Positions 1 to 64,000 of a stretch of 64,000 bases of DNA are shown here, in pieces. A program made the translations under genes and the position numbers. Every line of letters begins with the position of its first letter. Positions within the stretch are counted from its first letter, which is position 1. The notes under the pieces are model-generated. The model saw only the letters and a list, made by a program, of their open reading frames with translations. It was not told the DNA's origin and made no database searches. The DNA is taken from contig OY744468.1 in assembly GCA_963556145.1 (NCBI GenBank), positions 310,001-374,000 on the forward strand. Reading direction: 5' to 3'. Source of the DNA: Hygrocybe punicea. Taxonomy: Eukaryota > Basidiomycota > Agaricomycetes > Agaricales > Hygrophoraceae.

Positions 1-240
1 CCGTCGCTCGAGAAAGATTTGGGCGGGAGTGTTGGAACTGGGATAAATTTTGCTGTGCAAACAGGTCCATTCTTCGAGGTCAAAATGTCGAGCCATGAGT
101 TCAAAAGTGGATTGAAATTTTTTTACACACCTTTAAAGAGGTGGAACGTGCTGAAACTGGGCGGGATGATTAACCAGTACAAGACCAACACCGAAGCCGG
201 CCTCAAAAGTGACAGGGGAGGAGGAGAAATCAAAGCCAAG

Positions 241-1265
241 AAGGAGGTAAATTCGAAGCTGCGCCGCCATGTCATGAAGCAAACGTAGGTCAGGTCACGT
301 GTCACGCTCACCTCTGAAGCTCTGAAGCTAGGGTGACTTGTGGTCATGCTGGGATCTCGTGAAGCTCCGATCGAAACAGTACAGTACAGGAACGTCACCA
401 CGCCCACAACGAACAAGGGCCACAGCCGCTACGGTGATGCGGGATGCCAACAGCGAAGGAGACAACCAGTCCAGCAACAAAGGAAGCAGCGGGGGTGGGC
501 CCCGCTGCATGGCCCATTTTTTTTACATTTTTTCACATTTTTTGTTTACTGACTAACTACGGCAGTACCCAGCTCATGCCCATGCCCACGCTCATGCCCA
601 GATCCACGACTACATCCACACCCACGACCACGCCCACACCCACCCCAATGTCCACAACCGCAATGGCCAAAACGTAAAACATCCACGGCCTCAGACGGTG
701 GCCGACACAGACGACAGCGATGCGAGGGAAGATGGAGCAGATGGGAGATGCACCGGGAGGCGTGGGTGGACCACCCACGCCCTACAGTAAGTTTTCTTGT
801 AAATTCATATAATATTATCTATTGACTACTGCTCTGTGCCCGCCCTCTACCAGAATGCAACCACAAGAGGTGGGGACCACGAAGACGATGGGAACGACGA
901 AGGCGGTGGACGTGATGGGACAGGAATGGCGCGAGACGATGGCAGCGAGGATGACATGGACGGAGACGACGGCGATCGAGGAGACAAAAATGACGCCCCC
1001 ACAGGAGGCGCACCGGGCGTGGTAAGTTTTATTGTTGATTATTGTATACTGACTACCAGCACACACCCCAATGCCGTTGCCCCCACCCCAACACAGGCGA
1101 GCGCCGAGGAGAGAGATGACAGAATGGCAATGACCACAACGGGAATGGGTCTGAGGGTGACAACGAGGACGGAGACGACAACAACGGGACAACAATGACG
1201 GCTGCAGCACGGCAGCCGCCCTCCAATCCAGGGCCAATGCCTCTCCTCCCCTGTTCCCCCCTCAT
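241..1265 (+). other. Low-complexity spliced ORF remnant
   Basis: Thr/Pro-, then Asp/Gly-rich low-complexity reading frames interrupted by intron-like segments. Two of these (about 786-851 and 1022-1097) start GTAAGT, contain a TTGACTA or CTGACTA branch-like site and end in CAG. No single frame stays open throughout and several frames are open in parallel, as expected for short-unit repeats. The layout of short exons, a GTAAGT intron and a repetitive frame recurs at 8520-9310, 46150-47640, 51475-52631 and 57789-58088. I do not recognise a function. It may be a decayed member of that family rather than an expressed gene. Confidence 0.4.
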
Positions 1266-1407
1266 CCCATATTGTCTCTCCCTCTCTCCTCCTCCTTCTC
1301 CCTTCTCCCTTCTTCCTTCTCCCTCCCTCTGTCTGTAGTCATTAATGGGTTAATATTGTGGATTAATATTATAATGTACATTTTATTGTGATTTTCATGA
1401 ATGTCAT

Positions 1408-1690
1408 AAAAATAAATATTTTAAAGTCAAAGGACACAGGTAAAAATAATAACTGGTGAAATACTGCACCAATTCCTGCACCAATTCACATAGTTTCAGA
1501 GGCAAAGTTTGTCTACCTTCAGAGGGCTATCTTTCTCTGTATTTACATTTTCAAAGTATTTTGTCTAGAGTTATAGGTGAATTGTTCATTTCAGTCACTC
1601 CAACTTGTACAATGAATATCTCCACAACCAATGCTTGGATTTACATGATTGTAGAGAGAAACTTGTTCTATTTTTCAAGCCAGAACAGGG
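1408..1690 (+). repeat. Partial copy of foldback arm
   Basis: Diverged single copy of the arm found as an inverted pair at 7733-8490. Shared blocks include the run from AATGCACCAATT-like sequence through CTCCAACTTGTACAATGAATA to GAGAGAAACTTGTT. It directly follows a low-complexity gene, as the arm at 8.46 kb adjoins another low-complexity gene. Confidence 0.8.
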
Positions 1691-1879
1691 ACAAGCTCCA
1701 ATATATGGCCATTCACGTGCTCTTAAGCAGAGTTGAATTAGTCAAGAGTTCTATTTGGCAGAGCTGACTACAAAGGGTTTGGGGCACTATTCTAAATATT
1801 TTGAAGAAGGCTTACAAATACTTTGAAGCATCACAATAATTATTTTGAAGCTCTACTATCCTAGTTGTTTTGTTGTTGT

Positions 1880-2068
1880 TGCTGTTGGGTATTAATGGGA
1901 GGAATGTGTTGAAAATTGTTGATGAATGAATATATCAGTGAATGTACTCAGACTCACTCCTGTTCCAGTGCCAAACTCAGTCCATATGTCCATTGGTAAC
2001 ATAGAAATCAATGTGATCAAAGGTGGGAAAAGCACAGACACTGATGAGCCAGGTTACTGTTGCTGTTA

Positions 2069-2128
<60 letters not shown>

Positions 2129-2322
2129 CGGTTGCCATTGTTGTTGTTGTTGTTGTTGTTGTTGCTATTACTGTTGGATATTGCTGTTGGATATTAGTGG
2201 CAGAAAGGTGTTTGAAAAATGTGTTGGTGAACATATTGGTGAATGTACTCAGACTCTAGACTTCTGTCCCAGTGCTAGTGTCAGTCCATATTTATTGCTG
2301 ACATTGGAGACAACAGTGGAGG
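1880..2322. repeat. Diverged tandem duplication
   Basis: Two imperfect copies of a unit of roughly 300 bp. Both contain GTGAATGTACTCAGACTC (about 1935 and 2238), a CAGTG..AGTCCATAT block and a flanking trinucleotide tract. A further partial unit appears to resume after 3089, downstream of the inserted TIR element. Confidence 0.6.
2055..2170. repeat. CTG/TTG-type microsatellite
   Basis: Uninterrupted GCTGTT hexamers, then GCT and GTT trinucleotides. It lies inside the tandem duplication. Translated runs of Cys, Val or Ala here are shadows of the repeat. Confidence 0.9.
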
Positions 2323-3080
2323 TACTGATGGATAGGTTTGGTTCTGAACCGAGGTTTGGACCTGAACTGAACTGAACCGAACCTGAAATAGGGTTCAGGT
2401 TCAAGCTGAAGCCTGAACCGAACCTGAGGTTCAGTTCAAGGTTCAGGCAGGGGGGAAATTCTGTGAACCTGGTTCGAACCAGTTTGAACCTGAACCTAAA
2501 CTTCAACAAATGTGATATAATTTTGCGTAATTTTTGGAAGAAACATGATCACTTTTGTCTTGTTGTAGCTAACAACTTCCTGTTAAATCCTGCCACTCTC
2601 CTTCAGGGGGTTTGAGCTCTGGATTTGTCAGGATAAGTTGATATAAGTTGTATAATATCTGAGGATTATGCCAAGGTAAGCCTCAAGTACGTATGATGTA
2701 TTATATTATCATTATTTTTATGTACCACAGTTGCAACATTGAAGTTGATAAGCTTAATTTCTTTAACATGTTAGCTTTAAGTGATACAAATGTACAGTAA
2801 TACATACAGTTTGCTCTAAAGGAACCTTTGTTCATGCTATATAACCACAAGGCATAAAATAAAGGCATTTATACTAAATAAAAATGTAATCTAGCCCTAT
2901 GATACACTTACAGGTTTGGTTCAGGGTTCAGATCAGGGTGAACCTGAACTGAACCTGTTTGAACCTGAACCCAAGGTTCAGTTCAAGGTTCAGCATATTG
3001 ACTGAACTGAACCTTAGGTTCGGTTCAAGGTTCAGGTTTTTTTGTCCTGAACCGGACCGAACCGAACCTGTCCATCACTA
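2323..3080. mobile_element. Non-autonomous TIR element, 8-bp TSD
   Basis: The 758-bp element has imperfect terminal inverted repeats: TACTGATGGATAGGTTTGGT at the left, and TAGTGATGGACAGGTTCGGT as the reverse complement of the right end. It is flanked by the perfect direct repeat AGTGGAGG (2315-2322 and 3081-3088). Subterminal regions (about 2330-2510 and 2910-3070) are packed with GGTTCA / TGAACC motifs in both orientations. The AT-rich core (about 2510-2900) has no ORF. Eight-base duplications are made by hAT and Zisupton/KDZ-type transposases; which one mobilises this copy is not visible. Confidence 0.88.
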
Positions 3081-3088
3081 AGTGGAGG

Positions 3089-3540
3089 GATTAGTGAAGG
3101 TGATTATAATTATAGGATTAGTATGGATTCCTGAAACAAGAAGTTAGTAACTATGAGTGAGTATTTGCTGAGTAGAGGATGTAGCTGAAGATGGAGATGA
3201 AGAGGTGCAGGTGAGGGTGATGAAGAGAAGATGAAAGTGACTATGAGATTGATGTGAACTAAAAACATATTGATTAACTGAAAGTGATATTTGCTGAACA
3301 TGCTTGTATATCTGAACATGTAAGCATTCCCAAGAAAATGATAGCCCAGTCCAATAGTAATCTACAGAAGTATTCAACTAAGTAAAGACATACACAAATG
3401 TAAGAATATTATGAATTTGTGTTGAACCACATAGTGGGATCTTGCTCTGAGTAAGATCTGAGACAGTTCCATAGTAGACTCTAAGGAAAACTTGGTGTTC
3501 TTAACAACACTTGTATTAAATAAGATATAAGCAAAACAAT
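3089..3540. other. No recognisable gene
   Basis: AT-rich sequence continuing the interrupted tandem repeat at its left end. The remainder has short ORFs only and no family I recognise. Confidence 0.5.
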
Positions 3541-4080
3541 GGATAAATGTCGACTTTTTGGTGGGAATTTAGTGGGGATTCCATGTGGAATCCCACTGGA
3601 AATAAAATGGTGTCTTAGTCTTGAAGGAAGCCCTATGAGTTTAGAATGCTAGATATTCTCTTATATTAGCATTGGCATTGATATTGAAGTGGGAAAAGTC
3701 AAAAAAGTCAAAAAAACCTGGCACATTTCGACTTTCTATGTGAAGTCCATGTGGAATCCATGTGGAGTCCATGTGGAACAAAAAAGTCAGAAAAAACCTG
3801 GTGCATTTCGACTTTCTATGTGGAGTCCATGTGGAGTCCATGTGGAATCCATGTGGAATCCCACTAGAAATAAAATTTTATATTAGTCTTGAACTAAGCC
3901 CTATGAGTTTAGAATGCTAAAAATAGTTTTATATTTGCAATAGCATTGATATTGAAGGTGAAAAAGTGAAAAAAGTGAAAAAAAAACTCAGTGCATTTTG
4001 ACTTTTTTATGTGCATTCCATGTGGAGTCCATGTGCATTCCATGTGGAGTCCATGTGGACTCCACATTGTCCCACTGGGA
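3540..4080. repeat. Satellite, about 265-bp period
   Basis: Blocks starting near 3588 and 3855 share AATCCCACT.GAAATAAAAT, then TTAGTCTTGAA..AAGCCCTATGAGTTTAGAATGCTA, and end in GCATTG.TATTGAAG. Each unit also has a nested array of TCCATGTGGA(A/G) 11-12-mers preceded by AAAAAGTCAAAAAAG runs. A third partial unit ends near 4070. No coding capacity is evident. Confidence 0.8.
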
Positions 4081-4370
4081 ATCAGTGGTATAGGGTAAAA
4101 TACTGGGATTTTTACAGCAAGAAGTGTGGCAAGCGTCCACACAGCGACCGACGAATTATCCGGCATTGCCACTTAAAAGCCCTCCGGATCAACAAAATCG
4201 GGAGTGCGATTGTTAGGTACGTTCTTTTTTTGCTCTTCTTGAATTGAAACAGGAAGGTGATGCCCGACAGGTCTAGTTGGCATGGTGAAAGTGGGAATGA
4301 CTGGCTCAGAAGAGGTCATCTCACTGTCAATTTCAAGGGGATGGATGGTTCACACATGACAACAGCGCAT
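4080..4370. other. Unassigned sequence
   Basis: No repeat partner or convincing exon was seen inside the window. A short frame (ending about 4247) contains an intron-like GTACG start but matches nothing I recognise. Confidence 0.35.
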
Positions 4371-5049
4371 GTATATTATTGCGATGAAGCATACTTTGAA
4401 ATGTAAGGAGGTCTCATCTACACAAATACGTGTATATACTGCCCTTACAATGAAGGATGGAAAGGTGCAGGGCGTGGGACGGATGGTGAGGAGGTGAAGT
4501 GTGGGAGTATGGAAATCCACTGCTATATCAGCGGCGGAAGCGGGCCTCTGAGTGGCCACCAAGTGGGCCTCTGAGCGGCCCGCTCAGTGGGCCACTGAAT
4601 ATCTGGAAGCCAGATGATATAAAATTCTGGCTGGGTATCTGGAAGTCAGAAACCGAAGCAAATAATTTATATTTCCTGATTGATATCTTCTGTCCTAATA
4701 GTTAATGTATTTTGTAGACAAATAGGATTAATTTTTACAGAATATCAGGTCGGTATCTATGGCTCAGAAAGTCTAAACAATTGAGTTGATTTCCACGTTA
4801 CGGATATTAGTGGGAATATTTTAAGAATTTGACTAGTTTTCTGTATTGCAAATACCGCTACAAAATAAGGAAAACAATAAGAGGAAGAATAATTATACTT
4901 TCGGGAAGCACTATTTTGTCTCTAGAAATTGTTTCCAGAAATGTTTATTTTCTGTATAATATCCATATTGGAGATGACAATGAAAATAATTTCAATTTAT
5001 AAGTCATTATCTAGACATTATTCGAAGCGGAGATATCTTCCCATGTCTC
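4370..5049. repeat. Dispersed repeat B, copy 1
   Basis: Nearly identical over about 550 bp to 45413-46138. Shared landmarks are CAGCGCATGTATA / CAGCGCACGTATA at the start, GGCCACCAAGTGGGCC-type blocks, TATCTGGAAGTCAGAAACC and CCATGTCTCCTGTGT at the end. No TIR, poly-A or coding frame is obvious, so the class is unknown; an LTR-like or non-autonomous origin is possible. Copy 1 carries an extra TIR element at its right end that copy 2 lacks. Confidence 0.85.
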
Positions 5050-5054
5050 CTGTG

Positions 5055-5238
5055 TTAGAATAAGTGCCTGGCAGTTCGTACTCCAGGAAATGTGTTGTAG
5101 CCAATAAATGGTAAAGCTGTGAGTTGCATGACTTGAATCCAAATAACAGGACTTTGATTGACTGGCCAATAATGTGAAGTTCCAAACACATTTTGGCTAC
5201 AACACATTTCCTGGAGTACTAAGTGCCAGGCACTTATT
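5055..5238. mobile_element. Small TIR element (MITE)
   Basis: Inverted repeat of about 55 bp per side, AATAAGTGCCTGGCAGTT at left and its counterpart at right, continuing through CAGGAAATGTGTTGTAGCC. A roughly 75-bp spacer has no ORF. The same TIR family, with part of the middle lost in the gap, sits at 53009-53255. Comparison with 46132-46150 shows a related site without it. Confidence 0.82.
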
Positions 5239-5283
5239 GTGACAATGAAGTATGCTTCACCTAGCATTGCTAGAATTCACCAG

Positions 5284-5520
5284 ATTCAGCAAGATATTAC
5301 CAACTCACTTGGGATGCCTGAAAATGAGATCACCCAACTGGCTTGGGGATAGCTGAATCAGGCTGAGATATATCCTGGCCCCACTGAGATGGTCCAGGCT
5401 GATGTTCTCAGGACATATCCTGCACCAATTGAGATGGTCTAGGCTGGTGCTATCAAGATATATCCTGGCCCAGCTGGGATGGTCCAGGCCAATATTTTCA
5501 GGATATATCCTGGGCCACAA
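5284..5520 (+). repeat. Left TIR with subterminal repeats
   Basis: Pairs with 11053-11291 in inverted orientation. It contains three to four units ending in GATATATCCTGG or GACATATCCTG, each with GATGGTCCAGGCTGATGTT-like sequence. Confidence 0.85.
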
Positions 5521-5689
5521 AAAACTGCAAGACCACCATCTTTGTAGTCAATTGCGGGGTCATGTGCCAAGCCAGCACATTTCAGATCAAAGCAAGTTTC
5601 TCCATTGCCTTGACACACACATTAATTCACAGTAATGATCCTATGACAAGATTTTCTTTATGTTTGAATTTTAATTTGAAATTAATGTG

Positions 5690-5990
5690 CATAATTTTTG
5701 TTTGTCGACCTTCTAATCTTTGAGTACAAGTTGAAAGCAGAAGTCTTGCACTCCATCACATCAATGTAGAATTGATCAAGAACCAGAAATGTATATGCAG
5801 TAGTAGTTAGGGTTATGATGTTGCTGGAAAGAGTTAAATGTTCAAAGCTGTATGTCATGAGGAGCTGTAGTTGAGCATTGGCACCAATCAACATTCCATT
5901 GATAAATTCCAGAGGTCTCCACAAAAGCAATAGATGTTCTCCTAGTTGGAGAAACCTTATCCACATCTTCTTCCGCCATTACATAGTTAG
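5690..5990 (-). pseudogene. KDZ transposase fragment
   Basis: Read on the minus strand across two frames, this has the block GIYQWNVDWCQCSTTAPHDI, then TFLVLDQFYIDVMECKTSA and LYSKIRRSTNK. The same order and residues occur in the complete KDZ transposase at 33659-37222 (GIYRRRIRWCSCPDAPTQDI; LLDHFYIDSMECKTSA; NKLRR). This is the segment between the cysteine cluster and the catalytic core. It is frameshifted and no catalytic region was recognised nearby, so it is a dead remnant. Confidence 0.82.
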
Positions 5991-6009
5991 CTTCATCAGC
6001 TTGCACATC

Positions 6010-6785
6010 CTTGGCTTCTACATCCTCCCAGGATTGTGATGTTCAGTGTTGGGGGTACAGATTTCCATCATGCCCAAGATATATCATGAATCCCAACTCT
6101 CCCAGATCAGCAAGATCAAAAAATTGGCCAGTCCAATATTGGATTTTATGATAGGGATTGTCTTGGTATACCTGAAGACACAATCTTTGAAGCAGTGATT
6201 GACCAAGCTAACAATCAAGGCACTTCTGATACTTGATGCATGAGCCCTTTACTAGTGGAGCTTAACCCTATCAGTTTGGCCAAGTACACCTGTTCTTCCA
6301 TTCTTGAAGATAATCATCCTGACTGTTATTTTGATTCAATGGACTTTAATTTGAACATGTAACAGAAATTGAATATACCTTTCCTTTTGAAGTTTGTAAA
6401 GCTTGAGGTTCTTCTGGCTCTTCTTCTGGTATATATATCTGTTCTGTAATAATTGGTTGTGATTATTCTCTTGTAGAGAGGAGAATTTCAGTTTCTTTTT
6501 GGCCAATATTTTGACATCACCTCTAGAAGTGGTCTTTTTGACATATACTTTCTCAACCTTTGTGTCTTTTGAACTTGTTTTTTGGCATGGAAAAAAGTAA
6601 TGATGATGATGCAAGTTAGTTAAGATTCAAACACACAAACAGGAATTGTCAGTGATGCTCCATGGTCCACTCGGTAGTGTAGCAGTCCAGTGTCTGGATC
6701 AGATTGAGTGTGAGGAAACACAATAATGCATTTGAAATCATGCCTTTATTCATATCAGCAGGAAAGCTGACAGGATTGATTTTTA
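6010..6785. other. Decayed element interior
   Basis: No intact gene. A Lys-rich minus-strand frame of 92 codons (6336-6614) has no recognisable motif and may be a piece of the same decayed transposon. Confidence 0.35.
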
Positions 6786-6789
6786 AAAC

Positions 6790-7542
6790 TTACTTGAGCA
6801 AGGCCAATAATACTTTCTGAACTTTTCTCTCTTGAGGTCCAATAGAAGCAGAGCTGGATGGATCAAAAGAGAAGTCAATGTCAAAATATTTCAGAAGCTG
6901 GTCATTCTGCTCTGGAAAATAAGCATGAAGATAATGGTATACCATAAATGCTGGATCTCCCTCTTCTGGAATATCAGCCAGGCAGAAATTGAGAATAGCA
7001 ATTGATGAAGTATGAACAGAACACCATGCTCCCTGAATGACAAGATTCCCCAGCTCTGCTTGAGTTCCATTCCAAATCTTATCCCCCATAATAATCCCCT
7101 CAAAAGAAGCCAGTTGAAGGATAAATGCTTTCCATTTTTTACTTACTGTGTATGGTATTGGTATTTTGTTCTTCATTTGCTGGTCATATTTTACATGGCA
7201 TTTAGGGCAAATAAAACAGGTATCCTTCTTCAAATTAAATCCAGAGCTTGCAGAAAGTGTGATACAATTGTCCCTGCCAAGGACCCTTGGGCAACAATAG
7301 GCACAGCAAAATACTTCACCACCATTGCCAGAAGAGCAACACCACTGGAAAAGGCAATTAGTACAGGAATTACTGCCTATAATATTTGATGGCTCCTTAT
7401 CCCCCCTAGGTTGCAGTGGGAAGGGCTGCACTGGCAGACTGGCTATTTGGGGAACAGCTTGGTCATCATCTGATTCGTTGAAAGGGAACTCAAGTCTTAT
7501 TATTGCTGAGGTCCTTTGTGAGTTGAAATTGAGGCAGTGCAA
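6790..7542 (-). CDS. Cys-rich protein of unknown function in KDZ-type element
   Basis: A 250-codon open frame. The middle is rich in cysteine pairs: CTNCLFQWCC, VFCCAYCCPRVLG, then CFICPKCHVKYDQQ. This suggests a metal-binding cluster like those accompanying fungal KDZ transposases, though I cannot place it in a named family. Residues after the cluster (LASFEG, FLQ-like aromatic patches, HYLHAYFPEQNDQL) resemble a helical domain. It lies between the KDZ remnant and a foldback element and ends just inside the decayed transposon. The start is the first Met of the frame; an upstream exon is possible. It could be a truncated passenger gene. Confidence 0.45.
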   Translation of the reverse strand: MHCLNFNSQRTSAIIRLEFPFNESDDDQAVPQIASLPVQPFPLQPRGDKEPSNIIGSNSCTNCLFQWCCSSGNGGEVFCCAYCCPRVLGRDNCITLSASSGFNLKKDTCFICPKCHVKYDQQMKNKIPIPYTVSKKWKAFILQLASFEGIIMGDKIWNGTQAELGNLVIQGAWCSVHTSSIAILNFCLADIPEEGDPAFMVYHYLHAYFPEQNDQLLKYFDIDFSFDPSSSASIGPQERKVQKVLLALLK

Positions 7543-7732
7543 TGGCTTTCTTGCTTGCAGTAGTAGCTGTGGTGATAGGCATTGTAGTAGACAGAGTCAA
7601 AAAGTGAGTGAGAGAAGTGAATTTGGAGTTGCAGAACAATGACAGGTTTGCAATGAGGTGGCCTCCAATGGACCACCCAAATTTCAACAACTCCACTCAT
7701 TCATTCTTATTTACCTCCACCTTCCTAGTTGT

Positions 7733-8490
7733 AAGTTATAATATGCTGTTTTCCAAAGTCACAACCTTTTGAAAAATAAATCTTTTAAAGAGGAGAAAGC
7801 CAATCAAACATAAGAACTCATGAAATAATGCACCAATTAACATGGTTTTGAAGAGAAAGTTTGTCTACTCCCTGGAAGCTATCTTTCTGTCTATTTACAT
7901 TTTTAAAATCTTTGATGTGTAGAGAGTTACAGGTGAATTGTCATTTTCAGTGACTCCAACTTGTACAATGAATATCTCCCCAACCAATGCTTGGATTGAC
8001 ATGGTTGTGGAGAGAAACTTGTTTTATTTTGCAAGGGCTACAAGGACCCCTACTGTGTTTTTCTGTATTTTGAAAATTCGAAGGAGCAGTACTGCCAGTA
8101 CACAAAAATGCCCTCTGCATAAATAACATTACAGTGATCTGCTAAAGTCCAAAATACAGAAAAACATGGTATGGGCCCTTGTAGCCCTTGCAAAATAAAA
8201 CAAGTTTCTCTCCACAACCATGTCAATCCAAGCATTGGTTGGGGAGATATTCATTGTACAAGTTGGAGTCACTGAAAATGACAATTCACCTGTAACTCTC
8301 TACACATCAAAGATTTTAAAAATGTAAATAGACAGAAAGATAGCTTCCAGGGAGTAGACAAACTTCCTCTCCAAAACCATGTCAATTGGTGCATTATTTC
8401 ATGAGTTCTTATGTTTGATTGGCTTTCCCCTCTTTACAAGATTTATTTTTCAAAAGGTCGTGACTTCTGAAAACGGCAATAATATTTTAT
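7733..8490. mobile_element. Foldback (palindromic) element
   Basis: Two inverted arms of about 335-360 bp (7733-8068 and 8140-8490) with a spacer of about 70 bp. The arms are over 90 percent identical; the outer boundary reads AGTCACAACCTTTTGAAAAA on the left and mirrors this on the right. The inner boundary is TTTTTCTGTATTTTG against CAAAATACAGAAAAA. No ORF spans it. A single diverged arm is at 1408-1690. A target duplication was not identified because the similarity fades gradually at both ends. Confidence 0.88.
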
Positions 8491-8519
8491 TACATCCTTT
8501 TTGTTCTTTAACGTTTGGA

Positions 8520-9310
8520 AATGAATCCGACTGTAAGTAATCTGACTTACCTGCACAATGTGACTGACTACTCTCACCTAGGTTCTCGCGCAACAATGTC
8601 ACCAACGGCCTCACCCACACCCAAAACCACAACAGGGCCACTGGACTGAGGACAAAGACCCAACCAATGCCCTGAAGCACACCAATGCCCAGCAACAACA
8701 ACCACGGCCCCATCACGCCCAACAGGGCCGCCAACAACAACGACCACCCCACCAACGCCCAACACCGCATCCAACAGGGCCACCAACGCCCAATGGTGGC
8801 GAGGACAGCCCCACCAACACACAACAGGGCCGCCAACGCCCAACGACGACGAAGACGGCCCCACTATGCCCAATGGAGCCCCCCACAATGATGACAATGG
8901 CCCCACCACGCCCAACAGGGCCGCCAATGACAACGGCAGCCCCACTAATGCCCAACCCCACACCAACAGGGCCGCCAACGACAACGGCCACCCCACAACG
9001 CCCAACGTCGCATCCAACAGGGCCGCCAATGCCCAATGCCCAACGATGACGATGACGGCCCCACCACGCCCAACAGGGCCACCAATGATGACGGCCACCC
9101 CATCAATGCCCAACGCCGCATCCAACAGGGCCGCCAATGCCCAACGGTGACAACGACGGCCCCAGCAATGCCCAACAGGACCGCCAACGCCCAACGAGGA
9201 TGAGGACAGCCCCAGCAACGCCCAACAGGGCCGCCAATGCCCAATGACAATGACGATGGCCCCACCAACACAATGTCCCCTGCAGGGCCACTAACACCTC
9301 ACGAAACACG
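8520..9310 (+). other. Low-complexity gene (AN/NGH-rich repeats)
   Basis: Repeats of about 27-39 bp around CCCAACAGGGCCGCCAA and GACAACGGCCCCACCA keep several frames open on both strands for 200 codons. An intron-like segment with GTAAGTAATCTG, GACTGACTAC and CACCTAG (about 8533-8580) precedes the repeats, matching the layout of the other low-complexity genes. The right end fades near 9300. It adjoins the foldback arm, as the copy at 1 kb does. Function unknown; coding status uncertain. Confidence 0.45.
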
Positions 9311-9890
9311 CCGCTACATCAACTGATGTGTGTGCTGGCTTCGCGAGGTATGTAGGCTGTCTGGGTAGGGGCCCCGCTGACATCAAACCGTGACTGCAAT
9401 GACGATGGCCCCAACATCCAATGGAGATGGCTGACTTCTCATGGTGTATGCTGTGGTGGGTCCATACAGTGCTGGAAATCATGGGGCTATATATATCATA
9501 TCTAATACATGCTTCGAGAAAAAAACTACAACTACATTACTATAGAACCCTTGAAGTCACCCACCCTGGACCCATGCCCAAGGAATAGTGGAGAGGCCAT
9601 CCCCCCCACTGGTGACATGTCAAGAAATGAATGCCTGCAACTATCCACAAGCTGCACCCTCACCAGAACTTCGGTGCCCTGGCATCTAGCAGAGAAATTC
9701 GGCTCTCTCCGCCGGGGTGAGTGAAGTGGAAGTGGAAGAGCACTGAAGGCAAAACACGAAGGTTTCGGGGTTTTTAAATAAAATTGAACCATCACATGAT
9801 CGTAAACATGTGATTTTTGACGTGGGAATTAGCCACGTCACTCAGAATTGCCAGGTCACGGGTTTGGTCTGAGTTACTCCACTAGCAATC
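9310..9890. other. No recognisable gene
   Basis: Only short frames. Around 9785-9860 there is a cluster of ACATGTGA, GACGTGG and CACGTCA motifs like those in the promoter regions at 29 and 32 kb, but no gene downstream is convincing. Confidence 0.4.
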
Positions 9891-10880
9891 TTGCAGAATA
9901 TTTGTTTCAATATTTGTTTCAGCTTTCTGAAGTTCACTTTAGCCTCCCTGGTCTCTCTGATCTCTCTTACCTCACTCTCACTCTCTAATCTACTACATAC
10001 TGCACAAACAATAGCCTGGGCTACTGAAGAAATTCAGGCAATACTCAAAGCTCACTATAACAAATATGTCTCTACCACAAACAATGAAAAAGAAAAAACT
10101 TTGAACATCAAAGAGTTGCACCAGCTTCAAAAGCAGAGGAAGAGAGCCAACAAAACCACTTTCACCTGATGACAATGACATTCTTGACAAGGTTTGTGCC
10201 ATTTTGATAATGCTTCTTTTCATGCTGATGTATTAATCTTCAGTAGAAAATTGCCAATTGGTTTAACAATCCCAATCAAATAAGAAGAAAGTAGGAGATT
10301 TCCAGGAGTCAGAAAGTCATGTTGAGAAGGATAATGGTGATTCAATGGCTAAATTCTCAAGGCATTTTTCTAAATGGAAGGATAGTGACTTTTCTAATGA
10401 GTGGTGTGAATTTGCCCAGTCATTTTGCAAAGGTATTTTATCAAGGTATTCCATGTAAGCAAACATTCAGAAAGAAGATGAAAATTCCAAGCTGTCACCC
10501 AGGGCTATCACAAATTGTGATGATGAAAAATATCCATTTCTGCCTTAGAAGGGAGTTGAAGCTGATCCTGTGGTGGTGGTGTGGATGGTGATCTGTGACT
10601 TTGTCAAATTGGTTTGGAATAGGTTCTGAAAATACTGTCAGAATAATAATCTTGTTTGCAGCCTTTTATAGTGAAACTGCCACTGCACACTGGAAGGATA
10701 TTGAAGAAGATCCTCACAAGTTTTTTGAGTCAAGATCTATTCCTCAGAACATGGACATCCTTATCAAGAAGCCATCACACTTTACAAACTGATGTGCTAA
10801 TGGGCTTTATCATTACTGGTTCACATTGCGAGAGGAAGGAAAACAACCATCACAGGTCAGACAGGAGGTGCATGCTTTAG
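9890..10880 (+). pseudogene. Decayed coding remnant
   Basis: Several consecutive short frames read like fragments of one protein: a charged helical block (LNIKELHQLQKQRKRANKT), then EWCEFAQSF and DEKYPFLPLEG in shifted frames, with stops between. No complete domain can be named. It sits inside the decayed KDZ-type element, just before its right TIR, and is probably a dead passenger or transposase fragment. Confidence 0.35.
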
Positions 10881-11052
10881 ATAAGCAGAGGTGAACTGCT
10901 ATCAAGAGACAAGCAAGCCATACTTGGAGGTAAAAGATGCTGAGGAGAATGTTGAAGTATGAATATATATATATATGAATAAAAGAAAAAAATCATTGAA
11001 TTGACAGCATAAATTGAACACTGATGTTACCAACATTGTCATAATTAGGAGG

Positions 11053-11291
11053 ATAATTAGGAGGGTATACATCCTGAAAACATCAGCCAGGACCATGTGA
11101 GTTGGGCCAGGATATATCCTGGGAACACCAGCCTGGACCATGTGAGTTGGGCCAGGATATATCCTGAGAACATCAGCCTGGACCATGTCAGTTGGGCCAG
11201 GATATATCTCAGCCTGAATCAGCTATCCCCAAGCCAGTTAGGCAATCTCATTTTCAGGCATCCCAAGTCAGTTGGTAATATCTTGCTGAAT
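11053..11291 (-). repeat. Right TIR with subterminal repeats
   Basis: Inverted counterpart of 5284-5520; about four units with GGGCCAGGATATATCCTG and CCTGGACCATGT.AGTT. Ends GGTAATATCTTGCTGAAT. Confidence 0.85.
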
Positions 11292-11296
11292 GCCCT

Positions 11297-11564
11297 GCCT
11301 TTCCACTTGTCTTTGTCTCACCATCAAGCGGCGCCGCTGCATCGTTAGTGTGGCTCTAGGTAGAACCTAGTACATAGAAATTAAACACCATAGAAATTAA
11401 TAGTCTAAATGACTACCAAAGACCTGAATTACAATGGATATCGAATTGTCATGAGCGGCTCAGTCAGGCATCACAAAGAACGACGGCAAGTTATTGTTAT
11501 TCCAGGGGACTACGCTAACAGCTTACAACGGCACTTCGATACAGGCACTTCGATACAGCAATGC
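11297..11564 (+). repeat. Left TIR
   Basis: Pairs with 18546-18818 with few mismatches, including TACGCTAACAGCTTACAA and the doubled GGCACTTCGATACA. Confidence 0.9.
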
Positions 11565-12053
11565 TAGTACATAGAAATTAATGACTACCAAACACCATAG
11601 AAATTAATAGAATGACTACCAAAGACCTGAATTACAATGGATCTCGAATTGTCATGAGCGGCTCCGTCGGGCATCACAAAGAATGACAGCAAGTTATTAT
11701 TGTTATTCCTCTATCTGTTGTTTGAAGGGACTCATTCTGATCAGGACAACAGGTTTCATAATTGGTTGCTCGTCGTTGGGCCTATGACGATATTGGCTAT
11801 GAGTGTATATAAGGCTGTATCTGCCGTGAATTCAGCAACACATATCGCATAACTCAGAATGGGGTCCTCTCTCAGCTGACTTCTCCCTCCAAGCCTTGAA
11901 ACAATTGTTGCACTCCTCACACTCCTCACTCAAAATTGCCTATCTTACCAGTCCTTTCTATCATTGCGTACTTTCAGGCCTTCAGTATGTAGATGAGTTA
12001 AAATATGTGATTGATGACGCTCAACATCAGCTTAGAATAAACGCAAACGCAAA

Positions 12054-12582
12054 GTGATGGAAGATTTGTGTGGTGATGGGCGTCCTGCGAAGAAAATGTC
12101 ATATGCTTGGTCAGATAACTCAGGGGAGCCATCTGGCCATCATACATCAGTGAGTACGCCAAGACCTACCCTCCGTCAACATTCATCAGGTCATCAGGTT
12201 GCACTGTCTGGAAGCTTGAAGCGAAAGGCTTGTGAAGGTTCAGACTACCCTTCACTAACCATCTCATTGGTCTTTCCGGTATGTACATGATCCGAAAGAT
12301 GTTATTGACACTCAAACATCAATTCAGAAAAAACGCCCACACAATGTGACGGAGGATTTCTGTGGTGATGGGCGTCCCGCGAAGAAAACGTCATCAGATC
12401 GTCAGGTTGCACTGTCTAGAAACTTGAAGCGAAAGGCTTGTGAGCATGTAGACGACAACCGCCTGTCTAAGAAGATTGCGGTGAGATTAGCAATCTCATT
12501 GGTCCTGCTGGACATATTTATCGAAGGACATCTTTATAGCTTATTGACTCTTCCACACCGAAAACTCTCTTGTTACCGGTAG
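12054..12582 (+). other. Duplicated N-terminal exon
   Basis: Two copies about 290 bp apart (12057 and 12349) encode GDGRPAKK, then QVALS(G/R)(S/N)LKRKACE. The second continues VDDNRLSKKIAVRL. They look like a tandemly duplicated first exon, with a basic nuclear-localisation-like patch, belonging to the LRR-like gene that follows. Confidence 0.5.
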
Positions 12583-12650
12583 AACTCTGTTTGATGGTTG
12601 GCGAATTCGTTGATGACGCAACCCTCCACTGACTGACGACCATCTCCCAT

Positions 12651-13730
12651 TTGTTCTGCGAGATCTTCACTGCATTGTACTTTAAATGCCATGGCCTCAA
12701 ATTTCCAGGAGGATTTGCCATTCTTACAATCATGACACTTCCACAATTCACAGCCCTGCATGTTTGGCGTCAGTCTCGCTATTTCAAGAAACTGGACAGC
12801 GTTTTCCTACAGTTCTCATCACTCCAGTCTGTCGCTGATGTGCAAACCCACTGCATCAGAGCTTTCTTCAAAACATGCCATTCCTCGATTTTCACTCGCT
12901 ATCTTTCAATTTGTCTTCCCTTCCACCTTATTGAGGCAAGCTTGGCCGTGTTGCAGAATGTGAGAGGATGCCAGGATCTATCCGTCTCTTTTCCAGGCGC
13001 ACCCACCGAATTCCCACTCGTCAATGTTCCTCGCATGACGCCAAATAGTTGGATCTCACAAAATCAGTGCCCATTTTATTTCAGCACGCTCCGGATGTCT
13101 ATGGGCCTCCTGATGAGTCAGTTCAGGCCATGGACTATCAACATCCTCAATGCGACAAACTTGACTGCATTGGATGTCTCATCGTTCAAGATGTCATCCA
13201 ATCATTGGCAACAATTCCTATGACAGATCAATATTCCAACCCTTGTCAGATTCAACGTCTCCGGCAATGCGCCAATGGTGTTGATCGTGGCTTTCCTGTC
13301 CCGTCACATTCGCGTCCAGCAACTACACATCACACCACCGGAAATATCCCAAACTGACAATGTTACGTTGTCGCCTTGGCTGTTTTTATCGGATCTTCGT
13401 GATTTATCCGGTCCACCTCACATCCTCGAGCCGTTATTAACCTGTCTCTCCCCTCCGCCTGAACTTGAAAGGCTGACAATTTACCCCAGTCCTGATGGAC
13501 TTACCTTTGAGTTGGTCAACAACATTCTTGAACATCCAGCATGCGACCAGCTCAATGAATTATCCATTACCCTTCCTGTCGATGCGGCCACATCCGTGCT
13601 CAGTTTTGACATCCAGCAAGTCGGTTTCAAAGCTTTGCTGGGCTGCTTGAGGATCTTATCGTTCTCAAACGATGATTTCGAGTTTGACGATGATGTCCTG
13701 GTGAGTTAGTTTCTTGGCAACCCGTTGTGA
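12651..13730 (+). CDS. LRR/F-box-type protein (captured gene)
   Basis: Exonic frames at 12651-13223 and 13275-13709 read as leucine-rich-repeat-like sequence: regular hydrophobic spacing with LTALDVSSF, VQQLHITPPE, LRDLSGPPHILEPLLTCLSPPPELERL, and LNELSITLP. This arrangement is common in the large Agaricomycete families of F-box-associated LRR proteins. A clear F-box helix was not found, so the name is by family resemblance. An intron is needed between about 13200 and 13270. It lies between the TIRs of the Tnp2 element, upstream of and in the same direction as the transposase, so it may be a captured host gene. The 3' end near 13710 runs into a donor-like GTGAGT. Confidence 0.5.
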
Positions 13731-14070
13731 TCGTGGACCTCCATTCCTTTCCACAGACTGGTTGCCTCTGATGGATATCCTTGTTTCCTGAACTGGATGT
13801 TGTCACATTATATGATGGCTCATATGGCTCAGACCGGCTATCAAGCTTGAAAAGATTCGCGGATTTGGTGAGACAAGGACGTGCTTTCCCCAAACACTCG
13901 GTGTACATTTCCTTCAATTGTAGTCACCTCTAGGATATCAACCGCTCATGCTGTTAATTTTTTAAAGCTCGCATAGTATTATAATTCTTCTTGTACTATT
14001 ATCTTGTACTATCCTTGCTCTTGTAACTCCATCATCAAGCACAGTTTGTCACTATATAACCAATCGCAAC

Positions 14071-17000
14071 TTGATCTTTTCCAATATTCGATTCATGAGT
14101 TGCTTGTGTACTTGCTCAATCTGTGGACCTGGCGGAAAGCCAGTTAATTTTAATGAAAAGCGAAGGCATGAATATAATGTGTATGCTGCAGTGGGTACAA
14201 CATCAAATAAGTCTCGTTTACTGGTACATTATGATCACCTCTTGGTAGACCCCCCAACCTGTCACAATTCAGGATTCTACCGACGTCGAGGACGCCCTAG
14301 TACGTGAAGTATTCAAGATGACACTTAGGGATGACCTGGGAGTCCAGTCCTCATGCCAACATAATTCAGGTCTCGCGTCCCACGGCCCTTCGTCACAGGA
14401 AACACCTGGTAAATCTATGTTGGAGAATGAGAAGGGCAGGAGCCTTCCCGCGGTACCTCCCCTTGCATTCGAGGGATTTATGAACTTGGGAAAGGCACTA
14501 CAGATGGAAGCTGCACAACATAAATCAGATGTGACCTTTGACACAGGTATGCACCTTAATCACAATCATCACGACTGAAACTCTCATTTACTACCCCTGC
14601 AGACAAATTCTTCAATCACCCTCTCACTCATGTGAATCCAATCCTGGTGATCGCAATGTTCCTTGTCCTCATCTTGAATGTATTCGGTCACCTCTCTCGC
14701 ACGTGGAGCAATGTATTGCTTGGCATCTTGAAAGTGATGGTGGAGGCTGCTTGGTGTAGTTCAAAGGAAAATTTAACACCGCGAGAAGAATATCTCTTGA
14801 AGTTTTTTCCAGGAGATATACGCACAGTCTGGAAACAGTTTGACCTGGAGGCGAAAACAACGACCTACGCTACCTGTCCCAAATGCTTTGCACTGTATGA
14901 ACCGGATACGAAGGGTGGTGTACTGGTGTACCCACCACGTTGCAATTACAAAGCCACGGAGTGCAGCCAACCTTGTCGTGCGAGGTTGACGACCCAACAC
15001 GTGAAGGAGGGTGAGAGTATCAGGGTCCCAATTAAACCATTCATAATGCAAGACTTCAATGCCTTTGTTGGGAATCTACTTAGCCGTCCAGGGATTGAAG
15101 ATGCTTTAGAATCGCGGAAACATTGGCAAGAAGCCGACGAGCTTCACAATGTACAGGATGGCGCATCCATATGCACCCTCAAAGGTCCCGATGACAAGCC
15201 TTTCATGTGCGAAACAAGGAATGGGGAACTACGATTAGCCTGGAGCCTGTGTGTAGATTGGTTTAATCGCTACCAGAACAAGGCCACTGGCAAATCCGCA
15301 TCTGTGGGCTCAATTGTCATGGCGTGCTTGAATCTCCCACCTAATCTTCGGTACAAGTCAGAAAATCTCTTCATCGTCGGGATTATCTCTGGTCCGAGAG
15401 AGCCATCTCGTGAACAAATCAATCACCTGTTACGACCAATCATTTCAAAACTTATTATATCCTGGTCACAAGGAACTTGGTTCACAAGAACGCACAAATA
15501 TGCAAGAGGGCGTTTGGCACAGTGCGCGATATCTGAATCCGTCAACGACCTGTAGGCTTCCAAGAAAGTTAATGGGTGTGCGGCATGGCCCGCCGAATAC
15601 TTCTGCTCATTCTGTATGACACGGAAATCGGACATCAACAACATTGATTGGACGTCCTGGGAAATGCGCGATCATAGGACTCACCTGGAACAGTCACTGA
15701 AATGGCAAAGTGCAAGAATGAAGCAAAAAAAGCAAAAGATCTTTAGTGAATACGGTGTCTGATGGTCAGAATTGCTGCGATTGCCATACTGGGACCCTAC
15801 GCAACACGTCATAGTTGATGGCATGCATAATCTATTCCTCGGTCTGGTACAGTTCCACCACCGTATCGTGCTCGGCATCAGCACACCCATCGGAAACACA
15901 AAAGAAGAGCAGAACAACACACAAGTGCAGATTGAGTTAGAAGAAGCCCGACCAAAACTTTCGTCGCATCCGACTGCCAGCCAGCTTCGTAAGTTGAAGG
16001 TTGACGTGCTGCGTGCTTGGTGCAATGAGAGGGGTATGAGAATACCAGAGCAGGGCACCAAGAAAGATATGATATCAATAATACTATCAGGAGATGTCGA
16101 CAGCAATAATGTCCAGTTGGCTCCGGAGTCAAGATCGCTTGAAGAGGACAATGGTTTGCCCGGTCTGCCTGGTCTGCCTCACTACGTTAGCGACGAGACG
16201 AGCCACAGAGGATATAAGGATGCACACCTGACAAAAGACGAAATTGCTCAAGTGAGAAAGCACATCACCGAAACCACATGACCATCATGGCACGTTGCCC
16301 CGCCGCCCAACCTCGGTGAGCCAAAACATGGTAAACTCAAGGCAGACCAGTGGCGATCATGCATCGAGTTTGACCTACCCGTGTCCCTGGTACAGATGTC
16401 ATTGGATGACAACTACAGGAAGAAGAGAAAGATCACCTCTGATCAAATCCTCCAGAGTACTCTTCTCCTTGCAACGGCTATCCACTGGGTGACGTCGCAC
16501 AAGACCTCTCAAGTGCATGTCGACAACTACATGAGGAACATGCATGCATACCTCCAGAGTTTGCTCGACATGTTTCCAGAGATGAAACTTCGTCCTAACC
16601 ATCATGCTGCAATGCATCTGGGTCCTCAACTTTTGTACTTTGGGCCGATGCATGGCTGGTGGACTTTCCCATTTGAAAGGATCATTGGACTTCTGCAGCA
16701 ATATAACACAAACAACAAACTAGGTGAGCGATGACCCAGATAGTATTTGGCATTTGAACTCACTGCTCTCAAAGGCCAACTGGAAAGGACCATGCTGGAA
16801 ACATTCTGCGCGGCATCCAACATCAAGGCTTTTCTGCAAAGGCCAAGTTGCCCCAAAGTTCTCAAGACATTGACACCTCTGCTCACAACGTGCTGGGGTG
16901 AGGATTCTTGCGGAACTTTGATGGAGGACATTCGTTCTCTGAAGCTCGACAATACTGGTCCTGTCACAACAGCATGCGAGGATATCAAATGGAAAAAACT

Positions 17001-17088
17001 CAAGCTTCTTGAAGACGATGTACATCACGCCCTTGCGTCCATCTCACGAGGGCTGCACGCCAGAATCACCCAATGGTGCATGCTGTAG
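14071..17088 (+). pseudogene. Tnp2-like (CACTA-type) transposase, broken
   Basis: Multi-exon transposase. In order: an N-terminal Cys motif (CTCSICGPGGKPV..RRRHE-like), a long segment with CPKCFALYEP and a second Cys-rich block, FCSFC, and the hallmark LLRLPYWDPTQHVIVDGMHN followed by LFLGLVQ. Next come a SAP-like DNA-binding helix pair (LKVDVLRAWCNERG..TKKDMISIIL), then WHVAPPPNLGEPKHGKL and GPMHGWWTFPFERIIGLLQ near the C-terminus. Introns are short. In-frame stops at 15553-15555, 15760-15762 and 16279-16281 break it; the last two sit where the family has Arg, consistent with CGA to TGA changes. Not functional as it stands. Confidence 0.85.
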
Positions 17089-17154
17089 AGGGTCGACGTC
17101 TCTGAGTCCGTATCCTCGATATATCACGAATCCGGATGAACCTGATGCCTCTAT

Positions 17155-17250
17155 TCAACTCGCATTCAAACCCGACGTAACCCGACGTAACCCGACGCAA
17201 TCCAACGTGACATGACGTGACGTGACCCGACGTGACCGATGTAACCCGAT
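17155..17250. repeat. CCGACGTGA-type tandem repeat
   Basis: About ten 8-11-bp units (AACCCGACGT, GACGTGAC) in variable register, just after the transposase 3' end. A related CCCGACCCGACC run is at 17738-17765. Confidence 0.85.
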
Positions 17251-17689
17251 ACATGCCGCTTCGTCACAGCCGCTCTCGGACCAAATCCGGCAGCCTCAAA
17301 CGCCTCGGAGTTCCAATCCTAGAAGATGGATCTCATCGGAGTCAATCCCCGACTTCGGACTTACCATATTTATGCATCCTGTTGTCCTTTCGGAGATATG
17401 TAGGACAGTTTAGATCTTTTCCTTGCATATTCCTTTTCCCCTCCAATTTTCTGTCTTTGTCGCATTGCAACCCCCCTTTTCACATCTCCATTTCATCTTT
17501 TCTTTGTAGTTTCTATCGGCCGAAATAGACATGTCCGAAAGTAGCTACACACTCATGTACTATAAAAACGGTCCCCGATGACCGTACAAAAAAAAGAGAT
17601 ACCTTTAGTCCCCGTTTTCATATAGTCAGAATCGTCTTTAATCCCTTCAAAATGCTCGTCCACATAGATCCTTAGCTTTTTATAGTTTA

Positions 17690-18430
17690 CTTCGTTGTCC
17701 TCCTCATTGTTCTCGTATATTCATTCATCGTTTCTGACCCGACCCGACCCGACCCGCCATACCCGACATCGTCGGCATCGTCGGGTTCATCGTCATTTAT
17801 CCGTTTTCACTCCGTTCATCGCCAGATTTGTCGTTATTAGTCCAGTTTATGCGGCAGCTTTACTTTTATTTCATTTTCACTTCACTTATTATCCCCAACA
17901 CTGAATTATCCAGTCACTTCTACGCTGACACCCCTTTGGTTAGGATCTTATTATTTCTTCTTATATAGTTCCGAAGCCACCAAGAACCCGCATCTACAAC
18001 GCCTCGTAGAGTATTTCCCCATATACGCCATACCGTTCGTGGCCTCAAGTATGCGATTGCTCATGCTTCAAAACGTGATAGTACCATCTTTATCAAAATC
18101 TGCAAAGCAATACGCTCGTACCCGCCGTAATCAGACAAATATTCTTGGTACAGTGCCCGGTGCAGCAGGATCAGTTCACAGAGTATTTCTTCCTAGTCAT
18201 TCACAAATTCTTACCATTGGAAAGTACCCTCCTCGATCCGTTCCGAACGTTGCCAGATTTTGGAGTGAGTATTTGGATGGCAGAGTTGGAGGAACAGCCG
18301 ACCATGATCCCCGATTGGCATCCGCTATGCCATGCTATTTTCTGCCAATGGGATAAAGACACAGTAGTAATGAAACCCCTGAACAGGGTAAGTGAACGCA
18401 TCATTATTGAAGACATTGGCTCATCCTAGG
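17690..18430 (+). other. Unassigned reading frames in Tnp2 element
   Basis: The best frame (about 18129-18429) includes QDQFTEYFFLVIHKFLP, PDFGVSIWMAELEE and WHPLCHAIFCQWDKDTVV, composition typical of real protein, but no start, domain or family is evident. It ends about 115 bp before the right TIR. It may be the 3' part of a captured gene. Confidence 0.35.
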
Positions 18431-18545
18431 GCAGGAAATATGAGTAAACGGACTTTGTGGCAATAAGAGGTCATGCGAAGGCTTTCGGAAGGCTTGAACC
18501 TGTTATGACGCTCACCTATATAATCATACTGTATCCCCTGCAAAG

Positions 18546-18818
18546 TTGCTAGCATCGCTGTATCGAAGTGCCTGTATCGAAGTGCCATTGTAAGCTGTTA
18601 GCGTAGTCCCCTGGAATAACAATAACTTGCCGTCATTCTTTGTGATGCCTGACTGAGCCGCTCATGACAATTCGATATCCATTGTAATTCAGGTCTTTGG
18701 TAGTCATTTAGACTATTAATTTCTATGGTGTTTAATTTCTATGTACTAGGTTCTACTAGAGCCACACTAACGATGCAGCGGCGCCGCTTGATGGTGAGAC
18801 AAAGACAAGTGGAAAGGC
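18546..18818 (-). repeat. Right TIR
   Basis: Inverted partner of 11297-11564. Confidence 0.9.
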
Positions 18819-18819
18819 T

Positions 18820-19390
18820 TATGTAATCAAAGCCACTGATGTTTTGTGGTGACGGATTTGGCAAGTACAAAATACATCACCACAAAACAATTCGGTAGCT
18901 GCTTACATAAAGCTTTTCTTCTTACTTTCCGACTCCCATCTCCAAGTCTCACATAGTAGATATGTAGGATAAAATGTGTAATTGTAGTGCCTGTTTCGAT
19001 TATCAAGCTTATTGTTGCGATTAAGCAGCGTCGGGATGTATCAATTGAATGCTGTAGGCTCCCTAGTCGTGGACGACAACCGCTCACCGCTCACCATGGT
19101 ACTGCCTGCCAGTGGCAATTGTCCTTATTGTTGCAATTAATTGTTGCAATTAATGTGTAGTGAAGTGTCAAAAATTGAACGCTGAAGGCACAGTGGTCAA
19201 AGATATGTTCTCTCCAAGATCTATTGTTTCTCACTCCTATATGAATCAGGGCGTCGAAAATACTCTTGCCTGTATAACATTCTAGACCTTCCAGAGCCCG
19301 AAAAAACAATGTCCAACGCCCTTGTAAGACCAACTCATCGTTGATACAGGGGCTCTTGCTGATTCGTCTCACGTTGTGATTAGATATCTC
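18820..19390. other. Intergenic, unassigned
   Basis: Contains a short inverted repeat around 18845-18890 (TTTTGTGGTGA / CACCACAAAA) and an ATTGTTGCAATTAATTGTTGCAATTAA direct repeat near 19122-19148. No convincing exon. Confidence 0.4.
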
Positions 19391-19394
19391 TAGA

Positions 19395-20672
19395 GCATAC
19401 TCTCAGAGCACATACAAAGGCTGTCGGCACCCTCTCCATTAGCCCAGATGGGCGCATGCTCTTGAGCGGAGGTAAGCCCCACCGACTTGTAACCAGACCG
19501 GATCTCATCATGAAACATAGGAGATGACGCACGAATCGTCATCTGGAACCTACTTACCGGCGAGCTTATGCAGCAGTTCTTCTGCCATTTCAATGGTTAC
19601 ATACCATCATCAGCTTGGATCAATTTTGGGGAGCCAAGTGACATGGGATTTGTTTTTGGATGTGCTGATGGATCGCTGCATATATATCGACAAGATGGAC
19701 AAATGGTAACCATTCATAAATCTCTTGCGTTTCGTTGAGCTGATGGATACTTCTAGGGATTGTTTACGTTTCTCATGTTGATTAGAGGGCACGATGGGGC
19801 GGTTGAGGATATCGTCTTCGACCCTCATTACCGCAGGATAGCTAGCGTAGGCGCAGGACATCCGCATATCTGGAGGCACTCTAGGACGGGTGAGCATCAT
19901 ATCAATTTGGATTGCTTGTCTCAAGCTCCCTAATGACAACTCAGGTGAATGGGAAAGTCTTGCGCTGGCGACCATGCAAGCCAAGCCCTATATGGCTAGA
20001 AACGTCGACTTCTGTGACAATGGCTCAAGCATTCTTATATATTATTGCGAGTCGCATGAGATGTAAGTTCATCGTCCATCAATCACCCCTTTCTGACATC
20101 TTCATTCCAGTATGTGCTATATGATTGAACCTTGGTCTATCAAGTGGGCTCGGGAATTACCAACCCGCATGTGAGTAGATCTTATCACTGCAGCTCCGCC
20201 CATATTGACATATCTAGTGGAAACGCCGTTCTATGCCCCGATTCAAAGTACATTTTCATCACCAATCTGATTGATGGAGTTGACCAGTATACGTTCCCTA
20301 CTCTAGAACGTGTGCAGACATTCTCCCATAACATCGTGCATAATTACCCTTTGCAACTGGCAACTCTACAACAGGCCTCCTTCGTGGTGGCCGGGGGAGA
20401 CAATGGATTTGCTTGTATATTCGAGCGTCAACATGGTCAACTGCTCTCACAGCTCAAGCATGGCGATGACGGTGATCTGGTGCAAGTCGTTGCAGTAAGC
20501 TCGCCAGATTGTTGGATTGGAAGTTCTGATATGAACACCTCTACAGACCCATTGGGACGCGAAGTGCTCCCAGATTGCCACAGGCTCCTCAGGTGGTACT
20601 GTCGAAGGCTCCATCAAAATTTGGACGACTTTCCGCCCGCAGGTAAGTTGTATTGCCCTCAGTCTAGGTTGT
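19395..20672 (+). pseudogene. WD40-repeat gene, 5' part (split by KDZ element)
   Basis: After splicing, the frame reads HTKAVGTLSISPDGRMLLSG, then GDDARIVIWNLLTGELMQQ, a classic WD40 unit. A second follows: GHDGAVEDIVFDPHYRRIASVGAG with PHIWRH. Later come SSGNAVLCPDSKYIFITNL, ASFVVAGGDNGFACIFE and, after another intron, an SGGTVEGSIKIW ending. Introns at about 19470-19525, 19708-19790 and 20495-20546 have GT-AG borders. The repeats stop at a donor (GTAAGT, about 20643), and the TIR of the 17.8-kb KDZ element begins within 60 bp. The likely 3' exon is at 38544-38941. The WD40 domain would be cytosolic, anchored by the C-terminal membrane segment. The insertion presumably destroys the gene, unless splicing removes the element. 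Confidence 0.75.
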
Positions 20673-20699
20673 GAAGTGTTAACGTATGCGAGCCCTTTC

Positions 20700-21018
20700 A
20701 GTGTATCTTTCCCATGATACATGGGTCAGCCGAGATGGACAATTCCCACTCCAAGTGGGCTGGCTTATCTTGGCTGACCAATATCTTTCTCCAGGGCAGA
20801 TGGCTTGGCCGAGGGTTCCATGTTCGGAGAAGCATGGGTTGGCCGAAGCAGAGGGATATATCGGCTGGCCATGGAACATGGATTGGCCGACTGCGCTGGG
20901 TATCTTGGCTGGCCATGAAAGGTGGATTGGCCGACCTGGCTGGGTATTTCGGCTGGCCATGGAACGTGGATTGGCCGACGGGTCTGGGTATTTTGGCTGG
21001 CCATGGAACAGTGTTGCC
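20700..21018 (+). repeat. Left TIR of KDZ element
   Basis: About 150 bp of unique TIR (20700-20850), then four repeat units with GGCTGGCCATGGAAC and GGATTGGCCGAC. A fragment of the same TIR family is at 49580-49847. Confidence 0.9.
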
Positions 21019-21383
21019 ACAAATGCAACAGGTGGGTTGTATCTGTTCATTCAGCCTGCTCTGAACATACCCACCTTACATCTTTGGACTCTTACCCACC
21101 CCTTGCCATGTGCCACAGATTTGGTACTTGCTCCTCTATCCTTGTGTTCTGGAATTTATCAATATTCACAATTCATCATATTCTCCTAATCACATCCTGC
21201 ACCGACTTGCAATCCCCTGAGTCATCTACTTGTAATCCACATTGCTATTTGTTGCCATCAATCACATGATTTGTCATCACCTCATGTTCACCACGAGGCA
21301 TTCTTCCATTGTTCCGGACAACGACGTTCTGCCTTTGTTCCAGACAACGACATTTGCCTTCATTCTCCTCAGTTTTTCCCTAA

Positions 21384-23603
21384 ATGAAGTGGATCACCCC
21401 AGAATTTACTAAGATCCTCGAGGATGGTTATCCTGATTTTAGGAGATCCACTGGTGAAGATCGTATTCGTGTCCTGAAAGGGATCAGGAAACTTTTAAAA
21501 AAATCGGCACAACAAACCAACACACAATGGCCCCCAAATATGCAACAGGTCTGTATATTCTAATACTACCCTTCAGATAAGCCTAACAGCATTATACCAT
21601 GAATACAGAAAATTCAAACTTGGTACCACAATCATTGGTCAAAATTGGAGAGCGACACTGAGGATGCTCCGAAATATACAAAGAAGTGGAATGCAAGGTT
21701 GGTTACAAGAGAAAAGATGACCAAGGAAATCGACGCTAGGACGGTGGAGCTGTCTGGAGAAACCGGAGGAAAGCCCGGCTACATCAAGCACTATGGCAAA
21801 GCGTGGAGTGATATTTACGGTTCCTTGACCGAACAGAAAAAACAAGAATTTGAAGCTCTTGCCGACGCCTGGAACCAGCAAGGTCCACCCTTGGAAGTCA
21901 AACGACGGTACTAATAATCTTCTTTCGTCTGCATGATGCTAATCTTCTACCTTATCCAGCTGAGCAGCAAAAGATTTCGGTAAGGCGGCGATGAAGTTTA
22001 TGAAGGACATAGATGAGCAGATGGGAGTAAAAATATTCATGTTGGTGGGATATGAAGACGAAGATGGGACTGTAACCAAAGGAAAGTGGGTCGATTCCTG
22101 CTTTGTGTCAATCACGTACTTATCTTCCCTTCCTGTGAGGTTCGAGACACCAGCCCCAGTACACAAGAAGTTCATCGGCGTCTTCAAAAATAACGGGGAT
22201 GACATTTGGACCAAATGGGATGAACATTTGGGGTCCCTTTTTAATCATGACGGTACGATTAGCCATTGTTCCATCTTTCCCATGTAATGTGTTCCAGATG
22301 AATCCGATGGAGCGAAGACCGACAGTGAAGATGATGATGGTGGTCCAACGACCAGATATGACAAAAGCCTGCCATTCAAGCTTGAGATCGATGAGGACGG
22401 TTTTCCTATGGTACCGAATGTGTCAACTATGTCATTGGTCGATGTAAGAAACATGTTTAGATCACTGATGACCATGTCATATCATACGTACCTCGACGTT
22501 GGCCAAGCTTACTGTACTCATATTCATTTGAAGGTCAGATGTGCAACAACAGCGTTGTCGCTGTTCCATGGGGAAAAATTGGACAAAATCGAAACCAATA
22601 CATCAAGGACATCTACTTTCCCTCTCACGTAGAACTACAGGAACTGTGGAAAATGAAACTCGATGAACTTCGGACCGTCCACCAATTTTGGTTGCAACGG
22701 CAGAAACTCGGTGAAAAACCATTCCGATTTAAAACCGTCCTGAAGACCGACCAGCGAGCACCAAATGCATTCGTGCAAAAAAAGAAGAAGTTCCATGCTG
22801 CTGCTGCTTTGGCCAGGACCGATCGTTCGGCGCCATCAAACTCCAGTAGGGAAACGACATCTATTCCTGCCGGAGCTGCACAATCGAGTGCTATGGGAGC
22901 TGCACAATCGAATGCTATCGGACCTCGCAGATCCAAATCGAATGTTCCAGCATTAAAGACAGTCCACCCCAAGAAGAAAACAGAAAATGCCACCAATTCC
23001 AGCAAGGGAAAACAGAAAGCAGTCAGTAGCGAAGAGGGCGACGATAGTTGGAGTGACGAGAGTGCAAGTAGTGGTAGCTTTGATGGACGTGGTGGCGACA
23101 GCGAGATGGATGACGATACATCGACGTTGAAGCTTCTGTGGACGAAAAAGAAGATGGAGAGACAAGCAAAGCAAAAGGAGCAAGCAGAACGGGTAGCAGC
23201 ACAGAACCGAGAGATGGCAAGACAGTTACAAGAAGTACAAGAGCGGGAGACATGAGAGGCCCAGGAGAGGGAGGCACGAGAGGCGCGGGAGAGGGCTGAA
23301 GGGGAGGCACGCGAGGCACGAGGCGCACAGGACAGGGAGGCACGAGAGGCGCGGGAGAGGGTGGAACTGGAGGCACGAGAGGCGCGGGAGAGGGCGGAGC
23401 GGGAGGCACGAGAGGCACAGGAGAGGGACGCACGAAAGGGCCGGGAGGAGGCCAGGAAGAAAGAGGCACAAGACGCCCAGGAGAGGGTGGCACGAGAGGC
23501 GCGGGAGAGGGAGAGAAACGAGGCACGGGAGAGTGATGTTGCACAACAAAGACGCCCAGGGAAGTTGGACAGCTCAAGAAATGCTGGTAAAAATGTGAGG
23601 TAA
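21384..23603 (+). pseudogene. Charged coiled-coil protein, KDZ cargo, two nonsense codons
   Basis: Starts ATG 21384 (MKWITPEFTKILEDGYPDFR). An intron follows QWPPNMQQ, after which IQTWYHNHW and a helical region with TREKMTKEID continue. The next exons include AKDFGKAAMKFMKDIDEQMG with VKIFMLVGYEDEDG, then a Ser/Lys-rich linker (ALKTVHPKKKTE, DDSWSDESASSGS). The protein ends in a long Arg/Glu/Ala coiled coil of AREARER-type repeats. I recognise no catalytic domain; the W.Y.NH motif is shared by a large Agaricomycete-specific family of unknown function. In-frame TGA codons at 21961-21963 (just after the second intron) and 23253-23255 (in the coiled coil, where neighbouring repeat units read CGA) interrupt it. 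The conserved frame continues past both. Confidence 0.6.
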
Positions 23604-23986
23604 AGCTATCCCGTTTGTGGGGATGCAGCTCACAATTTGCATTACCACAAGCAGTCAACCCTTGCGACGTTCTACACGGCGGAAATAGGCTTTGTTGAAT
23701 GTGCCTAAAAAGGTGATATGTGGAATAAATCATAAATATATAATACTTGTGACATGTCACTTGTGCAAGGCCCAACGTGACATAACATTTTCCTCTACCC
23801 ATGCCTCTCAATGGTTCGGTGTTTATTACAAGGAATACATTTAACAGCAGAGGAGGCAGATGATGCATTGCGATGTCAGGAATATACATGAGTAGGAAGC
23901 AGTATGAATGATATGATCCTCCCGGCTACTTACGATGGCGTTTCAGGTCTGTGGAACGTAGTGGTGAATCTGTGTGAATGATCATA
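23604..23986. other. Convergent intergenic region
   Basis: Lies between the 3' ends of the coiled-coil gene (+) and the JmjC gene (-). It has GTGACATGTCAC and CAACGTGACAT motifs near 23750-23785. No further gene is seen. Confidence 0.45.
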
Positions 23987-26900
23987 TCAGTGTATATACA
24001 AGCTGTTGAGGCAATTTATCGTACCCGAGTCTTCCCTCCGAGGACGTTTCACAGGGGGTGTTGGGGGTTGGGGTGATCCATCAAAATCATTATACACTGC
24101 ATCACTGCCAGATGAGATGTCCATTTGATTGTCATCCTCTCCCTCGTCACTGTCCACACTCTGGGCATTTAACTTCCCCACCATCTCATTTCGATCCTCC
24201 TCCTCTTCGTCCTCCTCCTCTGCCCCATCCCCATCCGTCTCCTCCTCCTCTTCCTGCAGCTCCCCCTCCTCCTCCTCCTCCTCCTCCTCCCCCTCCTCCT
24301 GCAGCTCCCCCTCCTCGTCCTGCAGCTCCCTGTCCTCCTCCTCCTCCTCCTCCTCCTCCTCCTCCCCCTCCTCCTCCTCCTCCCCCTCCTCCTGCACCTC
24401 CCCTGCCTGCACCTCCTTGCCCTGCACCGCGCCCTCCTCCCCCCCCTTCTTTTCCTGCTGCTTCCCCTCGTCACGGTCTACATCTTCCTCATTTGACATA
24501 CCCAGGGGCATGATTAGACCGTCCTCATTCCACGAAGCTGCGTCATTTGAATTTCCCACCTGCTCAGGTGGATCCTCCTCATTCGGGCCAGCGACGTCCA
24601 TTTCTTCTCCCGCATCTTCCCCAGCCACGTCGGCTGAATTTCCCACCGTTACAGGTGGATCCTCTTCCCTCTCAGTGTCCACAGCCATGTCGTTTGCACA
24701 TCCAACCGTTGCAGGTGGATCCTGGTTTTCCTCTGTGGCTACCTCTTCGCCAGCTGCATCCACTAAATCTCCCACCTTCCTAGATGGATCATCCGCCTCT
24801 TCCTCACCATCAGTGCCCTCCCCTTTTTCGCACTCATTGTCTTTCGCCTTTTCCCATGTATCTGTGTCATCCTGTACCTCGCCTTCACCGGTAGTTGTGT
24901 TGACGAGCAGAATTGGATGAGGTGGAAAATAAGAATGGGACTGATGGGTACCACTGGACGGGTCTGAATGTGTATTTTGGGGCCGGTCCAGAAGAATTCC
25001 GATGGTGGGATCTGAAGCAGCTCATTCAGCTTTGGCACCAAATCTGGCCAATTGTTTTGAAAATGTCGGCGGACCGCTGACTCAACAGCTTTGGCTGTGC
25101 AATGTGCTGGTGCCTTCACAACCCCATCCTTGTCCCATTTATACCCAACAATTGCAGCAGATAGTTCCAAAAGACTTCGTTGGAAAATGTAAGAGGGGCT
25201 GATCCAGTGGTCTTCCATGAAGACAACAAAATGTTCCGCAAACCAGATTTGGAAATGTCTATATCTGCATCGTGCAATATTCTGTTCCTCATGAATGTCA
25301 GCTGATATGGTATGGGTGTAGAACTTCCTGTTGATGATATCCGCAAGCTCGATCAGGTTTCCCACAATCACAAGGTCGAGGAAGCCGTCTTCAGTTTCGA
25401 TCTTGGGCATATGAGACTTGGTGAAGACAGTAGCTGTGCAGTGAGCATTTTAATCTTCAGGAATTTGTAAACCTCGCCCAAAGTAGCTCACATGATGATT
25501 CGTGGTTCCCCGTGAAGTACTCCATCCACATGGTGAGAAGTCGGCGCAGAAATGTACGTGTCACATTATGCTCCGCGTTTGTGATGGTATGACTCATCAC
25601 GAAAGTATGGATAATCCCATAACAGGTATCCCGTATAGTTGACGTCGCATAGAGATGACGCCCATTCACAATGGAGTGCTCCACACCGAGGACATAATGT
25701 GGGGTGCACGGCCTCATGTAACTGTGTGTTTCAGCACACATCCGAGTTGTCACGAAATATATTCCCACTTACAGCACTGAACCCTTTGTGAGCAGTAATC
25801 CTTCTGCTTCCCACAAGCCTTTCCCACTATGTTTTCTCGGCTCCCACTCCTGAGGATAGGCCTTGTTAGTCGCAAGATTGCCTGCCTTGCGATCCCATTC
25901 GGCATCCCTTCGAGGCCTCATGAGGACCCAGTACTTTGCGCCAGTCCTGACAATAACCACCGTGCCAAAGCCATCATCATCTACGTGTGTCCAAGAAATG
26001 GCTCGAGCTGTCGCTGCCGTTCCCCAAGCCAAATCGTCGTTTAAAGGCTGCTCGCAGACAAACCCCGGTCGGCCGCGGGTTTCGTGCCAAGCAACCTCAG
26101 ATGATGAAAAGGACCTTTTCACGAATAGACAGGTAAATCTCGTGTTCGATCTTCGAAACAAGGTTGCTCACCGAAATTTTGGAGGTGGGTCCAACGTCAT
26201 ATGACCCATGGGAAGGTCAAGGAAATTGAAAACCCTTTCGTTGTCAGGGTCAAGCGCAAGCTGATATAATGTCTCCAATGTGCCAGGTTTGTTCATATTC
26301 TCGATATTAGGCACCAATCGCAATTCAGCAACTAACAAAGGCACTTTAGTCGCTATGCCCAGACATCGCTCCGGAAACGGACCTTGCACTGAACGAATGG
26401 ACGACAAAGACCCCAAAGTCTCCAAACCTTCCCTATCAAACTCCACTGTTTCTACAGGGGCATTGAGCACGAGGATGTGACGATGACGAAAGATTCCTTG
26501 AATTGTTGCAGCATCCATCGACTTGAAGATGTTCCATTCCACCACGAACACACATGATGCATGAGGATCATACATTTGTTCTCTTGCACTGGGCAGCCGA
26601 TGTGGAGGAACCCCATCAATGTAACTGGATTGGATCATTTCATATGTTTCCCGCAACAATGCATGTTCCACTTTTGCCTGTATTGTGCTTACCAGTTAAC
26701 AATCAAACGGTACAAAAATCAGACATCAACGTACAACGACGGATGGTGAATAGTGCACATGTTCAACGGGTTCGTGTACAGCGTCACCATCATACATCGT
26801 GAGATGAACACCCTCTGATGCTCGCTTTATGAATCATCAGTGGGGTGGCACGTTATCGAACAACAAAAGACACACAATGGGTGCTGGACGGCTGAGCAAA

Positions 26901-28862
26901 TCAGGTTCCCCATAATCCTATCAAAATATTCATTCATGACAAATGACACGTTCTTGAATCACTTACATCTCTGGTAAGGTCGATGATCACGTTCACTTTC
27001 TCTGGCGCTTTCTTATAGTCATCCTCGTCATCATCGTCATCTTCATCCTCAAGATCATCACGTTTCTTGGACTTGGGATAACTTCTTGTCGACCAGCGAG
27101 TGGATCTTTTCTTCCTCCGATAGGACCTCCCCGGCACAACCACGACTTTCTCTTCCTTCTGGACTTTCTCTGCCTTCTGCTTCTCCTTGCCTTTCGAAGA
27201 GTCCCCAACCTTGTCCAACATTTTGGCCTGGCTTCGGGTCAACATGGAGCTCTGTCCACCTGAAGCAAGCTCCTTCGATGGTCCACCCCTCTTCTTCCTT
27301 GTTAATTTCAATTGAAGCGGTTCATCATCGCTGGACAGAGGGTTGCCTGACGCAGGCTTGTCATTCTTTGCCTTGGGGTCTGTTGGAACATTTTGTTTCG
27401 TTGCCACCGTAAGCTGACTAGCAGAGTTGGTCAGGTCATCCACTTCCTTATCTTGCAACATCTGTTGTCAGTCCCAGCGATAAATGTAGAGACAGGCGGC
27501 GTACTGTCAAAACCTGCATCGCCGAAGATCCTAAACATATTCTTGTAATGGCCCTCCAAAGCGCCCTCTCCGTTTTGGCAAGGAATGGAGGCCTTTCATT
27601 GCCCAAGGCAAACGTGATCTTTTCCTTATGTCAACTACGTCCAAGTTGGCACAAATAATGGACTCACTGCCATGAGAGATGGCCGTGCATGAGATTCATG
27701 ATTGAAACGTCGTGGGAGAAGAGTAATTATGGGTGACAGTGTGAGGCTTAGGTGGAATAGATTTCTCATCCGATCATACATTAAACCTCCGAAAGACTTG
27801 GTGGTGAGGGCATTGACAAATGAGTCTTGCAATGGTAGATCAACACTCTTGGCCATCCTGAAACCATGTGAATTATTCATTTGCGGCAGGCGTAATGTGA
27901 TTGTAACGCAATCCCAACCTCTGTAGCTTCTCCACCCATGTTGTGAAGTCGCAGTCTACATATGAGTTGCCCTGTTTTTGTACAAAATCTGACACACATT
28001 TCATATAGGACATACGTCACATACCTGGCCAAACCACGTGAATGAGAATGCAAGAAGCTCTAGATTGAGGAGGATCTGGTTGACGTCGGAGGATTCGAGG
28101 TTGACAGATGCACAGTAAAGGATCCGGATGTTCATTTCTACTTCTTTTTGGGCTGGTGTCAAGTGTGCTGGGAGAGCGACTGCAAAGATAGGGATGGTGT
28201 CCATACTGGACACCACTTTCTGCGGCACTGCCACAGCTGAAACACCCACCACTTCTTGATCTTGTTGCGTGATTAATAGACTTTTGCATGTCATACGAAG
28301 CTTCGTGATCGGCTTACTCCAGTCTCTCAGAAATTTGTAGAGCTTCAAGATGGTGTGCAAACGTCAACTTAAAACGTCTTCCCAAATGTGAATGGTGAAC
28401 TCACCTTGGTCAACTTCTCGCTCATCTCTGGTTTCGCTGATCTCCGAATTACTTTGAAACTTGGATGACGAGGCAACCCAACAGCATCCATGAGCTTATC
28501 GAGCAGGGTATAGCGAAGGATTGAGTGAGCCGCTACCAGGAGGTCATTCCGGTACACAGTAGTCCACCTTGCCACATCACGCATAGCAGAGCCATCAGCA
28601 GAGAGGTATTCTTGGATGGTTTGGGCTTTACGTGAGATTTCACCTGTGGGATTCACATAATCCAATTGCTTTGCCAGGGCCTAGCAGATAAGTTGACCGT
28701 CAATGTTACAAGGTGGGAGATTTGACGCACCATCACAGCCAAGGTGGACGGTGTGTTTCCTAGAGCAGACTGATTGCCAATTAAGGTTACGATAGCCTTC
28801 TCAAGTGAATCTTCAGCAAGAGGCGTGCCATTGACCCACGGGAAGTCCTGGAACACATTCAT
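23987..28862 (-). CDS. JmjC-domain (2OG-Fe(II)) protein, KDZ cargo
   Basis: Minus-strand multi-exon gene starting at 28862 (MNVFQDFPWVNGTPLAEDSL). A 50-bp intron (28681-28730) joins it to ALAKQLDYVNPTGEISRKAQ. Further exons end in FSFTWFGQ plus GNSYVDCDFTTWVEKLQRLG. A basic/acidic linker follows (26934-27461; LTRSQAKM, RRKKRSTRWS). The JmjC core is at 25457-26671: FNFLDLPMGHMTLDPPPKF; then LAWGTAATARAISWTHVDDD with the HxD iron ligands; GFGTVVIVRTGAKYWVL with a likely 2-oxoglutarate Lys; and, after an intron, MRPCTPHYVLGVEHSIVNGR supplying the distal His. The C-terminus (23987-24780) is a Glu-rich tail with EEDPP.TVGN repeats. JmjC enzymes usually demethylate histone lysines in the nucleus; the substrate here is unknown. 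Exact exon borders between 24900 and 27500 remain approximate. Confidence 0.78.
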
Positions 28863-29014
28863 GCTTCAGAAATTACTGCCAGACATGACAGACGCATGTA
28901 GAGAAGTGATTGACGGCGCCGAGGTGCTTGCTGATGACGACATTGCCAAAATGTTCAATTCGAGTGTATCTGAGAGCAATTCAAGAGAGGCTGAGGCTAG
29001 ATGATAAGGGTGCA

Positions 29015-29110
29015 GAAGGTATAAAAAAAAATGACGCGTCACGGTTTACTGTGATCACGTGTGACCACATCACGTGAATTGCCACATTTAAGTACACATT
29101 TCGAATTGAC
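29015..29110. promoter_or_regulatory. CACGTGA-type motif cluster upstream of JmjC gene
   Basis: Within 80 bp upstream of the JmjC start: GACGCGTCAC, GTGATCACGTGTGACCAC and ATCACGTGAATTGCCAC. The same palindromic core recurs at 32280-32430 and 47790-47890. Confidence 0.4.
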
Positions 29111-29336
29111 TGAGTTGTCAATGTGACAGAGTTATCAATGTAAAGCCATGGAAATTCTCCGAACACTGTCTAACACTGTCTAGCTATCTGTTAGTTGAAA
29201 CTCATAGGCCTTCGTCGTCCGTGAATGAGGATAACGAGATTTAGTTCCACAGAGGTTTCTGACTACAGTCGTACAAAGCATGCAATGGTAGCCGTCGTAC
29301 TTTTACGTTAGGATGATATCTCCCTTGGCACAATAG

Positions 29337-30900
29337 CTAATTCCATCTCCATTCCTGTGATGCCCAAAACTCAGCATTCATCTCCCTTGCAAACACATTG
29401 TGTCGGCTCCAGGTGGGCTTGTCAATGTTGAGACGGTCATGTACCATGTTTCGCATATAATGCGCCATGCATATTCTTTCACCGCCCTCCCATCTGCCTA
29501 CACTGTGACTGAGAACCTTGCCACAAATTTCGATGACGGTTCCTGGCGAATAAGAGAACGTAGCATCCAACTCAGGGATGGCTAGTTCCGCGTTCGTATG
29601 TGTCCCACAACTCGCCAGCAAATCATATCATTCTGGACACCCTCCAGCATCTCTGTGTCGAGTTGTAATCCTGTTAACGATAACGGCGATTCCAGTGTAA
29701 ACAGATGTCCACTCCTTAGCATTTTCGTGTGTTTCCACGTTCTCAATCGTTTCGCCGTCCCGGATTTTCGTCACAGCCAGAAGGCCAGCTGTGTACAATG
29801 ACTGATGGGTTAACGCAGTAATTGCGTTGAAGATCAGCTCGCTGGGTTCGATTGCAGCCATCCACATGGTGGCTTCAGTTGTTCGAAGAGTTGTCGACGT
29901 GATCAACCTATCGGTAAGTCGCTGAAAAAACAGGCGGTCAGCTCATGTAAAACAGATGACTAACTAAAGGTGTTACCTCTCTACCCTGAGCAAACCATGC
30001 TGCGGCGAAATCCACTGATCCTGGGTGAAATCGTGGGTTTGGAGGTGGAAAGAAAATGTTTGGATCTTTCCTCCATTGCGGATCTTTCCCTTTCTCAATT
30101 TTTTTGAGGGACTCTGAATAGGATTCTTCCAGAATTTCGGTTATCATTTCAGCACTGACATTCAATTCCTCCTGTGTCACAGTGGGTACTGTCAAAAACC
30201 ATATTTCCGGGGGGCAAGTGACTCACAATACGTCTTGGAGTTACAACATCAGGTAGATACCAGACCAAAATTGAACCACACGTGTCAATTACTGTAGCTG
30301 GTTCATCCACATGTCCGATGTGAATCTCCTGAAAAAACCTGAGTAGGTTTTCATTGTCAGCATCCGAAGTGTCCTTGATATTCTTCACTCGATTTGCCAG
30401 TCTATTCGCATCCAAGGGCACAATTACTTTGAGGCAAGATGTCAGTCTAAATATGCCGACTTTCATGGCAGCAACGTACTAGGGTTCAAAATTGCGGCTG
30501 CCACAGTGAGGAGAACCCTCTCCAGTTCGGATTCTGAGACCGTGTCCGACTTGGAGAATGTTTCGCAATCTGGGGCCGAATCTCCCAAGCCCTTGCTAAC
30601 TGGAAGCTGATCCCTCAGCATCATCAAACGTGATCTACAAAACATGTAAGATATGACATTGAAGCAGCATGGATCTGACCTCAGCCGTTTGCATTCCTCT
30701 ACAGGAGACTTCGGAGGGCGCATGCCTGACTTCCTATAATACGATGTAGTGTTTGAGAGGATTCTTCTCAGCCTCGTCCACATATGTTTCTTTAGATTTG
30801 GAGCCAGACCACAATCCTTTGTTTTCATGTTGACGGAAAGCGAGGCTTCCATTGCCTTGGATTGTGCATTCTTTGAGGGGATTCTGTCTGCGTACATAAT
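29337..30900 (-). pseudogene. TET/JBP-type 2OG-Fe(II) dioxygenase, KDZ cargo, one nonsense codon
   Basis: Four or more exons, read from 30900 downwards. Blocks in order: basic N-terminal region (LAPNLKKHMWTRLRRIL); ANRLANRVKNIKD; HIGHVDEPATVIDTCGSILV with WYLPDVVTPRR; PNPRFHPGSVDFAAAWFAQG; LTHQSLYTAGLLAVTKI. The catalytic part is WTSVYTGIAVIVNRITTRHR followed by DAGG, giving the HxD iron pair. Then come YSPGTVIEICGKVLSHSVGR (distal His) and GERICMAHYMRN, whose Arg would bind 2-oxoglutarate. This matches the TET/JBP group reported with basidiomycete KDZ transposons (Iyer and colleagues), which oxidise 5-methylcytosine or thymine. A TGA at 29628-29630 (coding strand) falls ten residues after HxD, between CPE and YDLLASCG; a single change from a sense codon would explain it. 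The first exon is uncertain. Confidence 0.8.
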
Positions 30901-31159
30901 GGTTGAGAAGTGAGATTGGTTGAGAATTGGGAAGGTCGGTTTTAGTACACATGGTGGCCTCGAGGCGGTATAATTTAATAAGGTGTTATTATGGTTAGAA
31001 CTTTTAGCATTTAATAATTTGCTGCATACAGCAATTTCACCATGTCACAAGAACGACCAACTATGATATAACACACAATATAGCACAAAAAATGGCAATG
31101 CCGAGCAGATTCAGTGTATATACATATACAGACCATGCACATTTATAAGCTGATTGATA

Positions 31160-32200
31160 CCTGTGCCGTTTGGTGAATGATAGAATAGTCAAAAGTACAG
31201 CAAGACTTACTTTTCTTGACGTCAACAAGGCCACCAGGCCCACTACAGGGAGGTTGCCTGGCAAGGAAATCAGGGGGATTCACCCGCCCTTTCATTCCAG
31301 GTTGACCGGCAGCGGCAAGCACCCATTTCTGAGGATGGGCCACCACCGGTTTGGCATGCACTGATGCCACAACTTGCGCTATGAAGGAGTGGTCTGAAAT
31401 AAGTAAAATTGTCAGCAAGCCTATTCGCCGCGACAAAACATGATGGACAGAGCAGCTGTAATGAAAGGGAATCACTACTATAAGATGACGTATATCACCT
31501 GTGAGTCAACCTGTCAACATGGGTAATATTAAAATGAGCAGACACACACCTCGGTTGTAGCCAGGAATACCGCCAGGCCCGCTGCAAGGAGGTTGCCTGG
31601 CAAGGAAATCAGGGGGATTCACCTGCCCTTTCATTCCAGGTTGACCGGCAGCAGCAAGCGCCCATGTCTGAGGACCTGCCACCATCGGTTTGGCACGCAC
31701 TGATGCCACAACTCGCGCTCATGGATAACTTATCTGAACACAGTAAAATTGTCAGTAAGCCTATTCACCGCCACAAAACACGATGGAAAGAGAAGCTGTA
31801 ATGAAAGTGAATCACTACTAAAAGCGCAATATTAAAATGAGAAGACACACACCTTGGATGCAAACGGGTATACCGCCAGGCCTGTTGCAAGGAGGTTGCC
31901 TGGCGAGCAAATTGGTAAGATTCACCCACCTTTTCATTCCAGGTTGACCGGAGGCAGCAAGCACCCATGTCTGAGGACCGGCCACCATCAGTTTGGCACG
32001 TACTGATTCCACAATTAATGCATGTGGAAACCTTGGCAGGAAGCTGTAGAAGATCAATCGCAGTGACAAACAATCAGTCACTTATGAATATTCTAAGTGA
32101 ATGGCATTCAGCAGAGACATAACAAACCACTCACCATTCGGGTAGAAGAATGATATGCAACCTAAAGTGCGTGGCATCCCATAATGCGAGATTGTTGCCC
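31160..32200 (-). CDS. Gene with triplicated exon upstream of TET/JBP
   Basis: Three tandem units of about 310 bp (near 31205-31385, 31555-31715, 31860-32010) each encode the same roughly 57-residue exon. Its core is VRAKPMVAGPQTWALAAAGQ, then PGMKGQVNPPDFLARQPPCS and GPGG. Each has a GT donor after its GPGG segment and an acceptor before VASVRAK, so the duplication preserved reading frame and introns. The likely first exon is near 32150-32225 (IVVPGNNLALWDATHFRLHI). The units are 80-90 percent alike. Pro/Gly/Cys content suggests a small folded or extracellular-like module, but I recognise no family. It could be the 5' half of the TET/JBP gene or a separate gene. A degenerate copy of exon 1 and one unit is at 47930-48390. 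Confidence 0.55.
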
Positions 32201-32279
32201 GGTACAACAATCTCGCAGTGTGGGATGTACAATGATGAGGGGGAAAACAACGAAGGATGGGAAAAAGAATTCAATCAGC

Positions 32280-32430
32280 GCTTGTGATTGGTTGTATTTG
32301 TTCACGTGACAAACGTGGTTGGTTTTCATCACGTGAAATGACTTGACTCACATGATGTGGCCAAGTTTGGATGGTGACAAGTCACGTCCGTGATGTCACG
32401 TTTGGACGTCCAAACGTGACATCACAGGCG
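32280..32430. promoter_or_regulatory. Bidirectional promoter region with 36-bp palindrome
   Basis: A perfect palindrome at 32390-32425 (half-site GTGATGTCACGTTTGGAC), preceded by TCACGTGACAAACGTGG, CATCACGTGAAATGA and GACAAGTCACGTCC. It sits between the minus-strand triplicated-exon gene and the plus-strand ORFs starting at 32477. Consistent with clustered E-box/CRE-like sites for a bZIP or bHLH factor; no direct evidence of function. Confidence 0.5.
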
Positions 32431-32439
32431 TGACTCGTT

Positions 32440-33110
32440 GTTGTGTGCATTCATATACTGGCTAGGAAAGTCGTAAATGGCAGTGTTGCAAAGGCCCGTA
32501 GTTACGGAAACGTCAGTACTGTATATTGTTACATTTGAAATTCATGCTCTGGGCAGGAAGCTTGTGAATGGCACTTTGTTGCACAGACGTTTAATTACAG
32601 CGTCGCTGCCGAATAATGAACACCTTTGCCTTGATTTCAACTGTATATGTGGGCGGTTGGTGAAAATTAACGTTCACAGGTTTCACCGACAATCAAGGGA
32701 TGTAGCACACCTGCAACAAACCTAGTGGCTAGGTGAACGAAATATCCCATACGCATACGAACATTTTCGTCCACACCAAACATGTGTGGCCAGCCTCCTT
32801 TCAGGAACGGCGTTCGTGCATGGCCTGCGTCTTCCGATCGCATCATGCCGAGCCATCGGACAGAATATTGTTCTTGTTCGGTGACGGCCGCATGAAAAGA
32901 CACGAATAGATTTCAGGCACATCCTAAACAATCAAAAGTGGGGTCAGTGTAATGTTGTAAACACACTGGGGGAAGCATTCAATGTCGTGAAAAGCAGCAG
33001 CTTTACCAGGCCACACGTCAACAAGAACCGCTGTAAATGCGGCGTTCCACATTTCCCTGGTACAGTGCCCTACCAAGGATACAACAGCGCTGTCATTTGC
33101 TGCCGTACCA
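32440..33110. other. Unresolved coding fragments
   Basis: A plus-strand frame (32477-32725; MAVLQRPVVTETSVLYIVTF) includes NNEHLCLDFNCICGRLVKIN. Minus-strand frames at 32667-33172 also look protein-like. I could not decide which strand is coding. Confidence 0.3.
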
Positions 33111-33515
33111 GTGATTATTGCCATGCAGCAAGATGGTAGTGTGTTGGAATCAAGAGAAATTACCTTGGCCAACGTTGATGGTGCGACTCAGGATGATGAT
33201 TGCGGCATCTACATGCTGCACTTCCTCCGAATCTTCTTAGAAAACCCAATAGAAATGATGAACATCATGCTGGGTGACGAGATTGCTATCAGAGCTGCCA
33301 AAGATCCATGGCAAGACGGGCGGATACCCACGCTCCGTCAGGAACTCCAGGGGGCGTTGTGCAGGCAAGCTGTTCGTAATTGCATTCAGGGTGATGCGCT
33401 GGAAAGGGTTGTATTGGAAGGAAAGGAGGGTTCATCCGGTGATGTTAAATTGGTCCCCGGTTGGTTTGAGGCCCCAACTATGGTATCAGATTCTGACAGT
33501 TCATCGGATTTGTAA
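33111..33515 (+). CDS. Possible Ulp1-like (C48) peptidase C-terminal fragment
   Basis: 134-codon frame containing NVDGATQDDDCGIYMLHFLR, resembling the Asp..Cys-Gly core of Ulp1/SENP cysteine peptidases (usually Q..xDCGxYVL), and FLENPIEM. Ulp1-like peptidases are known companions of KDZ transposases. The upstream His-containing half was not found, and the start Met is arbitrary. The fragment ends 140 bp before the KDZ transposase start. It could be truncated or unrelated. Confidence 0.4.
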   Translation: MIIAMQQDGSVLESREITLANVDGATQDDDCGIYMLHFLRIFLENPIEMMNIMLGDEIAIRAAKDPWQDGRIPTLRQELQGALCRQAVRNCIQGDALERVVLEGKEGSSGDVKLVPGWFEAPTMVSDSDSSSDL

Positions 33516-33658
33516 CATTTTCCTGTCCTCAAATGTATTTGTATATCAAGCGACGTAATAATCTTTATTATTATCCATGTGTTTTGCCTCGTGTATTGGT
33601 CTTTATAAGGCGTGTCATTTTCTCACTTTTCCCACACTCATCTAACTATTGTTCATCC

Positions 33659-36600
33659 ATGCCGAAATCAAAAGTCATTTCCCGGTCGGGAAAAAAAAAG
33701 GAATTTGCCAGAGAGGTTGAATTTATGGTCGTGGAAAAGAAACGAGGTGGAAAGACTGTCAAGGCTCGTCCAGTTATTCGTCCGCCAAGTCCTGTAAAAC
33801 AATCACATAGGAGTGAAGATCTTCCCTTGCCCTCAACGTCGTTTGTGGAAGAGGAGGACCCTCAGACAAGGAGACATCGCAATAAGCGTGGAAAGGTTGA
33901 CACAACTATTATCTGTACGACTTGATTTTGATTGCATGTCAATTAGACACAGAATGATGAAATGGAAGCCTGGAAAGCAATTCACAAGCAATACCTCTCC
34001 GAACTCTTATCATCTGAGGCCCCCCCTTCCGATGTTACATGCCAGTCATGTCTGATGGCCGATATCACCATTCGTTGCCCTGATTGCTATGGTTGCCCTT
34101 CGTTCTGCCAGCGTTGTTGTTTGCAGACACACATTCATAATCCATTCCACAGAATTGAGATATGGAATGGCAGATGTTTCCTGAAACATGACCTTAATAC
34201 GATTGGCCTGGTCATGCATCTTGGCCATGGTGGAGGCGATTGTCCGTCATACAGAAAAGATGGCCTCCAGCCATCTGTCGAAGATACATATCTGCATGAT
34301 GTTCTTATGTCAGGTGGTGGTGAGGAGGACGATTTGGATCTGGCTTTGGCAGTTCACGCCGAGGAAGATATCATAACTGTCACTCATATGAATGGAATTT
34401 ACCGACGTCGAATCCGATGGTGCTCCTGCCCAGATGCCCCCACTCAAGATATTCAACTACTTCGAATGCATTTGTATCCTGCAACAGCAAAACGGCCATC
34501 GTCAGCATTCACTTTCCAGCTCCTGGATCATTTCTACATTGATTCGATGGAGTGCAAAACATCTGCAAACAACTTTTATAACAAGTTAAGGAGACTGTCT
34601 TCCAATGCATTTCCAGATACATTGCCAGTTCATGATATACTGGTTGTTTTGTTACATTGTGCATACAGAACGGAGTACTGAGTTATGGTGTTCAGGATCG
34701 TTATCGTGAGCTAATGAGGGTGTCAAGACAGTGGCGATACTTGCACCTCAAGAAACGATTCGGCTTTGGGCATGACACTGAGAGGGAGCCTGGTAATGGC
34801 GATCTGGCATTGTTTTGCCCTGCATGTCCCCAGCCAGGGATAAATCTTCCGCAGAACTGGATGGATAGACCGCATCAGTGGGTCATTCTGATCAGCTTTC
34901 ATGTAGTTCCACACCAAACAGGGAAACAGGTGGCTTTACAGGCCCAGCATCGTCGTCGATGGCAATTTCAAAGCTGAGCAGATTAACATGCGGAAGCCTG
35001 ATGACGACGTTGGGCTTATTGATGGACAAGGCTATATGGTTGAGGATGCACCTTATCATGCTCATCTGGCAGCTTCCCTGGAGTCCAAAGAGGTATTTAT
35101 CGAATTGTGAATTTCGTGAATGCTAAATCAATGATCATGTATCAGAGGTCACAGTGCTCCAATCACAAGGCCGTCAACCAAGCAAACGCCAATCGTCATA
35201 ACTTATATGCTACTGGCATCGGTGCATGTGCATGTGCCAAGCATGGTTGCTTTGTACCCCACAGTGTCGTCGACTTCCAGAAGGGTGAACGGTTAGTCAT
35301 GTATTTTGAGCTATGAATCGTGACAAATTTATTAAAGAGTCTGCACCAGACACATGAACGTTGATTATTCGATATGCAATGCTCTCAATAGGCTGTGCCA
35401 CAGTGGTATCACCCAAGCACTGGTGGAATATGATATTGCCTGCAGTTGGCTGATCAATTTTGCTAAAAGGGTTTCCGATTCCGACCACCTCACTCTCCCT
35501 GAGGCGCTTGAGATCATTGGGGCTGTGGGCAAGTTTCATCTTGGTGCACATGTTGCGAAGTGTTTTGCCCTATTCAGTCTCAACTTCGTTCGTGGTGCTG
35601 GTCAGCAGGATGGTGAAATTTTGGAGACACTGTGGGCTATCATCAACAAGATTTCCAGTTTTATTCGTTTCATGTCAAAATCCCAACGACGTGAGATCTT
35701 GGATGACCTTATGAGGGATTCGAATTGGAAGAAGTTGGTAGGAATGGGTAGGTGATTCATAGGCATGTCATCAATACATATCATCACCATAGCTGTCACA
35801 CAGTTCGGTCTTTGTTGAAATGATATGATAAAGCAGTAGATGGAATGCAGGAAATGAAGGCAGCCTTTGAGGAGCTTTCCGAAACTGTGGATGAGCAAGT
35901 GCTGGTGGAGTGGAAGGAAGAAGAAAGAAGGGCAATGGATTTCCATGGTGACTACTTGAGGGTATTCGACGTCAGAATGGAGAAAGGTTTGTCTTGTAAA
36001 GTGTTGGTGTTTTGGACACGGTAATGATGTTTCACCAGCACCATCGCAGGCTGAGATCAGGTTGAGACTGATGACAGGGAATCCCAAAGATGTAATGGCT
36101 GGTCGGGTGACCATCTTAAATGAAGGAATAAACATAGAACAAGCACAGTAGGATGTATCCTCATTCTCATCGATCGTCTCTTTGACATTTGTTTACCCTA
36201 CAGGAATACTCTGAAAACAACGGCTCGTGCTGTTCAAAAAACGGGCAGTTTCACAGACAAGGCAAATCTGGAGGATCGGCGAAATAGACTGCAGTCTTGG
36301 ATCGACTCGTTCCACAGAAAAATACAAGGAATACTTGGTGAAGATGTGGATGAGTGTAATCTGGTCAATTATGATCCCACTGCTGATGACTGGATTGTGG
36401 ATGTGGATGAGGAGGGTGGGGTAGACGAAGAAGATGATGACCATGTTGCAGAATGGCCAGAAAATTGCCGACTCACAATGCCATCGACCTTAGGAGTGGA
36501 GGAATGTGCTCGGCTGGGTTTGGAAAATTTGGTGGCTCAGGAGGTGGAACTCAGGGTGGGCCAAGCAAACGATTGTTTGGAAAACTTGAGGATGACACTG

Positions 36601-37222
36601 GGTGAGAAAATGGTAATCTTTCGAACCTCTGTTCGTGGAGCAAACAGCCAGAAGAAGAAGACTCGAGCATGGGACGACATACATGCCATCCAGCAAAAAG
36701 TTGGTAAATATGCCACCAGCTACAGGCAGGCTCGTCGAGCATTGGTCAATCTAGGGGGGAATGCAGACATTTTGGATCGTTTCAAAGTGCTGAGGCAGGA
36801 GGATATCAAGATGAGTGGTGATATGCTTGAGGAGAATAGAGTGGGCCAGAGGAGTCACAAGCTGCCCTGGATCTGGCGGAGGAAAGAAAGGAATAATACT
36901 GGTGACAACGATTGGATGCAAGAAGGTGAATGGTTCTGCTACAGCAATTCATGGAAGATCTTACTGCTATACAGTGTATCGTGTAAACTGGCTCCGTGGC
37001 AAGGCCAGATATGATCGGTGGTCTGAAGAATTGCAAAGCGTCAAGTCAGAAATGGGTAACGTGATTCGTTGGCTGCAACACCAGAAGGTGCAATGGGAAG
37101 CACGTCGTGACAAAGTTGGTCTGGGACTGAGGGGGCACATCTGTTATGCGGAAAAACAAATGGTAATGTGGAGGAATATGATAGCACAAGCAGAAACTGC
37201 CTTTTCCAACAAGATGGAGTAA
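33659..37222 (+). CDS. KDZ-family transposase, apparently intact
   Basis: Splices conceptually into one open frame: 33659-33895, 33947-34642, 34696-34877, 34942-35092, 35146-35291, 35350-35747, 35837-35986, then exons near 36044-36148 and 36205-36925, ending in the frame that stops at 37222. The basic N-terminus leads to a cysteine cluster (CQSCLMADITIRCPDCYGCP, SFCQRCC, H..PFHRIEIWNG). Then come GIYRRRIRWCSCPD and LLDHFYIDSMECKTSANNFY. The catalytic residues of this DDE-type fold can be assigned to IVVDGNFKAEQ, VEYDIACSW and GQQDGEILETLW. Further motifs are ATGIGACACAKHGCFVPHSV and VDFQKGER. The C-terminus is helical. I saw no stop or frameshift in the reconstructed exons. The product should cut the TIRs at 20700 and 38543 in the nucleus. 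Confidence 0.88.
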
Positions 37223-37339
37223 TACATATTATTAGAGAAGATATAGTTGAACAGAAGAAAGTAATATATTTTTAACCAACTGGACCATAACCATCTGCCA
37301 AGAATGACCAGCAAGCCAATATATGGTATTTGCCAACCC

Positions 37340-38543
37340 ATGTCCCATGGCTGACGGTATACTAACCAGGATTGGCCAATCCATGGCCAACCGAAATACC
37401 CAGACCTGTTGGCCAATCCACCTTTCATGGCCAGCCGACATACCCAGACCCATCGGCCAACCCACGTTCCATGGCCAGCTGAAATACCCAGACCTGTCGG
37501 CCAATCCACCTTTCATGGCCAGCCGACATACCGAGGCCCGTTGGCCAATCCATGTTCCATGGCCAACCGAAATACCCAGACCCATCGGCCAACCCACCTT
37601 TCATGGCCAGCCGACATACCGAGACCCGTTGGCCAATCCATGTTCCATGGCCAACACAAATACCCAGACCTGTCGGCCAATCCACCTTTCATGGCCAGCC
37701 GACATACCCAGACCCACTGGCCAATCCATGTTCCATGGCCAACCAAAATACCCAGACCTGTCGGCCAATCCACCTTTCATGGCCAGCTGACATACCGAGA
37801 CCCGTTGGCCAATCCATGTTCCATGGCCAACCGAAATACCCAGACCCATCGGCCAACCCACCTTTCATGGCCAGCCGACATACCGAGACCCGTTGGCCAA
37901 TCCATGTTCCATGGCCAACACAAATACCCAGACCTGTCGGCCAATCCACCTTTCATGGCCAGCCGACATACCCAGACCCACTGGCCAATCCATGTTCCAT
38001 GGCCAACCAAAATACCCAGACCTGTCGGCCAATCCACCTTTCATGGCCAGCTGACATACCGAGACCCGTCGGCCAATCCATGTTCCATGGCCAGCTGAAA
38101 TACCCAGACCCATCGGCCAATCCATGTTCCATGGCCAACCGAAATACCCAGTGTGGTCGGCCAATCCACCTTTCATGGCCAGCCGACATACCCAGACCCG
38201 TCAGCCAATCCATGTTCCATGGCCAGCTGAAATACCCAGACACGTCGGCCAATCCACCTTTCATGGCCAGCCAAATTACCCTGGGCTGTCGGCCAATCCA
38301 TGTTCCATGGCCTGCCAAGATACCCAGACCGGTCGGCCAATCCATCTCCCATGGCCAGCCAAAATATCCAGACCGGTTGGCCAATATATCCCCCTGCTTC
38401 GGCCAACCCATGCTTCTCCGAACATGGAACCCTCGGCCAAGCCATCTGCCCTGGAGAAAGATATTGGTCGGCCGAGATTGGCTGGCCCACTCGGAGTCGC
38501 AATTGTCCCTCTCGGCTGAGCCATGTCTTGTGGAAAAGATATG
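37340..38543 (-). repeat. Right terminal region: 44-bp array plus TIR
   Basis: About 24 units of 44 bp alternate two types: GGCCAATCCACCTTTCATGG with CCAGCCGACATACC, and GGCCAATCCATGTTCCATGG with CCAACCGAAATACC. Six units form a higher-order repeat of 264 bp, visible as near-identical segments at about 37552 and 37816. The unit length and composition keep long frames open on both strands (up to 346 codons); these are not taken as genes. Beyond 38390 the sequence is the unique TIR mirroring 20700-20850. The CCATGG and TGGCCA cores are palindromic and could be transposase-binding sites. Confidence 0.9.
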
Positions 38544-38941
38544 CTGTAAGGTGTGCATATGCCTACCAGGAATATACTGGTATGGCCCATGAGCGCAAGA
38601 GCTCGACATCATACGGGATGCTGTCTCTTCTCCAAGTCATCCTCATCGTCGCTGTCACAAGTATTATTGTGACGATGGCTCATTATTATCTCCCTCTCTC
38701 CGATGATGCTACTGTCGCCCTCCTCTTGAAGCATATCAACGCTGAAGACAGAGCGCTCAAGAGTGGTGGCTCACCCCTTGGTGCAGTTGGTAAAATGCTA
38801 GACACAGTTCTCGTGAGTCACCCAGAGGTGGTTACTCCACATTTAATGGACGATGCATGCAAATCAGGCTGGATTCTAGCCATGGACAAGAGGCAAATCC
38901 CAGAAGACCTAGAAGAACAGGATTTCAGTAGACTACTTTAG
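38544..38941 (+). pseudogene. WD40 gene, 3' exon with membrane segment
   Basis: Frame with GMLSLLQVILIVAVTSIIV (one membrane span) and a C-terminal tail DDATVALLLKHINAEDRALK, ending EEQDFSRLL at 38941. It lies immediately outside the KDZ element's right TIR, in the same direction as the WD40 part at 19395-20672. Agaricomycete WD40 proteins of this type often end in a membrane anchor, so I infer that the two parts were one gene before insertion. The exon start is not fixed. Confidence 0.55.
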
Positions 38942-39071
38942 TTAGTATGTCTATATTGTATGTGATACACTAATTGAAGGCCTGAGTGGCTGCTGCGTGT
39001 GCTCCACGTGCCCTCCAAGTTAGTCACCATAAAAGAGCCAGATCAATTTTTAATTTCTTTTACGTCTCACA

Positions 39072-40482
39072 ATGGACTGCCTTGCGGAAATTCGAGTAAG
39101 TGCCTGCAGAGTCTATGTCACCCCAATTTCTCATGAATTTTCTACAGGATGATGTCTCCCAGTTTCTCGACTTGCAAGCGACGGATGAAGATGGAGAAGA
39201 ATCTGAGGATGAGGAAGACCTCAGTCGGTGATCTCCTCTCTAAACATGAATAGTAGATGATTGTCTACATACAGCTGCCTTCGTTATTTCTGACGTGGAA
39301 GAAGATGAAAGCGACGATGATTCTCCTCAACGTCCGTTCATGGAAAGTGAATTACAGGATGGTTGGGAGCAACTAGTGGAACATCTACAGAATGTAGATC
39401 AATCGCGTGAATATCCTCAAGCTGCCGATGACACTGTTGCAGTGTGTCCCACAATGCAGGACCCTGGATTGTGGATGATAAGAACCCGTGTAAAGATTGG
39501 TGTCACTCTTTGAATACATTGGTTTACTTACCAACATCATCAGTCTAGATCAGAGGCTGCGACGATCTTCAAACTTATGGAACAGCAACTTCGCTTAAGT
39601 GGTGATGGTCCTGTGATATCAGCCTCTGTTGTACCAGCCTGTCCAGATCGCGTCTTCGTGGAGAGTCGGAATCCAGATGAGTTATGGTGTTCTTGTCTGC
39701 TGATTTTGAGTGTGGTCAAGACGAAGTATATGACTCTGATCCCGATAGACGAGCAGATAGATATCTTCAATTTCCGTAGTCAGGACCGACGCATCATGGC
39801 ACGGAGTTGGGTTCGTTTACGACGAGGACCAAACAAAGGGGATCTGGCCTATGTACTGCATTCAAGCGTCAATTCTGACCGTGTCCAGATCGCTGTGCTC
39901 CCATGCGGCCTTTTCAGTTTGCCAGGTGGATTTGACAACAAAAAGCACAAGCGCAAAAGCCAAAGAGTCCCCGCTGGACCATTTGATCCAATTGAGATCA
40001 AGCGGATCCATGGTCCGGATGCAATCCAACAAAAAGGAGGCAATTACTATGTGTTCGATAAGAAAGTCTACCGTAAAGGCATGCTCATACTGAATGTGCA
40101 GTCGGTACATACACTTCTTCGTGTTTCTTCTCCACCTCTTGCCGAGATCAAACCATTTATTGACGCGGGCTTCGTCACACCTGGGGCAGCTCTTGCAGTG
40201 ACTTCTGATGAAGTCGGTGCGAGTGTCCAACCTGGCGACTCCGTCGAGTTAATTGCTGGTGAGCAATCGGGCTGCAAGGCCATGGTCGTTACTTGCCATG
40301 AGCACATCGCTTTGGTCGATGTCGAACCCTCGGTTTTCGATCAACCCTCAATGTTTTTGGAGGTTCCACTCAAGAATATACGACGTATCTTTCACGTCGG
40401 AGACAGCGTTCACGTTAGAGAGGGCACAGGTGAGCATGCTGGTTCATCTGGCTGTGTCATTGCAGTCCTTGATTGTGGGTGA
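39072..40482 (+). CDS. Spt5-like protein (NGN and KOW domains), N-terminal part
   Basis: Begins MDCLAEIR, then an intron and an acidic segment (DDVSQFLDLQATDEDGEE; VEEDESDDDSP), typical of Spt5 N-termini. After an intron at about 39489-39544 comes an NGN-like domain: SGDGPVISASVVPACPDRVF with VESRNPDELW, then VVKTKYMTLIPIDEQIDIF. Three KOW-type motifs follow: MARSWVRLRRGPNKGDLAYV; VQPGDSVELIAGEQSGCKAM; FHVGDSVHVREGTGEHAGSS. True Spt5 binds Spt4 and clamps RNA polymerase II; Agaricomycetes have expanded sets of short Spt5-like paralogs whose role is unknown. The frame stops at 40482 or splices at the GT just before it. Coding of the same family resumes by about 42125. Confidence 0.72.
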
Positions 40483-40812
40483 CGCTTTGTTACGTTTCCA
40501 GCTCCGCTTCCAACCCTGATGCCCATTCCGATACCCACCATGATGATTCTGCACTGCACACCTTCCTTTTTCATTTCTTTTTGTCCTTTGTCTTCTTTTC
40601 AATGTCATTGTTTCTTCTTTTGGACATCCTTGTATTTTCTTGTTCTTGTTCTTTTCTTTCCCTTCTTCCAGAACAATCCAGACCGACCATGGACATATCC
40701 CATGTGACCTTGCTGTACCCGAATAGTCTCCTTGCCGACGGACATCATTGCTATTGTCTTTTCCCTTGCCCTGACATATTGTTGACTTCATCCCACGACA
40801 AACCAATTTACA

Positions 40813-40983
40813 ATGGCTGTACTCCCAACACAGCTAATTACCGTAATCATCATTGGCAGCATCGCCATCACCTTCCTGATCGGTTTTTACCTTGTTATGA
40901 TCTATCTTTGGCATCGGTACCGAAACCCTTCTGCCATCGATACTTCCGACTTCCACCTCGACAATATATCGACACGTAATTGA
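40813..40983 (+). CDS. Small single-span membrane ORF (56 aa)
   Basis: ATG in a good context (ACAATGG), then MAVLPTQLITVIIIGSIAIT with FLIGFYLVMIYLW (one strong membrane segment), and a short polar tail (HRYRNPSAIDTSDFHLDNIS) to a TGA. No homolog is recognised. It sits in the 1.7-kb stretch that separates the two halves of the Spt5-like gene. It could be a genuine small protein, part of an inserted element, or chance. Confidence 0.35.
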   Translation: MAVLPTQLITVIIIGSIAITFLIGFYLVMIYLWHRYRNPSAIDTSDFHLDNISTRN

Positions 40984-42120
40984 CAATTGCCATACCTGGA
41001 TATATGGTTTCCACTTTCGTACCCTGTGCCTACCATTATCCTCCCTGACGATCCGACGACATTCCTCACCTGCATGCGAACTCTGAACAATCCCCGATCA
41101 CAAGACATTTCACTGTTCTCTCTAATCCGACCATCGCCGAAGCACATTCTTTTGGACTGAAACCACAGACCATACGACTTCCCAAACAGTGAACCAACCC
41201 CTATCGCATATTGTTCGCACGACACCGCTTCAATGCAGTACCCGACGACTTGTTCCCACAGCTTGTCACTCGTGCCATGACTCGAAACCTGGACCCACAT
41301 TCATTTATCCTTTTCCATCTATGATCTCGATACCTCCCACACTCGTTTACAATGATACCCTTTCTTGGATGAATACCGACATCAAGTGGACCTTCTTGTT
41401 CCACAAACAGGACAAGACATCACTCCTCGATACGTCATCAACACAGACATCGTCATCCGGTACAGCTTGTGCTGTTCACATGTCTGACCTCGACTAGCCC
41501 ACCGTCCTAGTTGGTTTTCCTTCCACACATTCCTTTGTTTTCTTTCATACCAACCTTGCCATTACATCCACACCACCTCAAGACACTCTCATCACCAACC
41601 CCACACTGGACAATACCCATCTTCGACCCGACCGTGCAACGCACTTGCCAGACTGCGCACTTGCCTGTTACAGCAAGTGTAGACCCTGAATAGGCAATTC
41701 TGCACATCACATGATCTGATGACAAATCATCCGAGTCATCCAGACCCCCTCTATTCCTCAATGACACCCGGGCCTCCAGTTGGATCACGAGAACATCGAC
41801 ATGAGGACGCCTCATGTACGCCTCATGGTGAACACATGGTAGAGTTGGACATGTTGTAGCTTCATGGTTGGATTCCCATTTACCTCCCCTCAAGACCAGC
41901 CACTATATGTACTGTTCTTGTTGTTGGTTCGGACTTTTTCTTCTTTTCCTTTCCTTACGTTTAGTCTGGTTCTTGGGGCAGACTCATCTTGTTTTGGGTA
42001 ACCCCCACGGCTCGCAATGACATTAGACCTTGACCCCCCCCCTCTTGGCAGTGTTGACTTAGCTGTAAGCAACAATGAAAACTGCTGTCCTCTCCTCTGG
42101 AAACCGATCCCCTGTTAAGT
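40984..42120. other. Unassigned stretch inside Spt5-like locus
   Basis: Short frames only. It is Thr/Pro/Ser-rich on both strands and has no repeat partner in the window. It may be an insertion or rapidly evolving linker exons of the Spt5-like gene. Confidence 0.35.
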
Positions 42121-42124
42121 TGAT

Positions 42125-43294
42125 TGTTGCCGGAGCCCGCTGCAGAAGCGATCCATAACACGCTTGAGCTTCATTGAGGACAAGACCAGGAATATTGTAA
42201 GTCACCACTTCATCTTAAACTGAGCAGGCAATCAATTAGCAATAGGTTGATACCCTCTCCACATCTGTCGAATCGTTTCAACCCATATCTGTCGAGTTGC
42301 TCTGCGTTCATGCCGATCCGGTCAAGGAGAAGCCGTCATCAATCCACTGGTCGGGAGACGTGTCCTGGTGGCTGGTAAAACCCATTACAAAGGATATGTT
42401 GGCTATGTGCGATCTGTGTCTACCAATGTTGTCCTTGTCGCCTTTGACGCAAATCAGCGTGTGCAGAGCATACCAATCCACGACGTTATTGACTTGTAAT
42501 GTGCATTTATTGATATTGTGGCCTCCCTACTAACATACATGAAATCTCAGCTCCAATGGAAGGACATTGGGAGGGGCTGAGATTTGGCCTGAATGGCGTC
42601 GAGATTTTGTGAAAGCTCTTCGCAATCATGTCGCAGGTCATCAGACTCGCCCTACTACACCCCCACCCGATGTTACCAATCATTACTATCCACCTTTGCC
42701 CATTATCTGCTCGTATTCACGATCGCCCTCGCCTTGTGTATCCGGCCCTGCGACAGATGCCGAAACATCGGCATGGTCAATAACCACAGAGGATGTTGTT
42801 AACATTCACAAACCTTATGGTATGTGATCTCAGTATACCTTGTTCACCCAGACCACTGACAAGAATCAGATGGACCTGGTAAATGGTTGCTTGACCCCCT
42901 CGTATGTGCAAAATTCGACACAGATCCCATCATGGTCTCATTCAAGACGGAATATGATGGTGGTCGGTGGAGTGGCCGCACTGCCAAGACGCTGAAGTCT
43001 TGGTTTATCACGGAGCATCTACGCCCTGGAGAGGTTGCATTGACATGGACTGACAATAGAGCCGCGGTTCACTTGGCCAATGTGCACGTTCAATTCCTGG
43101 AGCCAGCGCAGCCCATCCTCAACCAGAGGGTATTGATCATTGAAGGCACCAACATAGGGGAAATTGGTATACTTGAGAAAAGGAAGAGGGGAGGAAAGTC
43201 GACCATAAAATTGGTTGTAGTAAAGCTTGATCATTCCAATGTTCACATAGAAATACCGGAGACTGCCCTTTGTTGTATTAGTGATCAAGAATAA
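42125..43294 (+). CDS. Spt5-like protein, C-terminal part
   Basis: Exons read LSFIEDKTRNI, an intron (about 42199-42245), then VDTLSTSVESFQPISVELLC. The following frame, GRRVLVAGKTHYKGYVGYVR and VVLVAFDANQRVQSIPIHDV, is a KOW-like turn. A Pro-rich linker (TRPTTPPPDVTNHYYPPLP) and one more intron (about 42821-42869) lead to PGKWLLDPLVCAKFDTDPIM, then RVLIIEGTNIGEIGILEKRK. It stops at 43294. The arrangement fits the C-terminal half of the paralog at 39072-40482. Joining requires one more frame change near 42330, so there may be an unrecognised intron or a frameshift. Confidence 0.55.
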
Positions 43295-43494
43295 CAAATA
43301 TTTACACATCCACCACCTATCCGTGAAGTCTGACTGGTATGTCTGCAAATCCAAGCAAAAGAGGAAGAGGAGGGTTGAAGGGTTGTTATGAATTTCCCCA
43401 TGTACGTCAATTCCGCCTAGATCAAAGACCAAACCTAATATACCTGTTTGACGCCAGACACGTTGACAGGTAACTCATCATTGATGACTACGAC

Positions 43495-44398
43495 TATGCC
43501 CTTTGTATAACACGAAGAAAGCCTTTGTCCATAAGCGTGTCAATATCATCAGCTTCCAGAATACCAGGTGAATATTGATGGAAGGGATGGTTGTTCTTAG
43601 GATCGACGATCTGATATTGGATGAGTCATTTCCCATGATAGTAGAGGCCCCAGACTCACCGAGCATGTAGCGATGTTTAACAATTCGGCAAGTCTTGTCA
43701 AATCAAGGTCCCCATTTGGTTGGCAGTCGTAATTGATTTTCTCGCGTGTGATGCCAGTCTTTGGCATTTGTGTAGAGACGAAGGACCACCATTCTGATTG
43801 GAATTCTAGCTGCTTGTCAGCGTAACAGTCATTGTCAGCATAACAGTCATTGTCGCGAGATCTGATGCCAACCTTTTCTTCTGCTTCGTCTTTCTCTTGT
43901 TGACCAACTGGCCGTCGGTCTTTAGACGCTGATTGATAAGTAGTCTTGCAAGAGTTGGAAAACCAACCTCATGTGTTTGCAGGGGTTCTGGACTTCGTCT
44001 TGGCGCGTCAACATATGTATTTACTTCACTCTCGAATGATGGTGACTGTAATGCAGGTCTTGGAGGCAGCACTTGTGAACATTCAGGTCTCTGTCTCGGC
44101 AGGTCACTCAAAGCAGGTGTAGATGCTTGGCCGCCTGGTCGTGGCGTTGCAATAGTTCTTTTCCTCTGAACGGGTATGAGTTGTTTCCATTGTTTCAAAT
44201 CAGTCGAGCCTCACAAAGTCATGCAGGGCAGTGATATAGTCCTTTTTGATAGGTTTTCCCCGCTGTCCGCTGCTATTCACTGGCAGCTCGAATTTCTCGC
44301 AGAGTGATCACAGGATGTCGACATGATATTTGTCAAATGACGCTTGTCCAATGAAGTGAGTCTTCAGTAGATGAGCTTCGGCGGCCTTCGATGACATG
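43495..44398 (-). pseudogene. SAP-like small protein, one nonsense codon
   Basis: Starts near 44398 with MSSKAAEAHLLKTHFIGQAS, continuing YHVDIL-stop-SLCEKFELPVN and GKPIKKDYITALHDF, a SAP-like helix pair. The TGA (44308-44310) replaces what is plausibly Arg (CGA to TGA). After a GTGAGG...TTCAG intron the frame continues RKRTIATPRPGGQASTPALS, with a Pro/Arg-rich region to about 43830. A final exon with NNHPFHQYSPGILEADDID may end near 43495. Function unknown; a DNA-binding role is suggested only by the SAP-like motif. Confidence 0.45.
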
Positions 44399-44613
44399 AG
44401 TGGTGTGAGAAGCGCATCACTTTCCTCACATCTCATATACTGACTCGTTTTTTGTCCACCAATACAGTTGCTAGGCATATCACAACAAACAATCGAAGCG
44501 TACTAACAATGGAGTAGCTGGTTTATTGTATGTGAAACAAAAGCAGCGGCAATGGCAATGAATAAGAACCCAATACTGGCTCGAACCCAGCAACCTGCCC
44601 ATGCTCGTGTATC

Positions 44614-45351
44614 ATGCCTCGCATCGACAGGACACGATTCATCCAACGTCATTACCATCCACCGACAGGTAGAACTCGCTTTAGTCCTGAGCGTCAGCTA
44701 CTCGACCCTGCGCTATGGTCATCTAGGGTCATTTTCAAGCCAGATGGTGGACTCTTAAGGATCAGAAACGAAGGAGCAAACGATAACACCCCCATCCACG
44801 ACGTTTTCCTCGATGATACACCGTGTGATGCGACCGACTCCCTGATCTCTAAACCCAGTGGCCAGGTGACACGCCTGAATTGGGACAGTTACAATCTGGA
44901 GGATAAGTTAAGGTGGAAACACAACTTCTATAGCGAAGTCCAGGTTTGACTAGCTCTTCCTTTTGGACCTTCGACACTCACGTGCGAGCAGAATTACGTA
45001 CACGGACTAGCCTCCACTCATCTCAACCTCAATTCCACATTCCCGAAGCAGGATGTTGTGAAGGTGCAGAAGGTCTTTGACAAGGTTAATTCAACTGATA
45101 TAAACTATCTGGTGTAGCGGCTGATGATCCATTAGGTGAGAAAGAAATACCCCATCCTTAATAGATACAACAATGATTGGCCGATTGCCGATCTCCTCCA
45201 CATCTACTTGAAAAATGCTTCACACCGGTTGACGAAAACGAAGAAACAGCCAGCACCTACAAGTGCGGTAAGGCGATCTTTGATCATCCCTAGTCTTAGC
45301 CTTACCCAGTTTACACAGAACCAGCCAGCGGACCATGATTTGGCGGAATAG
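44614..45351 (+). CDS. Three-exon Agaricomycete protein of unknown function
   Basis: Exons 44614-44943, 44992-45084 and 45136-45351 join in frame to 212 residues (all three exon lengths are multiples of three). The N-terminal part has NWDSYNLEDKLRWKHNFYSE. The middle is VQNYVHGLASTHLNLNSTFP with KVQKVFDK, and the C-terminal exon has VRKKYPILNRYNNDWPIADL with LHIYLKNASHR. The last motif (yPxLxxYxxxWPxxDLLxxYLK) is a recurrent ending in a large mushroom-specific family of unknown function. Introns have GTTTGA..GCAG and GTTAAT..TTAG borders. No defects were seen. Confidence 0.65.
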
Positions 45352-45412
45352 TTACAATTCTTTTCATGTAGTTTGTGAAATATAGACTCCTTCTCTCCTT
45401 CACAAATGCCGC

Positions 45413-46138
45413 AGCGCACGTATAAGGTCTATCTGTTATCTACACACAAATGCACAGTATCGTTACACCCTTGAAATGAAGTATGAAAGGTGCAGGGCGC
45501 GGATGAACAGCGCTGATGGTAAGAGGGTGCAGTTGTACTGAGGGGGTTGCAAGAGGGTCCAGAGGTGTACGAGGTGGGGAGGGCGTGGACTGCCATATCA
45601 GCCCCGGCAGCAGCGGCCACTAAGCGGGTCTCTGAGTGACCACCAAGTGGGCCTCTGAGCGGCCCGCTCAGTGGGCCGCTGAATATCTGGAAGCCAGATA
45701 ATATAAATTCTGGCTGGGTATCTGGAAGTCAGAAACCGAAGCAAATAATTTATATTTCCTGATCGATATCTTCCATCCTAATAGTTAATGTATTTTGTAG
45801 ACAAATAGGATTAATTTTTACAGAATATCAGGTCGGTATCTATGGCTCAGAAAGTCTAAACAATTGAGTTGATTTCCACGTTATGGATATCAGTGGGAAT
45901 ATTTTAAGAATTTGACTAGTTTTCTGTATTGCAAATACCGCTACAAAATAAGGAAAACAATAAGAGCGAGAATAATTATACTTTCGGGAAGCACTATTTT
46001 GTCTCTAGAAATTGTTTCCAGAAATGTTTATTTTCTGTATAATATCCGTATTGGAGATAACAATGAAAATAATTTCAATTTATAAGTCATTATCTAGACA
46101 TTATTCGAAGCGGAGATATCTTCCCATGTCTCCTGTGT
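45413..46138. repeat. Dispersed repeat B, copy 2
   Basis: Matches 4370-5049 closely over its last 550 bp. Lacks the TIR element seen at the end of copy 1, continuing directly as CCTGTGTAACAATGATG into the block that precedes the low-complexity gene. Confidence 0.85.
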
Positions 46139-46149
46139 AACAATGATGT

Positions 46150-47640
46150 ATACTTTACCTAGTACTGCTAGAATTAATTTTGGATTTTCTAGCTGAGTAC
46201 TCGCAAAGTTGGGTGTTCAAGGGTCCAATTTTGGCAGAGGAATAAAATACTTTGTGAATATCTCCCCATGTAAAACCAAACAAAATACAAGGATTTGCCT
46301 CAGGGGTAGGCATACCATACCTACATCCCTGCAGGGCCTTGCCCTGGCCATTGAGCTGTTATACAGCATGTAATAGCATTAAGAAAATCCAGCCACCTGT
46401 ACCAATATGGCAATTCGGCCCCGTTTAGGTAATCAGCAAATGTGGGGTGAAATTCTCGCACGTGTTCAAGCCACGTCACTGTTCATCTTGACTTTGATGG
46501 GCAAAAGGTGTAGAAGAACAGCATGCTAAGTTTTCATTTTATGTTTCTTTTGTTTACTCTACTAACTAATTCCACATGGTTTTCCGGCAACATCATGTCA
46601 GAGGACTGCGACACCAACAGCAACGCCAGGATGGAAGCTAACGACGTGACCCCCATAACAGAACGACATGGACGACGACCGTGAACGCGATGGGTCCAGG
46701 AACGGTGACAATGAGGACCAGAATGAGGACCGGAATGACGAGAATGGAGACCGCAAATGAACGATGACAGCATGGATGGCAACGACGACAGAATGGATGG
46801 CGACCATGGGTACCGGAACGATGACCATGGGGACAGCAATGATGACAGCGGGGACGGCAACGACTATAACAGGGATGGAAACGGGGATGGCAACGATGAC
46901 AGCAAGCACACAAACAACAACAGTGTGGACGGCAATGACAACAATGAGGACAGCAACAAAGATGGCGAGGCAGCAGTGGGACCAGGACCGTGAATGGCAG
47001 CAGCAGCGTAACCGGAATGGTGACAGGAACAGGACCAGGACCGGGAACAGCAGCAGCAGTGGGACTGGAACCGTGAATGGCAGCAGCAGTGTAACTGGAA
47101 CAGCAGCAGGACCAGGACCAGGACTAGGAACTTCAGCAGCAGCAGGACCAGGAATGGCTACAGCAGCTGCAATGGCAATGGCAGCAGGACCAGTGGGAAC
47201 AGGAATGTCAATGGAAACAGGATGGGAATGGTGAGAGCAATGGTAAGTCTTCTTTTTTTTTGCTTATGTCATGCACAACTAATAACTTTTAGCTGTAACT
47301 GCACTGGCCATGGCACTGCCAACGCGAACGGCATGGGCAGCAGCAACGGAACCCACCAGCAATGGGTTTGGCAGGGGAAAAGACAGCGGCAACCACAGCA
47401 GCAGCAGCAGCAGCAGTGGCAACAGCAACCGGAGCAGCAGCATAACAGGCAGCAGTGGGACTGGGACCGGAAACGGTGGCAGCAGCAGCTGCAACAGCAA
47501 TGGCAGCAGCAGGACCAGGACCGGAATGGTAGCAGCTAGGGCAGCAATGGCAGCAATGGCAGCAGTGGTGGCAATGGCAGCAGCAGCATTGATGGTGATG
47601 GCAGCAGCAGCACTGGTTGGATAATATTTTATTCTTGTTG
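46150..47640 (+). other. Low-complexity spliced gene with conserved leader
   Basis: The leader (46170-46480: TAGAATTAATTTTGGAT, TGGCAGAGGAATAAAATAC, GGGCCTTGCCCTGGCCATT) is about 80 percent like the innermost arm sequence of the giant palindrome (53285-53600). Then follow Asn/Asp/Gly-, Thr/Met- and Ser/Ala/Gln-rich frames, split by a clear intron (47243-47292, GTAAGTCTTC to TAACTTTTAG). Several frames are open in parallel. A very similar leader-plus-intron-plus-repeat layout is seen in the palindrome arms, so this is another member of that family. Function unknown. Confidence 0.5.
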
Positions 47641-47789
47641 TAAGGTAGTCTCAATATATCTCAACTATACACGGTTTCGCCATGAAAATATGAAAAATTA
47701 ATGTATATATATGAAGTGTTTGAGCTCAGCAAGTGCCGGAAACAGCCAATGTAATATCAAGCCAATTAAGGTCGAGGTGTGACAGGTAT
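47641..47789. other. Intergenic
   Basis: AT-rich, no gene seen. Confidence 0.4.
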
Positions 47790-48390
47790 CACATGATCAT
47801 CAAGGGACATGACATGTCACACCTGCTGGGCGCCCAGCACGTCACATGACAAGGACATCACATGACAATCAACACAACGCATAAGTCACGTAACCAAATA
47901 AATGCAAGCACATCAAACATGGTTGAAATTTTCATCTTGGCTCACTACCACCACTACCACCTTGGGTGACACTACAGGATCCTTGGTTGTTGTACCGGGC
48001 AACAACCAGAGATTCTGGAGTGTCATTGGCATAACTGGTATGTAATTTCCTCAGGCTTTGTTCTCATGTCTGTTTCGTTCACAGGGCTACTTTATTATTA
48101 TGGTATGTTCTTTTTCTGCTGTTGAGTATCATCTTGGTTCTGGTTGCATCCAGCTAAGTGTTTGATGACTATTACCTCAGTACTAACAGTTTGTTTTTGA
48201 AGTATCCCTGTCAATGAAGAGTGTAGCATCTCTGTATGCTCCACCGTCGGTGGCTGGTCCTCAGCAATGAGTGCTGGCCACCATGGGTTTCTGATATTAG
48301 GAGTTCAGGGAGGTGAATCCACCTGGATTTCCTTGCTAGGCAACCTACTTGTAGCGGGCCTGGTGGCATTGACAAAACTTCATTGGGTAA
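47790..48390 (+). pseudogene. Degenerate copy of the TET-side 5' region
   Basis: Mirrors the minus-strand region 31200-32430. It has a promoter-like cluster (ATCACATGATCA, ACATGACATGTCAC, CAGCACGTCACATG), then an exon-like VVVPGNNQRFWSV with the shared TTGTTGTACCGGGCAACAA sequence. At about 48300-48375 it has one unit of the triplicated exon (DFLARQPTCSGPGG), whose frame is broken by a TGA. Introns at about 48039-48086 and 48105-48154 keep GT-AG borders. It indicates that a related cargo unit was once here. Confidence 0.6.
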
Positions 48391-48690
48391 GTCTTATTTT
48401 CATTATTATTAATCTTTGTATGATTGACATTGTACAAATAGGTGATGTATTGTATTTGTCTCGATTTTTTGTTTTGTTTGTATTTTCATGGCCTCTTTTA
48501 CAATTGTTATTATGTTTTCAAAAGATTTTGACATTATTTCTCTGGTCAGTCATTCTTGATCAAGACTGGATGACATTTCTCTCTAGCTTCATTTGCATTT
48601 CTGTCTTTTTGTTTTCACACTTGAATTAGTTGTTCGTGTCATTGTAATTGTATATACATAATGTTATGCGGATGTGGAAGATTTATTGAA
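48391..48690. other. No recognisable gene
   Basis: AT-rich with a hydrophobic plus-strand frame (48267-48629) that overlaps the degenerate copy. I regard it as chance. Confidence 0.4.
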
Positions 48691-48694
48691 TTTT

Positions 48695-48718
48695 CTAACC
48701 CCTAACCCTAACCCTAAG
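48695..48718. repeat. Interstitial telomere-like tract
   Basis: CTAACCCCTAACCCTAACCC followed by TAAG: about 3.5 CCCTAA units, the telomere repeat of most filamentous fungi, 50 bp from a TIR element. Confidence 0.8.
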
Positions 48719-48768
48719 TTGCTGTGTTAGGAAACACCTTGAAGTGTAATGGAACTGATGTCGATATA

Positions 48769-49079
48769 TAGTGAATGGCACGGGTATGACAACCCGCATG
48801 GGTCATGGGTAAGGGTAGCCGCGGGTACAGGTACTGGTACGATTCTCCTACCCATGAGCTTGATTTTAAGCCCTGGATTGTCCAAAACGGTCAAGTATTG
48901 AGTGAGTTATAATCAAAACAATGAAGAATGATTGTTTTGATTATAACTCACTCAATACTTGACCATTTTAGATGATCCGGGGCTCAAAATGACGGGTAAA
49001 CCCGCCGGATCAGGGGTTAGCTGCAAGTACGGGTATGGGTACAGTGCCAATACCCACAGGTTACCTGTGCCATTCACTA
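48769..49079. mobile_element. 311-bp hairpin TIR element, 8-bp TSD
   Basis: Ends TAGTGAATGGCACGGGTA and, inverted, TAGTGAATGGCACAGGTA. The flanks TCGATATA (48761-48768) and TTGATATA (49080-49087) form an 8-bp duplication with one mismatch. The centre is a near-perfect inverted repeat around 48925, with more than 45 bp per side including GGTCAAGTATTGAGTGAG and its complement, and a loop of about 14 bp. Subterminal GGGTAC / GTACCC motifs link it to the element at 57651-58483. Transcripts would fold into a long hairpin. Confidence 0.88.
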
Positions 49080-49089
49080 TTGATATATC

Positions 49090-49575
49090 TTGTCCAAACT
49101 AGAATATTGGACTCCATGAGAGGAATATTACTGGATTGAACCAGCTACTTATGACTTTTTTGATGGTTGTGGAATTGGGCCATAGTGAGCAAACAAGATC
49201 AGTCTCTCTGTTCACCAAGTGAGATCTATTAGCTAAATAAAATGTGAAAAGTGATTCACACAAGACCGAGGCACTTCCCAGAATGAAGTAATGTAAGACA
49301 CAGAAATTTGCTGCATGGTGAATAGTTGTTAGCCAATGGTGCCAACCCAGCCTTGATGACCAGCCATATGGCCCTGCTGCTCAGCTGACCCATGCTCTAT
49401 AGCTAGTGAATATATCCAGTGGGTTGACTGTCCCAGGTCTGATGGGCAGCCAATATATGGCAGATGGTCGGTGGAGGGGAGATCTCCAAGCTCTGAGGGT
49501 GCTCGAAGAATCGTGGTTGGGAAAGCGAAAGAAGAAGAACTGCTGACTAAGCTAAGAGCTAAAGGGAAATCTGTC
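49090..49575. other. No recognisable gene
   Basis: No exon or repeat partner found. It may contain decayed Copia sequence beyond the reverse transcriptase, but I could not confirm this. Confidence 0.3.
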
Positions 49576-49579
49576 TAAA

Positions 49580-49847
49580 GGGTCTCCGGGGTCTTAGAGG
49601 CTAGCGGCAACTGCCGCATCGGCCAACCCATGCCTGATGAGCAGCCAATATATCCCAGAGGGTCGGCCAACCTGTGTCTGATGGCAAGCTGAAACCCCCA
49701 CTGGGTTACGGGGAATATCCCCCAGTTGGCCAACCCACTCGGGCTGGCCAGCTGTATGCTCGGCCAAGCCATCTGCCTTGGGAAAAGATATTGGTCGGCC
49801 GAGGTCAGCTGGCCCACTTCAAGTGGGAATTGTCCATCTCGGCTGAC
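49580..49847 (+). repeat. KDZ TIR fragment inserted in Copia sequence
   Basis: Reads CGGCCAACCCATGC, then GGCCAAGCCATCTGCC, GAAAAGATATTGGTCGGCCG and GGGAATTGTCCATCTCGGCT, ending GAC. It matches the right terminal region of the 17.8-kb element. At 49848 the sequence switches to Copia reverse transcriptase. Confidence 0.85.
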
Positions 49848-49925
49848 CCAATGTAGCTCCCCTAAATTGCTAATTTCCATGAACTTTCATATGCCAGCTT
49901 TCACACTTTCAACAAGTGTGAGGTT
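49848..49925 (-). pseudogene. Copia reverse transcriptase fragment
   Basis: Minus-strand translation LVESVKAGI-stop-KFMEISNLGELHW corresponds to the stretch after the YVDD-type motif in Ty1/copia reverse transcriptases. It continues the frame that breaks off at 56297 with HVDDCIIAMTNL, so the giant palindrome lies between the two. Confidence 0.8.
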
Positions 49926-50335
49926 CACTTCAGTCAACCACCTAGCCCCAACTAACTAGATGTAACACAACTCTGTAGGTGTTCCATCTAAGTGTTCATA
50001 TAACCATGGTACTCCCAAGGACAATTTATTGCCCCAGGGACATTCTGACTGTAGGCAAGCGTAGGGTTATATTTTTATCCCTAGGGACAATTTCCAAAGA
50101 AGACCAAGGGCTGAATAGTTATCCCAAGGGATGATTTTGACAAAGGATCATGGCCTGAAATATCATCCCATGGGACATATTATAATACCATCAGGGAGAA
50201 TATATATTTTCCTGGGATATATTCTCAACCAGGTGTTGCCTCAGCTCAAGCTGATGTTTTTTGAAAAATGGCTATAATATTGTAAATAAAATAGGTAAAA
50301 TTATGAAAATATTTGTGTGCATAGATTAAAAGGCC

Positions 50336-50836
50336 TAGGGACTGTAATTCCATCCCTTGGGATATTTATTTTGTCCCTTGGGATATTTATTTCATCCCTT
50401 GGGATATTTATTTTATCCCTTGGGCTATTTACTTTATCCCTGGGGATATTTATTTCGTCCCTTGGGATATTTATTTCGTCCCTTGGGATATTTTTTTCAT
50501 CCCTTGGGATATTTATTTCATCCCTTGGGATATTTATTTTATCCCTTGCGCTATTTACTTTATCCCTGGGGATATTTATTCCGTCCCTTGGGATATTTAT
50601 TTCATCCCTTGGGCTATTTACTTTATCTCTGGGGATATTTATTTTATCCCTTGGGCTATTTACTTCATCCCTGGGGATATTTATTCCGTCCCTTGGGATA
50701 TTTATTTCATCCCTTGGGCTATTTACTTTATCTCTGGGGATATTTGTTTTATCCCTTGGGATATTTATTTTATCCCTTGGGATATTTATTTTATCCCTTG
50801 GGACATTTATTTTATCCCTTGGGATATTTATTTTAC
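50336..50836 (+). repeat. 21-bp minisatellite, left arm
   Basis: About 24 units of TCCCTTGGGATATTTATTTT plus one base. It can be read as IPRDKIN heptapeptides on the minus strand. Mirrored in the right arm at 55378-55878. Confidence 0.95.
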
Positions 50837-50839
50837 CTG

Positions 50840-51310
50840 AGAAAAGCCCATGGGACATATAGAATATCTCATGGGATACTTATCTTGTCTAGAAAACAGC
50901 CCATGGGACATGTAGAATATCCCATGGGATACTTATCTTGTCTTAGAAAACAGCCCATGGGACATAGAACATCCCTTGGGATACTTTCACTATTACAGAA
51001 ACAGCCCATGGGACATGAAAAATATTGCTTGGGATATTTACGTTAACCAAGAAAAAGCCCATGGAACACATAAAATATCCCTTGGGATATTTACTTTACC
51101 CACAAAAAAGCCCATGGGACATATAAAATATCCCTTGGGATACCTTTGTTATCGCAGAAACAGCCCATGGGACACATAAAATATCCCTTGGGATATTTAC
51201 TTTACCCACAAAAAAGCCCATGGGACATATAAAATATCCCTTGGGATACCTTTGTTATCGCAGAAACAGCCCATGGGACATATAAAATATCCCTTGGAAT
51301 ATTTACTTTA
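50840..51310 (+). repeat. 64-bp minisatellite, left arm
   Basis: Units alternate AGCCCATGGGACATA and AATATCCCTTGGGATA with variable spacers (AGAAAACAGCC, ATCGCAGAAACAG). Mirrored at 54905-55375. Confidence 0.9.
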
Positions 51311-51474
51311 CTCAAAAAAGCTCCAATCTACAGCCTGAGGCTGGTGGGACTGCCTGCTTGCTCAGCATCTGCCAAGTCACACAATAATAATCATAGCAAT
51401 ATAATTTTAATTTACCAACCACTCAAAATAGATATAGCAAATTAAATAATTATTTTACCTAAATACATGGTATT

Positions 51475-52631
51475 CTAATTTATCAGGGGAGAGACAGGGA
51501 GGTGGAGGAGAGGAGAGGAGAGGGGGGAATGGCAGGGGGAATGGGGGTGAGAAGGGGGAGAAGGGGCAGGAGGTGGATGGGAGGTGGGGATGGTGGATGG
51601 ACAGCACATAGGCAGGGGGAGAAGGGGTAGGAGACAGCCAGGGGGAGGAGGGAGGGGGAGGGGAAAGGAGGGAAAGGACCAACAATACATACCGGTGTTC
51701 CCCTGGTGTCCACGCCCCTCCGCGTCCTCGCCCTTGTCCTCGTCCTCGTCCTTGTCGTCCCCGTCGTCCTTGTCGCCCCGGTCCCCGTCGTCCTTGTCGC
51801 CCCGGTCCCCGTCGTCCTTGTCGCCCCGGTCCCCGTCGTCCTTGTCGTCCTGGTCCCCGTCGTCCTCGTTGTCCCGGTCCCCATCGTCCTCGTTGTCCCG
51901 GTCCTCGTCCCCGTACCCATCCGCCTTGTCCTTGTCCTTGTCGTCCCCATCCCCGTCGTCCTTGTCCTTGTCCTCGTAGTCCCCGTCCCCGTCCTCGTCC
52001 TCGTCGTTACCGCGTGGCCCTGTTCCCGTTCGCGTTGTCGTTGCCGTCCTCGTCCCCGTTTCCGTCCTCGTCGTCCCTGTTGCCGTCATCCTTGTTGTCC
52101 CGGGCTCCGTGGTCCTCGTCGTCCCGTTCCCCCATCCCGGTCGTCCTCGTTTCCGTCGTCCGTTGCCCCCGTCCCCGTTCCCGTGTTCGCTGTCCTCGTC
52201 GTCATCCTCGTCCTCGTCCCCGTTTCCGTCCTCGTCGTCCCTGCTGCCGTCGTCCCGTTCCCCGTCCCGGTCGTTCTCGTTTCCGTCGTCCGTGGTTCCC
52301 GTCCGCCCGCTGTCCTCGTCTTCGTTTCCTCGTCCGTGTCGTGGTTCCCGTTCCCGTTGCCGTCGTCTTCCCCTTTCGCGCCGTGGTCGCGTTCGTTCGT
52401 TTACGTCCTCATTCCGTCGTCCTCGTTCTTGCTGTCGTAGTGGGCCTGGGTTGTCCCCGTTCTCGGCTGCGTACCGTCTCCTTGTCGCCCGCATGCGCGT
52501 CTGCTTGTTGCTGTTGCCGCGTTCGCGTTCGTTTGGCACGAGGGTGAGGGAAAAAAACCTACAAGTGTGTTTAAGTAGTCAGTAGAATGAAGAAAAAAGA
52601 TAAAGAATAATTACCTGGGGTGCTCTGGCAT
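51475..52631 (-). CDS. Asp/Arg/Gly-rich low-complexity protein, left arm
   Basis: Two exons, 52615-52631 (MPEHP) and 51475-52558, joined across a 56-bp intron with a TACTGACTA branch-like site, give 366 residues in frame. The N-terminus is basic (VPNERERGNSNKQTRMRATR). Then come long Asp/Glu/Asn/Gly repeats of DRGDKDDG and DRDNEDDG type, and a Pro/Ser/His-rich C-terminal part (PLPLPPPPGC, STIPTSHPPP). The composition suggests a disordered protein; no domain is recognised. Coding is favoured by the intron and open frame, but short repeats keep several frames open, so expression is unproven. Confidence 0.5.
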
Positions 52632-53008
52632 CCGCACCCGTTGTCGCGTCGTTGTTGAAAACGAAGTCTTGTTGAACTCGCGCGCGAGAATTTCAACCGG
52701 ATTTGCCGATATCCCAAACGGGGTCAAGTTGCCATATAGGGAAGGGTGGCTGGATTTTCTTATTATTATTACATGTACTACAGCACCTAAATGGCCAGGG
52801 CAAGACCCTGAAGAGATTTAAGTATGCTATACCTACCCCACAGGGAGTTTTTCTATTTTATTTCATTTTATATGGGGAGATATTCACAATGCATTCTATG
52901 CCTCTGCCAAAAATGGACCCTTAAACACCTAACTTTGTGACTACAGGTCTGAAAAATCTAAAATTAATTCTAGGGGTACTAGGGAGCGTGTACATTGTGT
53001 TCCAGACA

Positions 53009-53255
53009 AGTGCCTGGTAGTTGGTGGTGTAGGGAATGTGTTGTAGCCAAAATATTATGAACTTGTCACTCACATTCGATTCATGATATTATGAACTTGT
53101 CACNNNNNNNNNNNNNNNNNNNNNNNNNNNNNNNNNNNNNNNNNNNNNNNNNNNNNNNNNNNNNNNNNNNNNNNNNNNNNNNNNNNNNNNNNNNNNNNNN
53201 NNNATCCATTTTGGCTACAACACATTCCTACACCACCAACTACCAGGCACTTGTC
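53009..53255. mobile_element. TIR element at palindrome centre, interrupted by gap
   Basis: Left side GACAAGTGCCTGGTAGTTGG through AATGTGTTGTAGCCAAAAT; the right side mirrors it from 53207. The left inner part contains a direct repeat of ATATTATGAACTTGTCAC. Same family as 5055-5238. Confidence 0.8.
53104..53203. other. Assembly gap of 100 N
   Basis: Exactly 100 N, the usual placeholder for a gap of unknown length. It lies at the symmetry centre of the palindrome. Confidence 0.99.
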
Positions 53256-53629
53256 TGAACACAATGTACACGCTCCCTAGTACCCCCTAGAATTAATTTT
53301 AGATTTTTCAGACCTGTAGTCACAAAGTTAGGTGTTTAAGGGTCCATTTTTGGCAGAGGCATAGAATGCATTGTGAATATCTCCCCATATAAAATGAAAT
53401 AAAATAGAAAAACTCCCTGTGGGGTAGGTATAGCATACTTAAATCTCTTCAGGGTCTTGCCCTGGCCATTTAGGTGCTGTAGTACATGTAATAATAATAA
53501 GAAAATCCAGCCACCCTTCCCTATATGGCAACTTGACCCCGTTTGGGATATCGGCAAATCCCGGTTGAAATTCTCGCGCGCGAGTTCAACAAGACTTCGT
53601 TTTCAACAACGACGCGACAACGGGTGCGG

Positions 53630-54739
53630 ATGCCAGAGCACCCCAGGTAATTATTCTTTATCTTTTTTCTTCATTCTACTGACTACTTAAACACACTTGT
53701 AGGTTTTTTTCCCTCACCCTCGTGCCAAACGAACGCGAACGCGGCAACAGCAACAAGCAGACGCGCATGCGGGCGACAAGGAGACGGTACGCAGCCGAGA
53801 ACGGGGACAACCCAGGCCCACTACGACAGCAAGAACGAGGACGACGGGAATGAGGACGTAAACGAACGAACGCGACCACGGCGCGAAAGGGGAAGACGAC
53901 GGCAACGGGAACGGGAACCACGACACGGACGAGGAAACGAAGACGAGGACAGCGGGCGGACGGGAACCACGGACGACGGAAACGAGAACGACCGGGACGG
54001 GGAACGGGACGACGGCAGCAGGGACGACGAGGACGGAAACGGGGACGAGGACGAGGATGACGACGAGGACAGCGAACACGGGAACGGGGACGGGGGCAAC
54101 GGACGACGGAAACGAGGACGACCGGGATGGGGGAACGGGACGACGAGGACCACGGAGCCCGGGACAACAAGGATGACGGCAACAGGGACGACGAGGACGG
54201 AAACGGGGACGAGGACGGCAACGACAACGCGAACGGGAACAGGGCCACGCGGTAACGACGAGGACGAGGACGGGGACGGGGACTACGAGGACAAGGACAA
54301 GGACGACGGGGATGGGGACGACGAGGACAAGGACAAGGCGGATGGGTACGGGGACGAGGACCGGGACAACGAGGACGATGGGGACCGGGACAACGAGGAC
54401 GACGGGGACCAGGACGACAAGGACGACGGGGACCGGGGCGACAAGGACGACGGGGACGACAAGGACGAGGACAAGGACAAGTGCGAGGACGCGGAGGGGC
54501 GTGGACACCAGGGGAACACCGGTATGTATTGTTGGTCCTTTCCCTCCTTTCCCCTCCCCCTCCCTCCTCCCCCTGGCTGTCTCCTACCCCTTCTCCCCCT
54601 GCCTATGTGCTGTCCATCCACCATCCCCACCTCCCATCCACCTCCTGCCCCTTCTCCCCCTTCTCACCCCCATTCCCCCTGCCATTCCCCCCTCTCCTCT
54701 CCTCTCCTCCACCTCCCTGTCTCTCCCCTGATAAATTAG
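53630..54739 (+). pseudogene. Asp/Arg/Gly-rich protein, right arm, frameshifted
   Basis: Mirror copy of the left-arm gene with the same exon 1 (53630-53646) and intron (53647-53702). An extra G at about 53846-53848 (ACGACGGGAATG against ACGACGGAATG in the left arm) shifts the frame after about 50 codons. The array of DRGDKDDG units is also two units shorter (48 bp). The original frame can be followed again from 54173 to 54739. Confidence 0.6.
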
Positions 54740-54904
54740 AATACCATGTATTTAGGTAAAATAATTATTTAATTTGCTATATCTATTTTGAGTGGTTGGT
54801 AAATTAAAATTATATTGCTATGATTATTATTGTGTGACTTGGCAGATGCTGAGCAAGCAGGCAGTCCCACCAGCCTCAGGCTGTAGATTGGAGCTTTTTT
54901 GAGT

Positions 54905-55878
54905 AAAGTAAATATTCCAAGGGATATTTTATATGTCCCATGGGCTGTTTCTGCGATAACAAAGGTATCCCAAGGGATATTTTATATGTCCCATGGGCTT
55001 TTTTGTGGGTAAAGTAAATATCCCAAGGGATATTTTATGTGTCCCATGGGCTGTTTCTGCGATAACAAAGGTATCCCAAGGGATATTTTATATGTCCCAT
55101 GGGCTTTTTTGTGGGTAAAGTAAATATCCCAAGGGATATTTTATGTGTTCCATGGGCTTTTTCTTGGTTAACGTAAATATCCCAAGCAATATTTTTCATG
55201 TCCCATGGGCTGTTTCTGTAATAGTGAAAGTATCCCAAGGGATGTTCTATGTCCCATGGGCTGTTTTCTAAGACAAGATAAGTATCCCATGGGATATTCT
55301 ACATGTCCCATGGGCTGTTTTCTAGACAAGATAAGTATCCCATGAGATATTCTATATGTCCCATGGGCTTTTCTCAGGTAAAATAAATATCCCAAGGGAT
55401 AAAATAAATGTCCCAAGGGATAAAATAAATATCCCAAGGGATAAAATAAATATCCCAAGGGATAAAACAAATATCCCCAGAGATAAAGTAAATAGCCCAA
55501 GGGATGAAATAAATATCCCAAGGGACGGAATAAATATCCCCAGGGATGAAGTAAATAGCCCAAGGGATAAAATAAATATCCCCAGAGATAAAGTAAATAG
55601 CCCAAGGGATGAAATAAATATCCCAAGGGACGGAATAAATATCCCCAGGGATAAAGTAAATAGCGCAAGGGATAAAATAAATATCCCAAGGGATGAAATA
55701 AATATCCCAAGGGATGAAAAAAATATCCCAAGGGACGAAATAAATATCCCAAGGGACGAAATAAATATCCCCAGGGATAAAGTAAATAGCCCAAGGGATA
55801 AAATAAATATCCCAAGGGATGAAATAAATATCCCAAGGGACAAAATAAATATCCCAAGGGATGGAATTACAGTCCCTA
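54905..55878 (-). repeat. Minisatellites, right arm
   Basis: Inverted copies of the 64-bp array (54905-55375) and the 21-bp array (55378-55878), with unit order matching the left arm. Confidence 0.92.
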
Positions 55879-56296
55879 GGCCTTTTAATCTATGCACACA
55901 AATATTTTCATAATTTTACCTATTTTATTTACAATATTATAGCCATTTTTCAAAAAACATCAGCTTGAGCTGAGGCAACACCTGGTTGAGAATATATCCC
56001 AGGAAAATATATATTCTCCCTGATGGTATTATAATATGTCCCATGGGATGATATTTCAGGCCATGATCCTTTGTCAAAATCATCCCTTGGGATAACTATT
56101 CAGCCCTTGGTCTTCTTTGGAAATTGTCCCTAGGGATAAAAATATAACCCTACGCTTGCCTACAGTCAGAATGTCCCTGGGGCAATAAATTGTCCTTGGG
56201 AGTACCATGGTTATATGAACACTTAGATGGAACACCTACAGAGTTGTGTTACATCTGGTTAGTTGGGGCTAGGTGGTTGACTGAAGTGGTGAGGTT

Positions 56297-57344
56297 GGTC
56301 ATGGCGATGATGCAGTCATCGACATGGACTGCTATTATGGTGAGTTCGCCATTTGCTTTGAGTACAAAAATGGCTTGATCAACCTCGCACCACCTAAAGC
56401 CCAGGTTATCGATGAGGATGAAGATGAGTCTCTGGTACCAATGCCGGCCACTCTGCTTCAGACCATACAATGTCTTTTGAAGGCAACAGACCTTCCCGGT
56501 GGAATCTGGGGTATGGTATCCTGGTGGTTGTTTCATATAGATAACCTCAACTTTGGTAAGTTTGTCATTTAGGTAAGCTCCCTTTATGTCTATCTGATGC
56601 ATCTCAAGGTTTAGTTGTGTGCCCATGGCTAGGATTGTGTGGACCAACACAAGTTTGGCAACAGGTGTGAATGTATCAAAGTAATCGACTCCAGGTACTT
56701 GTGAGAATCCCTAGGCGACTAAGCATGCCTTGTGCCAGATGGTGTTGCCAGCGGCATCCTTTTTTGCACAAAACACCCATTTGGATCCGACAACATTAGC
56801 CATGTTGGGTTTGTCTACTAGCTCCCAAGTGCCAGCTTTGCAAAGTGTCTCCAGCTCCTCATGTATACCCCTTTCCCATAGTAACCAATCAGGGCACCTC
56901 TTGGCTTCACTCAATGTCTGTGGTTCAATGGCCTCTGAATCCGCTGTTTCCAGTGCTAATAGGCATTCATTTGAGTTCTGATTTGCTGCTGCCAAAGTCC
57001 ATTCATTGTCCATTTCCTCACTACTTGATGCAGGTTCGGGCTCTGTAGATGGGAGTTGGATGCCAGTGTGGGCCTGGTTGTCTGACGTGCTTGGAACCTT
57101 CGGGTAGGATGTTTTCTGGAGTCAAATAATCAATAAGCTTCTTTTGTGGCTTAGGAGGGATAAGGGGGTCATTTATTTGCGGGTTGTTGGCTGGTTTTGG
57201 TTCATCTAGTGTTGAAGGTACGTCTTGCAGTATTTCTTCTGGCAGGGGTTGTGAGTAAAATGTGCAGGCCCTGGGTTTTTGGAGAATCTGGACAAGGTCA
57301 TGACAGCAAAGATGATATCGGGACACGTACCAAGGCATGCCCAC
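56297..57344 (-). pseudogene. Ty1/copia reverse transcriptase, N-terminal and middle parts
   Basis: On the minus strand: integrase-side linker (57021-57344; PLIPPKPQKKLIDYLTPENI), then ELETLCKAGTWELVDKPNMA and VVGSKWVFCAKKDAAGNTIW (56711-57013), the start of the copia reverse transcriptase. Next (56297-56650) come HQIDIKGAYLNDKLTKVEVI with MKQPPGY, LYGLKQSGRHWYQ and HVDDCIIAM, the VDD-type catalytic motif. Stops and frameshifts separate the segments, so it is dead. The frame breaks at the 8-bp duplication of the giant palindrome. Confidence 0.88.
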
Positions 57345-57352
57345 ATGAGCAA

Positions 57353-57574
57353 TCAGATGGCTTTGAGATATGGTACATCTCGCATGATGGCAAATTCTTG
57401 GGCTGTGGTTGGTGATTGGGACATGGTAAGTTTTACATTTGTCTCCATTGGTGTTGATACTGGTTTGCAGTCTTCAAGGTTGAATCGTCGTATGATGGAA
57501 TCAATGTATGAGTGCTGAGAAATTTGGATTGATCCAGTTTCTTGGTCACAACGAACCTCTATTCCCAACAGCAC
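57353..57574 (-). pseudogene. Copia reverse transcriptase C-terminal piece, out of order
   Basis: LLGIEVRCDQETGSIQISQH with SYIDSIIRRFNLEDCKPVST belongs downstream of GELHW in copia polyproteins. Here it lies upstream of the N-terminal part. It may be a rearranged piece of the same copy or part of a second copy. Confidence 0.8.
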
Positions 57575-57600
57575 CCATGTTTCATGAAAAAGATATGCTG
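57575..57600 (-). repeat. KDZ outer TIR fragment
   Basis: CATGTTTCATGAAAAAGATA and TGCTGAAAGGGCTC match, with about five mismatches in 34 bases, the outermost sequence of the KDZ element's left end (20689-20722, inverted). Confidence 0.65.
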
Positions 57601-57650
57601 AAAGGGCTCAAGATGTTGGATTTATGTCACCTGACAATGGAGAGTGGCAA

Positions 57651-58483
57651 TAGTGAATGGCATGGGTCTAGGTAAACCCACGGGTTTTGCCACGGGTTTA
57701 GCCATGGGTCCAGGTCCAGGTCACACTTTTGTGACCCGCGGCTGTACCCGTACCCACAACGGGTAACCCATGACTACAGGTCACACAAGTGACGCGTCGT
57801 GTTCAAGTTGAACGCAACGCGTTGAACGACAAGGCAGAGACCAGTACGAAGCTGGTCTCTGCTAAAGGTAAGTTCTTTTCTTTCTTTTACACCATTACTT
57901 ATGAAATTTACAGGTACAACTACAGCTTCACCCAAGGAACACAAACGCAAACGCAGGTGCAAACGGCCACAACGAAAACGACGGCAATGACGACTAAAAC
58001 GACAATGACAATTGCAAGGGCCATGGCAGCAATGCCAAGCAATGCAAGCCTGGGGGAGTGGTGCACCCACCCCCCGGTCGCCAGGTGAGCCGATGACAAT
58101 TTCATTCGTTTGCGACTGACTAGCAATTCCCCCAGCCCAGGACCACCGTTAACAAGTACGGCCCACATGTCCAACCATGCAGTGTCCGCCGCCCGTCATT
58201 CTGTCTGCACACCATGCCGGGCCAGTCCGTTCCACCTCGTGAACACTCGGCAACACGTCAATTGACATGCGTCTGGTGTCATGAGGTCAAATAGGTGGCA
58301 TGGGCTGGCAAAATAAGAGGGACCCAAGGGTTACCTGCCACGGGTATGGGTCCTGGGTAACCCTCAGCTCGGAATGTGAGTACCCGCGACAAAACCTGTA
58401 CCCCGAGGGCGGGTACGGGTTTTCAACGGGTACGGGTACGGGTACCCCTGGAATTACCCAGGGGTTACCCATGCCATTCACTA
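57651..58483. mobile_element. 833-bp TIR element with mini-gene, 8-bp TSD
   Basis: Ends TAGTGAATGGCATGGGT, perfectly inverted at the right, flanked by the perfect duplication AGTGGCAA (57643-57650 and 58484-58491). Subterminal zones are full of GGGTAC / ACCCGTACCC motifs. The middle holds a spliced low-complexity ORF. Same family as 48769-49079. Confidence 0.92.
57789..58088 (+). other. Low-complexity spliced ORF inside TIR element
   Basis: TGACGCGTCGTG, then frames with TKLVSAK up to a GTAAGTTC...TTTACAG intron (57867-57913). It continues as Thr/Gln/Ala-rich sequence (TQTQTQVQTATTKTTA) to about 58088. Several frames are open. Same layout as the other low-complexity genes; coding uncertain. 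Confidence 0.45.
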
Positions 58484-58539
58484 AGTGGCAATGATAAAAC
58501 AATGAACATGTGCCAACATGTTGATCAGCAATGTAATCA

Positions 58540-58615
58540 TTTAGCTCCCTTGAAGGAGCAATATCCACTGAACACATTGAACATGTTCAGTGTGTTCGGT
58601 GGATGTTATTGCCGT
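58540..58615. repeat. Short palindrome
   Basis: About 42 bp with symmetry centre in GAACATGTTC, half-site ATCCACTGAACACATTGAAC with two mismatches. Could fold as a hairpin; no further structure is seen. Confidence 0.7.
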
Positions 58616-58779
58616 TTTCAGAAAGGTTGTCACATCACACGTAACACGCGACTTTTGTCACTCTGGCACACGAAACATCGGTGAGCCGTTTCTCATCCAA
58701 TTCTCAACATTTCCGTCTAATTCTTTCTGTTCTGTCATCCCCATCAGGAAAAACACTTCTGGTCCCATGGGGTCCTGGG

Positions 58780-58870
58780 AAATCCCAAATTTCCCAGGGT
58801 CACCAGGGAGTGTCACAGAGCTCCACAGAGCATCTTAGAGCTTCTCAGAGCATCTTAGAAGTTCAGAATC
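58780..58870. repeat. CAGAGC-type minisatellite
   Basis: Repeats of CACAGAGCTC, CAGAGCATCTTAGA and CTCAGAGCATCTTAGA. Confidence 0.7.
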
Positions 58871-59058
58871 ACGCTTGACCTAGAAATACTAAATAAACAT
58901 ATGCCAGGTGCTTGGAGGCATACTGATTAGGATTGTTTAACATCTTATGGAGTATATTATGCCACACAATGTATTTATCTACCTTAGCTGTTTGCAATGC
59001 CAGTGGCCCCACTGTTGCCTCACCGCCTGCTGGAAATTACAACATTCTAATACTATTG

Positions 59059-62000
59059 CTACCATATAGTCTTGTATGCATACATGTTATGCCAGTTATT
59101 AACAAAGAATGTTGAACATTTATCTAGAACATCATGAGTGGTCCATGTTCTTTCTACGCACTGTCCAAAAGTAGGCATTAACATGCAACTTTGACGTATG
59201 CTGGTCAATGGAATGATAGAACCAGCAGGACTTCCATCAGTACAGTAAGACCTCTTGATAGAGTACATGTTGTGGTTTTGTTCTGCAGCAGGCTTCGTCC
59301 TCGTGTACCATTCAATATACGCCAAAGGCATCTGGGGCCAAAATGATGGTGACGGTCCAAGGCCATAATCTAATGATGAGGGAAGTGTGAAAATGACTCG
59401 GAGACGTCCTATCCTTGTTCCTAGCATTTTCGTGGTCAACAGAAGTCAATGTGGTAGAAATGGGGGCAGACCTTCAAGGCTGGTGGATTCTGCATCATCT
59501 GTGTGCAGGATGACAGCAGTGTCAAATTGACTAGGCCTGTTCTTCATTGCAGGAGCAGCTTTGAGGACGTCACATTCTTCCTCACTGTCTTCAAGACTGG
59601 GAGGATGAAATTTGAACGTATGGTAGATGTCAAGCCTCTGGAATGGTAGGGTATGCAATGCAGTGATCCGAGAAGGTGCTGGGTGGGGTGCGAGACGATT
59701 TAGATAGTCCTTGAGAGCAGTAGAAAGTCCAGGAGCTGAATGTTGTTTTTCGATATCAGAAATTAAACGTCGAGGCTGAGTCGGATATTTAGGAAGTGAG
59801 ATTGCTTTTCCAGCCACATTGCATGAAAGTGACTTGGATGGTGGATTGTCAGCAATATGTTCGTTTTCTCTCCAGGAAATGTAATTTTGGAAAGTAAACA
59901 TCTTCTCTTGACGTGAAAGCCATTTTATCATCTGGGGAAACTCGTCACGTTGGTTTGATGCCCGCCACCCCTCCTTCGCGAAATCAATGTGGAGACGTTC
60001 GAACATTTCTGTGTTATAATTGTCAGATGTGCCAAGATACTTGATGGACTGGATGTAGTGGATGAGGCAATGGAATTTGGGGATGTTAAGATCCTGGCGT
60101 ATGCCTGTCTCGACGAAGTATGATTTGTGACGATGAAAGGCATCTAAGGCATCTTGCATGTAACCAAGGGTAATGTTGTCATGGGTGCTGTATTGGGCAA
60201 GGTAAATGAAATCGAGAAGAGAACGGCATGCGATGATAGCTTTCTGGGGCATGACACCAATAAGACAGCCTAGGAGAATCTTTGCCATGTTTTTCCTCTC
60301 TGTGCCAGATATTTGGGAGAGTGCAGATATACCATTTTTGAAATGACGCAATCCATACGCAGGTGGGAGACAACGTATATGGCAGTCCAGTTCGTTAGGT
60401 CCTATGGTCCGTTTACACCAGTTTGTGAGATGTTTGAAAACACCCTGGTAGAGTTGATGAAGAACGTCATGAGTGATAGCAAGATGAATGTCGGTGTGTG
60501 GAAACCCTGCCCAGAATGGAGTGTACACACTCCCAGATACCACCCTGTCCATGCAATACTTGTGGAACTGTGATTTTGTCGTTGACGTCTCCTTTGCCTT
60601 ATCTACGACACCCAACGTCCACTGACCTGTCCTGTGGGCGAATGGACCAGGATCCTGAAGCTTGTCGGAAGGGCATTGGCATTTAGGGCATGTCCCATAC
60701 TTAGAGCAAGATACAAGGCATTGTTCTGGGTAGTTGGCGACATAGCATGCCAGGATTGGGTATACCTTCCTTACAAAGCCCTCGCCGCCCGTCATCTCAA
60801 CACCATTCTTCCCTGCATCCATCAAAGGAGCCAGAATCGTTCGCATGGACTCGTGGAACAATCGTTGATTGCGCGCTCTATGCTCCTGCTGTGTTAACTG
60901 GTCACAACAAATTTTGTCCACCGACAGGTAACCAATTAGAACACATGCATGCTGCGAGGGTTTACGACGAATGGCTTTGGGTATATTTCCCAATGTCAGA
61001 TAGACAGGATAAGCAGATTTGCCTCCAGTGAACTGCGTAAGTTGAGTCTTGTCAGTCGCAATAATCACAGGTGCCAGTGTGGAGCCCACTGGGAGGCGGT
61101 TCTACAATTCTATCAGAAAGATAACGTATGGTTGAGGATCATGGCTAGTGCACCTGAACTACATGCCACCATGCACCCGTCCACATCTCAGAGTAGACCC
61201 TGTTGTCGCGATTAGAATCGGAAAACACTTTCTTCGGCTGGTAAACCATATATTTTGATAGAGTTGGATCGCCCCAAAGACACTTTATAGCCTCTAGCAC
61301 ACTCCTGAACCTGATGATATGCTTCTCGCCAGGGCGATCTTTGAAAGAGAGGCATTTCGTTGTCCACCTTCCTGCCCGTTCAGGAATATCGTCCACAATC
61401 TGATGTAGCGCCCTTGTATTTCCAAATGAAAGCCCTAGCTTATCCTTGACCTTAGACATGCAAATCAGACGTGTCATATTCTTCAGAAAGTCAGAAAACA
61501 TACACCAGGAATTGAGAGAAGTCTGTCAAATGCCTTGTTCCCTGGGCTGTCCTTGATTACCCAATTGGCAACACACCAGTCGAGCTCTGAGGCAAAAGGA
61601 TAGAATGATTCACCGCCAATCTGGTCCCCCATCAGGTCATTGCCGTCACTATCACATTGTCCATCAAACTGCTTCCTCCATTGCTCATGCAGGTTTTCAT
61701 TCATTCTTATCACCTTAGCAGCATTGTCGTACACATCCTCCACCCTATTATCATCCACGTCGTCCAGAACCCTGTGCTGCATGCGTCTAGCGGCTGCAGC
61801 AAGAGTGGATGGTCCTGGCCCTGCTTCTCCAAGCTCATCGTCGTTGGTTGTAGGCAGTGTGGAAACCATGGGAATGAAGTCAAAGAGATCGCCGTCGTCT
61901 TCCTCGATATCATCCATAATGCCTTGCAGATCTTCATCCACATCCATTCCACCCAATTCACCTTCTCTCACTAGCCCCTCATCATCAATAACCTGCATGT

Positions 62001-62160
62001 CCCCACCCTCTCCTTCTAAATCTAAAGGCGCGAGTTCTGCCAACTTGCCACGACGATACCAGGAGCATGTACGTGCAGTTCGTAGATGAGATGTGCAGCC
62101 TCTCTTGGTCTTGAAGGACCTATTACAAACAGGGGATGCAAGGTCGTCCAGAACATCCAT
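59059..62160 (-). CDS. Plavaka-family transposase, apparently intact
   Basis: Four exons join in frame: 61504-62160, 61154-61450, 59472-61101 and 59059-59420, giving 981 residues. The N-terminus has a zinc-finger-like CNRSFKTKRGCTSHLRTART with C. An acidic linker follows, then WRKQFDG and DWCVANWVIKDSPGNKAFDR. Exon 2 has LGLSFGNTRALHQIVDDIPE and KYMVYQPKKVF. Exon 3 opens NRLPVGSTLAPVIIATDKTQ, then GNIPKAIRRKPSQHACVLIG, YGTCPKCQCP, HLAITHDVLHQLYQGVFKHL, and YNTEMFERLHIDFAKEGWRA. The last exon has PLAYIEWYT and SIIPLTSIRQSCML. This order is that of Plavaka transposases, a fungal branch of the EnSpm/CACTA group. No stop or frameshift was found. TIRs were not located, so whether the whole element is here is unknown. 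Confidence 0.9.
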
Positions 62161-62437
62161 GATAATGCAGATACTGGATAGATGTTGTAGCTTGAGATCC
62201 AGGAGGTTCAGGCTTTGTGAGTCGCGACCTTCAGTTAGGAAAGATCAGATTACGAGATAGGGTGCACGTGCCCCACTGATTATGGACAATAAGGACAGCA
62301 TACAACGTTAGAGACGAATAGCCTGTCATGCTACAAGAGAACTAGACAGATAAAAGGTGGAGTCAGAAAACCAACAAGCTACAAAAGGTTGAACAGGGAT
62401 AACATGTATACCTAATGGGGAATCGCAACAGCGAACA
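62161..62437. other. Intergenic between Plavaka and kinase-like gene
   Basis: Upstream of the Plavaka start. The last exon of the kinase-like gene may extend into it, through an alternative splice from about 62474 to about 62416. No TIR was seen. Confidence 0.4.
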
Positions 62438-64000
62438 TCACAAAAATTGAGAATGTCCAATGTCCAACACCTGTCTCGCTGTCTGAAGCTCAGTGCATTC
62501 TCTAATGCCCATGCAGTTGTGGAGAATAGCATGTGAGAAGTCGAGTATTTGAACGCCGCCCATTGTTGATAAACTAATATTGTCAGGCCGTATGTCCTGA
62601 TGGCTGACGCCGGCGGTATGAATGGTCTGTATCATGGTCCAAAGATCAGATCTAAATGTAAACCAAATGGGGAGAACAACATCAATAGTATGTCCACCCA
62701 ACAGAATAGAAACCATGTACCGTTGGCAGATCGAAAGCTCGGAAAATGAGGAGATAGCTTCCCCTGTGTAACGCATAACGAGCACGTTAACATTTTCACC
62801 AATAAATAGGCCATACACTATGGGTATTGCAGTGCCCTGCAGTGCTGAGAGGGTCGCATACATTTTGGCTTCGTGGCGTAGAAGTGCTTGTGACGACTCT
62901 TGCATAGCAACTTTTGCAACGATGTCCTCTGTTAGCACGTCGCCGAAGTGCCCTCTGAACACATTCCCAACAGACCCACTTCCCAGAAATGTCGTCATAC
63001 GTAGTTCGCAGCATGGTGGGTCTTTTAGATGCCTCAGAAGTGACTGTAGAAAAGTGGATATAATTCCCACACAGTGGAAAATGGCTGGGACGATGGCTTG
63101 GAACCGAAGAACTGCAACGCTGGAGTCAAAAGTACATGAACTAAGCTCAGTTTGGCACGGAGGATCTGCCACTTCTTGGCGGCTCAGCTCGTAGATGGCT
63201 AGATCGAAGCGCTCCAGATCGAATGTCAGCTGCAAAGTTTCCGACTAAAGGTGTTCAGAATTAGAAGACGCTGAGAAACAGAAGCAGCTGACCTTGGAGA
63301 GTATGCTTCCACTGGAAAATGTTGTCAAGGGTACAGCAGAAAGCGTATTAGAACCAGCATCCTGAGGGCTATTCTTTGTGGCCAGTTTCGCTGCCAACCG
63401 TGTTCGGGACAACGGCGTACGCACGTCAATGGCTGGGATTTCAAGGTGTTGCGGAGGCTTGACGTTGCCTGCACGCAAAAGGCAGAAAACCATGATAGGC
63501 ATAAAGGGCAGTGTGGAGTTGAGGGTGGAAAGAATGTCGGAGCAAATAAGGCCGTGCAGCTTGGTCCCCGGGATTGGACAAAGTGTGAAGAGCATATAAT
63601 GATCTCCACCAAATAGAACTGCATATGGGATCTTAGTTGCTCCTGACAGCATAGATATGCCAATCTATATAATGATATGGTGATGATGAATGCCGAGGAG
63701 CAATACAAGATTGAGACCCAAGCACCTTGAAGATAATCGATCGATGTCCTGTTTCAGTGGGACCCAGCTCTAAAATTGTAGAATTTTGGCCCAGGTGTAA
63801 TATATTCTCAGCGTGATGTGAGAACGCAGACCAACTCTTGAACTCAACGTGGAGCTGGGGAGGAGCATCCTGACAAGGACGGTAGACGGCATCTGGTGTC
63901 TGATTATAAGCTGTGTACTGAACAATGGCCTCTGGATGTGTCTGATTTGCATCCACAGCTTCGACAGTGTGGCATATTGGGATGAAGGCTTGACTGAAGA
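62438..64000 (-). CDS. Protein-kinase-like gene, 5' end outside window
   Basis: Exons 63726-beyond 64000, 63293-63664 and 62438-63244 join in frame with GT-AG introns (63665-63725 and 63245-63292). The first half has no named domain (QTPDAVYRPCQDAPPQLHVE; TKIPYAVLFGGDHYMLFT). The kinase-like part has FLGSGSVGNVFRG (Gly loop), DIVAKVAM (Lys), RHEAKMYATLS (Glu), VSHQDIRPDNIS (catalytic loop with HQD for HRD) and ILDFSHAI (DFS for DFG). This resembles the divergent kinases expanded in mushroom-forming fungi. Key Lys, Asp and Asn are present, so activity is possible. The stop is at 62438; splicing at CAG/GTGTTGG would give a slightly different C-terminus. Confidence 0.75.

Follow-up and report, generated by a model that had tools for sequence, protein, structure and literature searches.

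In basidiomycetes, KDZ transposases and TET/JBP proteins reportedly share one genomic neighborhood with further proteins, an association reported by Iyer in 2014 that has all of these components in common with the element described here. Agaricomycetes also harbor TET+ Kyakuja, KDZ transposons that share with our element a KDZ transposase, a TET/JBP gene, a 7-bp target duplication and CA at one terminus, according to the passages describing them in Kojima (2025; PMC12730594). Those passages give TET+ Kyakuja 5'-CA..TG-3' termini without terminal inverted repeats (TIRs), whereas the element in our window (the whole 64,000-nt stretch of DNA that was analyzed) has TIRs of ~170 bp and, besides CA at one end, GA at its left end, and contains a JmjC-like gene. 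The word JmjC is absent from that paper, and a literature search, with the full text of Iyer 2014 outside its scope, returned no report joining KDZ or Zisupton with JmjC. The HarbingerS and MuDR transposons cited in PMC12730594 carry SET histone methyltransferase genes. Like ours, they are DNA transposons with a gene of histone-modifying type, but theirs is a methyltransferase and ours a putative demethylase; moreover, the passage that cites them mentions no TET partner, whereas our element has a TET/JBP gene.

Element boundaries and insertion site

Positions 20690-38555 of the window (all coordinates are positions within it, on the forward strand) comprise a complete KDZ DNA transposon of 17,866 bp with TIRs, subterminal repeats and a 7-bp target duplication. 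The structural features, none of which is assigned a strand, are:

20690..38555, complete KDZ transposon (ends set from 10 further copies)
20683..20689, left 7-bp target duplication, CGTATGC
20690..20865, left TIR (arm 20694-20865, lengthened to 20690 via other copies)
20833..21010, left subterminal 44-bp repeats, four copies
37380..38394, right subterminal array of 44/88-bp repeats (~23 units of 44 bp)
38380..38555, right TIR (arm 38380-38551, lengthened to 38555 via other copies)
38556..38562, right 7-bp target duplication, CATATGC

The initial annotation had recognized a single TIR pair with limits at 20700 and 38543; the pair stands, but its ends, judged from other copies, lie at 20690 and 38555. 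Complementarity between the inverted arms is 88%. The two flanking duplications of the window copy differ by one CpG mismatch, and among 11 elements the 7-bp duplication was exact in seven, carried one CpG mismatch in three (the window copy included) and was missing in one. The window copy lies within a host gene, in an intron of 54 nt, and the empty site reads coherently.

Genes between the inverted repeats

The genes and gene fragments enclosed by the TIRs are as follows, J denoting the JmjC-like gene:

21384..23600, plus strand, left gene, approximate limits (no Pfam family over cut-off)
23987..28943, minus strand, J gene, approximate model from frames and splice sites: N-terminal helical part, charged linker, JmjC-like core, C-terminal part and acidic tail
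24925..24935, minus strand, private 13-bp deletion with frameshift of the J acidic tail (comparison with other loci)
25012..26677, minus strand, core exons of J, open in the window copy and encoding H-x-D, Lys and distal His
29340..30897, minus strand, TET/JBP gene (interrupted in the window copy by a premature TGA, 29628-29630)
31143..32073, minus strand, repeated exon-like units
32991..33515, plus strand, Ulp1 (Peptidase_C48)-like C-terminal fragment, below the Pfam cut-off
33659..37221, plus strand, KDZ transposase with CxC2 cluster (exon model spans 33659-35746)

The proposed KDZ transposase was confirmed by KDZ (E 1.5e-48) and CxC2 (E 2.9e-25) profile matches, both above the Pfam cut-offs, and by six exons (33659-35746) that are all open in the window copy. 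For the left gene, earlier described as a coiled-coil gene, an HMG-like reading made by eye found no Pfam support. Two ~255-bp units (31231-31484 and 31570-31824) of what had been called a triplicated-exon gene cross-match, the third being seen by eye only, and the possible Ulp1-like fragment matches in a short C-terminal Cys block only (E 0.0014; 19 bits against a cut-off of 20.7).

With its stop read as X, the window TET scored 48.4 bits against the TET_JBP profile (cut-off 34.9). It is nearest to CcTet from Coprinopsis cinerea (solved structures 7vpn, 7w5p and 8jkk), with which the TET/JBP domain aligns over most of the protein (E 7.6e-26), and H-x-D, distal His and Arg region fall opposite their CcTet counterparts. 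H, D and distal His are kept at 30 of 30 TET loci and Arg at 28 of 30. Unlike CcTet, the window TET is cut short: an in-frame TGA (29628-29630), present in one of 28 close copies, lies between H-x-D and the distal His/Arg, so that TET of the window copy is probably non-functional, judging from its sequence. The claim of a TET/JBP enzyme with HxD, distal His and 2OG Arg thus holds in profile and alignment, but this copy is interrupted.

The five J core exons are open in the window copy, and the N-terminal helical part would belong to the same gene as the core. H, D and K are invariant in 10/10 alignment rows, and all five rows that extend to the distal His have it; counted across loci, H is kept in 31/32, D in 32/32, K in 32/32 and the distal His in 31/31. 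The conserved Lys lies 17 residues after H-x-D, and the motifs are kept among relatives that, at the far end, are otherwise 43-54% identical. The roles of these residues were assigned by analogy, and their arrangement (H-x-D/Lys spacing and distal His motif) resembles that of KDM4A. The 13-bp deletion near 24930 is private to the window copy, as all 28 other loci aligned across the place carry 13 more bases (L069, obtained twice, is among the 28; L038 was unaligned across the place and L098 gave no match).

The initial annotation had named J a JmjC-domain protein. Its conserved residues agree with this, but PF02373 (JmjC) matched none of the J loci while matching 12 places elsewhere in the genome, and JmjC_2 matched two relatives below the cut-off (E 0.0031 and 0.093). 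No family exceeded the threshold when J was compared with Pfam, NCBIfam and PDB, as single sequences and as profiles, and profile comparison of J with host JmjC proteins gave a probability of just 1.5-3.7%. J shares H-x-D, Lys spacing and distal His with JmjC histone demethylases and JmjC_2 hydroxylases, but has no above-threshold match to either Pfam family. A weak match to DUF7270 was also noted (E 0.027). The protein homologs found were all unnamed or "hypothetical" proteins.

These profile results would suit a J that is not an oxygenase at all, with H-x-D and H motifs that are coincidental in a transposition accessory or DNA-binding protein, as would the weak resemblance to Arm-DNA-bind_3 that 4 of 10 rows show (best E 0.06). 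We consider this quite unlikely, given that H, D, Lys and distal His are all retained across such distant relatives, and that JmjC_2, AraC-type cupin and Cupin_2 each weakly match the distal-His motif of one relative. We describe J as JmjC-like on the basis of its conserved H, D, K and distal His and the two sub-threshold JmjC_2 matches, and treat histone demethylation as its putative activity.

Copies, co-occurrence and sequence evolution

One fungal genome holds dozens of copies of the transposon. The TIR ends of the element, allowing up to three mismatches, recurred 260 times, against 0 for a reversed-pattern control, and thus do not reflect chance. For pairing, 99 of 117 left-type matches were used (one chimeric end dropped, and the window end added by hand) along with 82 of 83 right-type matches (the same chimeric end dropped); TET loci were typed from the best 99 of 122 matches, the weakest being omitted, and KDZ loci from 141 of 186. 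We found at least 44 TIR pairs, of which, among the matches listed, 24 hold any of J, TET and KDZ; J is in all 24 and the full trio in 23. The proposal that a JmjC-like and a TET/JBP gene travel within the same TIRs is therefore borne out, and the contrary expectation, of a JmjC gene always missing from other TIR pairs, does not hold because J lies in every gene-bearing pair listed.

The genome has at least 59 J loci; the J searches scored the best 85 of 225 candidates in one case (with one short unspliced intron in the query) and the best 120 of 144 in another. That J is a host gene caught between the ends in the window copy alone has nothing in its favor beyond the single window and is exceedingly improbable; the copies already refute it, through the number of J loci, the target duplications and an empty site that reads coherently, and the TIR-pair table rules out both a trapped host gene and chance placement. 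Among the matches listed, 9 of 55 window-family J loci have neither TET nor KDZ within 16 kb. The trio of J, TET and KDZ recurs in a second KDZ family, whose J (J2) is 49% identical to that of the window family. J2 loci lie near both TET and KDZ in 10 of the 22 listed, compared to 1.7% of random positions (sizes of two contigs assumed), and 10 of the 22 lack TET within 16 kb.

Pairwise Nei-Gojobori omega on BLAST-aligned exons was 0.14-0.18 for J, 0.10-0.12 for TET and 0.16 for KDZ between subfamilies, which indicates that all three have evolved under purifying selection. Among close copies no clear reduction of omega is seen (J, 0.56 from singletons and 1.01 from shared changes; TET, 0.88 and 0.73), and the values against the 49% family (0.11 and 0.06, from 26 and 35 codons with dS saturated) are not used as support. 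Synonymous divergence is similar in J and KDZ and about three times higher in TET.

This divergence, which would suit a J that serves the transposase, bears on a further reading, in which J has a JmjC/cupin fold and hydroxylates a non-histone protein (transposase, ribosomal or repair protein), thereby aiding transposition instead of removing histone marks. The sole family resemblance of J, sub-threshold as it is, is to JmjC_2, a family that includes ribosomal-protein hydroxylases. However, the charged linker and the long acidic tail that J has in other copies would suit a chromatin protein, and its occurrence alongside TET points to an epigenetic function; we regard the non-histone substrate as unlikely.

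Copies differ by an 18-30-fold excess of C-to-T at CpG (7.7% per site versus 0.26-0.43% in other contexts), indicating that they were methylated and, over the long term, did not avoid methylation; such decay is also expected of any methylation target. Persistent methylation would fit enzymes that rewrite rather than erase, with TET leaving a lasting oxidized methylcytosine mark and J acting in a self-limiting or host-tolerated state. Oxidized methylcytosine over Kyakuja and other C. cinerea transposons is cited in a passage of Kojima (2025; PMC12730594). Purifying selection within element lineages, on the other hand, fits a benefit to the element, although alone it cannot separate erasing from rewriting. 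We hold rewriting to be unlikely.

A possible two-layer counter-defense

On balance, we lean slightly toward a KDZ cut-and-paste transposon that resembles Kyakuja in its 7-bp target duplication and its TET type and that carries a two-enzyme anti-silencing kit. TET would oxidize 5mC on element DNA. J, as a JmjC-type oxygenase using 2-oxoglutarate and Fe(II), would have a chromatin protein as its substrate and most likely demethylate histone lysines. With both enzymes, a silenced element could be expressed and could move. In favor of such a kit are the co-occurrence within TIR pairs, the target duplications, the trio in the second family, purifying selection, the CpG scar, the conserved catalytic residues, the sub-threshold JmjC_2 matches and the alignment of TET with CcTet. 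Against it stand the absence of a threshold match for J, the damage to TET and the J tail in the window copy, omega among close copies and the loci without partners.

We suggest only tentatively that such elements form a class of KDZ transposons in which a JmjC-type histone demethylase is the steadier partner and TET/JBP is exchanged between lineages, the two achieving coordinated DNA and chromatin demethylation. DNA transposons with TET/JBP are already known; a TET/JBP and a JmjC-like gene aboard one transposon suggest a possible counter to two host silencing layers, and the second conserved oxygenase, if directed at chromatin, would make this a two-layer counter-defense.

Anatomy and insertion site of the element

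Both the anatomy of the window element, a KDZ transposon, and the co-mobilisation of three of its genes are firmly supported. These genes are the following:

23987-28943 (approximate), minus strand: JmjC-like gene (J), delimited by frames and splice sites
29340-30897, minus strand: TET/JBP dioxygenase gene (TET), with solved-structure matches to CcTet and a second TET/JBP entry
33659-37221, plus strand: KDZ transposase gene with a CxC2 cluster (KDZ), identified by profile match

The remaining cargo comprises a Ulp1-like C-terminal block, a repeated-exon stretch and a left-hand gene for which a Pfam search returned no family. Inverted arms (20694-20865 and 38380-38551) provided the initial bounds, and the ends of ten other copies set the start at 20690 (terminus GAGCCCTTTCAG) and the end at 38555 (terminus read inward, CACACCTTACAG). 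Both ends are flanked by 7-bp duplications. Compared by eye across 11 elements, the flanking 7-mers are identical in seven, differ at one base in three (including the window element) and show no duplication in one; in the three mismatched cases the differing base lies within a CpG. The TET-bearing Kyakuja elements, as described in the available text of Kojima 2025 (PMC12730594), share the 7-bp duplication but lack TIRs, whereas the window element has inverted arms.

Removal of the element with one duplication restores a 54-nt intron (GTAAGT...CTACCAG) between open exons, indicating clean insertion into a host gene, the product of which looks WD-repeat-like by eye only. The insertion within this intron (window 20643-20682 with 38563 onward) possibly affects host-gene expression.

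The window copy carries an in-frame stop in TET, between H-x-D and the distal His/Arg, and a 13-bp deletion that frameshifts the acidic tail of J and is absent from all 28 other loci aligned across the site. Other copies keep these exons intact: the five examined J exons read open at 14 of 30 loci, one of them the window copy, and the four TET exons at 16 of 30.

Co-mobilisation of J, TET and KDZ

Searches of the same genome (92.2 Mb) recovered 59 J, 57 TET and 61 KDZ loci. When grouped at gaps below 22 kb, these formed 40 clusters with all three genes, 5 with J and TET, 1 with J and KDZ and 4 with KDZ and TET, alongside 13 J-only, 7 TET-only and 16 KDZ-only clusters. At up to 3 mismatches we detected 260 TIR ends (none with a reversed-pattern control), and pairing left and right types that face each other at most 60 kb apart gave 44 pairs. 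All three genes occur in 23 pairs and J with KDZ in one, while TET or KDZ without J was found in none of the 44. Thus, the JmjC-like and TET genes do travel inside the same TIRs, a point that the initial annotation proposed to check, with J in all 24 gene-bearing pairs and TET in 23. As counter-evidence, 9 of the window family's 55 J loci have neither TET nor KDZ within 16 kb.

The other 20 pairs contain none of these hits (for example contig C1:5217609-5225734 and contig C34:1276025-1284771). They span 66 bp to 36 kb and many are 6-10 kb long, so they may be non-autonomous derivatives, or pairs with other cargo.

Scoring only the best J candidates, we found J within 16 kb of 59 of the 99 typed TET_JBP loci (the best of 122 matches), compared to 13 of the 141 typed Pfam-KDZ loci (of 186 matches); 19 of those 141 have TET within 16 kb. 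J is therefore a companion of those KDZ elements that bear TET, not of KDZ elements at large. The 40 typed TET_JBP loci without J within 16 kb (for example contig C2:1447657 and contig C36:791626) include several of the strongest Tet_JBP matches and would represent other TET lineages, host or mobile.

A second J group (J2), 49% identical to the window J, adjoins other KDZ matches. Among 22 J2 loci typed with their own query, TET lies within 16 kb in 12, both TET and KDZ in 10 and no TET in 10; at random positions TET is present in 3.3% and both genes in 1.7%. In complete trios TET shares its strand with KDZ in the J2 family and with J in the window family, so the order of the genes was reshuffled. 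The terminal sequence of J2 elements is GAGCCCTTGCAGCGTATC, which resembles the window terminus and precedes 44-bp repeats, and 11 of 15 listed J2-type ends are faced by a J2 gene at 4.6-10.8 kb (about 4.8 kb in the window). A further group of five loci, J3, has TET near one and KDZ near none.

Subterminal 44-bp tandem repeats with GGCC-containing cores occur in both families (window 20833-21010 and 37380-38394; loci L115 and L116). Their number differs among copies, and they are possible transposase binding arrays.

Selection, proposed TET exchange and CpG decay

Measured against a sister subfamily, J has omega values of 0.16 (260 codons; dS 0.32) and 0.18 (479 codons; dS 0.41), TET of 0.10-0.12 (182-187 codons; dS 1.0-1.2) and KDZ of 0.16 (520 codons; dS 0.38). 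Further J loci gave 0.14 and, in a degenerate one, 0.30. Divergence is similar for J and KDZ and about three times greater for TET, a comparison that draws on a single TET exon from three sister loci and a single sister KDZ. The simplest reading of these sequences is that TET, and not J, was swapped between element lineages. Among close copies, omega is 0.56 for singletons and 1.01 for shared changes in J, and 0.88 and 0.73, respectively, in TET. Neutral decay of most copies would produce such a weak signal, and the close-copy values add no support except for the J singletons.

In these close copies C-to-T changes affect 515 of 6681 consensus CpG sites (7.7%), compared to 51 of 11933 CpA, 30 of 8599 CpC and 20 of 7736 CpT sites, and 27 of 33 stops in J and TET exons are CpG transitions. 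CpG methylation followed by deamination would be the natural cause. Judging by this scar, the silencing that TET is proposed to counteract probably acts on the element, and decay of old copies has not been averted by the proposed two-enzyme kit.

Elsewhere in the window, a neighbouring stretch at 6001-8000 has heavy CpG decay (GC 0.39; CpG observed/expected 0.03, the lowest in the window). Unlike the rest, 50001-56000 has TpG+CpA ratios down to 0.80-0.91, and 52001-54000 has CpG observed/expected up to 1.34.

A JmjC-like protein and possible anti-silencing

The J core contains W-x-H-x-D, a Lys 17 residues past the His, and a T-P-H-Y-V motif. In an alignment of ten diverse rows the H, D and Lys are invariant, as is the distal His in the five rows that reach it. 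Across loci, D and Lys are retained in 32 of 32, H in 31 of 32 (the sole exception is degenerate) and, where scored, the distal His in all 31. JmjC_2 matches over the distal-His motif in two J relatives fall below the cut-off (E 0.0031 and 0.093), and profile comparison with host JmjC proteins aligned the same motif at 1.5-3.7% probability. The conserved residues speak for the initial assignment as a JmjC-domain protein; against it, J matched neither PF02373 nor, above threshold, any entry in NCBIfam or PDB searches. In our judgement J is probably an oxygenase; that it is a histone demethylase proper is somewhat less likely than not.

The words JmjC and jumonji are absent from the available text of Kojima 2025 (PMC12730594) and from the main texts, as available, of PMC7641404 and PMC8889193, and a literature search found no pairing of KDZ or Zisupton with JmjC. 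On the texts compared here, the association of KDZ, TET and a JmjC-like gene is provisionally new. A good hypothesis is two-layer anti-silencing, in which TET and the putative J oxygenase would together counter host silencing of the element. The best explanation, which we hold with moderate confidence, is that this is a KDZ transposon carrying a two-enzyme anti-silencing kit.
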